The notes under the pieces are model-generated. The model saw only the letters and a list, made by a program, of their open reading frames with translations, was not told where the DNA came from and ran no database searches. DNA of 64,000 nt. Origin: Magnetococcales bacterium. GTDB taxonomy: Bacteria; Pseudomonadota; Magnetococcia; Magnetococcales; JADFWU01. The DNA lies in NCBI GenBank assembly GCA_015234045.1, contig JADFWU010000016.1:1-64000 (forward strand). The letters run 5' to 3'. The position numbers and the translations under genes were made by a program. Shown piece by piece: positions 1-64,000 of the stretch; the stretch's first letter is position 1, and every line of letters starts with the position of its first letter.

Positions 1-50
1 CTTGAATATCTATCTGATAAAGTCGTGTTTACACAGGCATGGAAGAAATC

Positions 51-260
51 TCACTTGTGAATCGGCAAAGACAATAGCATCTCTGGATGATAGGCCTTTG
101 ATCCTCGACCAGCATAGACAACCTTAATCCTTCTAAGGTCAAGTTGTTCCATAATCTCAACGACAAAACGAGCAAGATGATCGTCAGGTAGCCAATCATC
201 TACAGAGGGAGGCAAGAGAAATAGAGTCTCTCGATCATACTGCCGAAATGTGTCGCCCAT
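51..260 (-). pseudogene. Truncated IS1182-like (DUF772-type) transposase N-terminus
   Basis: 69-aa ORF with DRETLFLLPPSVDDWLPDDHLARFVVEIMEQLDL...YHPEMLLSL, typical of IS1182/IS5-type transposase N-termini; frame ends prematurely after LLSL. Confidence 0.75.
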
Positions 261-376
261 GAGAATCCACCATTACAGAGTTTTTTGCCGTCATGTAGTT
301 GCCGTCATGTAGAGTTTAACATTTTCTGTCCGGAAAGTCCGACAGTCTCCTAGCCCGAATATTTCATTAGAAAAGA

Positions 377-438
377 GGTAGAGTCTCTGAAAATCCTGTA
401 TAATCAGGATACTAAAAAAGAAAGAAGGAGACTCTACC
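377..438 (+). promoter_or_regulatory. Inverted repeat over the transposase ribosome-binding site
   Basis: ggtagagtctc (377-387) pairs perfectly with gagactctacc (428-438); inner atcctg/caggat also pair; the RBS aaggag overlaps the 3' arm, and the ATG is at 441. Confidence 0.55.
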
Positions 439-440
439 CA

Positions 441-1754
441 ATGACAGAATGTACACCACCAACGCTCAACTTTCCAGCGTGTAAACGGCGAGCAGTCCAG
501 GCTGAATTTTCCGGCGATGATATCACCAGTGATGGCGGTCTTCTTCTTATAAGACAGGCTGATCGCTTACATGGCTTATGCGAACGTGTCGCCGCTTCAC
601 TTCCTGATCAAAGAGATCAATCCCGAATAACCCACAAATTGATCGACCTCGTGCGCCAACGGATTTTCGGAATTGCGGCTGGATACGAGGATCTCAATGA
701 TCACGAAATGCTTCGCAAAGATCCTGCATTTCAAACGTCAGTGAATCGAGATACGGATCTGGCCAGCAGTGCCACCTTATGCCGTTTGGAGAATAGTGCA
801 ACCAGCGAAATATTCTGGAAAATCCAGAATATCATGGTGGACCATTTCATGGACTCTTTCACCAAGCCGCCCGATGAATTGATCCTTGATTTCGATGCGA
901 CAGATGATCCAGTTCACGGTCTCCAGGTTGGACGATTTTTTCATGGATATTATGACGAGTACTGCTTTCTGCCATTATACGTGTTTTGTGGCGATCAGTT
1001 ACTGGTCAGCTATCTGAGGACCAGTGGTCAGGATGGGGCCAAACATGCTGGTGCTATCCTGAGGTGGCTGGTGAACCGTTTTCGCCAGAAATGGCCCAAT
1101 GTCCGAATTATATTCCGTGCAGACAGTGGGTTCTGTAGAGCCAGATATCTGTCATGGTGTGAAAGAAATAGAGTGGACTATGTCATAGGGCTGACAAAGA
1201 ATCCGCGCTTGGAACGCTTGTCGGCTTTTCAGGAACGTATTGCTGAAGCAGTTTTCAATGCCACTGGCCGTGACTACAGATTAATCGATGAAATTGAATA
1301 TGGATCATGTAGTTGGAAACAAAGTCGGCGTGTAATCGTTCGTGCTCATCATTCGGCTAAAGGCAAAAATCCACGATTCGTGGTGACCAATTTGGAATAT
1401 GATCCGACAGTTATCTATGACGACATCTATTGCCAGCGCGGAGAAGCGGAAAATCGCATAAAAGAACAACAACTCTGCCTCTTTGCGGATAGAACGAGCT
1501 GTCACGATTGGTGGCCCAATCAGCTCCGTCTATTTTTTTCGAGCATCGCTTATATTTTGCTCGAAACAATTCGTCGCACGGCCCTTTATGGAACCAATCT
1601 GGCTCACGCTCGCTGTGACACTATCAGACTGAAGCTGATAAAAATCGGAGCTGTAATCCTTCGGAATACAAGAAGAGTCCGATTTCTCCTGTCCAGCGCC
1701 AATCCCAATAAGGAGCTGTTCTTTTTGGTGGCTCGGCGTCTTGCCAGCCGATAA
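441..1754 (+). CDS. IS1380-family transposase
   Basis: 437 aa, DDE transposase with ...LILDFDATDDPVHGLQ..., IIFRADSGFCR, CQRGEAENRIKEQQ motifs. Confidence 0.93.
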   Translation: MTECTPPTLNFPACKRRAVQAEFSGDDITSDGGLLLIRQADRLHGLCERVAASLPDQRDQSRITHKLIDLVRQRIFGIAAGYEDLNDHEMLRKDPAFQTSVNRDTDLASSATLCRLENSATSEIFWKIQNIMVDHFMDSFTKPPDELILDFDATDDPVHGLQVGRFFHGYYDEYCFLPLYVFCGDQLLVSYLRTSGQDGAKHAGAILRWLVNRFRQKWPNVRIIFRADSGFCRARYLSWCERNRVDYVIGLTKNPRLERLSAFQERIAEAVFNATGRDYRLIDEIEYGSCSWKQSRRVIVRAHHSAKGKNPRFVVTNLEYDPTVIYDDIYCQRGEAENRIKEQQLCLFADRTSCHDWWPNQLRLFFSSIAYILLETIRRTALYGTNLAHARCDTIRLKLIKIGAVILRNTRRVRFLLSSANPNKELFFLVARRLASR

Positions 1755-1961
1755 GGGGCGAAGGTGCTGTCCCCGGCACCGGAAAATCATGGGGGAAATG
1801 GGGAAGTATGTCCAAAATCAGAAAAAAGCATCTGTTTCATTGAACATGAGCAAGAAATTACAGCTATTCGCCCTCATCAGTGGACTTTTTGAGAGGTGAA
1901 TCATGTTGATGAAATATGCGGGCTAGCGGGATAGGCAAATAGAACGGAGAGAGAATAGACT

Positions 1962-2030
1962 TAGGAGTTACGCAATTGCCGGTTGAAGCGAGAATGGCGG
2001 GTACAAAATTCATTCAACTGCGTAACCCCT
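1962..2030. repeat. MITE-like repeat, GGAGTTACGCA(G/A)TTG family
   Basis: taggagttacgcaattg ... caactgcgtaacccct inverted ends. Confidence 0.6.
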
Positions 2031-2068
2031 GATACTTTGAGTGAAACGGATTTGAAACAATCGGTTCA

Positions 2069-3205
2069 CTATTTCTGTCCCCAAAGCAGGGTCTTAACGC
2101 TACTGATATGAACACCTTCTGGAAATTCAGTAGCATAGCGTACCAGAAAAGCCTTGCTGCGCTCTTCTTCATTCATGGCATTCATGACCATAGCCATCTG
2201 GAACAGCGCGGATTCATATTTGGGCGTGTCTTTGAAGTCTCTCATGATGCGTTGCAGATAGAGAAACGCGCTTTTAGGATCATTGCGGAAACGGGCGTGG
2301 ATATTGGCCACATGTAAGAGGGTTTCACTCTTCACATTGTCCAAATAGCTGAGATTATGGGCAATTAGCAGAGCGGTTTCAGCATCTTCATAGCGTTTTT
2401 GGTCGGTTAACAGGCTGGCATAGCTGATATACCAGCGGCTTAGGATCTCCCGAAACGCCTCACGGGCCTTGATATCAGCAGGCACATCACTGTCGGTAAA
2501 GGTCTGAAGTTTGGTGCGAATCTCTTCAAGCCCAGGATTCTCTTTCAGACTCACCGGCACCATGGGCATGCGTCCTCGGGTGTTGGCAGTCATCTCACCT
2601 GGACCAAGCAAAACCCCCTCACCGGATTGTTCACCTTCATTAACGTGAACACCGCCTTCAATCTGAATGACCGTGGTGGTACCAAACACGGCATTGACCA
2701 AAAATTCAGTGCCGCGCACACCGATAATCGCCGTTGGTGTGCGTAACTGAAACGCCTGTTTATCCTTTTGAGCAGCAACAAACGCCCGCACAACGCCTTC
2801 AAACACATGGGCGGAAAAAGCCCTCTGAGACGCATCATTTACCGCATCATCATTTACCGCAGCATTTTTGGCAGCATCCACCGCCAGATTCAAGCGCGTT
2901 GCCTCACCCAGCGCTAAAAGTGAGTGATCATAAAATTCCAGCGTTGCCTTACCATCATCCTTGGTCTCTACCCGACTACCCGCTTTCAGCACCATACCCA
3001 CCGTCGCCTCTTGCCACTCCGGCTGATCCAGAGGACGCACATGCACTTGCCCCATCACCTTGATGATGGTCGCTCCCTCTGGGATGCCTCCCTCTTTCAG
3101 TGCCTCTTCGGCATACGACCGCGTTACACCAAACAGGATACCCAGACAGAGTACAGCGCGTATCACTTGCTTCCAGGGTGTGACTGTAGCCATCACGACG
3201 ATCAC
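2069..3205 (-). CDS. FecR-domain protein with C-terminal TPR-like region, secreted
   Basis: Signal-like N-terminus; IIKVMGQVHVRP..., GSRVETKDDGKATLEFYDHSLLALGEATRL, TPTAIIGVRGTEFLV match the FecR domain; helical repeats at C-terminus. Confidence 0.8.
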   Translation of the reverse strand: MIVVMATVTPWKQVIRAVLCLGILFGVTRSYAEEALKEGGIPEGATIIKVMGQVHVRPLDQPEWQEATVGMVLKAGSRVETKDDGKATLEFYDHSLLALGEATRLNLAVDAAKNAAVNDDAVNDASQRAFSAHVFEGVVRAFVAAQKDKQAFQLRTPTAIIGVRGTEFLVNAVFGTTTVIQIEGGVHVNEGEQSGEGVLLGPGEMTANTRGRMPMVPVSLKENPGLEEIRTKLQTFTDSDVPADIKAREAFREILSRWYISYASLLTDQKRYEDAETALLIAHNLSYLDNVKSETLLHVANIHARFRNDPKSAFLYLQRIMRDFKDTPKYESALFQMAMVMNAMNEEERSKAFLVRYATEFPEGVHISSVKTLLWGQK

Positions 3206-3220
3206 TTCTCCGAATTATTT

Positions 3221-3292
3221 AAGGTATTACGCAGTTGAGTGACGGGTACACGCTTTGACACCTGTTACAATCGACAATTGCATAACGCCTAC
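3221..3292. repeat. MITE-like repeat, same family, diverged
   Basis: aaggtattacgcagttgag ... cgacaattgcataacgcct. Confidence 0.5.
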
Positions 3293-4275
3293 TCCGAAAT
3301 TTTATACTGTTTCAGTGCGTCAGGCAGATTTTCAACGCTATTCCAATCAAGATCCAATTTCTGAAGTGTTTTGGCAAGTGTTGCGAATTTTTCCGGTAAG
3401 TGAGTCATTGGGTTACGATCCAGTCGCAACTCGGTTAAATGACTCAAATCTGCGAGCTCTACTGGTACTTCAGACAGTTTATTATCGTCCAAACGCAGTT
3501 CCGTCAAATGAACCAACTGGCCCAATGCGGCCGGCACACTCTTGAGATTATTTTTTTGAACCCGAAGCGCAGCCAAATTGACCAATGAGCCAATCTGCTC
3601 AGGCAATGTCTCTAATTTATTTCCATAAAGACGCAACGAAACCAGCTGTGTGAGTTGGCCGATTTCCGCTGGCAAGGTTTCGATATCATTCTTAAACAGC
3701 GACAACTCACTGAGATGACTGAGCAAACCGATCTCTTTAGGCAGTTCTGTCAAGTCGTTATCAAACAACATCAAGCGCGATAACTGTGTCATACCGCCAA
3801 TCTCAGCAGGCAGATATTCCAACTTATTATCATAGAGATGCAATTCAACAAGCCGCGTAAGCCGGCCAATTTCCTTGGGTAGAAATTCCAGCTTGTTCTT
3901 AAAGCACCGAAAAGAAACCAGTTGCGTTAACTGACCAATTGTAGCGGGCAGCATTTCGATTTTATTATCACTGAGATTCAAACGCTTAAGTGCCGTAAGC
4001 TGACCGATCTGCTCTGGAATTTCTTCGATACGGTTCCCACCCAGATCAAGCTCTTTAAGCTTGGTGAGTTGACACACCCACTTTGGAATTTTTTTCAGCC
4101 GACAGCCGCGCAGGGACAAGCGCTCAAGATTGACAGCCTGCTCCATATCCGGCAGATCTTCCAGCTTTTTCCCTTCAAAAGAGACCGCGACCAACATACC
4201 CGGCGATTGAGAGGACTCTCCTTTACCTAACCGAAAAGCGAAGCTAAACGCTTCTTTCTTAATAAAATCAATCAC
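3289..4275 (-). CDS. Leucine-rich-repeat protein
   Basis: Regular ~23-aa LRRs (LPAEIGQLTQLVSLRLYGNKLET...); no signal peptide apparent. Confidence 0.85.
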   Translation of the reverse strand: MIDFIKKEAFSFAFRLGKGESSQSPGMLVAVSFEGKKLEDLPDMEQAVNLERLSLRGCRLKKIPKWVCQLTKLKELDLGGNRIEEIPEQIGQLTALKRLNLSDNKIEMLPATIGQLTQLVSFRCFKNKLEFLPKEIGRLTRLVELHLYDNKLEYLPAEIGGMTQLSRLMLFDNDLTELPKEIGLLSHLSELSLFKNDIETLPAEIGQLTQLVSLRLYGNKLETLPEQIGSLVNLAALRVQKNNLKSVPAALGQLVHLTELRLDDNKLSEVPVELADLSHLTELRLDRNPMTHLPEKFATLAKTLQKLDLDWNSVENLPDALKQYKISE

Positions 4276-4309
4276 AGCTTCCCCCCTGAGTCCCGCACTA
4301 ATTCTGCAT

Positions 4310-4867
4310 TCAACGCCGTTTTGAGAAAAGCCCTTTTATGGAAAAACGGAAACCACGTGACTCTTGTTCTTCATCGTCCGCCTGATCCATAAAAAGCGCT
4401 TGGACAGCGGGTTGAACACGCTCAGCCAGGTCTTCCGTCATCTGCTGGTCTCTGGCATCAAAGCCAGTATCACCTTGTTTATTCAGTAGCTGAACAACGC
4501 CGGCCACGCCACGACCAGATGCCTTGATCGGCACACACAAAATATTATGGGTCTGAAAACCAGTCATATCATCCACATCCCGATGCACGCCATCCCGCTC
4601 TCCGGCCTGCTCCAGGATACGCACCTGCCCTGTTACCACCACCTCACCGACGATGGAACGACTGACTGGGATATCCAATCCATCCTGTTCCAGACCGGTG
4701 CCCGCGATCAGAGAGACCCGTTGCATCTGAGGATCGTGCAGAAAAATACTACACCGCTCAACATTTAACTGTTCGGGAGCCTGTTCGACAAAATCAGCCA
4801 GAAATGCCCTGTGATCTTCAGTGCGGTTATACGCTCCTTCCAATACATCCATCCAGGCCTGTGACAT
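4310..4867 (-). CDS. GAF-domain protein
   Basis: LNVERCSIFLHDPQMQRVSLIAGTGLEQDGLDIPVSRSIVGEVVVTGQ...NILCVPIKASGRGVAGVVQLLNK. Confidence 0.8.
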   Translation of the reverse strand: MSQAWMDVLEGAYNRTEDHRAFLADFVEQAPEQLNVERCSIFLHDPQMQRVSLIAGTGLEQDGLDIPVSRSIVGEVVVTGQVRILEQAGERDGVHRDVDDMTGFQTHNILCVPIKASGRGVAGVVQLLNKQGDTGFDARDQQMTEDLAERVQPAVQALFMDQADDEEQESRGFRFSIKGLFSKRR

Positions 4868-4975
4868 AACGATCCTTTCACGGTCATATCCTATTGATAT
4901 TAATCTATAACCAAGCTAAAAATACATATAATAGCATGAAACAATACTACGTCATATTCTAAATCAGACTTATTT

Positions 4976-5023
4976 CCAAAGCCGTCTGTCAGGGTACAAA
5001 ATTCATTCGACTGCATAACTTCC
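4976..5023. repeat. Partial MITE-like repeat
   Basis: aaagccgtctg...gggtacaaaattcattcgactgcataac shares segments with copies at 1962-2030 and 8573-8720. Confidence 0.45.
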
Positions 5024-5204
5024 AAGGGTATAGTATTTTATTATTGGATTCAATTTCCTGAATTTTTTCTGAACAGCACCCCTTTTGATTCGATAAAATT
5101 GGGAATCAATGATGAAATTACCCGGATTTGGGGTTATTCAGCCCTGTCCATATATGGTATAAATTTGGAGTTTTACACTCACATCCGTTTCGGAGCCAGA
5201 CAAT

Positions 5205-5594
5205 ATGGAGAACCTCCCCGACCTCGACCGTCTTAAATTCAATCAAGATGGTCTGATTCCCGCGATTGCCCAACAACATGATACAGGCGACATTCTCATG
5301 ATGGCCTGGATGAATCGGGATTCATTGGCAGAAACCCTGAAATCAGGCGTTGCCTGCTACTGGTCGCGCTCTCGGCAGAAATTTTGGAAAAAAGGCGAAT
5401 CCTCCGGCCATACCCAACAAGTTAAATCACTCAGAACCGATTGCGATTGCGATACGATCCTGCTCTTGGTGGATCAAGTGGGCGGAATTGCCTGTCATAC
5501 TGGTCGCGGAAACTGCTTTTTCCTGGAAGCGGCTGAAGGCGAATGGAAAGAGATCCATGCGCCCATCAAGGATCCCAAAGAGATTTATAAATGA
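5205..5594 (+). CDS. hisI: Phosphoribosyl-AMP cyclohydrolase
   Basis: 129 aa; [68 protein letters not shown]. Confidence 0.95.
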
Positions 5595-6331
5595 CTCAGA
5601 GAAATGGACCCGAGGTTCTGACAAAGTTATTTGCTTTGCTTCAAGAACGTCGCCAGGCTGATCCTAAGTCATCCTATACGGCAACCCTGCTCAACAAGGG
5701 CCTGAATGCCATATTGGATAAAGTTGCCGAAGAGTCTGAAGAGACTATTGAGGCGGCCCGATCCGGCCAATCCAACGAGATTGTTCATGAATCTGCTGAC
5801 CTCATATACCATTTACTGGTAATGCTGGTTCAACAGGATATTGCACTGGAGCGCGTCCTGGGCGAGTTGGGTCGTCGCCTGGGACGCTCCGGTCATTTGC
5901 GCCATGATGCGCCGGTGACACCCAGCAATCGATCCAACATGCGCCATCATCACTGCCACTATTTGACCCTGCATTTCAACAATGGTCAGATCGTTACCGG
6001 CACTACTCAGGATATCAGTCTCACTGGTTTAATGCTGTCCGTTAACGAGGACACGCCTTTGGATGACCTGTTGGGCGAAACCGGCACCTTTGACCTTACG
6101 CCTGCGCGCACGACAACACACGCCGCCGCCCGAAATATCCAATACAATCCACTGCCAACGCTGCCGGAACTGGCTAACCTGCCAGATAATCCACTCAATC
6201 AGGCGGTAAACAGCTTCCGGTTCACTTTTGAGATTGTACGTGTCACACCGGCTGGATTAGGCTTGCATATTATAGATGGTAGCGGGCTGTTTGGATTTAC
6301 TTTTTCGACTGTTTTTAAAGAGATATTTTAA
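5591..6331 (+). CDS. hisE: Phosphoribosyl-ATP pyrophosphatase (HisE) fused to a C-terminal PilZ-like domain
   Basis: N-terminus ...[29 protein letters not shown]...[13 protein letters not shown] matches HisE; C-terminal ~140 aa with [16 protein letters not shown]...[14 protein letters not shown] (PilZ-like R-rich and DxSxxG motifs); overlaps hisI by 4 bp. Confidence 0.8.
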
Positions 6332-6363
6332 ATATCCACGCATCGTTCAGAGTGAGGTGACAC

Positions 6364-6714
6364 ATGTCTGACAACTGCCTGTTCTGCAAAATCATCAACG
6401 GCACCATTCCCGCCGACATCGTCTACCAAGATGATACCGTACTCGCTTTTAAAGATATTAATCCACAAGCCCCTGTCCATATCCTGGTGATTCCCAAACG
6501 CCATATTGCCACCCTGGATGATCTGACCGAAGCAGACCGAGCGGATATCGGCCACCTGATGGAACGCCTCGCCCATGTCGCCCGTGCAGCAGGCGTGGCT
6601 GAAAAAGGCTATCGCACCATCATCAATACCCGTGCCCATGGCGGACAGGAAGTATTTCATATCCATGCCCATATTCTGGGCGGAAAACCCATCGGACCCA
6701 TGGTGGCACGCTGA
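6364..6714 (+). CDS. hinT: HIT-family (HinT-like) purine nucleoside phosphoramidase
   Basis: CLFCKIINGTIPADIVYQDD...FKDINPQAPVHILVIPKRH...HIHAHILGGKP (HxHxH). Confidence 0.93.
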   Translation: MSDNCLFCKIINGTIPADIVYQDDTVLAFKDINPQAPVHILVIPKRHIATLDDLTEADRADIGHLMERLAHVARAAGVAEKGYRTIINTRAHGGQEVFHIHAHILGGKPIGPMVAR

Positions 6715-7116
6715 GCGATTCGATCCTGTCAAACAGCCAGCATGGCACCCTAAAACTGTCAATAACCAAACTTAATGATGGCGTTATTTGGGGCCTGAGA
6801 TAACAGCCTCATCACCTTCCCGGTGGGCATTGCGGCGGCAACTGTTATGATGGGCATTCCGGCACATATTTTATCACTACATTGATTTCAAACGCATTAA
6901 ATTGTTTAATAAGGCGTTGACTATTGCGGATGTAGTGATGAGTCTACTGCTCGTTATGGCAGATAATTAATGACCGGACCACATTTTGCATGCTTCCTCA
7001 TTGTTGGAACGACATCACTTTCCTTATGCTAAAGTGGCTTGGGACAGGGTGATATTGTCGCTCTATCTGGCACTTATATAGTGGGATCACCCCATCAACT
7101 AGGAATCGTCGTTATC

Positions 7117-8538
7117 ATGGCTAACACAGGTTTTGCACAGCGGGAAGTCAACATCAAAGATGCCTTTAAAGTCGCTGCCCAACAACACATCAAAGGCGAA
7201 CTTGATCTTGCAGAAACCAACTACAACGCCATTCTCAAAACCCAGCCAGACTACGCCCTAGCCATTCACAACCTCGGCCTGATCGCATACCAACGCGGTG
7301 ATGTGGAAACGGCCATGGATAAATACCGTGAGTCCCTCAAGCTATTGCCAACCCATGCAGATGCCTACAACAATCTCGGCGTGGCCTACCAAAGTCTTGG
7401 TCAACTGGATGAGGCAATGGGCTGCTATCAAAAAGCGGTCAAACTGAAACCAACCTATGCCCAAGCCATTCGACATCTGGCTCTATATTGCAAACAATAT
7501 CCGTTTGAAGATGGAGAGATTGACCGGATTAAAAAGCTGATCACCAATCGGGAAGTACCAGAACTCGATGCCATGCACCTGCATTTTGCCTTGGGCCATA
7601 CGTTGGATTTTCGTGGTGACTATGACGATGCGTTCAAACATTTCAAACAGGGCAATGATATCCACGGTCGCACCATGAAGTTTGACTTCAACCGCAGCCG
7701 GTATTATGTGGAACACATCAAGAAAACATTCACAAAAGAATACTTTGAAAAACGCGCTCACTGGGGTCTGAAGTCAGATCTGCCAGTATTTATCATTGGC
7801 ATGCCGCGCTCTGGCACCTCTTTGGTAGAACAGATACTCGCCAGCCATGATGATGCCTATGGTGCCGGTGAATTACGTGATATCCGCCAGATGGTCGCTT
7901 CCCTGCGTGACAAGTTAGGCGGCAAGAATCAATATCCACAAAATCTCCGCGATGCCGACATGACTGCATTGATGAGCATGGGCAGTCAATACCTTGAAAG
8001 AGTGGTGCAACTACCGGAGGAGAAGGTACTGCGAATCTCTGACAAAATGCCGTTCAATTTTATGCATCTTGGCCTTATTGCGGTCATGTTTCCCAACTGT
8101 AAGATCATCCGATGTGGTCGTCATCCGCTGGACACCTGTTTATCCAACTATTTTCAGTTCTTTCCAGAAGGAAACCAGTTCTCCTACGACCTGCACAACA
8201 TCGGATTTTACCACCGCCAATACGAAGAATTGACTGAGCATTGGGCTGAAGTGCTACCTGTTGAAATTCTTGATGTTAATTACGAAGATGTCGTAGCCAA
8301 TCCCAAGCAAGAAGTGAAGCGCATGCTCAAGCATGTTGATCTGCCTTGGAGTGATGATTGTCTGGCGTTTCATAAGAAAAAACGCAGCGTGCGTACCGCC
8401 AGTGCGGTTCAGGTACGCCAACCGCTTTATAATCGTTCTGTGGCACGTTGGGAGAAGTACCGCAAGTATGTTGATCCTATTATTGATGGACTGGGATGGG
8501 ACAAGAAAGATCTCAAGAAATATGGCTTGGAAGAGTAA
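7117..8538 (+). CDS. TPR-repeat sulfotransferase-family protein
   Basis: N-terminal TPRs (AIHNLGLIAYQRGDVETAMDKYRESLKLLPTHADAYNNLGVAYQSLG); FIIGMPRSGTSLVEQILASH PAPS-binding-like loop and IIRCGRHPLDTCLSNYFQ; likely start at internal ATG 7117. Confidence 0.88.
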   Translation: MANTGFAQREVNIKDAFKVAAQQHIKGELDLAETNYNAILKTQPDYALAIHNLGLIAYQRGDVETAMDKYRESLKLLPTHADAYNNLGVAYQSLGQLDEAMGCYQKAVKLKPTYAQAIRHLALYCKQYPFEDGEIDRIKKLITNREVPELDAMHLHFALGHTLDFRGDYDDAFKHFKQGNDIHGRTMKFDFNRSRYYVEHIKKTFTKEYFEKRAHWGLKSDLPVFIIGMPRSGTSLVEQILASHDDAYGAGELRDIRQMVASLRDKLGGKNQYPQNLRDADMTALMSMGSQYLERVVQLPEEKVLRISDKMPFNFMHLGLIAVMFPNCKIIRCGRHPLDTCLSNYFQFFPEGNQFSYDLHNIGFYHRQYEELTEHWAEVLPVEILDVNYEDVVANPKQEVKRMLKHVDLPWSDDCLAFHKKKRSVRTASAVQVRQPLYNRSVARWEKYRKYVDPIIDGLGWDKKDLKKYGLEE

Positions 8539-8604
8539 AATCGCACAAGCTATTGATGGCACAAACTTAATAGGAAAGCCGTCTGCGCCTGGCTGGGTAC
8601 ATTT

Positions 8605-8720
8605 TAGGAGTTACGCAGTTGAAATTGAGATCGTAGTGAATTCAATGAGTTGCATATTTACTCTGTTTTTCATGATCTATGCAAAATCAATCAGCTAGAC
8701 TTTCAACTGCGTAACTCCTA
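8605..8720. repeat. MITE-like element with perfect 20-bp terminal inverted repeats
   Basis: taggagttacgcagttgaaa (8605-8624) and tttcaactgcgtaactccta (8701-8720). Confidence 0.75.
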
Positions 8721-8798
8721 TTGATATCAAAACCGGCATCGTTCGAGAAGCTGTTCGCCTTTATTTGGCAAAGCCGTTTTGTGTCTTGCCGATAGAGG

Positions 8799-8840
8799 CA
8801 ACTGCGTAACTCCTACATGTTGATGAAATATGCGGGCTAG
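8799..8840. repeat. Half MITE end joined to a solo IS1380 inverted repeat
   Basis: caactgcgtaactccta (8799-8815) followed directly by catgttgatgaaatatgcgggctag (8816-8840), identical to 1902-1926. Confidence 0.75.
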
Positions 8841-8883
8841 ATGGCCATTTCATACTAAATTGAATTGAGGTGAATAATTTTCC

Positions 8884-9546
8884 ATGGCCCTTGAGCAGGA
8901 GATCAAGCTCACCCCCACAGATCCGGCTGTTTTAGATCAGTTGGCCGATGATCCGTTGATTCTGTCTCGACTATCCGACAAAAAATTAATCCCTGAACAA
9001 GTCACAACCACCTATCTGGACACACCAGATCATGCCCTATTAAAAAACCGCTTGGCCTTTCGTGTGCGCCAGACAGGTAACCAATGGTCCGCAGGATTCA
9101 AGGGCAATGGTGCCATTGATGGCGGCGTTTTGCGTCTTGATGAATGGGAAACGCCGATTTCGCGGGAAATTACCTGTTTGAATGATCTGCCAGAAGGTCC
9201 GGTGCGGAAGCAGATTCCAGCGGGCATCAATCCAGTCACGCCACTGGTTCCCTTAATGGTAACCGACATCCGCCGCCATCATGGGCTCTTGATACTTCCG
9301 GGAGAGACCACTCAACCGTCAACACAAGTGGAATTGGCATTGGATCACGGTGAAATTCGTGCTAACAATGCGGTCAAAATGCTTGCAGAAGTTGAGTTGG
9401 AACTGCACTCTGGAGATTGGTCATCGCTTGTTGCTTTTGCGGACTTATTGACCAAACACTATCCTTTGACCGCTTCGGTGCATTCAAAGTTCGCCTGGGG
9501 GTTGACCCTGTTCGACCCGGAAGACACCTGTTTCAGTGCCTTATGA
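8884..9546 (+). CDS. CYTH-domain protein (inorganic triphosphatase-like)
   Basis: MALEQEIKL start (ExExK), TTYLDTPDHALLKNRLAFRVRQTG, VELALDHGEI, AEVELELHSG, HSKFAWGL. Confidence 0.88.
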   Translation: MALEQEIKLTPTDPAVLDQLADDPLILSRLSDKKLIPEQVTTTYLDTPDHALLKNRLAFRVRQTGNQWSAGFKGNGAIDGGVLRLDEWETPISREITCLNDLPEGPVRKQIPAGINPVTPLVPLMVTDIRRHHGLLILPGETTQPSTQVELALDHGEIRANNAVKMLAEVELELHSGDWSSLVAFADLLTKHYPLTASVHSKFAWGLTLFDPEDTCFSAL

Positions 9547-9699
9547 AGTGAACCGTTTCATCATTTATGGTAAGATGGATGACAACATTCAAACAAACTC
9601 TTTGAGTAGAAAAATAGGCCTCTACCCACACATCGAGAGCGTACCCTGAGTGGTTATCTCGAACCAGCAGAGTGATATCTTCGCCTGAGGAATTTATTT

Positions 9700-11079
9700 A
9701 TGCGTTACATCAGCACCCGTGGTGGCGTGGAACCCATCACTTTCTCTCAAGCCGTCATGATGGGATTGGCCACCGATGGTGGTCTGCTTCTGCCTGAAAA
9801 GATCCCCACCGTTGATCCAAAAGACCTGACTGCGTGGGCTAAACTGCCTTTCCAAGAACTGGCTCTTGAGGTGATGCGTCCCTTTGTTGAGCCAGATATT
9901 CCCGCTGAGGATCTCAAGGGATTGATTGATCGCTCCTACGCCGCATTTGATCACCCAAAAGTAACGCCGGTGATCACACCCGGCAATGTGCAGATCATGG
10001 AGCTTTTTCACGGCCCAACGCTGGCATTCAAAGATGTCGCCCTGCAACTGTTGGGCAATCTGTTTGAGTACCTGCTTGAACGCGATGGCGGACAGCTGAA
10101 TATCCTGGGAGCAACTTCCGGCGACACCGGCTCATCGGCCATCTACGGTGTACGCGGCAAAGCCCATATCAATATTTTTATCCTTCATCCACACAAACGG
10201 GTCTCGCCGATCCAAGAACGGCAGATGACTTCGGTACTGGATGACAATGTCCACAATATCGCCATCAAAGGCACTTTTGATGATGGTCAATCCATTGTTA
10301 AAGGATTGTTCAATGATCTGGATTTCAAAAACAAATACAGCCTTGGTGCGGTAAACTCCATCAACTGGGCTCGGATTCTGGCCCAAGTAGTCTATTACTT
10401 CTACGCCTGGGGACAGGTCAGCAAAGGCGATTCCAAGGTAAAAATTCCCTTTTCAGTGCCTACGGGTAACTTTGGTGACATCTTTGCCGGTTATGTAGCC
10501 TATCGCATGGGCTTACCTATTTCGCGGCTGATTTTGGCTACTAATCGCAATGACATTTTGTCACGGTTTGCCAAAACCGGGACCTATGAAGCCGGTACGG
10601 TGCGTCCCACCATGAGTCCGTCCATGGATATTCAGGTTGCGTCCAATTTTGAACGCTATCTCTATTATCTATTGGATGAGGATAGCGCTCTGCTCAGTGA
10701 AAAAATGCAGGGATTCGCTGAAACCGGCACCCTGGAAGTGTCAGCTGAAAAGAAAGCCGAGGTAGACCAACTCATCACCGGTTGCGCGGTCAGCGAAGAA
10801 GAGACGCTAGAACAAATTCGCACCACCTTCACCGAAACCGGCTATGTGCTGGATCCGCACACTGCGGTCGGTGTCCGCGCAGCACGCGATGAACCAACTG
10901 CTGTCTGTCTGGCCACAGCCCATCCCGCCAAATTCAGTGAAGCGGTCAAAAAAGCAACAGGAAAAGAGCCGGAACTGCCCGCTGCATTGGCAGATCTCAT
11001 GGATCGTCCCACACGGGTAGCTCTTCTGGATGCACAACAAGAAACAATCAAAGCCCATATGATCTCAACGCTGGACTAG
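9700..11079 (+). CDS. thrC: Threonine synthase
   Basis: MRYISTRGGVEPITFSQAVMMGLATDGGLLLPEKIP; FHGPTLAFKDVALQLLG; GATSGDTGSSAIYG. Confidence 0.96.
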   Translation: MRYISTRGGVEPITFSQAVMMGLATDGGLLLPEKIPTVDPKDLTAWAKLPFQELALEVMRPFVEPDIPAEDLKGLIDRSYAAFDHPKVTPVITPGNVQIMELFHGPTLAFKDVALQLLGNLFEYLLERDGGQLNILGATSGDTGSSAIYGVRGKAHINIFILHPHKRVSPIQERQMTSVLDDNVHNIAIKGTFDDGQSIVKGLFNDLDFKNKYSLGAVNSINWARILAQVVYYFYAWGQVSKGDSKVKIPFSVPTGNFGDIFAGYVAYRMGLPISRLILATNRNDILSRFAKTGTYEAGTVRPTMSPSMDIQVASNFERYLYYLLDEDSALLSEKMQGFAETGTLEVSAEKKAEVDQLITGCAVSEEETLEQIRTTFTETGYVLDPHTAVGVRAARDEPTAVCLATAHPAKFSEAVKKATGKEPELPAALADLMDRPTRVALLDAQQETIKAHMISTLD

Positions 11080-11124
11080 GGCGTGTTGACATTCAACAGG
11101 GCCTAAGCCTCAAGAGGAACCAAC

Positions 11125-12120
11125 ATGAGCACCACACCTGCCACCGCAGCACAACAAAAAAACCAGCCAGGATTTTTGCGTGGAGTGGTGGTAGGTGCGG
11201 TGTGTGCTCTGCTTCTCTCCGGCATAGCAATGGCCAGCGGTTTTTTGGACCTTGATAACACGCCTTCCAAACAAAAGCCTGTTATTGCTGAAACAGAACC
11301 CGTATTCCAACTATCCAGCACAGTACAAAACATTGCCCAAACTTCCGAAGTACTGCTCCAAGCTTGGCAGGATGGCGGACAACTCCATGAAGCACGCCGC
11401 AAAGGCAGTGGCCTGTTGAGTCTAACGGGGCTTCCTGCCGGTGCATACACCCTGATGGTGCGTTTTGACCAGCAACCCGCCATGATCTATGCCGGTCAAA
11501 ATCAATGGACCCGTACTTTGGATATTGCCTCCAAACTCTCACTTGAGGGCGACACGGATGACCTGCTTCTGACACCCACTCAAGACGATACTGTTAACAC
11601 GCTGATTTCCGGATTATTAACCCATCAAGGCCACCCCATCAGCGGACAGGTTGTCACCGTGCGTGATGGCAACGGTGCTGCCGTGGGCGTTACACTCTCC
11701 AAAGAGGATGGTAGCTTCTCCGTTGAAGGACTCCAACCCGGTACCTACACCCTTCAGGCAGACGGCGAAAACATCACCGGTTCCAAACCGGTAGCGCTCT
11801 CCGAGTCAACACAAACATCCCTACTGTTACCCATGGAGCCGAAAACCAAAAACGTTAAAGGACGGCTGGTTGGCTATGGTGCCGGCACACTTGTACGCAT
11901 CATGGACAGTAACGGGACTTTGCTTGCCGCCACGATCACCGGTGATAATGGCGAATATGATGTCCAAGGTATCCCGGCAAACACAACACCCGAGATCATG
12001 ACCGTCCCGAACACCCCTACCACATCTTCGCCCTCTACATCCTCACCTCACACAAACGCGCCAACCCGAGAACAGTGGAAACAGAAACAGACCCGCACTC
12101 TCAGTGATCTCGGACCATAA
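11125..12120 (+). CDS. Membrane-anchored protein with carboxypeptidase-regulatory-like/prealbumin-like repeats
   Basis: N-terminal TM (GVVVGAVCALLLSGIAMASGF); GQVVTVRDGNGAAVGVTLSKEDGSFSVEGLQPGTYTLQADG and similar modules. Confidence 0.65.
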   Translation: MSTTPATAAQQKNQPGFLRGVVVGAVCALLLSGIAMASGFLDLDNTPSKQKPVIAETEPVFQLSSTVQNIAQTSEVLLQAWQDGGQLHEARRKGSGLLSLTGLPAGAYTLMVRFDQQPAMIYAGQNQWTRTLDIASKLSLEGDTDDLLLTPTQDDTVNTLISGLLTHQGHPISGQVVTVRDGNGAAVGVTLSKEDGSFSVEGLQPGTYTLQADGENITGSKPVALSESTQTSLLLPMEPKTKNVKGRLVGYGAGTLVRIMDSNGTLLAATITGDNGEYDVQGIPANTTPEIMTVPNTPTTSSPSTSSPHTNAPTREQWKQKQTRTLSDLGP

Positions 12121-12329
12121 GAGAAAACGATGCACACACTCCAAAACACTCTACACGCCTCTTATCCAGCCTACGATTGCCACACGTGTCTTACATGATC
12201 TGTATAGCGCCAGGCGTTCCGCAGATATCGCCATAAGAAACCATTTGTAACTGAAGCAAATGCGCTTTTTGTTAGCAATAATCGTCTAAGAACTGTATAC
12301 ATGGTAGTTACTTGTTTCAAAATTGTAAC

Positions 12330-12360
12330 AATGACACCTCTGGGGTTCGAAGGTGTCATT
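12330..12360. other. Perfect 10-bp inverted repeat hairpin in an intergenic region
   Basis: aatgacacct (12330-12339) / aggtgtcatt (12351-12360); no T-tract following. Confidence 0.5.
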
Positions 12361-12408
12361 ATGTGTGCGTGCCGTCAGGTACGGTTATCGTGGTATAGGA
12401 GTTGACAC

Positions 12409-13315
12409 ATGTTTGGCAAAAAAACGCTATCTCAAGCAGCCCGACGACCTGGGGGAGGGTCTACCCTGTCCATGGTGGCAGCGACATTGTTGATGGGCTT
12501 CACCAGCATTGCCCATGCGGAATCCGTTGACATCATGATTGATGGTGCAGGAGTCGGTATGGTCACCAGTGACCCAACGGGCATTGAATGCTCTAACGAC
12601 ACCGAAGGCACAGGCACGATCTGTTCCCTTGATGTCGATTTGAACGGTGATATTGAACTGTTTGCCGATCCTGCTGACGGCTCCGTTTTTGATGGATGGA
12701 GTATTGCAGGCTGTACGACTGACGCATGCTCAATCCATGTTGATGGTCCAATCAGCGTCACCGCTCGGTTTGAACCTGATATGGGTGCCCCCCCCCCCTT
12801 CGGAAGAGGAACTGAAAGCAGAAGCTGAACGCCGTGTTCCACCCGTACTGAATGCCCTTGAACTACCCGGACAACTGGTCGCAGGCGAAAGCTATACTCT
12901 CAGATGGTCCCTACTTGGCTACCATGACAGCTATATGTCCGCCGCTGTAACGTTTAATTGTGAAGAAGCCCCGGCAGGTGAGTGCGGTAAATATTATCGT
13001 GATCACCATGAAAGCTCTGGCAAAATCGATCCCATGCCTGACCCTGACACCGATGAAGTCGGCACAGAGACAGATTGGGACTACTCAGGCATAAAAGCAC
13101 GGGAATTTCTCTACGAATTCAATTTTGTTGCGCCCGATGTAGACGCTCCCACTGAGATGGTCATCCGTTTCTATCGCATCAGCGATATTGATGAAGGCGC
13201 AGGCAATACGGCAATCTCCCTGTTGGTGCCCGGCGGACTGCCGAATGTTGGCTATTACGACACTGCCGGACGGCGGATCAGCGTCGAAGTGGTGCCCAAC
13301 AATACGGACCAATAA
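12409..13315 (+). pseudogene. Secreted InlB-like-repeat protein interrupted by a frameshift in an 11-C homopolymer (phase-variable, sequencing error or pseudogene)
   Basis: ORFs 12409-12828 and 12647-13315 together match the paralogue at 13405; switch lies in C11 at 12788-12798; 12 or 9 Cs would restore ...MGAPPP(P)SEEELKAEAERRVPP... Confidence 0.85.
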
Positions 13316-13404
13316 GTCACTCCCGATCACTGTATCGAAAGATACGATCGACTGGAAATACAAAAGGGTAACCGTTAGTTACCCCTTATGATGGAGCTTC
13401 AACC

Positions 13405-16023
13405 ATGTTCAATATAAAACGGAAAGCGATTACGCTCTCCCCTTTGAGCCGAACTGGTCGGGTGTTTGGGATGTTTATGGCCCCGGTCATGATGACAGGG
13501 CTTCTGCTTCCCCAAACCTCACTGGCCGCTCCCGGCGATCCTACAATAATTACAGCACAGATTCGTGGTGCTGCTGACACAGCACCACCTATGAATGATG
13601 TACGCATCATTCTGGAAGGCGATGATGGTGCCTTGGCTACATATGAGTCAGGTACGGATCCGTCAGGCGTAATCAACTACGATGAAACCGATGGTTCCAT
13701 TACCATTGAAGGCAGTGTTCTTGATCAGTGGGATGATGAATCTGACTGGGTGGTTCTCGTGGAACTGGGCGACAAAGAGTCCACAACCGATCCTCTGCAC
13801 TCCACGGTCCTTTTTATTGATTCCGTCACACCGGAAGAGACAAACGACCTAACCGGCCCCGATGGCCCAGCCATGATGGCGGACCAACATCACCTGATGA
13901 TTGATGTAGAGGGTCCAGGATTCGTTGTCAGTGATGGCCCTATTGACTGTATGGATAGCGACTCCGATCCTGGCGTTTGTGAAGCTGATTTTCCAGCCGG
14001 TGAGATGGTCCATTTGACCGCCACCCCGGACACTGACATGTTCTTTGTTGGTTGGGAAGGTGTCTGTGCTGGTGAAGAGGAACAGTGTGAAATTGAGCTG
14101 CTCGTGCCGCTGGGTGTAAAAGCCATTTTTAGTGATGTTGAACCAAACACCGGCACAGGTACAACGGACACACGGCATCTGTCTGTCGATATCGATGGCA
14201 TGGGTTCTGGCGTAGTCGAAAACCATCCAAATGCCGACATCATCAACTGCGGCACCAATTGTGACGCTGATATCCCGGTTGATGATGACATCGTTCTCAC
14301 AGCCATGCCTGATGCGGGTTCGGTCTTTGGTGGTTGGAGTGATGCAGTTTGCGACATGGATCTCTCCTGTACCATACCCATGAACATGGATCAAAACGTC
14401 ACGGCCTACTTCGATGTTGATGATGGTGGCGGTAACGGCGGTGGCGATGATCCACTGCTCAATGAAACAATCCGTGAACAAGCTGCCCGGCGCATGCCAC
14501 CAATTCTGTTCGAATTGGGCATGGCACCCATGCTACCAGCAGGTCAGAACGCCTATTTCGAATGGGATATCCTCGGCTATCATGAGGGATATCGCTCTGT
14601 TGTCGCGGTCTTCGACTGCACAGGCATCACCGATGACAGCTGCGGGGCTGACTTCAACACCAATATCGCAACATCCGATAAGCTTGAGCCAAATGAAGTT
14701 AATCCAGGCCCATGGGCCTTTGAAGGCGAACAGGCTGAACTGTTCAACTTCTCTGCGATGCTGCCCATGCCTGCTGTAACAGAAAATACTGAAGCCGTTG
14801 TTCGTTTTTATTGGGTATCAAAAATGGACCACATGGACGACTTGCACACAGTCTCCCTTCTGCTTCCTGGCGGGCTGCCTGACGTGGGCTACTACGACAC
14901 TTCCGGTCGTCGTTTGATGACCATGATGGGACCATCTGACACGGCTGGCAATGGCATGATCGGCATGACCGGTGAATATACCGGTACCTTCATGCTTGCG
15001 GATGGCATCGAAGGCGAATGGTCTATTGAGGTAGATGACGATGGTAACGTCATGGGCACCTTTACTGCCATGGAGAACGGTACCGTTATCGACTCCGGTG
15101 ATATCATGGGCCCACCAGACCCTGACAATGGCGATATGCCCGAACCTCTCATGATTGATCAGGATGGCCATTTCAAATTCCAAATTGGTGATGAAGATGA
15201 CGGCACCCTGGAGATCATCACCCTGAAAATGGATGCCGACACCCGGGAAATCATTTGCGCTGATGATGGTTGCCCTTTGAACACCACCTTTGATGGCGGT
15301 CCCAAGCCGGATGATCAAACCGGTGGTGAACCAAACCAATACGAAGGCACCTTTACTGCCACGACATTGGATATTGAGGGATCTTGGCATGTTGATGTTG
15401 ATGCTGATGGCAACGTCACAGGCGCTTACGCGGTCTCCGAAAACGGCTCACTGTTAGACCCAAAAACACTCCTCGGACCTCCTGACGGCTCAGGTGACAA
15501 TCAGCCCATCGCGATTGATGTTAACGGCCAATTCGTTATTGAGGTAACTATTGGACCCGTTACTCAAGAGGTAACGCTCCAAGTCTCTTCAGACGGTACA
15601 GTCAGCTGTGCTACTGATGGCTGCCCTGCGGGTATTGAATTCACCGGCATGCCAAAAATAGATGATGGCAGCGATCACTTTGCAGGCACTTTCTCCATAC
15701 CCAATGATGACGGCAATGTGGATTCAGGTGTTTGGGAAATGGACATTGATGGCGACGGCAATATTGTCGGCAACTACGAAGTCCATGATGCCGATGGCAC
15801 CGTTATCGATTCTGGTTCAATGGAAGGCCCTGAAGGCAGCGATGGTAACCCGATACCACTCAAACTCGACGCAAACATGCGATTCATGATTGAGGGTAGC
15901 GACACTATTGGCGATATCATCATAGAAGTGACTGAACAAGGTGATGTATTCTGCCCAACAGATTCCTGCCCAGCAGGTGTCGTTTTCGAAGGCGGCATCC
16001 CTTCAAATATGGCTGGCATGTAA
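13405..16023 (+). CDS. Secreted protein with divergent InlB-like B-repeats, a family-specific middle domain and three tandem C-terminal ~105-aa repeats
   Basis: Signal peptide; VFGGWSDAVCDMDLSCTIPMNMDQNVTAYF type repeats; three EGTF...DDDGNV.G.....NG...D...GPP...CP/S repeats. Confidence 0.75.
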   Translation: MFNIKRKAITLSPLSRTGRVFGMFMAPVMMTGLLLPQTSLAAPGDPTIITAQIRGAADTAPPMNDVRIILEGDDGALATYESGTDPSGVINYDETDGSITIEGSVLDQWDDESDWVVLVELGDKESTTDPLHSTVLFIDSVTPEETNDLTGPDGPAMMADQHHLMIDVEGPGFVVSDGPIDCMDSDSDPGVCEADFPAGEMVHLTATPDTDMFFVGWEGVCAGEEEQCEIELLVPLGVKAIFSDVEPNTGTGTTDTRHLSVDIDGMGSGVVENHPNADIINCGTNCDADIPVDDDIVLTAMPDAGSVFGGWSDAVCDMDLSCTIPMNMDQNVTAYFDVDDGGGNGGGDDPLLNETIREQAARRMPPILFELGMAPMLPAGQNAYFEWDILGYHEGYRSVVAVFDCTGITDDSCGADFNTNIATSDKLEPNEVNPGPWAFEGEQAELFNFSAMLPMPAVTENTEAVVRFYWVSKMDHMDDLHTVSLLLPGGLPDVGYYDTSGRRLMTMMGPSDTAGNGMIGMTGEYTGTFMLADGIEGEWSIEVDDDGNVMGTFTAMENGTVIDSGDIMGPPDPDNGDMPEPLMIDQDGHFKFQIGDEDDGTLEIITLKMDADTREIICADDGCPLNTTFDGGPKPDDQTGGEPNQYEGTFTATTLDIEGSWHVDVDADGNVTGAYAVSENGSLLDPKTLLGPPDGSGDNQPIAIDVNGQFVIEVTIGPVTQEVTLQVSSDGTVSCATDGCPAGIEFTGMPKIDDGSDHFAGTFSIPNDDGNVDSGVWEMDIDGDGNIVGNYEVHDADGTVIDSGSMEGPEGSDGNPIPLKLDANMRFMIEGSDTIGDIIIEVTEQGDVFCPTDSCPAGVVFEGGIPSNMAGM

Positions 16024-16077
16024 TACGGTCTGTATTTTCAGCCAGCAAATGATCAGTGAAAATTGATCAATAAAAGT

Positions 16078-16106
16078 GAGGGGGCTTAATTGCCCCCTCT
16101 TTTTTT
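16078..16106 (+). terminator. Rho-independent terminator
   Basis: gaggggg-cttaattg-ccccctc stem followed by T7, 55 bp after a stop codon. Confidence 0.88.
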
Positions 16107-16128
16107 GGCTCAACAAGGATGACAATAG

Positions 16129-16581
16129 ATGGATGAAAAGGGCTTTAATGCGCTTTTGTCAGGTCGATTTGATGGCATGGTCCGGCTTCAGGATGTGGAC
16201 CAACTCAAAGAAAAGATCACCGCGACAAATGGCTGGTATGTGGTCGATCCCGGTGATTCCACGTCCAACAACACCCCTGTTGACGGTATTGAAGCACGTC
16301 AACAATTGGATACCATGGTAGAAGAGATCCTCACCGAGGAACGCGGCATCTGGACAACCATGATCTACGCAAACACCATTGAAGATCCCCTGTTGATCAA
16401 GGTATTCCATCCCCGCCGGGCGGGTTGTGGTTGTGGACCGAGCATGGGCATCGTGCCTTGGCGGGTTTTTTCCCGCGTGGAGCCTGAATTGGTGCCTGAA
16501 TGGCAACCCAAAGAGAGCTGTCGTTTGCCCGACAACAGCGATAAAACAGGAGAACAACCCTGGTGGAAGAAAATGTTTTAG
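16129..16581 (+). CDS. Hypothetical protein with CGCG motif
   Basis: 150-aa ORF; RRAGCGCGPSMGIVPWRVFSRVEP; overlaps the downstream NUDIX gene by 19 bp. Confidence 0.6.
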   Translation: MDEKGFNALLSGRFDGMVRLQDVDQLKEKITATNGWYVVDPGDSTSNNTPVDGIEARQQLDTMVEEILTEERGIWTTMIYANTIEDPLLIKVFHPRRAGCGCGPSMGIVPWRVFSRVEPELVPEWQPKESCRLPDNSDKTGEQPWWKKMF

Positions 16582-16982
16582 CACAAAGGCCCGTAATTTT
16601 GGTGGTGGCGGCACTGATTCGCAACAGTGAAAGACAGGTCCTACTCACCCAACGCGCCCGACATTCCCATTTGGAAATGCACTGGGAGTTTCCCGGCGGC
16701 AAGGTTGAACCTGGAGAGACACCGGAACAAGCACTGATTCGGGAAATAAAAGAAGAGGTTGGCTTAACGATTGACGACCTTAATCCATGGCGTTTCGTCT
16801 CGTATGGTTACACCAGTTTTCACCTCTTGATGCCAGTATTCGAAGTAGGCAAATTCTCAGGCACACCACACCCTTGTGATCCAAAAGTACGTGATGCTGG
16901 TTGGTTTTCCCTGCAAAAAATGGCACAAATGGACTTCCCACCCGCAGACAGGCCGTTGTTGAGTGCCTTAGGCCTGCGTTAA
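16563..16982 (+). CDS. mutT: NUDIX hydrolase, MutT-like (8-oxo-dGTP diphosphatase-like), GTG start
   Basis: NUDIX box GGKVEPGETPEQALIREIKEEVGL; RARHSHLEMHWEFPGG. Confidence 0.9.
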   Translation: MEENVLAQRPVILVVAALIRNSERQVLLTQRARHSHLEMHWEFPGGKVEPGETPEQALIREIKEEVGLTIDDLNPWRFVSYGYTSFHLLMPVFEVGKFSGTPHPCDPKVRDAGWFSLQKMAQMDFPPADRPLLSALGLR

Positions 16983-17049
16983 ACTGTCGGCGTAATCATA
17001 CCGTAACCCACTCTCAGGCTCTGCCCTGGGCCTGCGATACCAAGGTGCC

Positions 17050-17319
17050 ATGAAGGCCTATTTACAACGTGTAAACCCGGAAAACCAGTCAGTCTGGTTC
17101 TACTCCATCCAGATTCAACAGGATCTTTTGGGTCATTGGCAGGTGGTACGCAACTGGGGAAGCTTTGGCGCTGGCGGCACCATGAAACAAACACCGTTTG
17201 ATACCATGGACAAGGCCCTGACGTTTATGGAACGCCTTCGCAATGAACTGGTGCGTAAAGGGTATAAGGTCGTGATGCAAGAAGGCTTTTCTGCTCACCG
17301 AGCCAACCCATCATCTTGA
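17050..17319 (+). CDS. Stand-alone WGR-domain protein
   Basis: FYSIQIQQDLLGHWQVVRNWGSFGAGGTMKQTPFDTMDKALTFMERL...KGY. Confidence 0.8.
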   Translation: MKAYLQRVNPENQSVWFYSIQIQQDLLGHWQVVRNWGSFGAGGTMKQTPFDTMDKALTFMERLRNELVRKGYKVVMQEGFSAHRANPSS

Positions 17320-17341
17320 TTGTTACCGAGGATTTCAGATC

Positions 17342-17971
17342 ATGTCCATCATCCATCAATCCATGGAAACCGGCCCACTACAGGTGAATTGCCAAATTAT
17401 CGGCAACACCGAAACCGGACAAGCGGTGTTGATTGATCCAGGTGGTCACGCTGATCAGATTCTGGCGACACTGGAACGTCTCTCCCTCAAACTGACCGAT
17501 ATTGTCAACACCCACGGCCACTTTGATCACCTCGGTGCCGTTGCGGCCCTACAGGAGAAAACCGGCTGCACCTTCTGGATTCATCCTGAAGATCAATTCC
17601 TGGTACAGAACGCTCCTCAACATGCGGCAACCTGGGGTATTTCATTCGACAAAGTACCCAGCATGGATAAAGATCTCAGCCATGGTCAAACCCTGGAATT
17701 AGCGGGCATCACCCTGACCGTCATTCACACACCCGGCCACACACCCGGCGGTGTCTGTCTGCGTTGGAACGACAATCTCGCGGTAGGCGATACGCTGTTT
17801 GCTGGCTCCATCGGCCGCACCGATCTCCCCGGCGGTAATCATTCACAACTTCTGAGCAGCATCCGCGACCGACTTCTCACCCTTCCCCATACCATCAACT
17901 GCTTCCCTGGTCATGGCCCAGCCACTACCATTGGACAGGAACGCAATTTTAATCCGTTTTTGACTTCTTAA
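17342..17971 (+). CDS. MBL-fold metallohydrolase (glyoxalase II-like)
   Basis: NTHGHFDHLGAVA (HxHxDH), HTPGHTPGGVCL, GDTLFAGSIGRTDLPGG, CFPGHGPATTIGQE. Confidence 0.93.
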   Translation: MSIIHQSMETGPLQVNCQIIGNTETGQAVLIDPGGHADQILATLERLSLKLTDIVNTHGHFDHLGAVAALQEKTGCTFWIHPEDQFLVQNAPQHAATWGISFDKVPSMDKDLSHGQTLELAGITLTVIHTPGHTPGGVCLRWNDNLAVGDTLFAGSIGRTDLPGGNHSQLLSSIRDRLLTLPHTINCFPGHGPATTIGQERNFNPFLTS

Positions 17972-19803
17972 AAAGGCCAGAATAGAGGAATCAATAAAGT
18001 AGCCACCCCCCAATGAAGCAGATTGAGAGGAACACCTACTTTAATGAAATCTTTAAAATCATACCCTCCAGAGCTGTAAACCAATAGGTTGGTCTTATAC
18101 CCAAAAGGCGTGGAAAATGCGGCGTTCGCGCCAAAAATGACGGCAATCAAAAACGGCAAACTGCTCACATCCATGGTATGTGCAATACTGATCCCCACCG
18201 GCGCAAACAGGATGGCTGTGGCATTGTTGGAGATGATGTTGGTGAACGTGGTCACCAACAATCCAAACAGCGCCAAAGCCAGAAGAGGACGTGTGGGATC
18301 GACGATACCCAAAAATCCTTGAGCCAGTAGCTGATCAGCTTGGCTCGCTTGCATGGCATCGCCCAGCGCAAGAGAAGCCGCGATAAGAAGGACCACCTTG
18401 GCCGGAACAGCACCATATCCCTGAGACGCGGTAATACACCCGGTAGCAATGGTTAAAAATGCACCAACAATAGCCAAGATTGGCATGACGCTACTCTTAA
18501 AAGCCGCAATAGCTATGATTGACCCAAGAATGGTCAATGCAAGTTTGGACTTTCGGGGATTGGTAACCCCTTTGCTCGCCTGCATATAGAGATGGTAATT
18601 GCTACTGCTTGTCAGGCGCTGGAGATTCTCTTTCTCTCCTTCAACGACAAGCAATGTACCCGCGCGCAACGGTTGCTCAAAAAGTCGCCCTGAAAAATCT
18701 TGAGAACGCCGATGAATGGCCGTCACAAAAACCCCGTTGAGTTGCTGAAAACGGGTATTGGACAACGCTCTGCCGATATAACGGGAATCGGGCGTGATAA
18801 CAAGCTCTGCTGTGGACCAAATGCCCCTCTCATCCGCACTTGGGGATCGTCGTCCAGGCACTTTTGGAATTAATGACAGCCCTACTTTCCTTTCAGCTTC
18901 TTTAAGCTTTTTCAAAGTGCCCATCATCATGAGGACATCGCCTGTCTCTGAGATGGTTTGCCGTTTTTTTTCCGATGCCACCTCCTGCCCATCACGAATC
19001 AGACGGTGCAACTTTAACCCTTTCAGACTCTCTTCCAGTGTTTCTCCGTAAGGACGACCAACCAAAGAAGCATTTTCACTTACCTCAAGTTCCGCTGTAA
19101 ACAGACGGGGCTTAAAGAGGCTCTTACCATCAGAATCTGATTGATCTGGTAGAAGTTTTGCTACCGCAAACGGAAGATAAAGAAAACCCATCACCATGAG
19201 TAGCAGTGCAACAGGTGTCAGGGTAAACATGCCGATCCCCTCAACACCCGCTCTATTGGCAAAATCTGCCACAAGGATGTTGGTGGAACTGCCAATCAGC
19301 GTGCATGACCCTCCCAAACTGGCGATAAAGGCAATAGGCATCAACATCCGCTTGGGTGGCGCGTCCATCTCCTCAGAAAGAGCGAGCAGAATCGGAATAA
19401 AAATGACAACGACTGGCGTGTTATTGACAAATGCACTCAAAAGCCCTGAGAGCGCCATAGCCAAAAACAACCCTTTAACCCAAGAACCCTGTGCAATTTG
19501 TCCGATCCATTGCGCCACTGGTTCCAAAGCACCCGTGCGAGACACGCCTTCCCCTACGATAAGCAATGCCACCACCGTGGCCAGTGCAGAATTCGCAAAC
19601 CCCTTGAGAAGCGTTAACGGATTAAAGAAAGCGCCCTGCGAATTTGGAAGCGGCATGGGATAGAGGGTAAAAATCGCCAGCAAAAGCGCCAGAAGTCCGA
19701 ATGAAATCAAATCAACCGAAATGCGCCCCATGGCAAACATGATCACCGCCAGGACCAACACGGAGAGAATAAGCCATGAATGGGGAAGTGTGGACAAGAT
19801 CAT
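17968..19803 (-). CDS. SLC13-family permease with RCK_C/TrkA-C domains
   Basis: 611 aa, many TM segments; SAFVNNTPVVVIFIPILLAL; GSCTLIGSSTNILV; central TrkA-C-like regions; TNIISNNATAILFAPVGISIA. Confidence 0.9.
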   Translation of the reverse strand: MILSTLPHSWLILSVLVLAVIMFAMGRISVDLISFGLLALLLAIFTLYPMPLPNSQGAFFNPLTLLKGFANSALATVVALLIVGEGVSRTGALEPVAQWIGQIAQGSWVKGLFLAMALSGLLSAFVNNTPVVVIFIPILLALSEEMDAPPKRMLMPIAFIASLGGSCTLIGSSTNILVADFANRAGVEGIGMFTLTPVALLLMVMGFLYLPFAVAKLLPDQSDSDGKSLFKPRLFTAELEVSENASLVGRPYGETLEESLKGLKLHRLIRDGQEVASEKKRQTISETGDVLMMMGTLKKLKEAERKVGLSLIPKVPGRRSPSADERGIWSTAELVITPDSRYIGRALSNTRFQQLNGVFVTAIHRRSQDFSGRLFEQPLRAGTLLVVEGEKENLQRLTSSSNYHLYMQASKGVTNPRKSKLALTILGSIIAIAAFKSSVMPILAIVGAFLTIATGCITASQGYGAVPAKVVLLIAASLALGDAMQASQADQLLAQGFLGIVDPTRPLLALALFGLLVTTFTNIISNNATAILFAPVGISIAHTMDVSSLPFLIAVIFGANAAFSTPFGYKTNLLVYSSGGYDFKDFIKVGVPLNLLHWGVATLLIPLFWPF

Positions 19804-19991
19804 GATCTAAACCGCAGCACCTATCTCAGCATTGCAATAGGCAGGCGGCCTCCTGTATGGCTGGTGGTCTATGGTTCATGATTCACCCTTGGCACCATGG
19901 AATGAATAGATTATTTCCCTCGATAGTCCATTCACTCCAAGGCCCTAATTCAACAGGGTATCGTCAATCCAAAACAATCGCCACACCTAAA

Positions 19992-22900
19992 TCAATTCCG
20001 GCTGATTGAATAGATCAGAACCGGCTCAATTGGATAGTTGGCCATAGGTGCTGCATTTGAGTCTTCCCCTGTTGTCTCAACCGCAGCAATCGTATCTACC
20101 ACATCCAAGCCGTCCGTTACCTGACCAAAAACCGCATAACCAGGCGTAACACCCAGTTGATAGTCCAAGAACAGATTATCTTTATGATTGATGAAAAATT
20201 GTGATGTTGCGGTATCCGCACCTGATTGACGCGCCATGGCAATGGTTCCGCGCAGGTTTGACAGCCCATTGGTCGCTGCTTCGTTCACAATAGACGCATT
20301 GGGCGTTTTATAAAACGGAACCAAATCACCGCCAGAGTATTTAAGCTCGAACCCGCCGCCCTGTATCATGAAGTCCTGGATAACTCTGTGGAATATCATA
20401 TAGCTATAATATCCACTATCTACATATTCCAAAAAGTTGGCTACAGTGATTGGCGATTTATCAGGGTAGAGTTCCAAAGTGATTGCACCCAGGCTGGTTG
20501 CAATCGTCACATCAACAGGCTCAACCGTAACCCCCAATGAAAGAGGCACACCATTCGCCGACACATTGGCCTCGCTGACCTCCAGCACACTATAGTCACC
20601 GTCTGAATCCACATCCACACGATAGCTGGCCGCACTATTCAATCCTGTCACGGCAAAGGCACCGTTTGAGTCCGCCACCACCGCATCAACAAAATCACCC
20701 ACACTATCATGAATCAACACCAACGCACCCGCACCGTTCTCAATGGTGCCAACAATGCTACCCGCGCCAGACTCCAGCTCCAACAGCAAGCCGGTTTGAT
20801 CCCCTGAAGCCAGTGACAATCCTTGTAACCCTGCAACATCACGCCCCTTTCTGGCTTCCAGGTTATACGTCCCACTGGCGGACAGACCGGTTATTTCAAA
20901 AGAGCCATCCTGTGCTGTTACGGCACTACCCGCGATTTTCAGTGTGTCATCCCATGCCTGGACGGTTACACCCGGTGTGACAACACTATTGGTCCACACA
21001 TCACCGGCAATTATCCGACCAGCACTCATGGCGATGGACAGGTTGGCAATATTGGAAAGAATCGTCACCCGACCTGCGTTTTCATGAGACACCTGCCAGC
21101 TGGAACCACTGTAGTACAAATCCACCAGATCTGGCGCAGAAACTGAGAGAGAGTATGATCCTGACGGCACACCGGTTATTTGAAAATCACCATTGCCACT
21201 GCGTTTGGTCTGAGCATAACTGCCACTGTCGGAAATCGCTGTGATGGTGACCACCTGATCAGCCAAGGCATCGGGAATACCAGTCAAACTCCCGGAAATG
21301 GTCAGACTCTGACTGGTTGTCAGATTCATATCCAAACCGTTGAGCGTCTCTCCCTCATCCAATGAAAGCCGTGTTGCAGTAACCGGTGTACGCACCACAC
21401 CTGCTTGACTGAAATAATAGCGCCCGGATTTTGTCTCAACAGCTAAAATGAGATCATCAGCAGGCAGAATACCGCGCAAAGTGAAGTCATCCGAACCATA
21501 TCCCGAACCATATATTGTATCGGTTATCTGCTGATCATTGGTGCTGCTCCATGCTTCAATCTGAGCCTGTTCATTACTGGTCAGGCCATAAATAACACCG
21601 TCAAGACGACCACCCTCAAGCAAACTGAAATTGATATTGCTGCGACTACCACCGGTGAGATCCACCAGCTGCGGTGCCACTCCACGTTCTGGCACCTCAA
21701 CGGAGACACGATAATCCTCTACGCTATGCAATCCTGAGAACACATAGCCACCCTCATTTTCAATAGGCACGGAAACAAAGTGATTCTGCACGTTCGACCA
21801 GGCGTTAACGCGACCGGTAACAGCGTCTGGCAAGTTACTGACAGTGCCGCTCACTGAACGCCCACTACTCAGGAAAACATCAACATCACTTTGTGATTCC
21901 GACTCCAGATTGAAGCGCATCGCATCAATAAAGGTCGTCAACCCGCTCGCACTATAGTATCCACCAGGCTGATAATCGCTTTCGACAAACAACCGGTAAT
22001 CTGAAGCGGGAGGCAGGCCTTTGATGGCAAAGCTACCGCTGGAATTCAGCATCACACGACCACCTCGACTCAACCGAGAGGACCACGCTTCCACAACAAC
22101 CGGTCCTTGACTGACACCCGAAACGGTACCGGAAATGGACATACCATCAGACAACGCCACATGCACATCTCTGGACGTGGTCAGATCAATCTGTGCTGCC
22201 CGTTGCTCACCCGCTGGAGACAACCCGTCACCTGCATAGAATCCACCAACCTGATCTCCGTTTTGCGGCGTGATCATCACCTGATAGTCATCCGCTGAGA
22301 TCAAACCAGTCAGCATTGCGCTAACCGAAGTGTTGAGCGCGGTCACCGTAGTCCAAACAAAACTGCCAGAGTGGTCCGAATAGGCCATGACATCGAACAT
22401 ATCACCCGGCTGTGTACCAGTCAGATTGACCGTTAACGAGATCCCCTCTTCCACTTGGATATTGATACCGCTGATATCATGCTCTGACAGATCCAACAGT
22501 GTGGCCTGATCCCACGCTCTCAAAGGTGTGGGTAAGCCATCGACCACACCCTGCCAATAGCCATCTGCATAACGTTCGGCAGTGACAAAAAGACGGTAGT
22601 CGCTGGCCGGTTGCATATTCTCGATAGTAAACGGTGCGAACGCACTTTCCGCCGTCAGGGTGAGGGTACGCGCAATGGATTTACTCTCTGACAACGCAGA
22701 GATAATCAGCTGATCTCCCGTACTCAACCCACTGACCATGCCAGAAATCGCATAACGCGCTTCCGCCACGTCCACGGTAAAGCTTTGTTGCAGGGTATTG
22801 CCATCCGACCCGGTCACTGTGAGCGTTACAGTCTGCGAACCGGGTTGCTTAAACGTATATATGACCTGTGAACCACTGCGGGTATTGCCATCTTCAAAGA

Positions 22901-25900
22901 GCCAAAGATAATCGGTCACTTCACCGCCTGCTTGCAGGGCATTGGCTTGGAAGATCTGAGCCTTAGACGCACGTGCCTCGGTTGGCAATACCATATCTTT
23001 GATGACAATTGTGCCTGGAGGACCAATATCACCATCATCTCTTTCCAGGGCATACAACTTGGTAAGTGTTGCACCGGAACTCATGGTAAACGTATCGGAA
23101 ACATCCAGATATCCACTGACATCAGTGGTCAGTGTTCGGCTACCACTTGCCAAGGCCAGTGAAAAGCGACCACTGGTATCGGTTTGGATGGTCTCACCCC
23201 CAACAGTGACCGTGACATCCGCCATACGGTGCAGATCAAGGCTGTTAAACAGCACGCCATTGACTACACCCTCTCCAACACCCACCACGATATCGTCTTG
23301 CGCTGGACTGCCCAACGCAAAGAGTCGCATATCACTATCACTGTTACCCGCCGCATCAATCGCACGCGCTTTAATGGTGTAGAAATCGGAAGGCAAAGAT
23401 CCACCCCCCGTCACCACGGCGGATGAAAGGTTCAGCGACCAACCATAAACACCATTGCTACCAGAGAGGGAATCCACATCAATCCAGGCGGATTCCTGTG
23501 TCCATTGATAGCGGCTACTACTGTCATGCCTGAGTTGAAATTGTCCGTTGGATATCTGCACGTGAACAGTTGGCATCGCGCCACCAACGTCAGACACCGC
23601 ACCGGAAATCAAAGGAAAAGCACTGCTTGATGACAGTATTTCCTGATCAACAGGCGTGGTAATGGAAACCACTGGATCAGTGTCATCCACTGTAAACACA
23701 GCACTTTTGACACCCTGACTATACCCGCCGCCATCAATGGCGAAATAACGCAACGTGGTCGTTTGAGAGAGCACAAACGGCGCACTGTATTTGGGACTGG
23801 ATGTGGTAGGTGACGTACCATTTGTGGTGTAGTGAATAGCCGTACACCCCAAAGCAGAAGCGTATTCACAGTCAAAGGAGACAGTAACAGGCTCTGCAAA
23901 GACACCCGGCGTTGGTGAAATAACTGCCGCCGGACCAGACAGTGAGAGCACTGTAATGGAAAAAGGATCAAGAATGGCTGTTGCCGTACCATCGGAAACC
24001 GTGATGGTCACATCATAAGTGGTTCCGGCTGTCTGAGGTGTACCGGTAATTTTTCCGGTACTGGTATTGAATGATGCCCAAGCTGGCAGGTTTTCGACTG
24101 TAAATGTCAGGCCCTGTCCATCCACATCCAGCACATCCGGCTGAAAACTGTAGTCTCGACTCGCCTTGATTGTCGTAACCGGCGAACCGCTGATTATCGG
24201 TACATCGTTAACAGGCTCTATGATAATTTCATAGCTGTGATTTTCAGCATCCGACGTGTTGGCTTTGTAGGTAATGGTATCCACGCCATTGGCATTGGCG
24301 AACGGCGTATAAGTAAACGCGCCCGTACTGGTATTGAGGTCTGAGATAATCCCTTTTTCCGGCTGTCCTGTAATGGCATAGGCATACGGCTTGGTGGCAC
24401 CATCCGGTGGTGGCAATACGCCGCTTCCGCCGTTATCTTCGATCAAATAAAGCTGTGTGTCATTCTGAACCAGATCCAGATCCTGTCCACCTGAAGTGGT
24501 TGTAATTACGATGGGACGATAGTGATCCCCGGAAATACCGAGACCAAGTTGGCTGACATCATTGCGGCCCCATCCCAGTACATGGCCATCACTACGCAGT
24601 ACCAGGGTATGATCCCAGGCATCCAGAATGATACCGCTGATCAAACCGGGAATCTGAGCAGGAAAAAACGTGGAATCCTGGTTGTCCGTACCCAGTTGAC
24701 CATATCGATTATCACCCCAACCATAGCCCGTACCATCGGTCAGTAAAGCCACAGAGTGGTTGCGTCCACCAGCCATGACATGGACATCGTACAGACCCGG
24801 CACCAAGGTTGGTGCGGTCCGGTCCATATAATCTCCCAGTCCCAACTGGCCATAGTGATTGGCACCCCATGCGCGAATGCGCGCGCTGTCGGTCTTCACC
24901 ATCGTATGGCGCTCACCCGCTGCAATGGCGGTAATGTTACCCAGACTTGGCACCGCTGTTGGTTGGTCGGCGATTACCGTATGCCCTAACCCCAACTCAC
25001 CCCGACTGTTCTCGCCCCAACTGTACACCACACCATCGGAAGTCAACGCCACACTGTGCAAACTGCCTGTAGCAATCTCCACAACCCTGGAAAGACCACT
25101 CACCTCCGCTGGCGTTGAGGTAGATATCCGGCTACTGTTACCCAACTGTCCGTTACCGTTATAACCCCAACTCCACACCACACCACTGGATTGCAGAACC
25201 ATTACATGTCCGGCACCCGCTTCAATCTCTATCAGATCAGTGGGCAGTCCGGTAATCTTGACCGGTATACTCAGATCCTGTGTACCACTGGCGGTTAAAT
25301 AACCAAAAGCGTCCCAACCCTGAATCCATACCGTGCCATCTCTTTTCAAAATCGCCGAAAAGCCTTCATCCGGATCCAAACCACCGACACTGACTTGACT
25401 GACATTCTGAAATTGGGTGCTCTTTTCCGGTCTGCCAATCTCATCAATACCGGTTACACCCGTCTGACTCTGTGCATTAAACCCCCACCCCCACAGATCA
25501 CCGTCATCGGAAACCGCCAGACTGTGTGGACCGGCGGAAAGCGTGGCTGTGGTTGTCACCGGGATGCTACTGCCAGGCACCACGGCGGTAGTAAGCGAAA
25601 AAATCTCTTCGGTATCAATAGGATTAACTACTGGTGCAGGCTCACTGAGATTGGTGGTGGTCGTGTTACCCAACTGACCGGAATTGTTACCACCCCAGGA
25701 GTACAGTTCACCTTGATTTGTCTGCGCGATAAAATGGTAACCACCGGCACTGATTTTACTGATACCCGTCAACGTACTGATCTGGGCAGGCGTATTGGTT
25801 TTGGTCTTATGACCTAGCCCCAACTGACCATAGTTGTTCTGTCCCCAGCTCCAGAGAGTGCCATCCTGACGCAATACTACTGAAGAGCCCGTACTTGCCG

Positions 25901-26768
25901 AAATCGCCACCACTTGTGAAAGCGTTGATACGGTTATCGGTATAAATGTATCGGTATTGTTGCCAATACCAAGCTGTCCATTGTAGTTATCACCCCACAC
26001 CCACAACGCACCACTGGATGTCATGGCCATGGCGTGGTTATTACCAGCACTGATTGCCACTACCGTATCGGGCAATCCGGCAATCTGCACAGGCGCTCTG
26101 ATAATCGATGAAATACCCGGATCTTGACCAAGCTGTCCTTGATCATTCCTGCCCCACCCCCAAACCGTTCCATCCTGTTTGAGGGCAAGCATATAGTTTG
26201 AGCCTACTGAAATCGCCTGCACACCACTTAATGTAGAGATTTTCGAAGGTGTCAATTTTTTGCTGACATCACTTCCCAAACCTAATTGACCATACTGATT
26301 ATGACCCCATGACCAAACGTAGCCCGCGCTATCCAGAGCGGCACTGAAATAGTCACCCGCATCAATGGCGGCAATATCTGACAAACTCCACAACCGGGTT
26401 GGTTGATAAATATTTTCATCACTCCCGAGACCCAGCTGGCCAATACCATTATTACCCCACACCCACACGGAGCCATCTTCTTTCAACAACAGACTATGGA
26501 GCAACCCCGCTGCACTGGCCTTTGCCTGTGAAACATTGGGCACTTGGGTGGGAATGGAAATGGGCGTGTCCGAGGTCGTATTATTACCAAACTGACCGTC
26601 TGAATTACGCCCCCACACCCAGAGCGTGCCGTCGGCATGGACACCCAGCGTATGGTTCACACCTGCGGATATATAAGGTTCCACCGCGTCAACAGATGGT
26701 GTCATCACCATCTGAATGAGTAGCGTAAGAACAAAGGCAAAGCCCATGATGGCGGCGTTGCGCTTCAT
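19992..26768 (-). CDS. Giant secreted multidomain protein: RCC1 repeats, Ig/PKD/CHB_HEX-like modules, prealbumin-like repeats, C-terminal cyclophilin-type PPIase
   Basis: 2258 aa with signal peptide; many HTLGVHADGTLWVWGRNSDGQFG repeats; C-terminus ITLELYPDKSPITVANFLEYVDSGYYSYMIFHRVIQDFMIQGGGF...SQFFINHKDN (cyclophilin). Confidence 0.88.
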   Translation of the reverse strand: MKRNAAIMGFAFVLTLLIQMVMTPSVDAVEPYISAGVNHTLGVHADGTLWVWGRNSDGQFGNNTTSDTPISIPTQVPNVSQAKASAAGLLHSLLLKEDGSVWVWGNNGIGQLGLGSDENIYQPTRLWSLSDIAAIDAGDYFSAALDSAGYVWSWGHNQYGQLGLGSDVSKKLTPSKISTLSGVQAISVGSNYMLALKQDGTVWGWGRNDQGQLGQDPGISSIIRAPVQIAGLPDTVVAISAGNNHAMAMTSSGALWVWGDNYNGQLGIGNNTDTFIPITVSTLSQVVAISASTGSSVVLRQDGTLWSWGQNNYGQLGLGHKTKTNTPAQISTLTGISKISAGGYHFIAQTNQGELYSWGGNNSGQLGNTTTTNLSEPAPVVNPIDTEEIFSLTTAVVPGSSIPVTTTATLSAGPHSLAVSDDGDLWGWGFNAQSQTGVTGIDEIGRPEKSTQFQNVSQVSVGGLDPDEGFSAILKRDGTVWIQGWDAFGYLTASGTQDLSIPVKITGLPTDLIEIEAGAGHVMVLQSSGVVWSWGYNGNGQLGNSSRISTSTPAEVSGLSRVVEIATGSLHSVALTSDGVVYSWGENSRGELGLGHTVIADQPTAVPSLGNITAIAAGERHTMVKTDSARIRAWGANHYGQLGLGDYMDRTAPTLVPGLYDVHVMAGGRNHSVALLTDGTGYGWGDNRYGQLGTDNQDSTFFPAQIPGLISGIILDAWDHTLVLRSDGHVLGWGRNDVSQLGLGISGDHYRPIVITTTSGGQDLDLVQNDTQLYLIEDNGGSGVLPPPDGATKPYAYAITGQPEKGIISDLNTSTGAFTYTPFANANGVDTITYKANTSDAENHSYEIIIEPVNDVPIISGSPVTTIKASRDYSFQPDVLDVDGQGLTFTVENLPAWASFNTSTGKITGTPQTAGTTYDVTITVSDGTATAILDPFSITVLSLSGPAAVISPTPGVFAEPVTVSFDCEYASALGCTAIHYTTNGTSPTTSSPKYSAPFVLSQTTTLRYFAIDGGGYSQGVKSAVFTVDDTDPVVSITTPVDQEILSSSSAFPLISGAVSDVGGAMPTVHVQISNGQFQLRHDSSSRYQWTQESAWIDVDSLSGSNGVYGWSLNLSSAVVTGGGSLPSDFYTIKARAIDAAGNSDSDMRLFALGSPAQDDIVVGVGEGVVNGVLFNSLDLHRMADVTVTVGGETIQTDTSGRFSLALASGSRTLTTDVSGYLDVSDTFTMSSGATLTKLYALERDDGDIGPPGTIVIKDMVLPTEARASKAQIFQANALQAGGEVTDYLWLFEDGNTRSGSQVIYTFKQPGSQTVTLTVTGSDGNTLQQSFTVDVAEARYAISGMVSGLSTGDQLIISALSESKSIARTLTLTAESAFAPFTIENMQPASDYRLFVTAERYADGYWQGVVDGLPTPLRAWDQATLLDLSEHDISGINIQVEEGISLTVNLTGTQPGDMFDVMAYSDHSGSFVWTTVTALNTSVSAMLTGLISADDYQVMITPQNGDQVGGFYAGDGLSPAGEQRAAQIDLTTSRDVHVALSDGMSISGTVSGVSQGPVVVEAWSSRLSRGGRVMLNSSGSFAIKGLPPASDYRLFVESDYQPGGYYSASGLTTFIDAMRFNLESESQSDVDVFLSSGRSVSGTVSNLPDAVTGRVNAWSNVQNHFVSVPIENEGGYVFSGLHSVEDYRVSVEVPERGVAPQLVDLTGGSRSNINFSLLEGGRLDGVIYGLTSNEQAQIEAWSSTNDQQITDTIYGSGYGSDDFTLRGILPADDLILAVETKSGRYYFSQAGVVRTPVTATRLSLDEGETLNGLDMNLTTSQSLTISGSLTGIPDALADQVVTITAISDSGSYAQTKRSGNGDFQITGVPSGSYSLSVSAPDLVDLYYSGSSWQVSHENAGRVTILSNIANLSIAMSAGRIIAGDVWTNSVVTPGVTVQAWDDTLKIAGSAVTAQDGSFEITGLSASGTYNLEARKGRDVAGLQGLSLASGDQTGLLLELESGAGSIVGTIENGAGALVLIHDSVGDFVDAVVADSNGAFAVTGLNSAASYRVDVDSDGDYSVLEVSEANVSANGVPLSLGVTVEPVDVTIATSLGAITLELYPDKSPITVANFLEYVDSGYYSYMIFHRVIQDFMIQGGGFELKYSGGDLVPFYKTPNASIVNEAATNGLSNLRGTIAMARQSGADTATSQFFINHKDNLFLDYQLGVTPGYAVFGQVTDGLDVVDTIAAVETTGEDSNAAPMANYPIEPVLIYSISRN

Positions 26769-26973
26769 TGATGGATCTCCTTGAGGTCGTCTTGCCTGTT
26801 AATTCAAAGTCGCCATTCTGCAACAGTACAGAATGCATCCTTATGTTAATTGCATTTTTTATACCATTGAGGCAAAAGAGGTGTAGACTCGTGCATACTG
26901 TTCGATGCGGATGAGGGTTGTGCAGGACACTATGAAATCGACTATTCAGGATTAATGATCTGATTGATTCTTA

Positions 26974-26999
26974 TTCAAATTTTCGACAAAACCGCTATA
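26974..26999. repeat. Short fragment of the dispersed hairpin repeat (see 36412 and 57319)
   Basis: ttcaaattttcgacaaaaccgctata vs ttcaaattttagacgaaaccgctata. Confidence 0.45.
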
Positions 27000-27033
27000 T
27001 TAAACAGTTATCTAAACAAAGGAAGCGCACCCC

Positions 27034-30000
27034 TTACTGAGGACCAACGATGCCTTCCTTGTTATCTCCCCAGATACCAGACCAAACCTGCCCACCATGG
27101 ATATAGTGAACACTGTCATTTAACAACAACGCCCGATCCTGTGCAAAGTACCAATAACCGCCGTCAGTATCACCATTGTCCCGACTCGAAATGGTGATCT
27201 GCCCAATGGGATCAATACGCTCTTGCAGAGAAGATGCGCCATCAGAGTAAATATCGAACAAGTGCAAACCGGTATCAGTCCAATCATACCAAGTCCAAGG
27301 TTGACCCAGATCGGCCCATGCATGGGTTGGCTCGGTATCATGGCGTTTAACGGGAATGGCCAACCTTCCGGGCTTACCGTCCATAGGCGGCAACCAAGCC
27401 ATGGCATGATGATCACTGAGGATGCCGGAATCCGTACCACGTTGACCAATCACATGGGATTCAAGTTCTGATGGATTATCAGGGTCCGCGACATCAAACA
27501 GAGTCAGTTTGAGTCCCTGATACCACGCGCCACGCCCACCCATATCTGACGCGTCTGTATCCGCCACAGCTGTTTTTCCTATACCCAACAACAGGGTTTC
27601 ACCAATGGGATGCAGATAGTCGGAATACCCTTCAATATGCAGCGCACCACGTTGAACCGGGTTGAACGGATCGGCCAGATCAAACACATATAGAGGATCG
27701 GTCACCTTAAAGGTCACCAGATAAGCCCGTGAGCCGACATAGCGTACCGAGTACAAACGTTCACCCAACGCGCCAATACCATCAACATGAGCGGTCTCTT
27801 CCAAGCTTGGCAGAACAGTGGACAGATCACTCGTTTTTTCCTGCAACAAGGTCAAGCGCGTGGTTGCGGTGTCGTTCCAAGTCTGTCCCAAAGAAGTTGC
27901 AATACGCAGGGTGTTGTCATACTCACTCATGCGAAACGGTTTTTTATCCTGCTCCCAGCCCAGAGTACCTCGAACAGTACCAGAACCCCGATAGAGCGGC
28001 CCCTCTTCCGTGAGTGAAAATTTATGTATGGCTGTCGTTTCCACCATTTCAACAGGTTCCATCAGGGCATCAAACCGCCCTATTGGTCGGATTCGCGGTG
28101 CTGCGTAATTCACACGGGTTGTGGCCAGATAGAGACTCTCGGTAGAAACATAGATCGTCTCGGTAGGCCCAACAACACAGTGCGCCAACCACTGATCAGG
28201 CTGTGCCAGGTCAATGGTCACCAGTGTGATCAGATCAGGCGTTATGGCCCGTTTTTCTGAAAAAGAGGGCACAAAGCAGTTTTCCGGCTCCACCAGATCA
28301 CCGTGATCAATACCGTTGATTGAGATATCAGGCAACAAATCAGAAACCGTTATCTGTTCTGTAAGAGTCTGATTATCCTGTTTTTCGGAATCCGTGACCG
28401 GATAGTAGTTGAAATCGCGTGGTGACGGTGTATAGCGGGTGACCAGGTAGAGTTTCTCACCGATGCGCCGACTGGAAATCAACTGACCATTGATCTTGAT
28501 ATGGGTGTTGCGTTCGATAGCCGTTGGGTCAGAGACATCATAAAAACCGATTTCAGTATCACCGGAGCGCCAATACCAAGGACTCAACCACATTGCCCAC
28601 ATGTTACTGTTGCGACCGCCTACGGTAACAAGCATATCTGCCGCATCTTCGGGACGGTTGTTGGCCAGATAGAGTCCATCAACCTGCTCGTCCGATTCAA
28701 AGGCAATTTCATCCACCTCAGTAACGGATGCAGGATCATCACGCACACGCAATACCCGCAGATGTTTTTTCGTATAATGGAAAGGTGCCACAAAACTGCT
28801 CACGGCAACATCCGATTCTACACTGTTATCGGTTATTGATTGGTCTGAGATGAGATAAAGATAGTGACCATCGCTTTTGATCCGATCCGCCTCATCCACG
28901 CCAACCTCTTGGAGATTGGTACTGGAAACAGTGGCACCACTACCGGCATCACTGCTGGCATCCGCCTCCATGGCAGTAGCCATATATAAACGATCATACA
29001 TTTGGGGCGTGGCACTATCCAACAGCCCTTGAGTCAGGAAATCCTTGAGCGCCTCACCACTGGCCACCTGAGCCAGAGCAAAGCCCGGCCCACTCTGTCC
29101 TTGAGGTCTCATGGCAAGATGAATCATGCCAGGCTTTTGTTGGGTGTCAGTCGCTGTTGTTACAGGCAGCGTGATTCGATTCCAGGCTTTGTGTTCCATA
29201 CCGGTTGTCAGATCGTCCCGCACTTCATACCAACCCGCACCATCACGAGCGCTGAGACTCAGTACCAACTCATCCGATGGATCATCATCCATATTGGCGC
29301 ACGCAGGCATGACAGCCCCAGAACGTTGGTTATAACCACGCCATCCCAACCGCAACCAACCCCGTCTCAATCCAGTAGCACTTTTGGTATGAAGAGCATC
29401 AGCACTATCAAACACCCTCAACCAGCCACCACCACCCTGCCCCATGCCCAACAGCAACTCAGAAGCGCCGTCACCATCCAGATCACAGATAGCTGGCCAA
29501 ATACCCTCATCATTTCTCTGATATTTTAAATGACCAGGACGCTTCCAATCCAGATGTGCAAAAGATGCCTGAGCGTCATCAAACACCTCTACCCAACCTT
29601 TACCGCCTGGACCCGAGGCAATGACGATTTCGTCAGCACTGTCCTGATCCAAATTACCTACCGCTGGTCTCACACCACCGCCGGAACGGTTATATTTTTT
29701 ACCGGAATACCGTTTCCAACCATTTGTGTGGCTCGTACCTGCGATTTTTTTATACCCATGCAGGGCATCATCCAGCAACAGAAACCAACCCCGACTACCA
29801 TCACCCAAACCGATCACCAACTCATCCAGACCATCGTCATCCAGATCACCACAGGCGGGCATGGTTTCGCCGTTGGCATCGTTATATTTTTTCCAGGGAA
29901 TCCGCAACCAGCGCAGATGCGCATGACTGTGACTCTCATCATCAAGAATCTCAATCCAACCACCACTGCCCGGCCCAAGCCCAACCACCAACTCATCCGC

Positions 30001-30249
30001 CCCATCACCATCAACATCACACCAAGCAGGCCGTGTATCACCGTCATGCTGGTGATTATCGTCCCCACTCACCCGAACACGCCCTTCTGAACTGGCCGGA
30101 TCAAAAGGATCAAGCAACGCCACGGCACCCGCACCGCCCACACCATGACTCATGGCCATCGCACCAGGCAGCCCTGCATTGGCATTGAAAGAAAAGAGGC
30201 AAAAAAGGAAAGCGCCGAGAATAGAACCAAGCATGGTGTGACGAATCAT
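27034..30249 (-). CDS. Secreted FG-GAP-like repeat protein fused to a C-terminal beta-propeller (Beta_propel-type) domain
   Basis: DVDGDGADELVVGLGPGSGGW repeats; TNLQEVGVDEADRIKSDGHYLYLISD...; FKVTDPLYVFDLADPFNPVQRGALHIEGYSDYLHPIGE. Confidence 0.85.
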   Translation of the reverse strand: MIRHTMLGSILGAFLFCLFSFNANAGLPGAMAMSHGVGGAGAVALLDPFDPASSEGRVRVSGDDNHQHDGDTRPAWCDVDGDGADELVVGLGPGSGGWIEILDDESHSHAHLRWLRIPWKKYNDANGETMPACGDLDDDGLDELVIGLGDGSRGWFLLLDDALHGYKKIAGTSHTNGWKRYSGKKYNRSGGGVRPAVGNLDQDSADEIVIASGPGGKGWVEVFDDAQASFAHLDWKRPGHLKYQRNDEGIWPAICDLDGDGASELLLGMGQGGGGWLRVFDSADALHTKSATGLRRGWLRLGWRGYNQRSGAVMPACANMDDDPSDELVLSLSARDGAGWYEVRDDLTTGMEHKAWNRITLPVTTATDTQQKPGMIHLAMRPQGQSGPGFALAQVASGEALKDFLTQGLLDSATPQMYDRLYMATAMEADASSDAGSGATVSSTNLQEVGVDEADRIKSDGHYLYLISDQSITDNSVESDVAVSSFVAPFHYTKKHLRVLRVRDDPASVTEVDEIAFESDEQVDGLYLANNRPEDAADMLVTVGGRNSNMWAMWLSPWYWRSGDTEIGFYDVSDPTAIERNTHIKINGQLISSRRIGEKLYLVTRYTPSPRDFNYYPVTDSEKQDNQTLTEQITVSDLLPDISINGIDHGDLVEPENCFVPSFSEKRAITPDLITLVTIDLAQPDQWLAHCVVGPTETIYVSTESLYLATTRVNYAAPRIRPIGRFDALMEPVEMVETTAIHKFSLTEEGPLYRGSGTVRGTLGWEQDKKPFRMSEYDNTLRIATSLGQTWNDTATTRLTLLQEKTSDLSTVLPSLEETAHVDGIGALGERLYSVRYVGSRAYLVTFKVTDPLYVFDLADPFNPVQRGALHIEGYSDYLHPIGETLLLGIGKTAVADTDASDMGGRGAWYQGLKLTLFDVADPDNPSELESHVIGQRGTDSGILSDHHAMAWLPPMDGKPGRLAIPVKRHDTEPTHAWADLGQPWTWYDWTDTGLHLFDIYSDGASSLQERIDPIGQITISSRDNGDTDGGYWYFAQDRALLLNDSVHYIHGGQVWSGIWGDNKEGIVGPQ

Positions 30250-30353
30250 GAGTACACTTCCATTTGGTTAAGGCTGTTTTTTGAGAGTGTAGAGCCTTTT
30301 CAATGTACTATTTATTCAAATTTTTTTCAATATTCAACTGCGTAACTCTATAA

Positions 30354-30405
30354 TCTTGCGCGAGAGGGATAATTTATTTTTTCCGCGACCCTTAACCTAT
30401 CAATG
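30354..30405. repeat. Dispersed ~50-bp repeat (partner at 49551)
   Basis: gggataatttattttttccgcgaccct core identical in both copies; MITE half-end ttcaactgcgtaactct lies just upstream (30333-30349). Confidence 0.65.
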
Positions 30406-31056
30406 CGTTTTAAGAAGGTAAAAATAGCGCTGCATCAGAATCCGAACACCATCGGCATAACGCCAGGGATTCTCTTCAACATCATCCTTCAAAGCGCGCA
30501 ATGTCATAGCCCGATGATCCACGGCCTCACCGTCCAAAAACTGAAACGGACCATCAAACACACCCGCGTACACCACAACATTGGACCGCTTGAGCCAAGG
30601 TTCGCCATTGCGTACCCGAACCAGAGAGCCGTGCCAGGGATCATGATCAATCATGCGGATCAAAGCGCGTTGCCCGGGTTGATGACTGTCGGATTTTAGC
30701 AGAGTGTGGTAGTGCAGATCATCATCAGCTATGGTGACATGCCCGACACCAACCTCCTCCATCATCTCCTTACGCGCATTCTCATCAAAGGCCGCACGTG
30801 ACAAAGAGCGATCCTCCGTGACAACATGACCACCGACCGATTTATCCCACATGAAGGGGTTCTCAGGTCGGTCGCCTCGTTTGACCAATCGGATCTCTCC
30901 ATTACTGTGCATGAGGATGACATTGATCACGGGCAGAGCCAGGTGGGCATCACCGTGTTTTCGCGAATATTTTCTAATCTCTTCAAATAGTTTTGGCCGT
31001 GCATCGGTCTTAACATAGTGGCCGTGACGATTGGTGGCATGAAGGCGTTCAGCCAT
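30400..31056 (-). CDS. NUDIX hydrolase (IPP-isomerase-like subgroup)
   Basis: PFMWDKSVGGHVVTEDRSLSRAAFDENARKEMMEEVGV NUDIX box. Confidence 0.78.
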   Translation of the reverse strand: MAERLHATNRHGHYVKTDARPKLFEEIRKYSRKHGDAHLALPVINVILMHSNGEIRLVKRGDRPENPFMWDKSVGGHVVTEDRSLSRAAFDENARKEMMEEVGVGHVTIADDDLHYHTLLKSDSHQPGQRALIRMIDHDPWHGSLVRVRNGEPWLKRSNVVVYAGVFDGPFQFLDGEAVDHRAMTLRALKDDVEENPWRYADGVRILMQRYFYLLKTH

Positions 31057-31095
31057 TATTTATTCCTTATTATTTGCCGTCTGTCCCGATCATTT

Positions 31096-31260
31096 CTACA
31101 GACCTATTCGACGCAGTAACAGTCGCACCGCCTGCACCAAGACGTTAAAGAGTACCGACTTTCCTGTCGGTGACAGGCCGACCTTGATGCCGCGTCTATG
31201 TAAAATATAGGAGACGATCAGAAAGAGAATAAACAGAAAGATAGCAATGCGAATAATCAT
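31096..31260 (-). CDS. Small membrane protein, 54 aa (not in the ORF track)
   Basis: Manual translation MIIRIAIFLFILFLIVSYILHRRGIKVGLSPTGKSVLFNVLVQAVRLLLRRIGL. Confidence 0.45.
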   Translation of the reverse strand: MIIRIAIFLFILFLIVSYILHRRGIKVGLSPTGKSVLFNVLVQAVRLLLRRIGL

Positions 31261-31270
31261 GCAACCCCCT

Positions 31271-31648
31271 TCACATCACCATATGTTTTTCATAGAACGC
31301 TCTTGCACTGATGGTATTTGAACAGGTTTGGCAGATAAAATTCTTTAAATTTTCCGCATCGCCAAAAATGCCATCCTCTTTATTGATATCAAAGTAGCCT
31401 GCACACACTCTGCACGCCTTGATATCATTTTTTCTCCGCTTAAGATCACTGATCACCTCAAGGGCCAACTCTCTGAACGGAATGAAATCCGGGTGTGAGA
31501 TCTGCGTTCTATCCGAATTGAGACTGATCTCCTGATAATTCATATTTTCGACAATGAGAAACCAGTAGTTGGCATCAAAATCGGAATCAGTCAGACTGTT
31601 TGCTTCTGCTATGGAGAGAACAGTGAACGGTTGATCTGACATGATCAT
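31271..31648 (-). CDS. Hypothetical protein with C-terminal CxxC...CxxC zinc-ribbon-like motif
   Basis: CRVCAGYFDINKEDGIFGDAENLKNFICQTC. Confidence 0.6.
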   Translation of the reverse strand: MIMSDQPFTVLSIAEANSLTDSDFDANYWFLIVENMNYQEISLNSDRTQISHPDFIPFRELALEVISDLKRRKNDIKACRVCAGYFDINKEDGIFGDAENLKNFICQTCSNTISARAFYEKHMVM

Positions 31649-31675
31649 TACTCCATTGAGAAAGGGTCACAGCGT

Positions 31676-32671
31676 CTACTTCTGCGCCACCGACGCAGTA
31701 AGCTGGGATAGCGTCTGATCAAAGCGCTCCAGAACATCATCGGAAACAGAGGACTCCAGTTGAGTTCGCAGAGTCGTCAATGATTCGACTTCTCGCATCA
31801 CCGCCGAACGCACACCACCCAACGCATGACGGGCGACATCTTGTTCGCGTTTGCGCTGCATCATATCACGGAGTTTTTTCTCCATGCCGATGTCCCGACC
31901 AAGACAGATTACACCACTTCGGACATCGTTATCATCTTTAAGGACACCCATGGTCCACAAAACCGGAAAGGCTTTACCATCCGCAGCACGACAGGCCACT
32001 TCACCGGAAAAACTGCCCCGTGATTCCACCAGCACATCTATCTGATCCGCTTTATTCGGATCAATAAATAGTGATGCCGGTGATTGACCATACACATCTT
32101 CCGCTTTGCGTCCAAACGCCTTTTGCGCGGCTGCATTGAATTCAACAATTTTAAATTTTGCATCCATTGAGATAATGATATCCATGGATTGATCAATCAA
32201 CGAACGGATATAACGCTCGCGATCCAGAAGATCTCTATTGCGACTCTCCAATGCTCTGCGAATATTGAGCAAAGAGAGGTGATTGCTCACCCGCGCCTGA
32301 ACAATGGGCTCACTAACCGGCTTGGTAATATAGTCAACAGCACCCAATTCAAAGCCCCGGATTTCATCCTCAACCCGTGTCTTTGCGGTAACAAAAATAA
32401 CCGGGATATCGCGTGTTGCCGGATCTGATTTCATGCGCCGACACACTTCATATCCATCCATGCCCGGCATCATGATATCCAGCAACACCAAATCCGGAGG
32501 ATTGTCTGATTCCACCACTTTGAGCACCTGCTCACCGTTGAGCGCAATTCTTCGGTCATAGTCAGACAGAATATCCTTGAGAATATCAATATTGGTTTTC
32601 TGATCATCGACAATCAGAATCCGTGCCGGTTGACTGGATGCTTCCACACTGGACTTATTCATTGATATCAA
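31676..32671 (-). CDS. Response regulator with PAS domain
   Basis: ILIVDDQKTNIDIL...PDLVLLDIMMPGMDGYEVCRRMKSD...VIFVTAKT; PAS IISMDAKFKIVEFNAAAQKAFGR. Confidence 0.92.
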   Translation of the reverse strand: MISMNKSSVEASSQPARILIVDDQKTNIDILKDILSDYDRRIALNGEQVLKVVESDNPPDLVLLDIMMPGMDGYEVCRRMKSDPATRDIPVIFVTAKTRVEDEIRGFELGAVDYITKPVSEPIVQARVSNHLSLLNIRRALESRNRDLLDRERYIRSLIDQSMDIIISMDAKFKIVEFNAAAQKAFGRKAEDVYGQSPASLFIDPNKADQIDVLVESRGSFSGEVACRAADGKAFPVLWTMGVLKDDNDVRSGVICLGRDIGMEKKLRDMMQRKREQDVARHALGGVRSAVMREVESLTTLRTQLESSVSDDVLERFDQTLSQLTASVAQK

Positions 32672-35600
32672 TATCCATACTTTCGGCCATGCGTTTCAAG
32701 ATGGCAATTGCCTGATCAAAATCATATTGTTCGATCCGGTCTTGCAGACGTGCCACCAAGCGTTGTGCAGCTCTATCTTGCAACAATGCAGATAGTTTAT
32801 CCATTGTCGAATCGGTTTCAACACTATTCTCTTCCAACAAGGTGACTAACGCTTGGAGTAATGGTGCCACCTGTTGCTTGTCCACCTGGATGGGCTCTCG
32901 ACGCTCTTCGACAACGTTATCCGCCTCACTCTGTGTGGTCTCAAGAGATTTCAGAGCGTTCAACAAAACGGTTAAAGCGGTCTCAAACGCTGACAGTGTT
33001 GAATTGAGGCGTTCACGTTCTTGAGGATGGTCACTACGCAGTATCTCTTCAAGTGCCTCCGCATGCTGTTGCAACACAACAGCACCGATGCCGGAAGCGA
33101 CACCCTTGATCGCATGGAGCAAACCACCGGCCTGTTCGATATCGCCTTGATTCAATGCGTTTTGCAGTGTTGCCATGGTATCAATATTTTCTTGACCAAA
33201 GCGCAGCAAAAGACGGCGATAAAGCGTGTGATTACCACGCACCTGAGCCAGACCAGCCACCTGATCCAATCCCTCTATTTCTGCCATCACCATAGGCGCG
33301 GCTGTATCTTGGGTCAGGTCATTTTTTACACTATTCAGCTGAATACAGCGTGAAAGCAGACCATATAATCTTTTTGGTCGCAACGGCTTGGCCAAATGTT
33401 CGGTCATACCAACATCCAGACAGCGTTTACGGTCCTCTTTCAGAGCGTGAGCAGTCATGGCAATGATGGGAAGATCAACAAAGCGCGGCACTTTTCGAAT
33501 CTGTCGTGCTGCTTCAAAACCATCCATGACGGGCATTTGAATATCCATCAACACCGCTTGGAATTCAGACAAAGCCACTTTCTGTACCGCTTCCTGCCCG
33601 TTGGCCGCCTCCTCCACTTCCAGACCAGCCCGCTCCAACAGTTCACGACCAATTTCACGGTTGATGGCGTTATCATCCACCAATAGAACACGGGCTCCAC
33701 CGATCTTCTCAGTCGTGTCTTCTTCATCCGCCAACACACGGTTGTCATGGCTCCGCTGTCCAGAATCTTCACCAAACGATTCCAGAACCACATCGCGCAG
33801 TCGGGATCGGGTTGGTGGACGACTGAGACACGCATCCACCATCTGTTCGATAATATCCTGTTCCGTATCAAAACTGGTGAGCAAAACGATTTTTGGACAA
33901 AACGCAGGATCAGGAAACGCATCACCCGCTACCAAAGCGGTTTCAAAATCGCTCATAATCGGCTGATCCAGATCAACCAGCAACAGATCACATGCCTGCG
34001 CGCCTATTGCAATTGCGTTAAGATGTGCCAACGCCTGTTCATCAGCTGCCAGAGATGTCACGTCCAGTGAGAGAGCGGATAAAATCTCTGCTGTCAATAA
34101 CCGACTCAACGGACGCGAATCAATCACCGTCACCGCCATATTGAGCAACGCATCAGGCAACCAACAGGGCGCGATTTCACGCTGCTCAGACCGACTGGCA
34201 AACGATATCGAAAATGAAAAAGTACTGCCATCTCCAGGCGTACTGGCGGCCCAAATATCCCCTTTCATCAACCCGACAAGGCGCTTACATATGGTCAAAC
34301 CAAGACCTGTTCCACCATATTTTCGTGTGGTGGAACCATCCGCCTGAATGAAAGGATCAAATAGACTGGGCAGTCGATCCTGTTCGATACCAATACCGGA
34401 ATCCTTTACCGCAAAAACAATCTCGATCGTTTGCGCGTCTTTGACTTTCGGTGTAGCACTGACCTCAATGGAACCGGTGTCAGTAAACTTGATGGCGTTA
34501 CGGATCAGGTTGATCAACACCTGCTCCAAACGCTGATCATCACCAATCAACATGGTATCGAACTCTGGTGGTATACGATAAACCAGATCAACACCCTTCT
34601 GTTCCGATTGGATGCTGAACAGATCCGCCAAACGATCAAACACATCGTGGATTCGAAATGAAACCGGATCAAGCTCTAACCGACCCGCCTCAATTTTGGA
34701 GAAGTCCAACACATCGTCCAGCAATCCCATCAAAGTATGCGAAGAATTTTTCACCTTACGCAGATAGTCGCGCATGCGGGCGGTGATATCCATCTTCAGG
34801 GCCAGCTCAGTAAAACCCATAATGGCGTTCATGGGTGTGCGTATTTCATGGCTGGTATTGGCGATAAATTCACTCTTGGCCTTGCTGGACTCCTCGGCCA
34901 CTGACAACGTCTCTTCCAGCGATTTCAACAACTGCTTTCGCTGGGTTATGTCTTGTAGAAAAGCGGTGAACTGGCGATTCTGACGATGATGGATTGTGGT
35001 GAGCGACACTTCCAGATCTATAGGCTTACCACTGCTATGGCGGCCTCTTACCTCCAACCGTTTTTGAAGCTCTCCACTCTGTTTAAGATTTTTGAGACAC
35101 CCATCAAGCCCTTTACGATTGATATCACAGTTGTTGGTTGGCACGACGGTATTGAAACGATGACCAAGCACATCCTCTTTGGTCTTGCCAAACAGCGTTT
35201 CCGCCGCTGGATTGAAATCCATCATACGTCCATGATCATCAGCCACCACAATGGCATCCAGAGCATTATCCAAAATCGCCTGCTGACGGGTCAGCAGACT
35301 TTTCATATCTTGATGGCGCTCGAGATTTTCGATGGTTTGCGAAACCAGACAGGAGAGCTCTTCTTTACGGAAAGGCTTAGGCAGATAGTAGTTGGCACCG
35401 CTTTTAATAAAACGTACCGCCAAATCACGATCCCCAACGCTGGACAGACCAATCACCGCCATATCATCACGGGAAAAGTGAGCGCGTATTTTGTGCGTCA
35501 GTTCCAGACCATCCATGCCCGGCATCTGGAAATCAGTAATGACCAGGTGGATCTGTTGTTGTTGAATAATTTTCAGCGCTTGGGCACCATCACTGGCTTC

Positions 35601-36095
35601 AACAAGACCAAAACCGTGCCGCTCAAGATGCTGGCCAACCATCCGCCGTGCCGCACGCGAATCATCCACCACCAGAACTTTAAAACGCCCATTGCGGCGC
35701 AATCTGCTGATAAAGTGGATGACCGAATCAATAACGCCGATATTATCTTTAATGAAATAGTCCAATATGCCCTTTTCGAGCATACTGGCTTGCACATCCT
35801 TACTATACTTTCCGCTCAAAACAGCAGAGCGTATCCCTTTGGCAAGACAGGTAGTGACGATTTCACCATCCGCCGCATCCGGCAGAACCAAATCCAGTAT
35901 CCCCACCAAAAACGGATGCTGCGCCGACTCAATAAGCGCCACAGCCTCCGCATGGCTCTTTGCCCACAGCACATTCAAATCCAGCTTTTGCTGAATTCTC
36001 TGTGTCATCAAAGAGGCAAAACTTTTCGAATCTTCAACAAACAGGATGGATTCCATCCCAACCATACCCCCCTGAACCAACACCCTCCCACTCAA
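32655..36095 (-). CDS. Multi-domain hybrid sensor histidine kinase (REC-REC-PAS-HisKA-HATPase-REC(degenerate)-REC-HPt)
   Basis: FIANTSHEIRTPMNAIMGFTE; KYGGTGLGLTICKRLV; VLLVDDNAINREIGRELLERAGL...VLMDIQMPVMDGFEA; HPt LLHAIKGVASGIGA; 17-bp overlap with the downstream gene. Confidence 0.93.
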   Translation of the reverse strand: MSGRVLVQGGMVGMESILFVEDSKSFASLMTQRIQQKLDLNVLWAKSHAEAVALIESAQHPFLVGILDLVLPDAADGEIVTTCLAKGIRSAVLSGKYSKDVQASMLEKGILDYFIKDNIGVIDSVIHFISRLRRNGRFKVLVVDDSRAARRMVGQHLERHGFGLVEASDGAQALKIIQQQQIHLVITDFQMPGMDGLELTHKIRAHFSRDDMAVIGLSSVGDRDLAVRFIKSGANYYLPKPFRKEELSCLVSQTIENLERHQDMKSLLTRQQAILDNALDAIVVADDHGRMMDFNPAAETLFGKTKEDVLGHRFNTVVPTNNCDINRKGLDGCLKNLKQSGELQKRLEVRGRHSSGKPIDLEVSLTTIHHRQNRQFTAFLQDITQRKQLLKSLEETLSVAEESSKAKSEFIANTSHEIRTPMNAIMGFTELALKMDITARMRDYLRKVKNSSHTLMGLLDDVLDFSKIEAGRLELDPVSFRIHDVFDRLADLFSIQSEQKGVDLVYRIPPEFDTMLIGDDQRLEQVLINLIRNAIKFTDTGSIEVSATPKVKDAQTIEIVFAVKDSGIGIEQDRLPSLFDPFIQADGSTTRKYGGTGLGLTICKRLVGLMKGDIWAASTPGDGSTFSFSISFASRSEQREIAPCWLPDALLNMAVTVIDSRPLSRLLTAEILSALSLDVTSLAADEQALAHLNAIAIGAQACDLLLVDLDQPIMSDFETALVAGDAFPDPAFCPKIVLLTSFDTEQDIIEQMVDACLSRPPTRSRLRDVVLESFGEDSGQRSHDNRVLADEEDTTEKIGGARVLLVDDNAINREIGRELLERAGLEVEEAANGQEAVQKVALSEFQAVLMDIQMPVMDGFEAARQIRKVPRFVDLPIIAMTAHALKEDRKRCLDVGMTEHLAKPLRPKRLYGLLSRCIQLNSVKNDLTQDTAAPMVMAEIEGLDQVAGLAQVRGNHTLYRRLLLRFGQENIDTMATLQNALNQGDIEQAGGLLHAIKGVASGIGAVVLQQHAEALEEILRSDHPQERERLNSTLSAFETALTVLLNALKSLETTQSEADNVVEERREPIQVDKQQVAPLLQALVTLLEENSVETDSTMDKLSALLQDRAAQRLVARLQDRIEQYDFDQAIAILKRMAESMDIDINE

Positions 36096-36411
36096 AAGAG
36101 GCTGGTTTATGAATTGTGCTATTCATAGATTATTCTCAATTTTTCTATTCTGTACAATCCGCATGGCACCAGCAAGCATAATCGACTCGGTATCATCTCA
36201 TAGTAATCCAACATTCCTGTTGACCTTGATTTTTTATTTATTGAGTTACAGAGAGGATGATTATCTATAATTAATTATTATAGAAAGGGCCGTATTTAGA
36301 ATTATTAATTGCTTAATACGATCACTTTTTATAAAACAACAAGAACATGAAGAGCGTATTACATACAGAATGTAATACTGTAATTTCGATTCAAATTCAC
36401 ACAACAAATCC

Positions 36412-36535
36412 CAACCTGAGTGGAGCCCCTGGTGATATTTTTACGCCGCTTTTGATAGGCAAAGCAGATCATCAGAACAAAAACAGCACCAGGGCCGAAA
36501 CGGCTGACCGTTCAAATTTTAGACGAAACCGCTAT
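36412..36535. repeat. Dispersed hairpin repeat copy A (~124 bp)
   Basis: caacctgagtgg...ccctggtgata...caccaggg...gttcaaattttagacgaaaccgctat, matches 57319-57437. Confidence 0.8.
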
Positions 36536-36578
36536 AAACGTCAGCGCCAGACGCTTATTGATTCATTACATGAACACC

Positions 36579-38018
36579 CTACAATGAAACGACAAGCGCC
36601 CGTTTTTTCTTCTTTTTGACCTTTTTCTTTGCCTTATACATCATTTCATCAGCGGCTTTGAGGATATGTTTGCCATCTTCACCGTGATCCGGGTAAGTGG
36701 CAATGCCAATGCTTAACTTGATTTTCAATTTATGACCGTTGAAATCAAGATCAACATCTGTGCCATCCACCACACGATTGGCCAGCACCTCGGCCATATC
36801 CCGATTGGTTTCCGGCAATAACGCCACAAACTCATCTCCACCTAGACGGCAACAGCTGTCACTGTCCCGGGCTACTTCATTGAGAATACGGGAAAACTCC
36901 ACCAAAATATGATCACCCGCATCGTGACCAATCTCATCATTGACCTTTTTAAAATCATTCAGGTCAATGTAAAGAATGGAAAACTTTTTATCATAACGCC
37001 GGGAATCATTTTCAATCTCTTTAATTCGCTCTTCGAAAAAGGCACGATTAGGCAGCCCCGTCAACGCATCATAGACCGACTTTCTCTTGTAGTGGTCGGC
37101 GCGCTCTTTGAGCATGGACTCAAGCGTCTTGATCTCAATGATACCTGACAGGGTGTTGGCAACGGTTCGAAGGAAAGAGACATCCTCTGGGCTGGCTTTC
37201 TGATGGGCGGTGTTATAGAGGTTTAGAATGCCAACAAGCGTTTGATCTTTCTTGATTTTAAAAATCAGATGACCGTGATCCTCCATGCCATCAAAGACGA
37301 AATCATGGTCATGATCCAGGCAGGAAGCCAGCCATTCATCTTTGTCGGACGCGGCCAGCCGTCCGCACAGACAATACCCATAAGCAATGTTATCACAATT
37401 GGTTAAAACTGCCGTGCCATCAAGACCATGCTGAGCAATAACTTGCAATCGGCGCGTGTCGGGATTGGCCAAAAACACCATGCCACGATGATGAATATCC
37501 AACCAGTCCAGCTCAAAAATGATCTGGAGCGCTTTTTCCATCAATTTACCAAGCGGCTTATTATCCATCAGCAATTTGGTAATTCTATTAATCGCGTGCG
37601 ACCGCTGCGCCTGTTTTCGTCCCTCTTTATCCGCTTGGGTGACGTTGGTAATATCCAACACCGTGCCCTTCATATGATGCCCATCTTGTTGATCAAAATG
37701 CTGGGCACGTTGCAGAATCATCCTCTCTTGCCCATCTGGGCGCACAATTCGATGAACAATCTGATAAAAAGATCTGAACTCTATACTCTCCGTCACCGCC
37801 GCTTTCACATCGGCTCGATCGTCTGGATGAACAAAGTCCAGAAACGACTCATACCTCTCTTTAAACTGTTGTTGAGAAGTACCGAATATGGAAAACACTT
37901 TGTCTGACCAGAAGAGCTGATTCTTCGAGATATTCCAATCCCAAGTCCCTAACAACGCAATATCATAGAACTCCTGATGGTGGCTGGTAAGCAAATCCCC
38001 ACTTAAGCGTTCAACCAT
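36579..38018 (-). CDS. PAS-GAF-GGDEF diguanylate cyclase
   Basis: DALTGLPNRAFFEERIKE...CCRLGGDEFVALLPE (GGDEF); PAS LLGTWDWNISKNQLFWSDKVFSIFG; likely start at 38018. Confidence 0.92.
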   Translation of the reverse strand: MVERLSGDLLTSHHQEFYDIALLGTWDWNISKNQLFWSDKVFSIFGTSQQQFKERYESFLDFVHPDDRADVKAAVTESIEFRSFYQIVHRIVRPDGQERMILQRAQHFDQQDGHHMKGTVLDITNVTQADKEGRKQAQRSHAINRITKLLMDNKPLGKLMEKALQIIFELDWLDIHHRGMVFLANPDTRRLQVIAQHGLDGTAVLTNCDNIAYGYCLCGRLAASDKDEWLASCLDHDHDFVFDGMEDHGHLIFKIKKDQTLVGILNLYNTAHQKASPEDVSFLRTVANTLSGIIEIKTLESMLKERADHYKRKSVYDALTGLPNRAFFEERIKEIENDSRRYDKKFSILYIDLNDFKKVNDEIGHDAGDHILVEFSRILNEVARDSDSCCRLGGDEFVALLPETNRDMAEVLANRVVDGTDVDLDFNGHKLKIKLSIGIATYPDHGEDGKHILKAADEMMYKAKKKVKKKKKRALVVSL

Positions 38019-38475
38019 AACGGTTCCTCTGTAGTCGTCATATCCCCCCAAAAAATTATTTAATAGAATGCATTTTTCTGTATTGCGACAGAGTAAGCCC
38101 GAACATTTCACAAATTCCTGCTGCTCTCGCTTACCATTTGATTCATCAGTAAATTTTCCCTCCTTTGGTCGCATCTAAACAAGCACGACACATAATCGAA
38201 AAATTTACTGACAAATCATATCGCTGAACCATAATTGAAGGGACTCTTGAAATTTTCATGCTAGACAGAGTCTGCCTATTCAACCTTGCCCTAAAACTGT
38301 CACTTTCGGCTCATCATGCCATAATTGTCAACCTAACCTTCTTAATTAATTTAAATATATGACATTATTATGCGGATTGGTAATACATTTTATTGATTGA
38401 TAAAAATTTCAGATACCAACAGCAAGTGAGGGATTGACTATATGTATGGGATTCCATATATTCATCAAAACAGAT

Positions 38476-38835
38476 ATGGATGAGGCCATGATTGAACCAA
38501 CAACACTTTTCAAAGCACTGGCGGATGAAACACGCCTGCGTTGTCTGATTCTATTAATCCACGAGCAGGAGCTCTGCGTGTGCGAATTGTGCCACGCTCT
38601 GGATATCACGCAACCCAAGATCTCACGCCACTTGGCCACACTACGCAACAATGGTGTTGTGCAGGATCGCCGGTCTGGGCAATGGATCTACTATAGTTTG
38701 CATCCCGAATTGGCGACATGGGCAACTCAAATTATGCAAAATGCCGCTCAAGGTGCACGCAGTTTAGAGCCATTTACCAGAGATCAACAGCGACTTACTT
38801 CAATGCCGGATCGACCAACGCGCTGCTGTAGCTGA
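38476..38835 (+). CDS. arsR: ArsR/SmtB-family metalloregulator
   Basis: LFKALADETRLRCLILLIHEQELCVCELCHALDITQPKISRHLATLRNNGVVQDRRSGQWIYYSL; CVCELC As(III) site; heads GAPDH/arsJ operon. Confidence 0.92.
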   Translation: MDEAMIEPTTLFKALADETRLRCLILLIHEQELCVCELCHALDITQPKISRHLATLRNNGVVQDRRSGQWIYYSLHPELATWATQIMQNAAQGARSLEPFTRDQQRLTSMPDRPTRCCS

Positions 38836-38871
38836 TGGAAGCACGCTCAATTCTACAGAAAGAGGAATACT

Positions 38872-39888
38872 ATGACCATTCGTGTAGGCATCAATGGATT
38901 TGGCCGTATGGGCCGTTTAGGACTCCGGGCCGCTTGGGGTCAATTTGACACATTGGAATTTGTCCATATTAACGAAATCGCCGGTGATGCAGTCTGCTCG
39001 GCGCACCTGCTTAAATATGACTCGGTTCATGGCAAATGGGATCATGATGTCTCATCGGATGGCAACAACATCATTATTGATGGCCACTCCATGAGCTACT
39101 CCAGCGCCAAAACACCCGCAGAAGTAGATTGGCAAGGCATGGGCATCGATATGGTGATCGAATGCTCCGGCAAATTCAAAACCATGGACGCACTCAAACC
39201 CTATTTTGACCAAGGTGTTAAAAAAGTGCTGGTGTCCGCACCGGTAAAAGATCCTGACGCAGCCAACATCGTCTATGGCATCAATGATGATATTTACGAT
39301 GCCGCGCGTCACGATGTCATAACAGCGGCATCATGCACCACCAACTGCATGGCACCGGTCGTAAAAGTGATGTTGGAAAAACTGGGGATTCGCCATGTCT
39401 GCATGACCACCATTCACGATATCACCAACACGCAAACCATCATCGACAAAGGTCATAAGGACCTACGCCGCGCCCGTGCCTGTTCCATGTCGCTGATCCC
39501 AACCACCAGCGGTTCTGCCACTGCGATTATTCAGATATTCCCGGAATTGGCGGGCAAAATGAACGGCCTTGCCGTGCGTGTCCCACTGCTCAACGCTTCA
39601 TTGACCGATATGGTTTTCGAAGTGGAACGCCCAACCACGGTTGAAGAGGTAAACGGCTTCATGAAAGAAGCGGCGGACGGCCCATTAAAAGGCATATTGG
39701 GCTATGAGGATCTGCCACTGGTCTCCATCGACTACAACAACGATACCCGCTCCTCTATCGTTGATGGACCATCCACCATGGTAACGGATGGCACACAGGT
39801 CAAAATGCTGCTCTGGTATGACAATGAGGTGGGTTACGCCTGTCGCATGATGGAACTGGCTGACAAAATCGCCACCTCTATCCGTTAA
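38872..39888 (+). CDS. ArsJ-associated glyceraldehyde-3-phosphate dehydrogenase
   Basis: [37 protein letters not shown] catalytic Cys; [12 protein letters not shown]; lies between arsR and arsJ. Confidence 0.93.
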
Positions 39889-39938
39889 CTATTTGATGCC
39901 ACCTTAACACCGGCACAGCGTTGATCTGGAGAAAAACC

Positions 39939-41168
39939 ATGGCCAGCACCGATAAACAGAGCATGGGCTTGAAGGTCTACCTGATCATCACGCTGGCCTA
40001 TTGGGCCTTTACCCTGACCGATGGTGCCATTCGGATGTTGGTGGTACTGCACTTTCACAACTTGGGCTTTGCACCGCTTAAGATCGCCTTTCTGTTTCTG
40101 TTCTATGAAATTTTCGGTGTAATCACCAATGGCGTTGGCGGTTGGATCGCGGCACGTATCGGCCTGAATCGCACCATGATCACCGGCGGTTTTCTGCAAG
40201 TTGCCGCCCTGGCCATGCTGGCGGCTGATCCCACTTGGTTGACGGTTAGCTATATCATGGCATCCATGGCACTGTCTGGCATTGCCAAAGATCTTAATAA
40301 GATGAGCGCAAAATCCAGCGTCAAGCTGGTGGTACCCAAAGGCGCAGAAGCGGAAACCCGGCTGTTTAAGTGGGTTGCCATTCTCACCGGATCAAAGAAC
40401 ACTCTGAAGGGCGCTGGATTTTTTCTAGGTGGTTTTCTGCTGTTTAGCATCGGGTTTCGCGGATCCATGGCAGGCATGGCGGCAGCGCTGTTTCTGGTCT
40501 ATCTGCTCACATGGTGGTTTCTGCCCTCGGATATGGGCATTGCCAAAGCCAAATTCAGTCAGATTTTTTCCAAATCCCGTGAAATTAACATACTTTCTGC
40601 GGCCCGTTTCTTTCTGTTCGGCTCTCGGGATGTCTGGTTTGTCGTGGGTTTGCCGGTTTTCCTCGCCTCGGTAACCGGCTGGAGCCATCTGGAAGTAGGT
40701 GGCTTTCTGGCACTCTGGGTGGTGTGCTACGGCTTTGTTCAGGCCGCTGCGCCCACCATGTTGAAAAAGAGCAACCATGGACGCGGTCCGCAAGGTGCCA
40801 GCGCACGTAACTGGGCCTTTCTGCTGGCACTCTTTCCTGTGGGGCTCGCACTGGCACTGATGCAACAAACTGATCCCGCGTTAGCCCTCATCATCGGGCT
40901 ATTTTTATTCGGTGCAGTATTCGCCATCAACTCTGCGGTTCACTCCTATCTGATTCTAGCCTATTCAGACCATGACAAAGTCGCCATGAACGTTGGCTTT
41001 TATTACATGGCTAATGCAGCCGGACGTCTGACCGGTACGGTACTCTCCGGTTGGGCCTATCAAACACAGGGTCTAATCGGCTGTTTATGGTGGTCTACCG
41101 GGTTTGTGTTAATGGCGGGACTCATCTCGGTATTGTTACCTCCTGTTCGACAAACACAGCAAGAATAA
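39939..41168 (+). CDS. arsJ: MFS transporter ArsJ (organoarsenical efflux)
   Basis: 12-TM-like; LKVYLIITLAYWAFTLTDGAIRMLVVLHFHNLGFAPLKIAFLFLFYEIFGVITNGVGGW; position after GAPDH. Confidence 0.9.
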   Translation: MASTDKQSMGLKVYLIITLAYWAFTLTDGAIRMLVVLHFHNLGFAPLKIAFLFLFYEIFGVITNGVGGWIAARIGLNRTMITGGFLQVAALAMLAADPTWLTVSYIMASMALSGIAKDLNKMSAKSSVKLVVPKGAEAETRLFKWVAILTGSKNTLKGAGFFLGGFLLFSIGFRGSMAGMAAALFLVYLLTWWFLPSDMGIAKAKFSQIFSKSREINILSAARFFLFGSRDVWFVVGLPVFLASVTGWSHLEVGGFLALWVVCYGFVQAAAPTMLKKSNHGRGPQGASARNWAFLLALFPVGLALALMQQTDPALALIIGLFLFGAVFAINSAVHSYLILAYSDHDKVAMNVGFYYMANAAGRLTGTVLSGWAYQTQGLIGCLWWSTGFVLMAGLISVLLPPVRQTQQE

Positions 41169-41342
41169 TTTCACCACGTCGCCAAATAGACATTAATTAT
41201 GGTAAAATGATGTGGTTCATGTTTTCAGTCACTTCTACCATGATGAAGCCTGACTATACACATGAGGTGCCCCCTAGCTTGGTATATTGACACTGCATTA
41301 CTGCGCTTTGCTGTATGCATAATTTGAGATGGACCAAGATCA

Positions 41343-43139
41343 ATGCCTCATCAACCGGCGATTTTATCGCACAAGACGCGACTTAACCAAAGTCAGCGCA
41401 TTGTCCCATGGTTTCTCATGGCTTTGCTGACAATTGCACTTTTGGTTACCAACACCGCACGCGCCACCGACAACACGACACACCATTCTGATGCGCGTCC
41501 ACTGATCATTGCCTCTGCCAACTACCCGCTGTTCACTTTCCCTGATCAGAATGGAGAACCCGTCGGCATTACCGTTGACTTCTGGAAACTCTGGTCTGAA
41601 AAAAAAGCCCTGGATGCCATGAAAGCTGATGGCACTTTTGACCGACTACTTACCGAATGGGTGCCAGGCATCCTCAAAGTTGCTGGACGCTTGGATGAAA
41701 TACCGTATGACCTGGCCATGGCAGTCCGCTCTGATTGGCCTCAACCTGTGGAGACACTTAATCAGGGCATAGCCAATCTCTCTCAGGAAGGCATTGCCGA
41801 TCTGGTAAGAAAAGGGGAGGTAGTCCGCCATGAACCAACCGTAAATCCAGCACAGTTGTGGAAACCTGCCCTTGCCATTCTACTCCCCATTTTGATTGTT
41901 CTCGTACTGTTCATCTATTGGAACCGACATCTGCGACGTGAAGTGGAAGAGCGCCGCCAAGCAGAAAAGGCGCTTCGCACTGCCAAAGAGAGCGCCAATG
42001 AAGCAAACCGCGCTAAAACCGAATTCCTTGCCGTAATGAGCCATGAAATCCGCACGCCAATGAACGTCCTGCTCGGCATGGTAGAACTGGTTCTGGAGGC
42101 GGAAGATGACCCGGATAAACGCCATTATCTCGGCATTGCACAAAGCTCTGGTCAAGCATTAATGACCTTGATCAATGATATGCTCGACTTGTCCCGGATT
42201 GAGTCTGGTAAAATTGAGTTGGAATCCACTCCGTTTCATATTGGCAAACTCATCGAAGATGTCGCACATATCTTTTCCATCTCCGCATCGGATAAAGGCG
42301 TTGAACTCACCGCTCACTGTGCGGATGACGTGCCAGAATGGGTAACCGGAGACACACCACGCATCCGCCAACTACTGATCAACCTATCCGGCAATGCACT
42401 GAAATTTACCGATTCAGGCACTATTTTGATCTCTGCCGAAAACGCAGGAACACATAAAATACACTTCTCTGTGCGTGATAGCGGCATAGGCATTCCGCAA
42501 GACAAGCTGGATATGATTTTTAAGCCTTTCAGCCAAGCCGATGCTGGCATGTCGCGTCATTTTGGCGGCGTGGGTTTGGGACTCTATATCTGTTCCCGGA
42601 TCGTAGACAAAATGCAGGGTCGAATATGGGCTGACAGCACCCAAGGTGAGGGTAGTACATTCCATTTGGAGCTTCCTCTACCTGCTACTGAAGCCGTGAT
42701 AGATGAACAAACCGACTCTACAAAAAACAGCCTGTTAACCACTCAAAACAGGGTTGGAAAAAAAATTCTTCTAGTCGAGGATAGCGAAGACAACCGCTTG
42801 CTCATTCAAGCGTTTCTTAGAAAAACACCACACCATCTCATCATGGCAGTCAATGGCGCAGAAGCAGTAGATCTATTCAAACAGGATCATTTTGATCTGG
42901 TGCTGATGGATGTCCAAATGCCTATCAAGGATGGCTACGCCGCAACCCGAGAAATCCGCCAGTGGGAAAAGCAACACTGTAAAGAACCAACCCCGATTCA
43001 CGCCCTCTCCGCCCATGCGTTTTTGGATGCCCAACGCCACAGCCTTGAAGCCGGTTGTGATGGGCATATTACCAAGCCGATTGCCAAAGCCAAACTATTG
43101 AAGTTTCTTGAAACCATAGCAATTTCCACGCAAAATTAG
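41343..43139 (+). CDS. Hybrid sensor histidine kinase with rudimentary SBP_bac_3-like periplasmic region and C-terminal REC
   Basis: FPDQNGEPVGITVDFWKLWSEK|KALDAMKADGTFDRLLTEW; HisKA FLAVMSHEIRTPMNVLLGM; HATPase HFGGVGLGLYICSRIV; REC DLVLMDVQMPIKDGYAA. Confidence 0.88.
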   Translation: MPHQPAILSHKTRLNQSQRIVPWFLMALLTIALLVTNTARATDNTTHHSDARPLIIASANYPLFTFPDQNGEPVGITVDFWKLWSEKKALDAMKADGTFDRLLTEWVPGILKVAGRLDEIPYDLAMAVRSDWPQPVETLNQGIANLSQEGIADLVRKGEVVRHEPTVNPAQLWKPALAILLPILIVLVLFIYWNRHLRREVEERRQAEKALRTAKESANEANRAKTEFLAVMSHEIRTPMNVLLGMVELVLEAEDDPDKRHYLGIAQSSGQALMTLINDMLDLSRIESGKIELESTPFHIGKLIEDVAHIFSISASDKGVELTAHCADDVPEWVTGDTPRIRQLLINLSGNALKFTDSGTILISAENAGTHKIHFSVRDSGIGIPQDKLDMIFKPFSQADAGMSRHFGGVGLGLYICSRIVDKMQGRIWADSTQGEGSTFHLELPLPATEAVIDEQTDSTKNSLLTTQNRVGKKILLVEDSEDNRLLIQAFLRKTPHHLIMAVNGAEAVDLFKQDHFDLVLMDVQMPIKDGYAATREIRQWEKQHCKEPTPIHALSAHAFLDAQRHSLEAGCDGHITKPIAKAKLLKFLETIAISTQN

Positions 43140-43152
43140 ACAGAAAATCCCG

Positions 43153-43198
43153 ACCAGGACTGGAACGACTGACTGTTCAAATTTCAGACGAAATCCCC
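43153..43198. repeat. Partial copy of the dispersed hairpin repeat
   Basis: accaggactggaacgactgactgttcaaatttcagacgaaatcccc vs accagggccgaaacggctgaccgttcaaattttagacgaaaccgct. Confidence 0.5.
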
Positions 43199-43419
43199 GT
43201 ATTGCCCGAATAGACGTATAAATTTACGCATCAAGACAACTTTAATAGTTTAAATATATATATATATAGGATATAAATACCTACGACCAGTAAATTGGGT
43301 TGTAAAAATCTTTGACAATAAAATAATATTAACCATTTACTGTATTCACATTTCCCAGATTATTAAATCTGCTTAAAGAATCCATATTTTCAATGAACTG
43401 CTGATAGGGGGAGTGCGCA

Positions 43420-44202
43420 GTGCATGACTTTATTTCGGTAACTGAAATGGCAGGCGATCATGTCAGTACAGAACAGGTTGATCGCCTTTATCAACGCTAT
43501 GGTTGGGCTATGCCCTATTGTCGTGATCGGGATGTGCTTGAAGTCGCTTGTGGTACTGGTGCGGGACTTGGTTTCCTCAAGTCACACGCACGCTCGCTGA
43601 TCGGCGCTGATCTATGTGACAACGTGCTCTCAACACCTCGACTTCATTACGGAGACCGTATTGATATCCGAACGTTTGACGCACAAGACATCCCACTGCC
43701 CGCCAGTAGTCTGGATGTCGTCATCCTATTTGAAGCACTCTACTACCTACCTGAACCATTACGCTTTTTTCAATCCTGCCAACGGGTATTGCGTCCTGGC
43801 GGTCATCTCTTGATTGCAACTGCCAACAAAGATCTGTCTGATTTCAATCCCAGTCCGTTAAGCACAACATATTTTGGCTCAGTAGAGTTGGCCCAAACGC
43901 TCAACCAACACGGTTTTGAGGTGTCGCTGTATGGCAATACGCCCTATGAAAATACGGGCCTGCGACAACGCACGCTCCGCCCTTTGAAACAGGCTGCCGT
44001 ATCGCTGGGCCTACTCCCTAAATCCAAGGCGGGCAAGATGCTATTGAAGCGGTTTGTTTTTGGCAAGCCGACACATTTTCCTTGGGAAATCAAACAATCA
44101 TCGATTCAACACGCAGCACCTGAGCCAATTTCAAACACTGAGCCTGACCAATCCTTCAAAGTGATCTTTTGCGAGGCAACGTTGAAACATGCCACACAGT
44201 AA
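43420..44202 (+). CDS. SAM-dependent methyltransferase (class I), GTG start
   Basis: DVLEVACGTGAGLGFLKSHARSLIGADLCDNVL...LDVVILFEALYYLPEPLRFFQSCQRVLRPGGHLLIA. Confidence 0.88.
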   Translation: MHDFISVTEMAGDHVSTEQVDRLYQRYGWAMPYCRDRDVLEVACGTGAGLGFLKSHARSLIGADLCDNVLSTPRLHYGDRIDIRTFDAQDIPLPASSLDVVILFEALYYLPEPLRFFQSCQRVLRPGGHLLIATANKDLSDFNPSPLSTTYFGSVELAQTLNQHGFEVSLYGNTPYENTGLRQRTLRPLKQAAVSLGLLPKSKAGKMLLKRFVFGKPTHFPWEIKQSSIQHAAPEPISNTEPDQSFKVIFCEATLKHATQ

Positions 44203-44216
44203 GCGTTGACACAGCC

Positions 44217-45329
44217 ATGCACTCTGTTCCCTTTTTCGATTATCAGGCACTGTTTCGACAGCATGGTAACGCAATGATGGCCATCATTGCGGATTGTGCC
44301 GAGCGTGGCGCATTAATCATGCAGCAGGAACTGCTCGATTTTGAAACAAAGCTGGCCAAATTCATAGGCGTAGACCATGCCATCGGCGTTGGAAACTGCA
44401 CGGATGGGCTCTATCTGGCATTAAGTCAATCCGGCATCGGTGCTGGCGATGAAGTCATTTTTCCGGCTCATACATTTGTTGCCACCGCCGGTGCCATTAA
44501 ACAGGCCAATGCCATACCCGTTCCCGTAGAGTGTGGTACGGACCATTTGATTGATCCCAACGCAATAGAGCAAGCCATCACCCGCAATACACGCGCACTA
44601 TTGCCGGTCCAACTCAACGGGCGTGTGGCACAAATGGACCACATTCTCGCTATTGCCAAGCAGCATGATCTATTGGTGATTGAAGATGCAGCCCAAGCGC
44701 TGGGCGCGACGTTTCAGGGTAAAAAAGCGGGCAGTTTCGGTCTTGCCAGTGCATTCAGCTTCTATCCTGCCAAACTCGTTGGCGGATTGGGCGATGGCGG
44801 TGCTGTGGTGACCAATGATGCGGTATTGGCGAACAAAATCCGCGCCGCCCGAGATCATGGACGAGATCCAGAGCAGGGTACTATCCAATTTTGGGGGATG
44901 AACAGCCGATTGGACACGATCCAAGCGGCGGTACTCTCCTATCTGTTGGATCATTTTGATGAGGTGATCATCAAACGCCGTCACCTGGCCAATCTCTACA
45001 ATGAACAGTTACACGATCTTGATGATCTGACTCTACCACCAGCGCCGTCTGATCAGGGGGCCAACTGGGATGTATTTCAAAATTACGAGATTGAAACCAG
45101 TCACAGAGATCAATTGAAAGCGTATTTGAACCAACAGGGGATCGGCACCGCGCTTCCTTGGGGCGGTCAAGCGGTTCATCAATGGGCCAATCTTGGCTTT
45201 TCCTGTGCACTTCCGGTCACTGAACGCATCTTGTCACGGTCGTTGATGTTGCCGTTGAACATGGCGATAAAGGATGCCGATGTGCGCTCTGTCTGTCAGA
45301 CCATTCGAGGCTTTTATGAACAGGTCTGA
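44217..45329 (+). CDS. DegT/DnrJ/EryC1/StrS-family aminotransferase
   Basis: VGNCTDGLYLALSQSGIGAGDEVIFPAHTFVATAGAI; FSFYPAKLVGGLGDGGAVVTND. Confidence 0.92.
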   Translation: MHSVPFFDYQALFRQHGNAMMAIIADCAERGALIMQQELLDFETKLAKFIGVDHAIGVGNCTDGLYLALSQSGIGAGDEVIFPAHTFVATAGAIKQANAIPVPVECGTDHLIDPNAIEQAITRNTRALLPVQLNGRVAQMDHILAIAKQHDLLVIEDAAQALGATFQGKKAGSFGLASAFSFYPAKLVGGLGDGGAVVTNDAVLANKIRAARDHGRDPEQGTIQFWGMNSRLDTIQAAVLSYLLDHFDEVIIKRRHLANLYNEQLHDLDDLTLPPAPSDQGANWDVFQNYEIETSHRDQLKAYLNQQGIGTALPWGGQAVHQWANLGFSCALPVTERILSRSLMLPLNMAIKDADVRSVCQTIRGFYEQV

Positions 45330-46170
45330 AGCGTGCCATAAAGCCTGGCAAAACGACACGCCAATGCTTGCAAAACATATCCGTAAACATGCTTTAATGA
45401 TGACCAATCGAGGCAATACCGCCCATATCGGCTCTATTCTTTCCATGACAGATATCATTGCCGTGCTTTATGGCGCGGTGATGCGTTTTGATGCGGCCAA
45501 ACCGGATTGGATCGGACGAGATCGCTTTATTCTCAGTAAAGGTCATGCAGCCGCTGGTGTTTATGCGGCTTTGGCAGAGTGTGGGTTCTTCTCTACAGAT
45601 ATCTTAAAAAGTCATTGCCAATCCAATTCACCTCTGTGTGGCCATCTCACTCATAAGCCCCTTCCGGGGATTGAGCACTCTACCGGCTCTTTGGGCCACG
45701 GCTTATCTGTGGCATGTGGTCGGGCATACAGCTTGAAAAAATCCGGTTCGGACAGTCGCGTTTTCGTTGTAATGGGCGATGGCGAATGCGATGAGGGTGC
45801 CATATGGGAAGCGGCACTGTTTGCCGCACACCATCAGTTGGATAACCTGGTAGTGATCATTGATCGCAATCACTTACAAAGCATGACCACCACGGAGAAT
45901 ACCGTAAAGTTGGAGCCATTCGCTGATAAATGGCGGGCATTTGGCTGGGCTGTGGATCAACTGGATGGTCATGATCATACCGCTCTGAATACACGCTTGA
46001 CCACCCTGCCCTTTCGTTCGAATCAACCCAACTGCCTGATTGCCAATACGGTAAAAGGGTGTGGTGTTGGCTTTATGGAAAACCAGGTACTTTGGCACTA
46101 TCGGTCACCGCAAGGCAGTGAATTCATTGCAGCCTGTCACGCACTTGAGCATGGAGACAATAGTGCGTAA
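45316..46170 (+). CDS. Transketolase, N-terminal (ThDP-binding) subunit
   Basis: GNTAHIGSILSMTDIIAVLYGAVMRF; FILSKGHAAAGVYAALAE; GSLGHGLSVACGRAYSLK; GDGECDEGAIWEAALFAAHH. Confidence 0.93.
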   Translation: MNRSEACHKAWQNDTPMLAKHIRKHALMMTNRGNTAHIGSILSMTDIIAVLYGAVMRFDAAKPDWIGRDRFILSKGHAAAGVYAALAECGFFSTDILKSHCQSNSPLCGHLTHKPLPGIEHSTGSLGHGLSVACGRAYSLKKSGSDSRVFVVMGDGECDEGAIWEAALFAAHHQLDNLVVIIDRNHLQSMTTTENTVKLEPFADKWRAFGWAVDQLDGHDHTALNTRLTTLPFRSNQPNCLIANTVKGCGVGFMENQVLWHYRSPQGSEFIAACHALEHGDNSA

Positions 46171-47104
46171 TGCGTTTATTGAAACACTCATCACCCTGGC
46201 TGAGAAAAATCCTCGCCTGATGTTGATAACCGCTGATTTGGGATTTCGGATTTTTGATGATTTCATAGAGCGCTTCCCAGAACAGTTTCTCAATGTGGGT
46301 GTAGCGGAACAAAATATGATCGGTGTGGGCACCGGTCTGGCTCAGGAAGGATGGACTGTATTTGCCTATTCCATTGGCAACTTTTCCACACTGCGCTGCC
46401 TGGAACAGATTCGCAATGATGCTGCCTACCATAATGTCAATCTGACCGTTGTGGCATCCGGTGGCGGGATGGCTTATGGCACGTTGGGCATGTCACACCA
46501 CGCCACCGAAGATTTGGCTATCTTGCGTGCTTTGCCTGGCATCACCGTGACTGCGCCCTGTGACGTATTGGAAACAGTGCAACTGACACAGGCGTTAGCA
46601 GATCGACCGGGTGTCGGCTATCTGCGTCTTGAGCGCAGCAGTAGTCTGAAGTCTGATCAACCTGTGCATTTAGGTCAACCACGGCGATTACGCGAAGGAA
46701 ACGACCTGACGTTGATGGCCACTGGCGGCATTGTTTCCGAAGTAATGGCCGCCGCAGAGATGATGGTCAACCATGGAATCGAAGCCCGTGTATTGAGCAT
46801 TCACACGGTGAAACCACTCAACCCTTCTGAAATCCATGCAGCCATCATTGAAACGGGCGGCATTGTCACAGTTGAAGAGCATACTGTAATGGGCGGGTTG
46901 GGCAGTACGGTGATGGAATGCTTTGTTGAACAGGGTATGACACCGGGCTTTTTCATGCGTCTGGGATTACCGGATCGTGCGGTGGACCAAGTGGGCGATC
47001 AAGCCTGGTTGCGTACGCATTATGGATTGGATGCAGTGGCCATTGTCCAGCGTACACGCCAACTGTTTGCGACAAAAAAAACGCAACACTGTGGTATCCA
47101 ATGA
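46151..47104 (+). CDS. Transketolase, C-terminal (Pyr) subunit
   Basis: FIETLITLAEKNPRLMLITADLG; FLNVGVAEQNMIGVGTGLA; TVEEHTVMGGLGSTVMECF. Confidence 0.93.
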   Translation: METIVRNAFIETLITLAEKNPRLMLITADLGFRIFDDFIERFPEQFLNVGVAEQNMIGVGTGLAQEGWTVFAYSIGNFSTLRCLEQIRNDAAYHNVNLTVVASGGGMAYGTLGMSHHATEDLAILRALPGITVTAPCDVLETVQLTQALADRPGVGYLRLERSSSLKSDQPVHLGQPRRLREGNDLTLMATGGIVSEVMAAAEMMVNHGIEARVLSIHTVKPLNPSEIHAAIIETGGIVTVEEHTVMGGLGSTVMECFVEQGMTPGFFMRLGLPDRAVDQVGDQAWLRTHYGLDAVAIVQRTRQLFATKKTQHCGIQ

Positions 47105-47838
47105 AACGTCTGATGGACATCCTGTTGGCACTGATCGGGCTTTTACTCTCAGCCCCTGTTGTGCTGGTTTTCATGCTGCTTGTCTGGCGACAAGATGGTC
47201 ATAGCCCATTTTATCGCGGAGAGCGCATTGGGTTACAGGGTCGTGTGTTTCGCATGACCAAACTACGCACCATGATACACAACGCCCATCAAAGTGGTGT
47301 CGATTCCACATCCACATCGGACAGACGCATCACGCCGGTTGGTGAACGGATTCGCCGTTTCAAACTGGATGAGCTAACCCAGCTTTGGCATGTATTGATT
47401 GGTGAGATGTCTCTGGTGGGGCCGCGTCCGAATGTTGCTGCGGATGTCGCACTGTATACCAACCGCGAACGGGACCTGCTTTCGGTATTACCGGGTATCA
47501 CGGATCTGGCCTCTATCGTATTTGCCGATGAGGGCGACATCCTACGCCACAGCCAAGACCCGGACCTGGATTACAATCGCCTGATCCGACCTTGGAAAAG
47601 CCGCCTGGGCCTACTCTATGTTCAAAATCGCTCGACATGGCTGGATATACAGATTATCTGGTTGACGATCCGTGCGCTGATCAATCGCCCTTCCGCTTTG
47701 AATCGTCTGGCACGCTGTGTGAGGCGGCTGGGCGGTTCAGAATCGCTCTGCCAGGTGGTGTGCCGGGTTGATCCACTCACACCACATCCACCACCGGGCA
47801 GTGACGTGATTGTCACGTCACGCAGGATCAATGACTGA
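47101..47838 (+). CDS. Sugar transferase (bacterial priming glycosyltransferase family)
   Basis: MKRLMDILLALIGLLLSAPV...PFYRGERIGLQGRVFRMTKLRTM...GERIRRFKLDELTQLWHVLIGEMSLVGPRP. Confidence 0.93.
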   Translation: MKRLMDILLALIGLLLSAPVVLVFMLLVWRQDGHSPFYRGERIGLQGRVFRMTKLRTMIHNAHQSGVDSTSTSDRRITPVGERIRRFKLDELTQLWHVLIGEMSLVGPRPNVAADVALYTNRERDLLSVLPGITDLASIVFADEGDILRHSQDPDLDYNRLIRPWKSRLGLLYVQNRSTWLDIQIIWLTIRALINRPSALNRLARCVRRLGGSESLCQVVCRVDPLTPHPPPGSDVIVTSRRIND

Positions 47839-49028
47839 TGCCTGAGTCAAACAGATCCACACATCATAAAGGCATCAACCTCCATATCTATCCCTCCCGG
47901 TTTGCCCATCGGACACGGATATTGAAGCAAATGCGAGCAATCTGGGATTGGCACTGTTTTGATGAGATCCATGTGGTCGCGATCCATGATGGTGTACTGC
48001 CACAAGAAGAACAGATTGGACCAGATCAGAGGGTTTTTCGGCTTACTATTCCCGCCATATTACAGTCAGGTGGTCGATTGCGTCGGGTACTGGCACATCT
48101 ATTTTGGATGGTTAAGATCCATCGGACCTATGCCAAACAGACCATACGCTGTATCAACTGCCATAATCTGGGCACGCTTGGATTGGGTGTCTGGTTCAAA
48201 ATACGCTACGGTTCACTACTGATCTACGATGCCCATGAGTTGGAGACTCAGCGCAATGGTTGGCCGACATGGCTCTGTTGGGCTACGGGCGTGATTGAGC
48301 GCCTGCTCATTCGATGGGTGGATCAGCTGATTGTGGTAGGTCCAGCCATTGCAGCATGGTATCAGAATCACTATGGACTGCCGGACAATCGGGTTCATGT
48401 GGTCCGCAATGTGCCACAAAAACAGCCGATTATTAGTGAGTCCATCGACTTGAAACGGCGGATGGGTATTCCTGCGCATCACATACTGTGCATCTATGTC
48501 GGATTGCTGGATAGCGGACGCAATATCACCATGATGTTGGAAAGCTTTTCACGCTGTCATCGGTCAGATATTCACCTGTTGATGCTGGGTTACGGTCCAT
48601 TGAGCAATACCTGTCAAAGCATGGCACACGCACATGACACGATCCATTATCATCCAGCTGTTGCACCAGATCAGGTGGTCAATTATATCACCGCTGCGGA
48701 TGTCGGGTTGGTCCTGATTGAACAGAGCTGTTTGAGTTACTACTACTGCCTGCCCAACAAACTGTTTGAGTGCCTGATGGCCGGCGTTCCTGTGTTAACA
48801 AGCGACTTCCCAGAGATGAGTCAGATTGTTCACACCCATGCGTGCGGCTGGTGCATTCCACCCGCTGATGAAGCGCTTGTTAATTTTTTACAAGAGCTTC
48901 ACATATCCGCCATCGAACAGAAACATCACGGTGCCAAACAGGCCGCTTCTCTACTGGATTGGCATCATGAAGCCAACACGATGAAACAAGCTTATCAAGA
49001 AATTATCGACAATACACAAAAATACTAA
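47838..49028 (+). CDS. Glycosyltransferase (GT4-like)
   Basis: INCHNLGTLGLGVWFKIRYGSLLIYDAHELET; CIYVGLLDSGRNITMMLE; PNKLFECLMAGVPVLTSDFPEM; TGATG overlap with preceding gene. Confidence 0.9.
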   Translation: MPESNRSTHHKGINLHIYPSRFAHRTRILKQMRAIWDWHCFDEIHVVAIHDGVLPQEEQIGPDQRVFRLTIPAILQSGGRLRRVLAHLFWMVKIHRTYAKQTIRCINCHNLGTLGLGVWFKIRYGSLLIYDAHELETQRNGWPTWLCWATGVIERLLIRWVDQLIVVGPAIAAWYQNHYGLPDNRVHVVRNVPQKQPIISESIDLKRRMGIPAHHILCIYVGLLDSGRNITMMLESFSRCHRSDIHLLMLGYGPLSNTCQSMAHAHDTIHYHPAVAPDQVVNYITAADVGLVLIEQSCLSYYYCLPNKLFECLMAGVPVLTSDFPEMSQIVHTHACGWCIPPADEALVNFLQELHISAIEQKHHGAKQAASLLDWHHEANTMKQAYQEIIDNTQKY

Positions 49029-49182
49029 CAAAAATATCAATATGTTACGATATGCATTAGGAAAACTTTGGTGTAATACAATTTTCTAATTGAGATTATT
49101 ATAATGTTCTGATATTCTAATAATCAGTTGAAGGGGTAAACACAACCTAACCTAATGATTATTATGGGGATATAGTCAAATC

Positions 49183-49326
49183 ATGGATCGATACGAAATA
49201 GAAATTTCCGAAGTGGGTTACACCGTGCAGGACAAGCAGAACCAGACACCTGTCATTGAAGGCATCCGCGAGTGGGAAACAGCGTGTGAAGTGCATGAAA
49301 TGATTGTCGGAGAGGACGAAGAGTGA
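49183..49326 (+). CDS. Small acidic hypothetical protein, 47 aa
   Basis: Manual translation MDRYEIEISEVGYTVQDKQNQTPVIEGIREWETACEVHEMIVGEDEE. Confidence 0.4.
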   Translation: MDRYEIEISEVGYTVQDKQNQTPVIEGIREWETACEVHEMIVGEDEE

Positions 49327-49331
49327 GCCGC

Positions 49332-49478
49332 ATGACTGATTCATCAGACCAAACCAGATGCGGTCGTCTCTGTTTCGGATCAATATTGACCGGTATCATA
49401 CTGTTGCTGTTGATTGTCATCAGCTATCTGCCGACAGTAATCAACACAGCGCTTTCAGAACGCATTCCGCTTTACTAA
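49332..49478 (+). CDS. Small single-TM protein, 48 aa
   Basis: Manual translation MTDSSDQTRCGRLCFGSILTGIILLLLIVISYLPTVINTALSERIPLY. Confidence 0.4.
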   Translation: MTDSSDQTRCGRLCFGSILTGIILLLLIVISYLPTVINTALSERIPLY

Positions 49479-49550
49479 GCTGCCGCGTTCCGGCAAGAGT
49501 CATATACAATGAGTATGCTCCTCTTGCCGCGCCTTGCAGACGAACCAATA

Positions 49551-49602
49551 TCCTGCGCGATTGGGATAATTTATTTTTTCCGCGACCCTAAACTGATCAA
49601 TC
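49551..49602. repeat. Dispersed ~50-bp repeat (partner at 30354)
   Basis: gggataatttattttttccgcgaccct identical core. Confidence 0.65.
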
Positions 49603-49672
49603 ATTCGATGCACAAATGATTGATCAGCCGTTTTCCCAGATTATCCGCAACTCTATCTCTCTGAGGCAATCG

Positions 49673-49966
49673 TCAGGCAAGCCCGATTCGTGCGGTTTTC
49701 TTGCGCAACTGCTTCACCATATCTTCGATCACTCTTTTTACCATCAATACTTTTTCTGGCGGTTGTTTGCCGGCTTGTTCCATAAAGTAGAGATAGCCGA
49801 TAAAACCAACCAATCCAATCAGAATGGTTTGAATCACCATTTCGATGATTCCGAGAAACAACCAGATCGCTGTCAGGCTGATGGCAGCCAGATAGAGCGG
49901 ATTTTTGACGATGGTGCGAATCAAAGTGCGTAATTGAACAAGCATGGCATCCATTTCTCTGCACAT
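49673..49966 (-). CDS. Small membrane protein
   Basis: 97 aa with two hydrophobic segments (LYLAAISLTAIWLFLGIIEMVIQTILIGLVGFIGYLYFM). Confidence 0.6.
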   Translation of the reverse strand: MCREMDAMLVQLRTLIRTIVKNPLYLAAISLTAIWLFLGIIEMVIQTILIGLVGFIGYLYFMEQAGKQPPEKVLMVKRVIEDMVKQLRKKTARIGLA

Positions 49967-50032
49967 GTAACGTTGGCGAAAGAGTACAGATTAATGAATG
50001 CAAGCTACGGACCTATCATCACACCAGAGCCG

Positions 50033-51250
50033 CTACGTTCGATAATCCGCATTAATTGAGACATAGCCCTGTGAAAGATCACTGGTCCAAACAGTATGGT
50101 GTGCATCACCGAGGTTCAGATTGATATGAATGGCAATCTCTTCCTTTTGCATAACGGCTTTTCCAGCTTGTTCGGTATAGCGCCCTGCCCGCCCGCCTTT
50201 TGAGACGATCTGCACATCCCCAAGAAAGATATCCACTGCATCCACATCCAACGGCACTTCCGCATAGCCTACCGCAGCGAGGATACGTCCCCAGTTTGGA
50301 TCATTGCCATAGCATGCGGTTTTGACCAACGGGCTTTTTGCCACAGTCATTGCAATCTGTTTGGCATCACTGACACTCCGCGCACCAGATACAGTGACCG
50401 ATATGAACTTGGTCGCCCCTTCCGCATCTTTAATGATCCAATGAGCCAAAGCCTGACAGATTTCATTGATCGCATCAGCCACCGGTTTAGCGGAAGGATG
50501 ATCAGCATCGGTGATTTCAGGCAAACCAGCGGCACCAGACGCAAACAGCAGGACAGTGTCGTTGGTGGATGTATCGCCATCCACAGTGATACTGTTAAAG
50601 CTGTTGGTCATGGCGCGTTTGAGCATTGTTTGCAGTGCGGGCGCGGCCACTGTAGCATCGGTAAACAGATAGACCAGCAGTGTTGCCATATTGGGATGAA
50701 TCATCCCCGCCCCTTTGGCAATACCAACAATATTGGCATCACCTTCTGGCGTGGCAATGATACGGCTTTCCACCTTTGGAAAAGTATCGGTGGTCATGAT
50801 GGCTTTAGCCGCCTGATCCCAACTGGCAGATTTAGCCTTTATTGCCATCTCTTTGATCACTGCCAAAGGCTTTTCAACGGGCAGCGCTTCACCAATCACA
50901 CCGGTTGAGCTGACAAACACATGATCATCCGGTGCATTCAGAGCATCGGAAACGGCATGAGAGAGCGCCAAGGCATCCAGCATACCTTGCGGACCATTAC
51001 AGGCATTTGCATTCCCAGAATTGACCAGCAAACCACGTGCTGTCTGTTCAGACAAACGATCCCGACAGAGTTGAACTGGCGCAGCAACCACTTGATTTCG
51101 TGTAAAAACACCAGCCACCGATGCAGCTGGTTCCATACGAACCAGCAATAAATCCTGCTTACCATTGGCTTTAATGCCACAGGCCGCAGTAGAGAGTTTA
51201 AAACCAGCGACTTCTGGCGCTTCCAAAGAAGGCGGGATGCCCACTGCCAT
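50033..51250 (-). CDS. argJ: Bifunctional ornithine acetyltransferase / N-acetylglutamate synthase
   Basis: ARGLLVNSGNANACNGPQG; AKGAGMIHPNMATLLVYLFTDA; FNSITVDGDTSTNDTVLLFASG; YGNDPNWGRILAAVGYA. Confidence 0.96.
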   Translation of the reverse strand: MAVGIPPSLEAPEVAGFKLSTAACGIKANGKQDLLLVRMEPAASVAGVFTRNQVVAAPVQLCRDRLSEQTARGLLVNSGNANACNGPQGMLDALALSHAVSDALNAPDDHVFVSSTGVIGEALPVEKPLAVIKEMAIKAKSASWDQAAKAIMTTDTFPKVESRIIATPEGDANIVGIAKGAGMIHPNMATLLVYLFTDATVAAPALQTMLKRAMTNSFNSITVDGDTSTNDTVLLFASGAAGLPEITDADHPSAKPVADAINEICQALAHWIIKDAEGATKFISVTVSGARSVSDAKQIAMTVAKSPLVKTACYGNDPNWGRILAAVGYAEVPLDVDAVDIFLGDVQIVSKGGRAGRYTEQAGKAVMQKEEIAIHINLNLGDAHHTVWTSDLSQGYVSINADYRT

Positions 51251-51350
51251 GTTTTACGCTCCTCAAAGGTTCTTTTTTTTGTTGGAATAGTTCATCATTG
51301 CACCTGTCTATTGTATTCGGACCACTAACAACAATGAAAGAGGAAAACCC

Positions 51351-51992
51351 ATGCGTGGTCGTAGTGTTCGTTTCAACCTGTTGATGATCGTATTGGCAGT
51401 GCTGGTTTCCGGCTGTCATTTGGTCACTTTTGAAATTCCTGAGGAAGCCTTACCAGCCCCACTTGAGATGGATCGTCTGGTCGGACAGTGGAAAGGTTCC
51501 GGCGGTTCACCCATTCAATCCATGACCATTTCCAAGGGTGAAAATGGATGGATGTTGGCTGATGTCATTGAAGAAGAGCAACAGAAGCTCACCTTTCGTT
51601 TCCGCATTGCGCAAATGACCCAATGGACGGTTTGGCTTCAGGACATGTCCTCTCACGAGCGCACACTGAAAGACGGCAAGAAACAGAAGCCGTTCCCTTT
51701 CTCCGCCTATCTTACCTATGGGCTTGAAGAGAGAGATGGCATGGTCGCGTTATACCCTTTGGACAATTCTGGAGTGATGCGTGATATTGGCTTAGGTCGT
51801 ATTGGCGGCACATTGATCAATCGGTGCGATCCTGAGATTCCTGGTTTTGGCTCCAGCGAGACATGTGTAAACCCTGATGCACCGTTGATTTACAAAACGA
51901 CTGGTGTGGATTTGGGTGCCTATTTGAAGATGGCAGCAGCGTGGGCATTTCAGAAGAGACCGGCGTTGATTTTATCGCCAATGGAAAAGTAG
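51351..51992 (+). CDS. Putative lipoprotein
   Basis: LLMIVLAVLVSGCHLVTFE lipobox-like N-terminus. Confidence 0.65.
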   Translation: MRGRSVRFNLLMIVLAVLVSGCHLVTFEIPEEALPAPLEMDRLVGQWKGSGGSPIQSMTISKGENGWMLADVIEEEQQKLTFRFRIAQMTQWTVWLQDMSSHERTLKDGKKQKPFPFSAYLTYGLEERDGMVALYPLDNSGVMRDIGLGRIGGTLINRCDPEIPGFGSSETCVNPDAPLIYKTTGVDLGAYLKMAAAWAFQKRPALILSPMEK

Positions 51993-52043
51993 CCGCAGGA
52001 AGCTGGGGACCGTCACGGTCCCCAGCGGATCTTGCAAACAGGA

Positions 52044-52430
52044 TCACCCTTCACCCATAAAAACATCATCCAATGACTGGGCATCAAGCACGCGATCTCC
52101 CCAAAGCTCCAGAACAGATTGATCAGCGACTGTCACTTTCTCAACGATCCAGTTTGGTAACGCACCAAATCTCCGCCCTAGCAGTCTAAGAAGGAGCTTG
52201 ACCTCCCCCTTTTGTTCACCTTCCTGCCGGCCTTCCTGCCGGCCTTTTGCGATCATCTCTTTGGCAAATCGAGAAGCATACTGTTTTGAATCGCCTGGGA
52301 AAGCCTCTTCTGTAAAGGCTTGAATACTACTCATATCGAAATCCTCACTCGCTTGAACCAGATACAGTAAAGCGCGTTGAGCAAGCTCTGCATCATTATG
52401 AAGCGCCCGACCAATTGAAGCGAGTCTCTT
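52044..52430 (-). pseudogene. C-terminal remnant of an Rpn/PD-(D/E)XK transposase-like (DUF4351) protein
   Basis: Open frame from a stop: LASIGRALHNDAELAQRALLYLVQASEDFDMSSIQAFTEEAFPGDSKQYASRFAKEMIAKGRQEGRQEGEQKGEVKLLLRLLGRRFGALP; N-terminal catalytic part absent. Confidence 0.7.
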
Positions 52431-52442
52431 TCATCAAACGCT

Positions 52443-54716
52443 CTATTTTCCCTTACTCTGTGCCTCTACAACCGCCAAGGCAGCCATATTAACAATACCT
52501 CTGGCATTTACTGCTGGAACCAACACATGAGCAGGCAGGGCCGCGCCGAGCAAAATCGGCCCAACCGACACACTATCATTCAACTCAGCCAACAGGTTAA
52601 ACGATGCGTTAGCCGCCTCAAGCGTTGGCATAACCAGAAGATTTGCCCGCCCGATCAATCGGGAGTTCGGGAAGATTTTCTCACGCAAAACGGGATCTAA
52701 TGCAGCATTGGCACGCATTTCACCTTCGACTTCCAAGTCAGGGGCTTCTTTGTTGAGAAGACGCACCGCCTCACGCATCTTCACAGCGGAGCCGTCATCA
52801 GACGCACCGAAGTTAGAATGAGAAATCAACGCCACTTTGGGTGGAATACCGAACCGCCGGACAACTTCAGCCGCCTGAAGCGTCAAATCAGTCAGGGCTT
52901 CGGGATCAGGATCAGGTTGAACATGGGTATCCGTGATAAAGAACGTACCTTTGGGTGTCACAGTCACCACCAAGGCCGCTGGACGCTTCACATCGTCACG
53001 CAGACCGATCACATCCTGGACATGACGCAAATGCCATTCATAACGACCGAATGTGCCACAGATCATTGCGTCAGCATCTTTGCGCTTAACCATCAACGCA
53101 GCAATAACCGTATTGTTGGTACGTGCAATCATCTGCGCTTCTTTTACTGAGACACCACGCCGTTCCATCAGACCATGGTACGCTTCCCAATAGTCACGAT
53201 AGCGGGGATCAGACTCAGGATTGCACACTTCGAAATCCCGATTCGGACGGATACGCAAGCCCAGTTTATCGATTCGGCTCTGCATCACCTCTGGACGACC
53301 AACAAGGATTGGTATTGCAATCCCTTCATCCAAAAGCACCTGTGTCGCACGTAGTACACGGGTCTCTTCACCTTCGGCGAACACCAATCGGCGTGGATCA
53401 CTTCGGGCTTTATCGACTACCGGTTTCATCAACATCGAACAACGACAGATAAAGCGATTCAATCGCTCTTTATATTGCTCAAAATCATCAATGGGCCGTG
53501 TAGCCACACCGGATTCCATAGCCGCTTTGGCAACTGCCGGTGCAATTTTCAAAATCAAACGCGGGTCAAATGGTTTGGGAATGAGATATTCAGGACCAAA
53601 GGTTAAATCCTCATTGGCATAGGCATCGGCAACATCTTCAGAGGATTCCACCAAGGCAAGATCAGCAATGGCATCCACACAGGCCAACTTCATCTCTTCA
53701 TTGATACAGGTGGCACCGACATCCAATGCGCCTCTGAACAGAAACGGAAAACAGAGGACATTGTTTACCTGGTTGGGATAATCCGAGCGACCGGTTGCGA
53801 TGAGTGCATGAGGTCGCACCTTGCGGGCCTCTTCGGGACGGATCTCCGGCTCTGGATTGGCCAAAGCCAGGATAAGCGGCTTTTCAGCCATTTTATCGAC
53901 CAATTCCGGCTTCAAAAGACCACCGGATGAGACACCGAGGAAAATATCCGCGCCTTCCATCACCTCATCCAAAGTGCGCAAATCCGTATCCTGGGCAAAT
54001 TCGGCCTTTTGCGCGGACATATTTTCCGTACGCCCTTTGAAGATCACACCAGCGCGATCCACCAGATATATGTTTTTGCGTGGCAAGCCCATACCCATCA
54101 ACAAATTCAAGCATGCGATACCCGCTGCGCCACCGCCGATGGAGACAAGCTTCATCTCTTCGAGAGGTTTATCCATCAGACGCATGGCATTGCGTACCGC
54201 AGCACCGGCGATTATGGCAGTGCCGTGCTGATCATCATGAAAAACCGGAATATTGAGCCGCTCTTTCAACTCTTTTTCAACCCGAAAACATTCGGGCGCT
54301 TTGATATCTTCAAGGTTGATACCACCGAAAGTCGGCTCCAAGGCGGCGACGATATCAATGAGTTTATCTGGATCGCTTTCGTTGACCTCGATATCAAACA
54401 CATCAATACCAGCGAAGGCTTTAAACAAAACCGCCTTACCCTCCATAACCGGCTTGGCAGCTAACGGACCAATATTGCCCAAACCAAGCACAGCCGTACC
54501 GTTGGAAATTACGGCAACCAGATTGCCACGGGCGGTCAAATTGGCAACTTCATGTGGATCTTCCACAATAGCATCGCACGCAGCCGCAACGCCTGGCGAG
54601 TAAGCCAAGGCCAGATCACGTTGATTTGAAAGCGGTTTAGTGGCGACTATCGCCAATTTGCCGGGTTTGGGTTGGCGGTGATAACGAAGGGCGGTTTCTT
54701 TGAGATCAGAAATCAT
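52443..54716 (-). CDS. maeB: NADP-dependent malic enzyme with phosphotransacetylase-like C-terminus
   Basis: 757 aa; [44 protein letters not shown]-terminal PTA domain. Confidence 0.96.
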
Positions 54717-55034
54717 GAAAAGTCCATCAAGTGGCTAAACATTCTAAAAGGTTTCAACACGCTTTAAATCAACCACATTGCCCGGTTAGAAGCAAGCATC
54801 TCATTCACTGATACGGGGTATTGATATAGTGTCGTAAACCACTCAGACATACAGCATTAACTTAATAATTATTTATTGACAATTATTAGCTGTATTTTTA
54901 ACTGAAACATGTTAATTACATTAAGCTATCACAAAAAATATACAATTTAACTTGATATGATATTCATTGCTGCTATTATAGATATGAGTTGTTTTAGAAT
55001 CATTGATAAAAATTAAGATCTTTCGAGATTAATG

Positions 55035-55051
55035 TTGTGATTTTGTCACAA
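55035..55051. promoter_or_regulatory. Palindromic candidate operator ttgtga-ttttg-tcacaa
   Basis: Perfect 6-bp arms ~40 bp upstream of the first tail-collar gene. Confidence 0.35.
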
Positions 55052-55090
55052 TTAAGACGTTTTATAACCTAACATTCTGAGAGGTGGGTT

Positions 55091-55612
55091 ATGGGAGAAC
55101 CATATATCGGCGAGGTTCGCATTGTCGGCTTTGACTATGCACCAGTTGGCTGGGCCAAATGTGATGGTCAGACGTTATCAATAAACCAAAATCAAACACT
55201 GTTTGCACAACTCGGTGTAACATATGGTGGCAATGGGATAACCGATTTCAAATTGCCAGATTTGCGTGGGCGCGTACCCATTCATTTTGGCGATAGTTTC
55301 GGCGGGGTCTATTTGCGAGGCCAACTCGGTGGCGTACCATCGACCAATTTACACGAAGAACAGATGGCCACCCATAGTCATTACATCAGAGGATGCCCAG
55401 ACACAGCTGACACAGCTTTACCGGATCAGGCACTGTTCGCAAGCACTGACGACAAAAATGTCTATGAAAATATTGACACAGGTTCTTTGGTTCAGCTTCC
55501 AGCAGACACGGTAAATTCAACTGGTCAAGGTGCAGGACATCCGAACACGCAACCGACCCTGGTTTTGAACTTCATCATTGCTCTGCGTGGTCTTTGGCCA
55601 CCACGGGATTAG
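55091..55612 (+). CDS. Phage tail collar domain protein (MdpB/COG4675-like), copy 1
   Basis: GEVRIVGFDYAPVGWAKCDGQTLSINQNQTLFAQLGVTYGGNGITDFKLPDLRGRVPIHFG. Confidence 0.93.
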   Translation: MGEPYIGEVRIVGFDYAPVGWAKCDGQTLSINQNQTLFAQLGVTYGGNGITDFKLPDLRGRVPIHFGDSFGGVYLRGQLGGVPSTNLHEEQMATHSHYIRGCPDTADTALPDQALFASTDDKNVYENIDTGSLVQLPADTVNSTGQGAGHPNTQPTLVLNFIIALRGLWPPRD

Positions 55613-55625
55613 CAGGAGATAAAAA

Positions 55626-56156
55626 ATGGATCCATTTATTGGTGAAATCAGAATGTTTACTGGCAATTTTGCACCAAGATTGTGGGCATTTTGCGATGGA
55701 CAATATGTGACACCTCAGCAACACAGTTCACTTTTTGCTCTTATTGGTGCCACTTATGGTGGAGATGGGTACACAAAGAGTGCACTACCTGACCTACGTG
55801 GACGCCTCCCTGCACACTACGGCCAAGGCCCAGGTACAGACTACTACATTCAAGGCATGACTCCTGGTTACGAGAGAATTCCCCTTTCAATCAGTCAATT
55901 GCCTAGCCATCGCCACTCAGTCTCTGCCTCTGGAGATCCTGCAAACGAATCAGCAATTACAGCAAACTCAAATGAGTCTGTTGCTCTAACAGATAGTCGG
56001 ACGCTGATCTATACAGAAGACAAATCGTCCATGAAAACCATGGACAGCGACACAGTGCAGGTAACCGGGAACTCATTACCACATAACAACATGATGCCAT
56101 ACACTGTTGTTAATTTTATTATTGCCCTTGAAGGTGAGTGGCCGAGCAGAACTTGA
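55626..56156 (+). CDS. Phage tail collar domain protein, copy 2
   Basis: GEIRMFTGNFAPRLWAFCDGQYVTPQQHSSLFALIGATYGGDGYTKSALPDLRGRLPAHYG. Confidence 0.93.
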   Translation: MDPFIGEIRMFTGNFAPRLWAFCDGQYVTPQQHSSLFALIGATYGGDGYTKSALPDLRGRLPAHYGQGPGTDYYIQGMTPGYERIPLSISQLPSHRHSVSASGDPANESAITANSNESVALTDSRTLIYTEDKSSMKTMDSDTVQVTGNSLPHNNMMPYTVVNFIIALEGEWPSRT

Positions 56157-56171
56157 TAAAGGAGACGTAAA

Positions 56172-56726
56172 ATGGCAGACCCATTTATCGGTCAAATCAC
56201 TATCATGGCAGGCAGCTATGCACCCAAAGGCCATGCTTTCTGTGATGGTCAGATACTTAGTATTCAGCAAAACCCCGAACTCTACAGTATTATTGGTATA
56301 GGTTATGGCGGTGATGGCCGCTCCACTTTTGGAGTACCTGACATGAGGGGCCGTGCACCACTAGGTGCAGGCTTTGGGACTGGACTGACTCCACACCCAT
56401 TTAATGGAAATAAATATGGCGGTGAACCCCTCCATACGCTTTCAGTGGAAGAAATTCCGTCCCACACCCATACAATCAACACATCTCAAGCTAAAGCTGA
56501 CTTAAACACACCATCTGCTGACACGTATGTTGGCAGACCTCAAGCAATGAAACGCAGAACGTTTTCTGACTTTTTTATGTACAGTCAGGATTTCATTCAA
56601 GAAGTTCAAATGAGCAACGCAGCCATGGGCGCAGCAGGCGCAAGTCAGCCACATGAAAACAGGCAGCCCTTTTCTGTGTTGTCATTTGTCATTGCATTGG
56701 CAGGAACCTATCCCCAACACAGTTAA
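56172..56726 (+). CDS. Phage tail collar domain protein, copy 3
   Basis: GQITIMAGSYAPKGHAFCDGQILSIQQNPELYSIIGIGYGGDGRSTFGVPDMRGRAPLGAG. Confidence 0.93.
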   Translation: MADPFIGQITIMAGSYAPKGHAFCDGQILSIQQNPELYSIIGIGYGGDGRSTFGVPDMRGRAPLGAGFGTGLTPHPFNGNKYGGEPLHTLSVEEIPSHTHTINTSQAKADLNTPSADTYVGRPQAMKRRTFSDFFMYSQDFIQEVQMSNAAMGAAGASQPHENRQPFSVLSFVIALAGTYPQHS

Positions 56727-56755
56727 TCCAAAACAGGGACCTCGGAAAAGTCTGA

Positions 56756-57289
56756 ATGACCATGTGCGTAGAAAACATAAAAATAGTACTGCGCCCTTTG
56801 GAAGAGGAAAAGGACTTGCTCTTCCTTCAGTATCTTTACGATACCACACGCCATTGGGAAATGGTCCAGATCCAGCAGGCAGAAAACTGGACAACTGGAG
56901 AGATCATTGCTTTTTTGATCAACCAGTTTACGCTTCAACATCGGCAGTATATGGACAATTACCCCAAGGCCGAACACCACATAATAGAGTGTAACAGCCT
57001 CCCGATTGGGAGGCTTTATGTGGAAACTCAAAAGCATGAGATCAGAATCATTGATATCGCTCTGGTGCCAGAATATCAACAACAAGGTATCGGAGGGAGA
57101 CTGATTCAAAGGGCGCTAAAACGAGGCGAAAATCTGGGGTTGCCGGTTTCCATTCATGTGGAAAACAATAATCCGGCTATGACACTGTATCAGCGTCTTG
57201 GTTTCAAAAAAATTGACGAAGTCGGCATCTATCATCTGATGCGTTGGCATCCTGATGACAGAGAGTCAGATTCATTTGATGCGGCCTAG
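56756..57289 (+). CDS. GNAT-family N-acetyltransferase
   Basis: IRIIDIALVPEYQQQGIGGRLIQRALKRGENLGLPVSIHVENNNPAMTLYQRLGFKKI. Confidence 0.93.
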   Translation: MTMCVENIKIVLRPLEEEKDLLFLQYLYDTTRHWEMVQIQQAENWTTGEIIAFLINQFTLQHRQYMDNYPKAEHHIIECNSLPIGRLYVETQKHEIRIIDIALVPEYQQQGIGGRLIQRALKRGENLGLPVSIHVENNNPAMTLYQRLGFKKIDEVGIYHLMRWHPDDRESDSFDAA

Positions 57290-57318
57290 AGCATATTATA
57301 AAATTAGACAATGAATCA

Positions 57319-57437
57319 CAACCTGAGTGGAAGCCCTGGTGATGTTTTTGCGCCGCTTTTGATATGCGAAGCAGATCATCAGAGCAAAAACATCACCAGG
57401 GCTAGAACACTGTTCAAATTTTAGACAAAAACACTAT
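57319..57437. repeat. Dispersed hairpin repeat copy B with perfect 20-bp stem
   Basis: agccctggtgatgtttttgc (57332-57351) / gcaaaaacatcaccagggct (57384-57403); flanks match copy A at 36412. Confidence 0.85.
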
Positions 57438-57496
57438 GACATCGGTGGACAGCAAAGGATGATGTAACAACTTCACCCTTTGCTGTCCATTTAGCA

Positions 57497-57892
57497 TCAA
57501 CTAAAAATAGCCTGGAAATTGACACCTTCAACATAATTGTCGTCACTTTGGGCCAAGCTTTTCTGTTGTTCGACCGATTTTTCGACTGTTGCGGGCAACA
57601 CAGGCACCATAAGGATCTGCATTGTGCCAATTTTGTCATTGGACACGTCATAGCATCCCTGCTGTACCGGTGCCTTTCCTTTGGTTTCAAACATCAGGGA
57701 AAAGGGCAGACGACCGACAACACGCAAACGCTCTTTATCAGACTCTTTGGAGGTCATTTTGGCTTCAATCAGTTCAGCCTCAATAACTTTTTCATCAATG
57801 GTAATGTTAAACATTTCGCCCACTAAAGGCTCAAATGTCGCACACCTTAACTGTTGAAGATCTGGCGATTTTAGAGTGGATTCTTCAGCCAT
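57497..57892 (-). CDS. DUF6916-like small protein
   Basis: ATFEPLVGEMFNITIDEKVIEAELIEAKMTSKESDKERLRVVGRLPFSLMFETKGKAPVQQGCYDVSNDKIGTMQILMVPV; likely start at internal ATG 57892. Confidence 0.6.
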   Translation of the reverse strand: MAEESTLKSPDLQQLRCATFEPLVGEMFNITIDEKVIEAELIEAKMTSKESDKERLRVVGRLPFSLMFETKGKAPVQQGCYDVSNDKIGTMQILMVPVLPATVEKSVEQQKSLAQSDDNYVEGVNFQAIFS

Positions 57893-58338
57893 GGACTTTG
57901 CCTCACGAAACATTAAGTTAGATTACTTTAATGAAAGAATGCATCACACATAATTAATTGTCAACCCAATATTTTACAATTACAGCGATATTATATTAAA
58001 ATTAAACAGCTATAGGATTATTTGTTGTCCTTTTTTTACCAGCATACAATCATTGCCTGACATATAGTGGTTCATCTATTCTCTGGATGCAGAATCATAA
58101 TATGCGACACCATAATATCACTAATTATCTCATCCACTTCTTATTCTTGAAATATTGATTAAAATTATATATTATTGAGTATAGTTTGAAAGTTTAAACT
58201 TTATTGATAAGTTATTACTGTATCTTCATAAAGAAAAGCATCCTCAACCGTCTCTCAAAAATTGAGTTTAGATCGGGGTTCTGTGCCCCTGGAAGAGCCC
58301 CTAAGCTATTAACCTCACAACAAACCAAGACTATATCT

Positions 58339-59232
58339 ATGAGTCATAAAATTCACTTCATCTCTGGTCTTCCTCGTTCTGGCTCAACGTTGCTTGGCGC
58401 AATTCTTCGTCAGAATCCGCGATTCCAGGCAGGAATGAGCAGTCCTGTTTTTAATTTGTGTAGCGGATTAATCGCCATGATGAGTGCTGGTGGTGAGATG
58501 AACTTGATGATTCAAGACTCTCAAAAGCCAAACCTGGTCAGGAATCTCTTTACCAGCTACTACTCTGACCCTATTTTCCCAAAAAATATTGAAGTGATAT
58601 TTGACACCAACAGAGGCTGGTGCGGGAAGCTACACACAGCCCTCGACCTCTTCCCCAATGCCAAAGTGATCTGTACGGTTCGTAACTTGGCTTGGATAAT
58701 GGATAGCTTGGAACGCGTATTTCGAAAAAACCCCTACGAAAACACGAGACTGTTCGGGCCGACCCCCCATACAGGCAGTGTCTATGGCCGAGTTAATACT
58801 CTCTCTCAACCAAACAGCTTGGTTGGAAGCGCCTATCTTGCTCTACGTGAAGCGTTCTATAGCGAAAATTCCCAGGCCCTGTTGGTTGTGGATTATGAAC
58901 TGCTCACGCGCCGTCCACACGAAGTCATGCCTTTGATTTATGAATTTATAGATGAACCCTGGTTTGAACACGATTTTGACAACGTTGAGTATGACGCACC
59001 TGATTTCGACCAGGCAGTTGGCGCACGTGGGCTGCATCATGTGGCTAGAAAAGTCGAGTTCAAACCGCGCAAAAGTCTTCTGCCACCAGATCTATTTCAG
59101 CAATACAGTGATCAGGCTTTCTGGACTGACTTACGCGGCAGCGCAGCTAAAGTGATCGCACCTGAACAAAAAACCAAAAAAAATGAGATGACGGACATCT
59201 CACCCATGCTCCCAAAAGCAGGCGTTTTTTAA
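58339..59232 (+). CDS. Sulfotransferase-family protein
   Basis: HFISGLPRSGSTLLGAILRQNPRF PAPS-loop-like; AKVICTVRNLAWIMDSLERVF; start at internal ATG 58339. Confidence 0.85.
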   Translation: MSHKIHFISGLPRSGSTLLGAILRQNPRFQAGMSSPVFNLCSGLIAMMSAGGEMNLMIQDSQKPNLVRNLFTSYYSDPIFPKNIEVIFDTNRGWCGKLHTALDLFPNAKVICTVRNLAWIMDSLERVFRKNPYENTRLFGPTPHTGSVYGRVNTLSQPNSLVGSAYLALREAFYSENSQALLVVDYELLTRRPHEVMPLIYEFIDEPWFEHDFDNVEYDAPDFDQAVGARGLHHVARKVEFKPRKSLLPPDLFQQYSDQAFWTDLRGSAAKVIAPEQKTKKNEMTDISPMLPKAGVF

Positions 59233-59268
59233 TCCCCCCTTCATGATTTGCTTGTTAGGAAAACAGCC

Positions 59269-62200
59269 ATGTCTCGTTTTTGTTCAATACTGGATTTTGT
59301 AAATCATAAGAAAAACATCTCTGGTCTTCAAAAACAGAAATCCACAATTTCTGCATTCAATCATGCCCCAGCCCCAGTCAACACAAATCATGCTTTCACT
59401 CTTGAACCACGCATTCTGTTTGATGCAGCTGGCGCTCTGACCATGATCAGTGAGGGTGAGATTAATGAAACCGACATGGACAACTGCGCTTGTGACAACG
59501 CCTTACCCATAACCCCGGACAATGGCAGTGATACTGCGGCAGAACTACTGAACTCGGCACTGCTAACACTTTCTGGAACAGAGAGTTCTACTGACGCGTT
59601 AGATTCCGAAGAACATATAGCCGACACGCCTCTCTCTTTGAACGCGAGACGAGAGATTGTTTTTATTGATCAAGCTATCGAAAATTATGGTGATTTACTC
59701 ACCGGCGTATCATCCTCTGCTGAAATCGTGCTGATTGACGGCGATGGAATCCATCAAATTACCGAATATTTAAAGAGTCAACAGGGGATTGACGCTATTC
59801 ATATTCTTTCCCATGGTGGTATGGGATTTATTGAGCTAGGTGATGACCACCTCTCACTGGAAACATTAAATCAGGACCAATCAGCCATCCAGTCCTGGGG
59901 AAATGCACTCACTGAAAATGGAGATATTTTGCTCTATGGATGTAATGTAAGTGGAAATAGTGAGGGACAAGATTTTATTAGACAACTCTCTGAACTAACC
60001 GGTGCTGATGTTGCTGCCTCTGATGATATTACTGGACATGCAACACTAAGCGGTAACTGGAATCTCGAATCTCAGACAGGTATTATTGAACCAAACTTTT
60101 CTATCACTGATAATATGAGCGATTCTTTTCTTCAGTCGCTTGCTGTTGTCAGTGGCACAGAGCTTTTGGAAGATATGGGGGCGGACACCACTGACGGAAT
60201 CAACACTTCTGGATGGTCAACAAACAATACTTATTACTACCTTACCGGCACTACTCATGATGCAACGGCCGTTGCCTATGTAGAAGTGGACACAAACTAT
60301 ATTAGCAAGTTTGATATTACTGAAATATATTTTGCTTGTACCGGGGATCAACCACTAGATGCTGGCGGATTTGTTTTAACTGGTTATAAAACTGATTCAA
60401 CAACCGTAAGCTGGACTTCCAGTTATGAAACATATTCCCAGTTTTCCGCGAGCATTGTCTGGACTAATCTGACAAAGATTAAATTTTTTGCAGACTCCTC
60501 AAAAAATCAAGAAGCTAGCGCTTCTCCCTCTTGGATGGGCGTTGGTTCCATCACTTTTGGAACGGTAACAGAAGGAGGTGGCGACACCACGTCACCAACG
60601 GTTACCAGCGTTTCAGCCACCACAGCTGACGGCACATATGGAATCAGTGACACCATTGACATAACAGTCACTTTCGATGAATCCGTCACCGTCACCGGCA
60701 CGCCACAAATCACCCTGGAAACCGGCACTTCTGATGCCGTTGTGGACTACAGCAGCGGATCAGGCAGTGCAACACTGACTTTTCAATATACAATCAGTGC
60801 CGGTGAAAGCAGTTCGGATCTTGCCTACTTGAGCACCAGCGCTCTGGACCTTAATGGCGGCACCATTGCCGATTCCTCTGCCAATACCGCAACATTGACC
60901 TTGTCTACACCCGGTGCAGCCAACTCTTTGAGCAATAGCAAAGCCCTAGTGGTAGATGGCGTTGCACCAACGGTTTCCAGTGTTTCAGCCACCACAGCCG
61001 ATGGCACATATGGAATCAGCGACACCATTGATATAACAGTCACCTTTGATGAATCCGTCACCGTCACCGGCACGCCACAAATCACCCTGGAAACCGGCAC
61101 TTCTGATGCGATTGTTGACTACAGCAGCGGCTCTGGTAGCGCCACATTAACTTTCCAATATACCGTTAGCGCAGGCGAAACCAGCTCTGATCTGGACTAC
61201 ATAAGCACCAGTGCTCTGGCACTCAACAGCGGCACCATCCTTGATTCCGCAGGCAATGCAGCCACGCTGACTCTGGCCTCTCCTGGCGCAGCCAACTCCC
61301 TTGGCAATAATAAAGCCCTGGCCTTGGATACAACAGCGCCTACGGTTACCGATGGTAATGTCTCCATCAGCGGCAGCAGTGGCACCTCTGGTGCGTACAT
61401 AGTTGGTGATACAATCACCGCCACTTGGGACAACACCGGCTCCGGTGATAACAACAGCGACATCAATACCGTTACCGTTGATTTTAGCAGTTTCGGCGGC
61501 GGTGCAGCAGTATCAGCGACTAACAGTTCAGAAACCTGGACAGCCACCTATACCCTTGTCTCTGGTTCCATTGATGGTACCAGTCTGAACGTCAGTGTCA
61601 CTGCCACTGATGATGCCAGCAACGCCACCACCACATCGGACAGCACCAATGCCACTGTTGACAACCAGGTAGCCACCGTTACCGATGGCAACCTCTCCAT
61701 CACCAGCAGTGGCAGCGGCACGTCTGGAGCCTATATCATCGGCGACACGATCACCGCCCAATGGGATAACACCGGCAGCGGCGACAACAATGGTGACATC
61801 TCTACAGTTACCATGGATTTCAGCAGTTTTGGCGGCGGTTCAGCGGTCTCTGCCACCAACAGTTCAGACACCTGGTCAGCATCATACACCGTTGTTTCAG
61901 GCTCCATTGACAGCAGCAGCCTGAATGTCTCAGCATCCGCCTCTGATGACGCTGGCAATAGCGCTACAACCACGAGTGACACATCCAATCTCACTTTGGA
62001 TAATCAAGTACCCGTTGTCACAGATGGCAACATCTCTATCACCAGTTCCGGCAGTGGCACCAGCGGCGCGTATATCGTTGGAGATACCGTCACCGTCCAG
62101 TGGGATAACACCGGCAGTGGCGACAATAACGGTGATATTGCCTCCGTTACCGTGGATTTCTCCGCCTTTGGCGGCGGTGCTTCCGTCTCCGCAACCAACA

Positions 62201-64000
62201 GTTCAGACACATGGACCGCCTCTTACACCATCGTCTCCGGCACCATTGACAGCAGTAGTCTGAATGCCTCCGTCTCGGCCACAGATGACGCTGCCAACAC
62301 CGCCACCACCACCGCTGATAGCAGTAATTTAACCCTGGATAATCAAGAACCCTCAGTCAACTCGGTGAGCGTGCCCAGCGATGGCACATATGTTGCCGAT
62401 GACACCCTGGATTTTACCGTAAACTTTGACGAAGCAGTCACGGTTGATACAGGTAGCGGCACGCCAACCATCAGCTTTGATCTTGGCGGCTCTACAAAAT
62501 CAGCCGCCTATCTCAGCGGTTCCACTACCACGGCATTGGTATTCCGCTACACCGTAATCAGTGACGATATTGACTTGGATGGTATTACTGCACCCACAGC
62601 GATCACGTTGAATTCCGGCACCATTCAGGACGACAAAGGCAATGATGCCAGCACCAGCCTGACCAGCGTGGGCAGTACCACCAACGTCCTGGTGGACGCA
62701 GTCGCGCCAACATTCAACAGCGCTGGTTCCACGCCCAATGATGGTGATTCAGGGGTCGCCATTGCCGATGATATTATCGTTGATTTCAGCGAAGACATCG
62801 CCGCTGGCACTGGAAACATCACCCTCTATAACGTGACCGACAGCACCACTACCGAAACCTATGACATCTCCGGCGCAGGCTCCGGCACATCACCCACAGC
62901 GGGCACCATCTCGATAAGTAGCGATAAACTCTATATTGATCCCACCAGCACTCTGAGTGCCGGCAAGCAGTACAGCATCCAAGTAGCCACCACCGCCATC
63001 GAGGATACCGCAGGCAACAGCTTTGCCGGAATTACCGACACCACCACCTTAAATTTCTATACCATCCCACTGGTCACCCTCTCTGCATCACCGACAAGCA
63101 CCAGTGAGAACGGCGGCACGTCCACCATCACCGCCACCTTGAACCAAACATCCAGCAGCACTGTCACCATCAATCTATCCACAAGCGGCACAGCCACAGA
63201 CAGCGGCACCGATTATTCGCTCTCATCCAACAGCATCACCATCACCGCAGGCAACACCACCGGCACCACCACCCTGACCGGCGTTGATGATGCTGCCTCC
63301 GAGGGCGATGAAACCGCTATCATTGATATCAATACGGTGACCAATGGTGCAGAAAGCGGCACCCAATCCGTCACCATCACCCTGACCGATGATGACAATA
63401 CAGCCCCTGAAGTTGATCTGGATACCAGCAGTGGCGGTGTGGATTATTCAGTCACCTTCACCGAAGGCGGCGGCAACATCGATATCGCCAACAGCAGTAA
63501 TTTGGACGTCACTGACGCGGATACCGACACCATCGCCACCGTCATCATCTCCCTGACCAATGATCAGGATGGTGCCAGCGAATATCTGACCTCCACAGTC
63601 AACAATGGTAATGTCACTGTGTCCAATAACGACAGTGATACCATCACCCTCACTGATGCCGGAAGCGCCTCCTATGCCGACTTTGAAGCGGTATTGGATG
63701 GTATTCAGTATGTCAACAGCACCACCACACCGGACACCACGACCCGCACAGTAACCGTGGTCGCCAACGATGGTACCACCGATGGCAGTGCAGCTACCGC
63801 ATCAATTACCGTGGATGCCCTGCCCGTAGTCAGTTCCGTGTCCGTACCCTCTGACGCAACCTACAAATCTGGTGACACACTTGATTTTACTGTAACATTC
63901 AGCGAATCCGTCATCGTTGACACCAGCAGCGGCACACCCTATTTTGAACTCACAGTTGGTTCGTCCACCGTCAATGCCAGCTATAATGGCAGCGATGACG
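59269..64000 (+). CDS. Giant LEPR-motif/DUF4347 repeat protein (surface/secreted adhesin-like), 3' end beyond window
   Basis: Manual translation is open to base 64000: MSRFCSILDFVNHKK...AFTLEPRILFDAAGA...REIVFIDQAIENYGDLL...IHILSHGGMGFIELG...ILLYGCNVSGN...; then many Ig-like, Calx-beta-like and cadherin-like repeats; start at 59269, not in the ORF track because no stop is present. Confidence 0.92.
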   Translation, partial: MSRFCSILDFVNHKKNISGLQKQKSTISAFNHAPAPVNTNHAFTLEPRILFDAAGALTMISEGEINETDMDNCACDNALPITPDNGSDTAAELLNSALLTLSGTESSTDALDSEEHIADTPLSLNARREIVFIDQAIENYGDLLTGVSSSAEIVLIDGDGIHQITEYLKSQQGIDAIHILSHGGMGFIELGDDHLSLETLNQDQSAIQSWGNALTENGDILLYGCNVSGNSEGQDFIRQLSELTGADVAASDDITGHATLSGNWNLESQTGIIEPNFSITDNMSDSFLQSLAVVSGTELLEDMGADTTDGINTSGWSTNNTYYYLTGTTHDATAVAYVEVDTNYISKFDITEIYFACTGDQPLDAGGFVLTGYKTDSTTVSWTSSYETYSQFSASIVWTNLTKIKFFADSSKNQEASASPSWMGVGSITFGTVTEGGGDTTSPTVTSVSATTADGTYGISDTIDITVTFDESVTVTGTPQITLETGTSDAVVDYSSGSGSATLTFQYTISAGESSSDLAYLSTSALDLNGGTIADSSANTATLTLSTPGAANSLSNSKALVVDGVAPTVSSVSATTADGTYGISDTIDITVTFDESVTVTGTPQITLETGTSDAIVDYSSGSGSATLTFQYTVSAGETSSDLDYISTSALALNSGTILDSAGNAATLTLASPGAANSLGNNKALALDTTAPTVTDGNVSISGSSGTSGAYIVGDTITATWDNTGSGDNNSDINTVTVDFSSFGGGAAVSATNSSETWTATYTLVSGSIDGTSLNVSVTATDDASNATTTSDSTNATVDNQVATVTDGNLSITSSGSGTSGAYIIGDTITAQWDNTGSGDNNGDISTVTMDFSSFGGGSAVSATNSSDTWSASYTVVSGSIDSSSLNVSASASDDAGNSATTTSDTSNLTLDNQVPVVTDGNISITSSGSGTSGAYIVGDTVTVQWDNTGSGDNNGDIASVTVDFSAFGGGASVSATNSSDTWTASYTIVSGTIDSSSLNASVSATDDAANTATTTADSSNLTLDNQEPSVNSVSVPSDGTYVADDTLDFTVNFDEAVTVDTGSGTPTISFDLGGSTKSAAYLSGSTTTALVFRYTVISDDIDLDGITAPTAITLNSGTIQDDKGNDASTSLTSVGSTTNVLVDAVAPTFNSAGSTPNDGDSGVAIADDIIVDFSEDIAAGTGNITLYNVTDSTTTETYDISGAGSGTSPTAGTISISSDKLYIDPTSTLSAGKQYSIQVATTAIEDTAGNSFAGITDTTTLNFYTIPLVTLSASPTSTSENGGTSTITATLNQTSSSTVTINLSTSGTATDSGTDYSLSSNSITITAGNTTGTTTLTGVDDAASEGDETAIIDINTVTNGAESGTQSVTITLTDDDNTAPEVDLDTSSGGVDYSVTFTEGGGNIDIANSSNLDVTDADTDTIATVIISLTNDQDGASEYLTSTVNNGNVTVSNNDSDTITLTDAGSASYADFEAVLDGIQYVNSTTTPDTTTRTVTVVANDGTTDGSAATASITVDALPVVSSVSVPSDATYKSGDTLDFTVTFSESVIVDTSSGTPYFELTVGSSTVNASYNGSDD
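60595..61338 (+). repeat. Two near-identical 372-bp intragenic tandem repeats
   Basis: ccaacggtt(a/t)ccag(c/t)gtttcagccaccacagc(t/c)ga(c/t)ggcacatatggaatcag(t/c)gacacc at 60595 and 60967. Confidence 0.85.
61342..62340 (+). repeat. Three ~333-339-bp intragenic Ig-like tandem repeats
   Basis: VTDGN(V/L/I)SI(S/T)..SGTSGAYI(V/I)GDT(I/V)T(A/V).WDNTGSGDNN(S/G)DI three times. Confidence 0.85.

Follow-up and report, generated by a model that had tools for sequence, protein, structure and literature searches.

A collar-triplet, acetyltransferase and DUF6916 gene module kept outside phages in many bacterial phyla and often found beside giant surface-type proteins

A locus core consisting of three tandem short collar genes (COL1-COL2-COL3), a GNAT acetyltransferase gene and a DUF6916 gene was found in a Magnetococcales bacterium and is kept in many bacterial phyla, outside phages. 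The three bacterial collar proteins likely form a heterotrimer. We lean toward the view that bacteria took over this gp12-like heterotrimeric head as a binding device, secreted or on the surface, with a giant protein as its partner, and lean equally toward the module working with giant proteins on the outside of the cell; display of the collar head on the giants is less certain than the heterotrimer. A more elaborate picture can be offered only tentatively: a cross-phylum surface apparatus with an acetylated, metal-stapled heterotrimeric head, its own acetyltransferase and a DUF6916 assembly factor, carried on interchangeable giant stalks, one class of which would have a dedicated two-cysteine C-terminal docking domain. 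In many phyla, widespread, soil-expressed collar proteins are now connected with DUF6916, a dedicated acetyltransferase and giant surface proteins, and the triplet has a sharp structural model, a 1:1:1 collar heterotrimer for which a viral precedent has been published. If the preferred reading holds, bacteria have repeatedly equipped their own surface with a viral attachment head; several "domain of unknown function" families would also gain a testable role at once.

Gene content of the Magnetococcales locus

The window is the whole stretch of DNA that was analyzed, 64,000 nucleotides in length (assembly GCA_015234045.1, contig JADFWU010000016.1, forward strand). Open reading frames and Pfam matches placed in it all of the genes that a preliminary description had reported, namely three collar genes, a GNAT, a DUF6916-like gene, a sulfotransferase and a giant repeat protein, at the following positions:

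55091 to 55612, + strand: COL1, collar protein, triplet position 1; 173 aa; PF07484, E 3.7e-26; His-x-His (HxH) motif; without signal peptide; positional orthology
55626 to 56156, + strand: COL2, collar protein, triplet position 2; 176 aa; PF07484, E 3e-24; HxH at residues 95/97
56172 to 56726, + strand: COL3, collar protein, triplet position 3; 184 aa; PF07484, E 2.3e-24; HxH
56756 to 57289, + strand: GNAT acetyltransferase, RimI-like, module-specific subfamily by profile score; 177 aa; PF00583; final gene of the collar operon
57497 to 57913, - strand: DUF6916 protein, convergent with the collar operon; 138 aa; PF21880, E 4.6e-15; predicted mixed beta fold
58339 to 59232, + strand: sulfotransferase with an intact PAPS-binding motif, LPRSGSTLLG; Sulfotransfer_3, PF13469, E 1.6e-15
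59269 to 64000, + strand, open at the window end: giant LEPR/DUF4347/Ig-repeat protein; DUF4347, PF14252, E 1.5e-51
59401 to 59430, + strand: LEPRILFDAA motif in the N-terminal part of the giant, from the translation
59656 to 60129, + strand: DUF4347 domain of the giant; caspase-like (clan CD-like) fold in the model; conserved His and Cys (HILSHG...LYGC)
62695 to 63396, + strand: Big_5 and Calx-beta domains of the giant, from Pfam

This gene arrangement is far beyond chance. The gaps between COL1, COL2, COL3 and GNAT were 13, 15 and 29 nt and AGGAG-like sequences preceded COL2 and COL3, indicating that the four genes form one operon. A collar domain search of the whole genome returned these three collar domains only. 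The probable start of the sulfotransferase is ATG 58339 (its listed reading frame opens earlier, at TTG 58204), and that of the giant is ATG 59269. The giant was interrupted by the contig end at base 65,493, which places its C-terminus and any export genes beyond the available sequence; outer-membrane efflux and HlyD-type genes were present at other loci combining collars with DUF4347, including one from the same class (L081).

Conservation of the module across bacteria

For comparison, 60 loci were drawn from the samples of the class and the phylum, and GTDB genomes supplied a further 80 named loci. The phylum loci were picked for their collar genes (most also had DUF6916) and the 80 named loci were the best matches to a collar query; counts from both describe collar loci, not random genomes. 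Genomes were scanned with a narrower collar alignment (A2), the first one (A1) being too diverse.

Across the fetched loci, the recurring unit was one or three short collar genes with DUF6916 and a GNAT. The three-collar version of the full set occurred in at least nine phyla among the 80 named loci: Pseudomonadota, Acidobacteriota, Chloroflexota, Planctomycetota, Cyanobacteriota, Verrucomicrobiota, Deinococcota, Myxococcota and Bacteroidota, the last with one locus. Bacillota (Paenibacillus) had the collar triplet and GNAT without DUF6916. When loci with 5 kb on both sides were counted, the GNAT was present at 30 of 36 phylum-sample and 44 of 54 named-genome loci, and DUF6916 at 28/36 and 36/54, respectively. 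Twenty control regions of 20 kb each, drawn from the same genomes, contained zero collar, DUF6916 or module-type GNAT genes.

The linkage was also apparent in whole genomes. Among 48 genomes of the window's class, all belonging to one order, 19 had collar genes, 14 had DUF6916 and 44 had DUF4347; in most of the 19, DUF6916, a DUF4347 giant or both lay no more than about 3 kb from the collars (for example G041:C200, G045:C213, G025:C211, G032:C95, G026:C51 and G020:C97). An even sample of 398 Pseudomonadota genomes had collar domains in 105 and DUF6916 in 45, and when the two lists were compared by hand, 43 of these 45 genomes had DUF6916 no more than 5 kb from a collar gene, the exceptions being G085 and G100. 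The preliminary description had named two outcomes that would speak against it, a lack of co-occurrence across unrelated genomes and membership in a prophage; neither occurred, and co-occurrence was found.

Papers on DUF6916, on COG4675 and on collar proteins together with adhesins or secretion described such a system nowhere, in a search that covered neither preprints nor most subscription journals, and DUF6916 itself was not mentioned in the literature found. COG4675/MdpB, the "microcystin-dependent proteins", is a name shared by collar-only proteins. The searchable literature on them described no operon, partner genes or function, and no role for collar ("MdpB") proteins outside phages and virophages was described in the literature searched. 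Proteins of the COG4675 type were detected in soil metaproteomes (PMC5579227), showing that they are expressed in nature. The bacterial system as a whole is therefore undescribed in the searchable literature, while the collar heterotrimer already has a viral precedent.

Positional orthology and the predicted heterotrimer

The best match of a collar protein in another locus kept its position in 75/89, 74/89 and 84/89 cases for positions 1, 2 and 3, respectively. A tree of 267 sequences had 34 changes of position label, compared with 130 ± 4.6 when labels were shuffled within triplets. The three collar positions are ancient, ordered ortholog sets of paralogs. The window's own proteins were placed less clearly on the fast tree: both COL2 and COL3 had mostly position 2 neighbors; COL1 had mostly position 1 neighbors, but its nearest row was a position 3 sequence.

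The HxH motif was present in all three chains of 88 of the 89 triplets. The short tail fiber protein gp12 of phage T4 binds zinc as a trimer. Both the collar domain and the HxH motif of the collar profile aligned with T4 gp12, the latter with its HKH (1OCY), and every chain of the window's triplet combined the domain with the motif. T4 gp12 is, however, a homotrimer at the end of a long fiber in a virion, whereas the three short chains encoded in the window differ from one another and have neither shaft nor virion.

A closer likeness was found in the tail of the virophage DSLV2, described as three tandem short collar proteins with strict positional orthology (PMC12724248). There, three consecutive collar proteins co-purified as a 1:1:1 heterotrimer, the complex bound cells of Synechococcus (proposed receptor, lipopolysaccharide), and collar proteins of this type grouped by position in trees (PMC12724248). 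The sizes were also alike, the DSLV2 complex being given as 58 kDa and the window triplet having 533 residues. Two features expected of a virophage-type heterotrimeric head, a run of three short collar genes that share one direction and position-specific orthology across genomes, were both found in the bacterial set. COL1, COL2 and COL3 would most likely assemble into a 1:1:1 heterotrimeric knob similar to the T4 short-tail-fiber head, in which a metal ion may be held by the HxH pairs of all three chains. The differences lie in the setting: the DSLV2 triplet is viral and adjoins a minor capsid gene, and the accessible part of the DSLV2 report describes no GNAT, DUF6916 or giant with it, whereas the window triplet is bacterial and chromosomal and has dedicated partner genes.

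None of the 267 unfused triplet collar proteins had a signal-peptide-like N-terminus; their N-termini were conserved as M-x-D/E-P-F/Y-I-G-E-I. The conserved collar C-terminus, G-x-F/Y/W-P, was considered as an export signal and rejected, as the motif is also internal in fused triple collars.

GNAT and DUF6916

Module copies of the GNAT scored 101 to 219 bits against the GNAT profile, and two generic GNATs scored 25 and 37. Judged from these scores, the module GNATs are a distinct subfamily, dedicated to the module. Two natural fusions were found, one with collar-collar-GNAT in a single 617-aa frame (L246) and another with GNAT-DUF6916 in one frame (L111). The first indicates that the GNAT belongs with the collars, and the gap in subfamily scores together with fusions to collars and to DUF6916 shows that the GNAT tracks collars and DUF6916, not the giant. 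The collar proteins would be the GNAT substrate and are probably acetylated, perhaps at their conserved N-termini.

DUF6916 may be a near-constant helper of the module, and by exclusion it is perhaps an assembly or adaptor protein. Its structure model was confident (pLDDT 83.8) and had no significant fold match in the PDB or in viral model libraries; weak matches to tail-tube and flavin split-barrel proteins were uninterpretable.

Giant surface-type partners and collar fusions

Surface-type giants were defined as proteins of at least 1000 aa by a composition rule of our own, which was applied equally to loci and controls. Such giants lay within 5 kb of the collars at 22/36 phylum-sample and 32/54 named-genome loci (54/90 in total) and in 0/20 control regions of 20 kb, in agreement with the proposal of the preliminary description that this is a coherent locus tied to giant surface proteins. 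The adjacency was tight, often 0 to 350 bp, in many phyla.

The DUF4347 giant turned out to be one partner class among several. Its association with the collars, as first proposed, did recur: outside the window's class, DUF4347 adjoined collars in 14 of 59 DUF4347-bearing genomes (rough chance estimate from gene density, <0.1). It was not the exclusive partner, and most DUF4347 genes had no collar gene nearby. Other giants were autotransporters (L103, PF03797) or carried IPTL-CTERM or GlyGly-CTERM sorting signals, and the partner giants were mutually non-homologous with different export routes. The genes of a further class, the beta-helix giants, immediately preceded COL1 in the same orientation; these proteins ended in a C-terminal domain about 115 residues long, which had two invariant cysteines and a GGxCPxP-like tail. 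When searched against Pfam and NCBIfam, this domain had only weak matches, to repeats or unrelated families. Its profile matched 11 ORFs in 10 loci, with some similar-tailed beta-helix giants below threshold. A genome search covering the Pseudomonadota sample found the domain in 3 of 398 genomes (G085, G338 and G162), in every case with a collar triplet just downstream.

Repeats that resemble RTX, judged by eye and rich in glycine and aspartate, were joined with three collar domains in a 743-aa frame (L245); RTX repeats are typical of type I secreted proteins. A 499-aa protein (L140) carried three collars together with an N-terminus like a signal peptide and a PEP-CTERM anchor. These two fusions indicate that collar triplets are placed outside the cell. 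The unfused knob may serve as an extracellular binding head, and its usual partner, the giant repeat protein beside the collars, could be in physical contact with it as a stalk or anchor.

The strongest alternative is that the collar heterotrimer is real but works off the giant, as a secreted or lysis-released lectin-like binder or as an intracellular factor, with the nearby giants reflecting islands of surface-structure genes. The lack of signal peptides in unfused collars, the roughly 40% of collar loci without a surface-like giant within 5 kb, the unrelated giants with their several export routes and the many DUF4347 genes far from any collar are all consistent with it. So is the L246 fusion of collars with a GNAT; since acetyl-CoA is intracellular, that fusion is hard to square with collars that are extracellular only. 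However, the tight adjacency recurs in many phyla, the two-cysteine domain of one giant class was found only beside collar genes in the 398 Pseudomonadota genomes, and the fusions to RTX repeats and PEP-CTERM point outside the cell. We consider the off-giant explanation less likely than a head that acts with the giants.

The DUF4347 domain and the sulfotransferase

With its LEPR motif, DUF4347 domain, Ig-like repeats and no obvious N-terminal signal peptide (by eye), the window's giant resembled the type I secreted LEPR/DUF4347 giants. Those giants are mostly without a collar module, and linkage to collars and to the window's sulfotransferase family concerns a subset of them. A model of the window's DUF4347 domain, built from six sequences (pLDDT 75), had Hcp3-Tce1 as its best match (9QPE, E 1.6e-6) and also matched legumain and caspases. 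In the DUF4347 alignment the HILSHG histidine and the LYGC cysteine were invariant, so that the modeled domain combined a caspase-like fold with a conserved His and Cys, as in clan CD peptidases. DUF4347 is plausibly a putative caspase-like peptidase, and at the N-terminus of the LEPR/DUF4347 giant it could process that protein.

The window's sulfotransferase family was present at eight fetched loci (seven besides the window), always beside a DUF4347 giant, and at 0/30 class loci fetched around DUF4347 with flanks of only about 1.5 kb. From its gene position, the sulfotransferase would be an accessory of the LEPR/DUF4347 giant class. Sulfotransferases of any family occurred at 26/141 collar loci and 0/20 controls, a weak excess over a small control, and were absent from most collar loci. 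The preliminary description had suggested that the acetyltransferase and the sulfotransferase modify the giant or its glycan as parts of a surface-display or adhesin system. The constant company of a DUF4347 giant at all eight loci and the higher count than in controls fit this suggestion, but the neighborhood evidence ties the GNAT to the collars and DUF6916 instead of to the giant, and most loci lack a sulfotransferase altogether. Modification of the giant or its glycan by this enzyme pair is therefore improbable. Two of the sulfotransferase loci, L141 (Gilvimarinus agarilyticus) and L135, were the same locus from two sources.

Defense and phage readings

An anti-phage or interbacterial system with the fiber head as a decoy is very improbable. 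The binding head is phage-derived, and DUF4347 is also carried by the type VI effector PA0256 (PMC8262886), both of which would suit a decoy; however, PADLOC gave no match for the six small module proteins, and the association is with surface giants. PA0256 and Hcp3-Tce1 are type VI effectors, whereas the window's DUF4347 is the N-terminal domain of a surface-type giant.

The collar is a phage tail-fiber domain, PHROGs called COL1, COL2 and COL3 all tail proteins, and two sampled collars (L244 and L247) were clearly of phage type, each being the C-terminal end of a long fiber protein without GNAT or DUF6916. A prophage remnant, tailocin or other contractile-injection leftover was nevertheless rejected as scarcely credible, given that the ten upstream window proteins had no phage domains, DUF6916 had no PHROG match, the genome held only the three collars, and the locus lay outside any virion or tailocin gene set. 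The non-phage character asserted in the preliminary description was further borne out by ordered triplets with GNAT and DUF6916 recurring across phyla without phage genes, and by phage relatives of the collars that were at most 36% identical and mostly occupied one place per record.

Genes adjoining the collar triplets

Beta-helix giants encoded immediately upstream of collar triplets (three PF07484 genes) ended in a domain of about 115 aa with two invariant cysteines and a tail like GGxCPxP (alignment A5). When an even Pseudomonadota sample of 398 genomes was searched, this domain was matched three times, and all three matches adjoined collar triplets. The two-cysteine domain is undescribed.

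Features of collar-gene loci from other genomes (coordinates within each locus)
L155:8974-9318, two-cysteine C-terminal domain (A5)
L188:8606-8950, two-cysteine C-terminal domain (A5)
L154:2988-3332, two-cysteine C-terminal domain (A5)
L081:3229-9540, export-like gene set
L130:11016-15199, export-like gene set
L132, L121, L123, L127 and L128, export-like gene set
L245:4529-6757, triple-collar protein fused to RTX-type repeats
L140:9071-10567, triple-collar protein fused to a signal peptide and PEP-CTERM

The export-like sets lay beside the collar-DUF4347 loci L081, L130, L132, L121, L123, L127 and L128 and comprised an outer-membrane efflux protein and HlyD-type proteins, one of them carrying a fused peptidase M50 domain. 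An ABC ATPase was not recognised next to these sets.

The collar genes themselves occurred as triple-collar fusions and, on the Acidobacteria contig L198, in a tandem row of eight. Signs of positive selection have been reported for collar paralogues of Ca. Solibacter (PMC3174227).

Asparagine-synthase-like genes were observed near the collar modules of L094, L098, L105, L107, L108 and L137, accompanied by HPr-kinase-like, PqqD-like and/or sulfotransferase genes; such sets resemble a peptide-modification cluster.

Genes of the window

The window sulfotransferase (58339-59229) matched phrog_27463, a PHROGs phage family of unknown function (E 4e-39), showing that its relatives are present in phages. 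The slot between GNAT and the DUF4347 giant, occupied by this sulfotransferase in the window, held a DUF4915 protein in L082 (7718-8908).

Methyltransferase, DegT aminotransferase, transketolase-like and glycosyltransferase genes at 43420-49028, 6 kb upstream of the collar-DUF4347 locus, probably form a surface-sugar cluster. A second very large protein was encoded by a 2258-aa ORF (19992-26768, minus strand).
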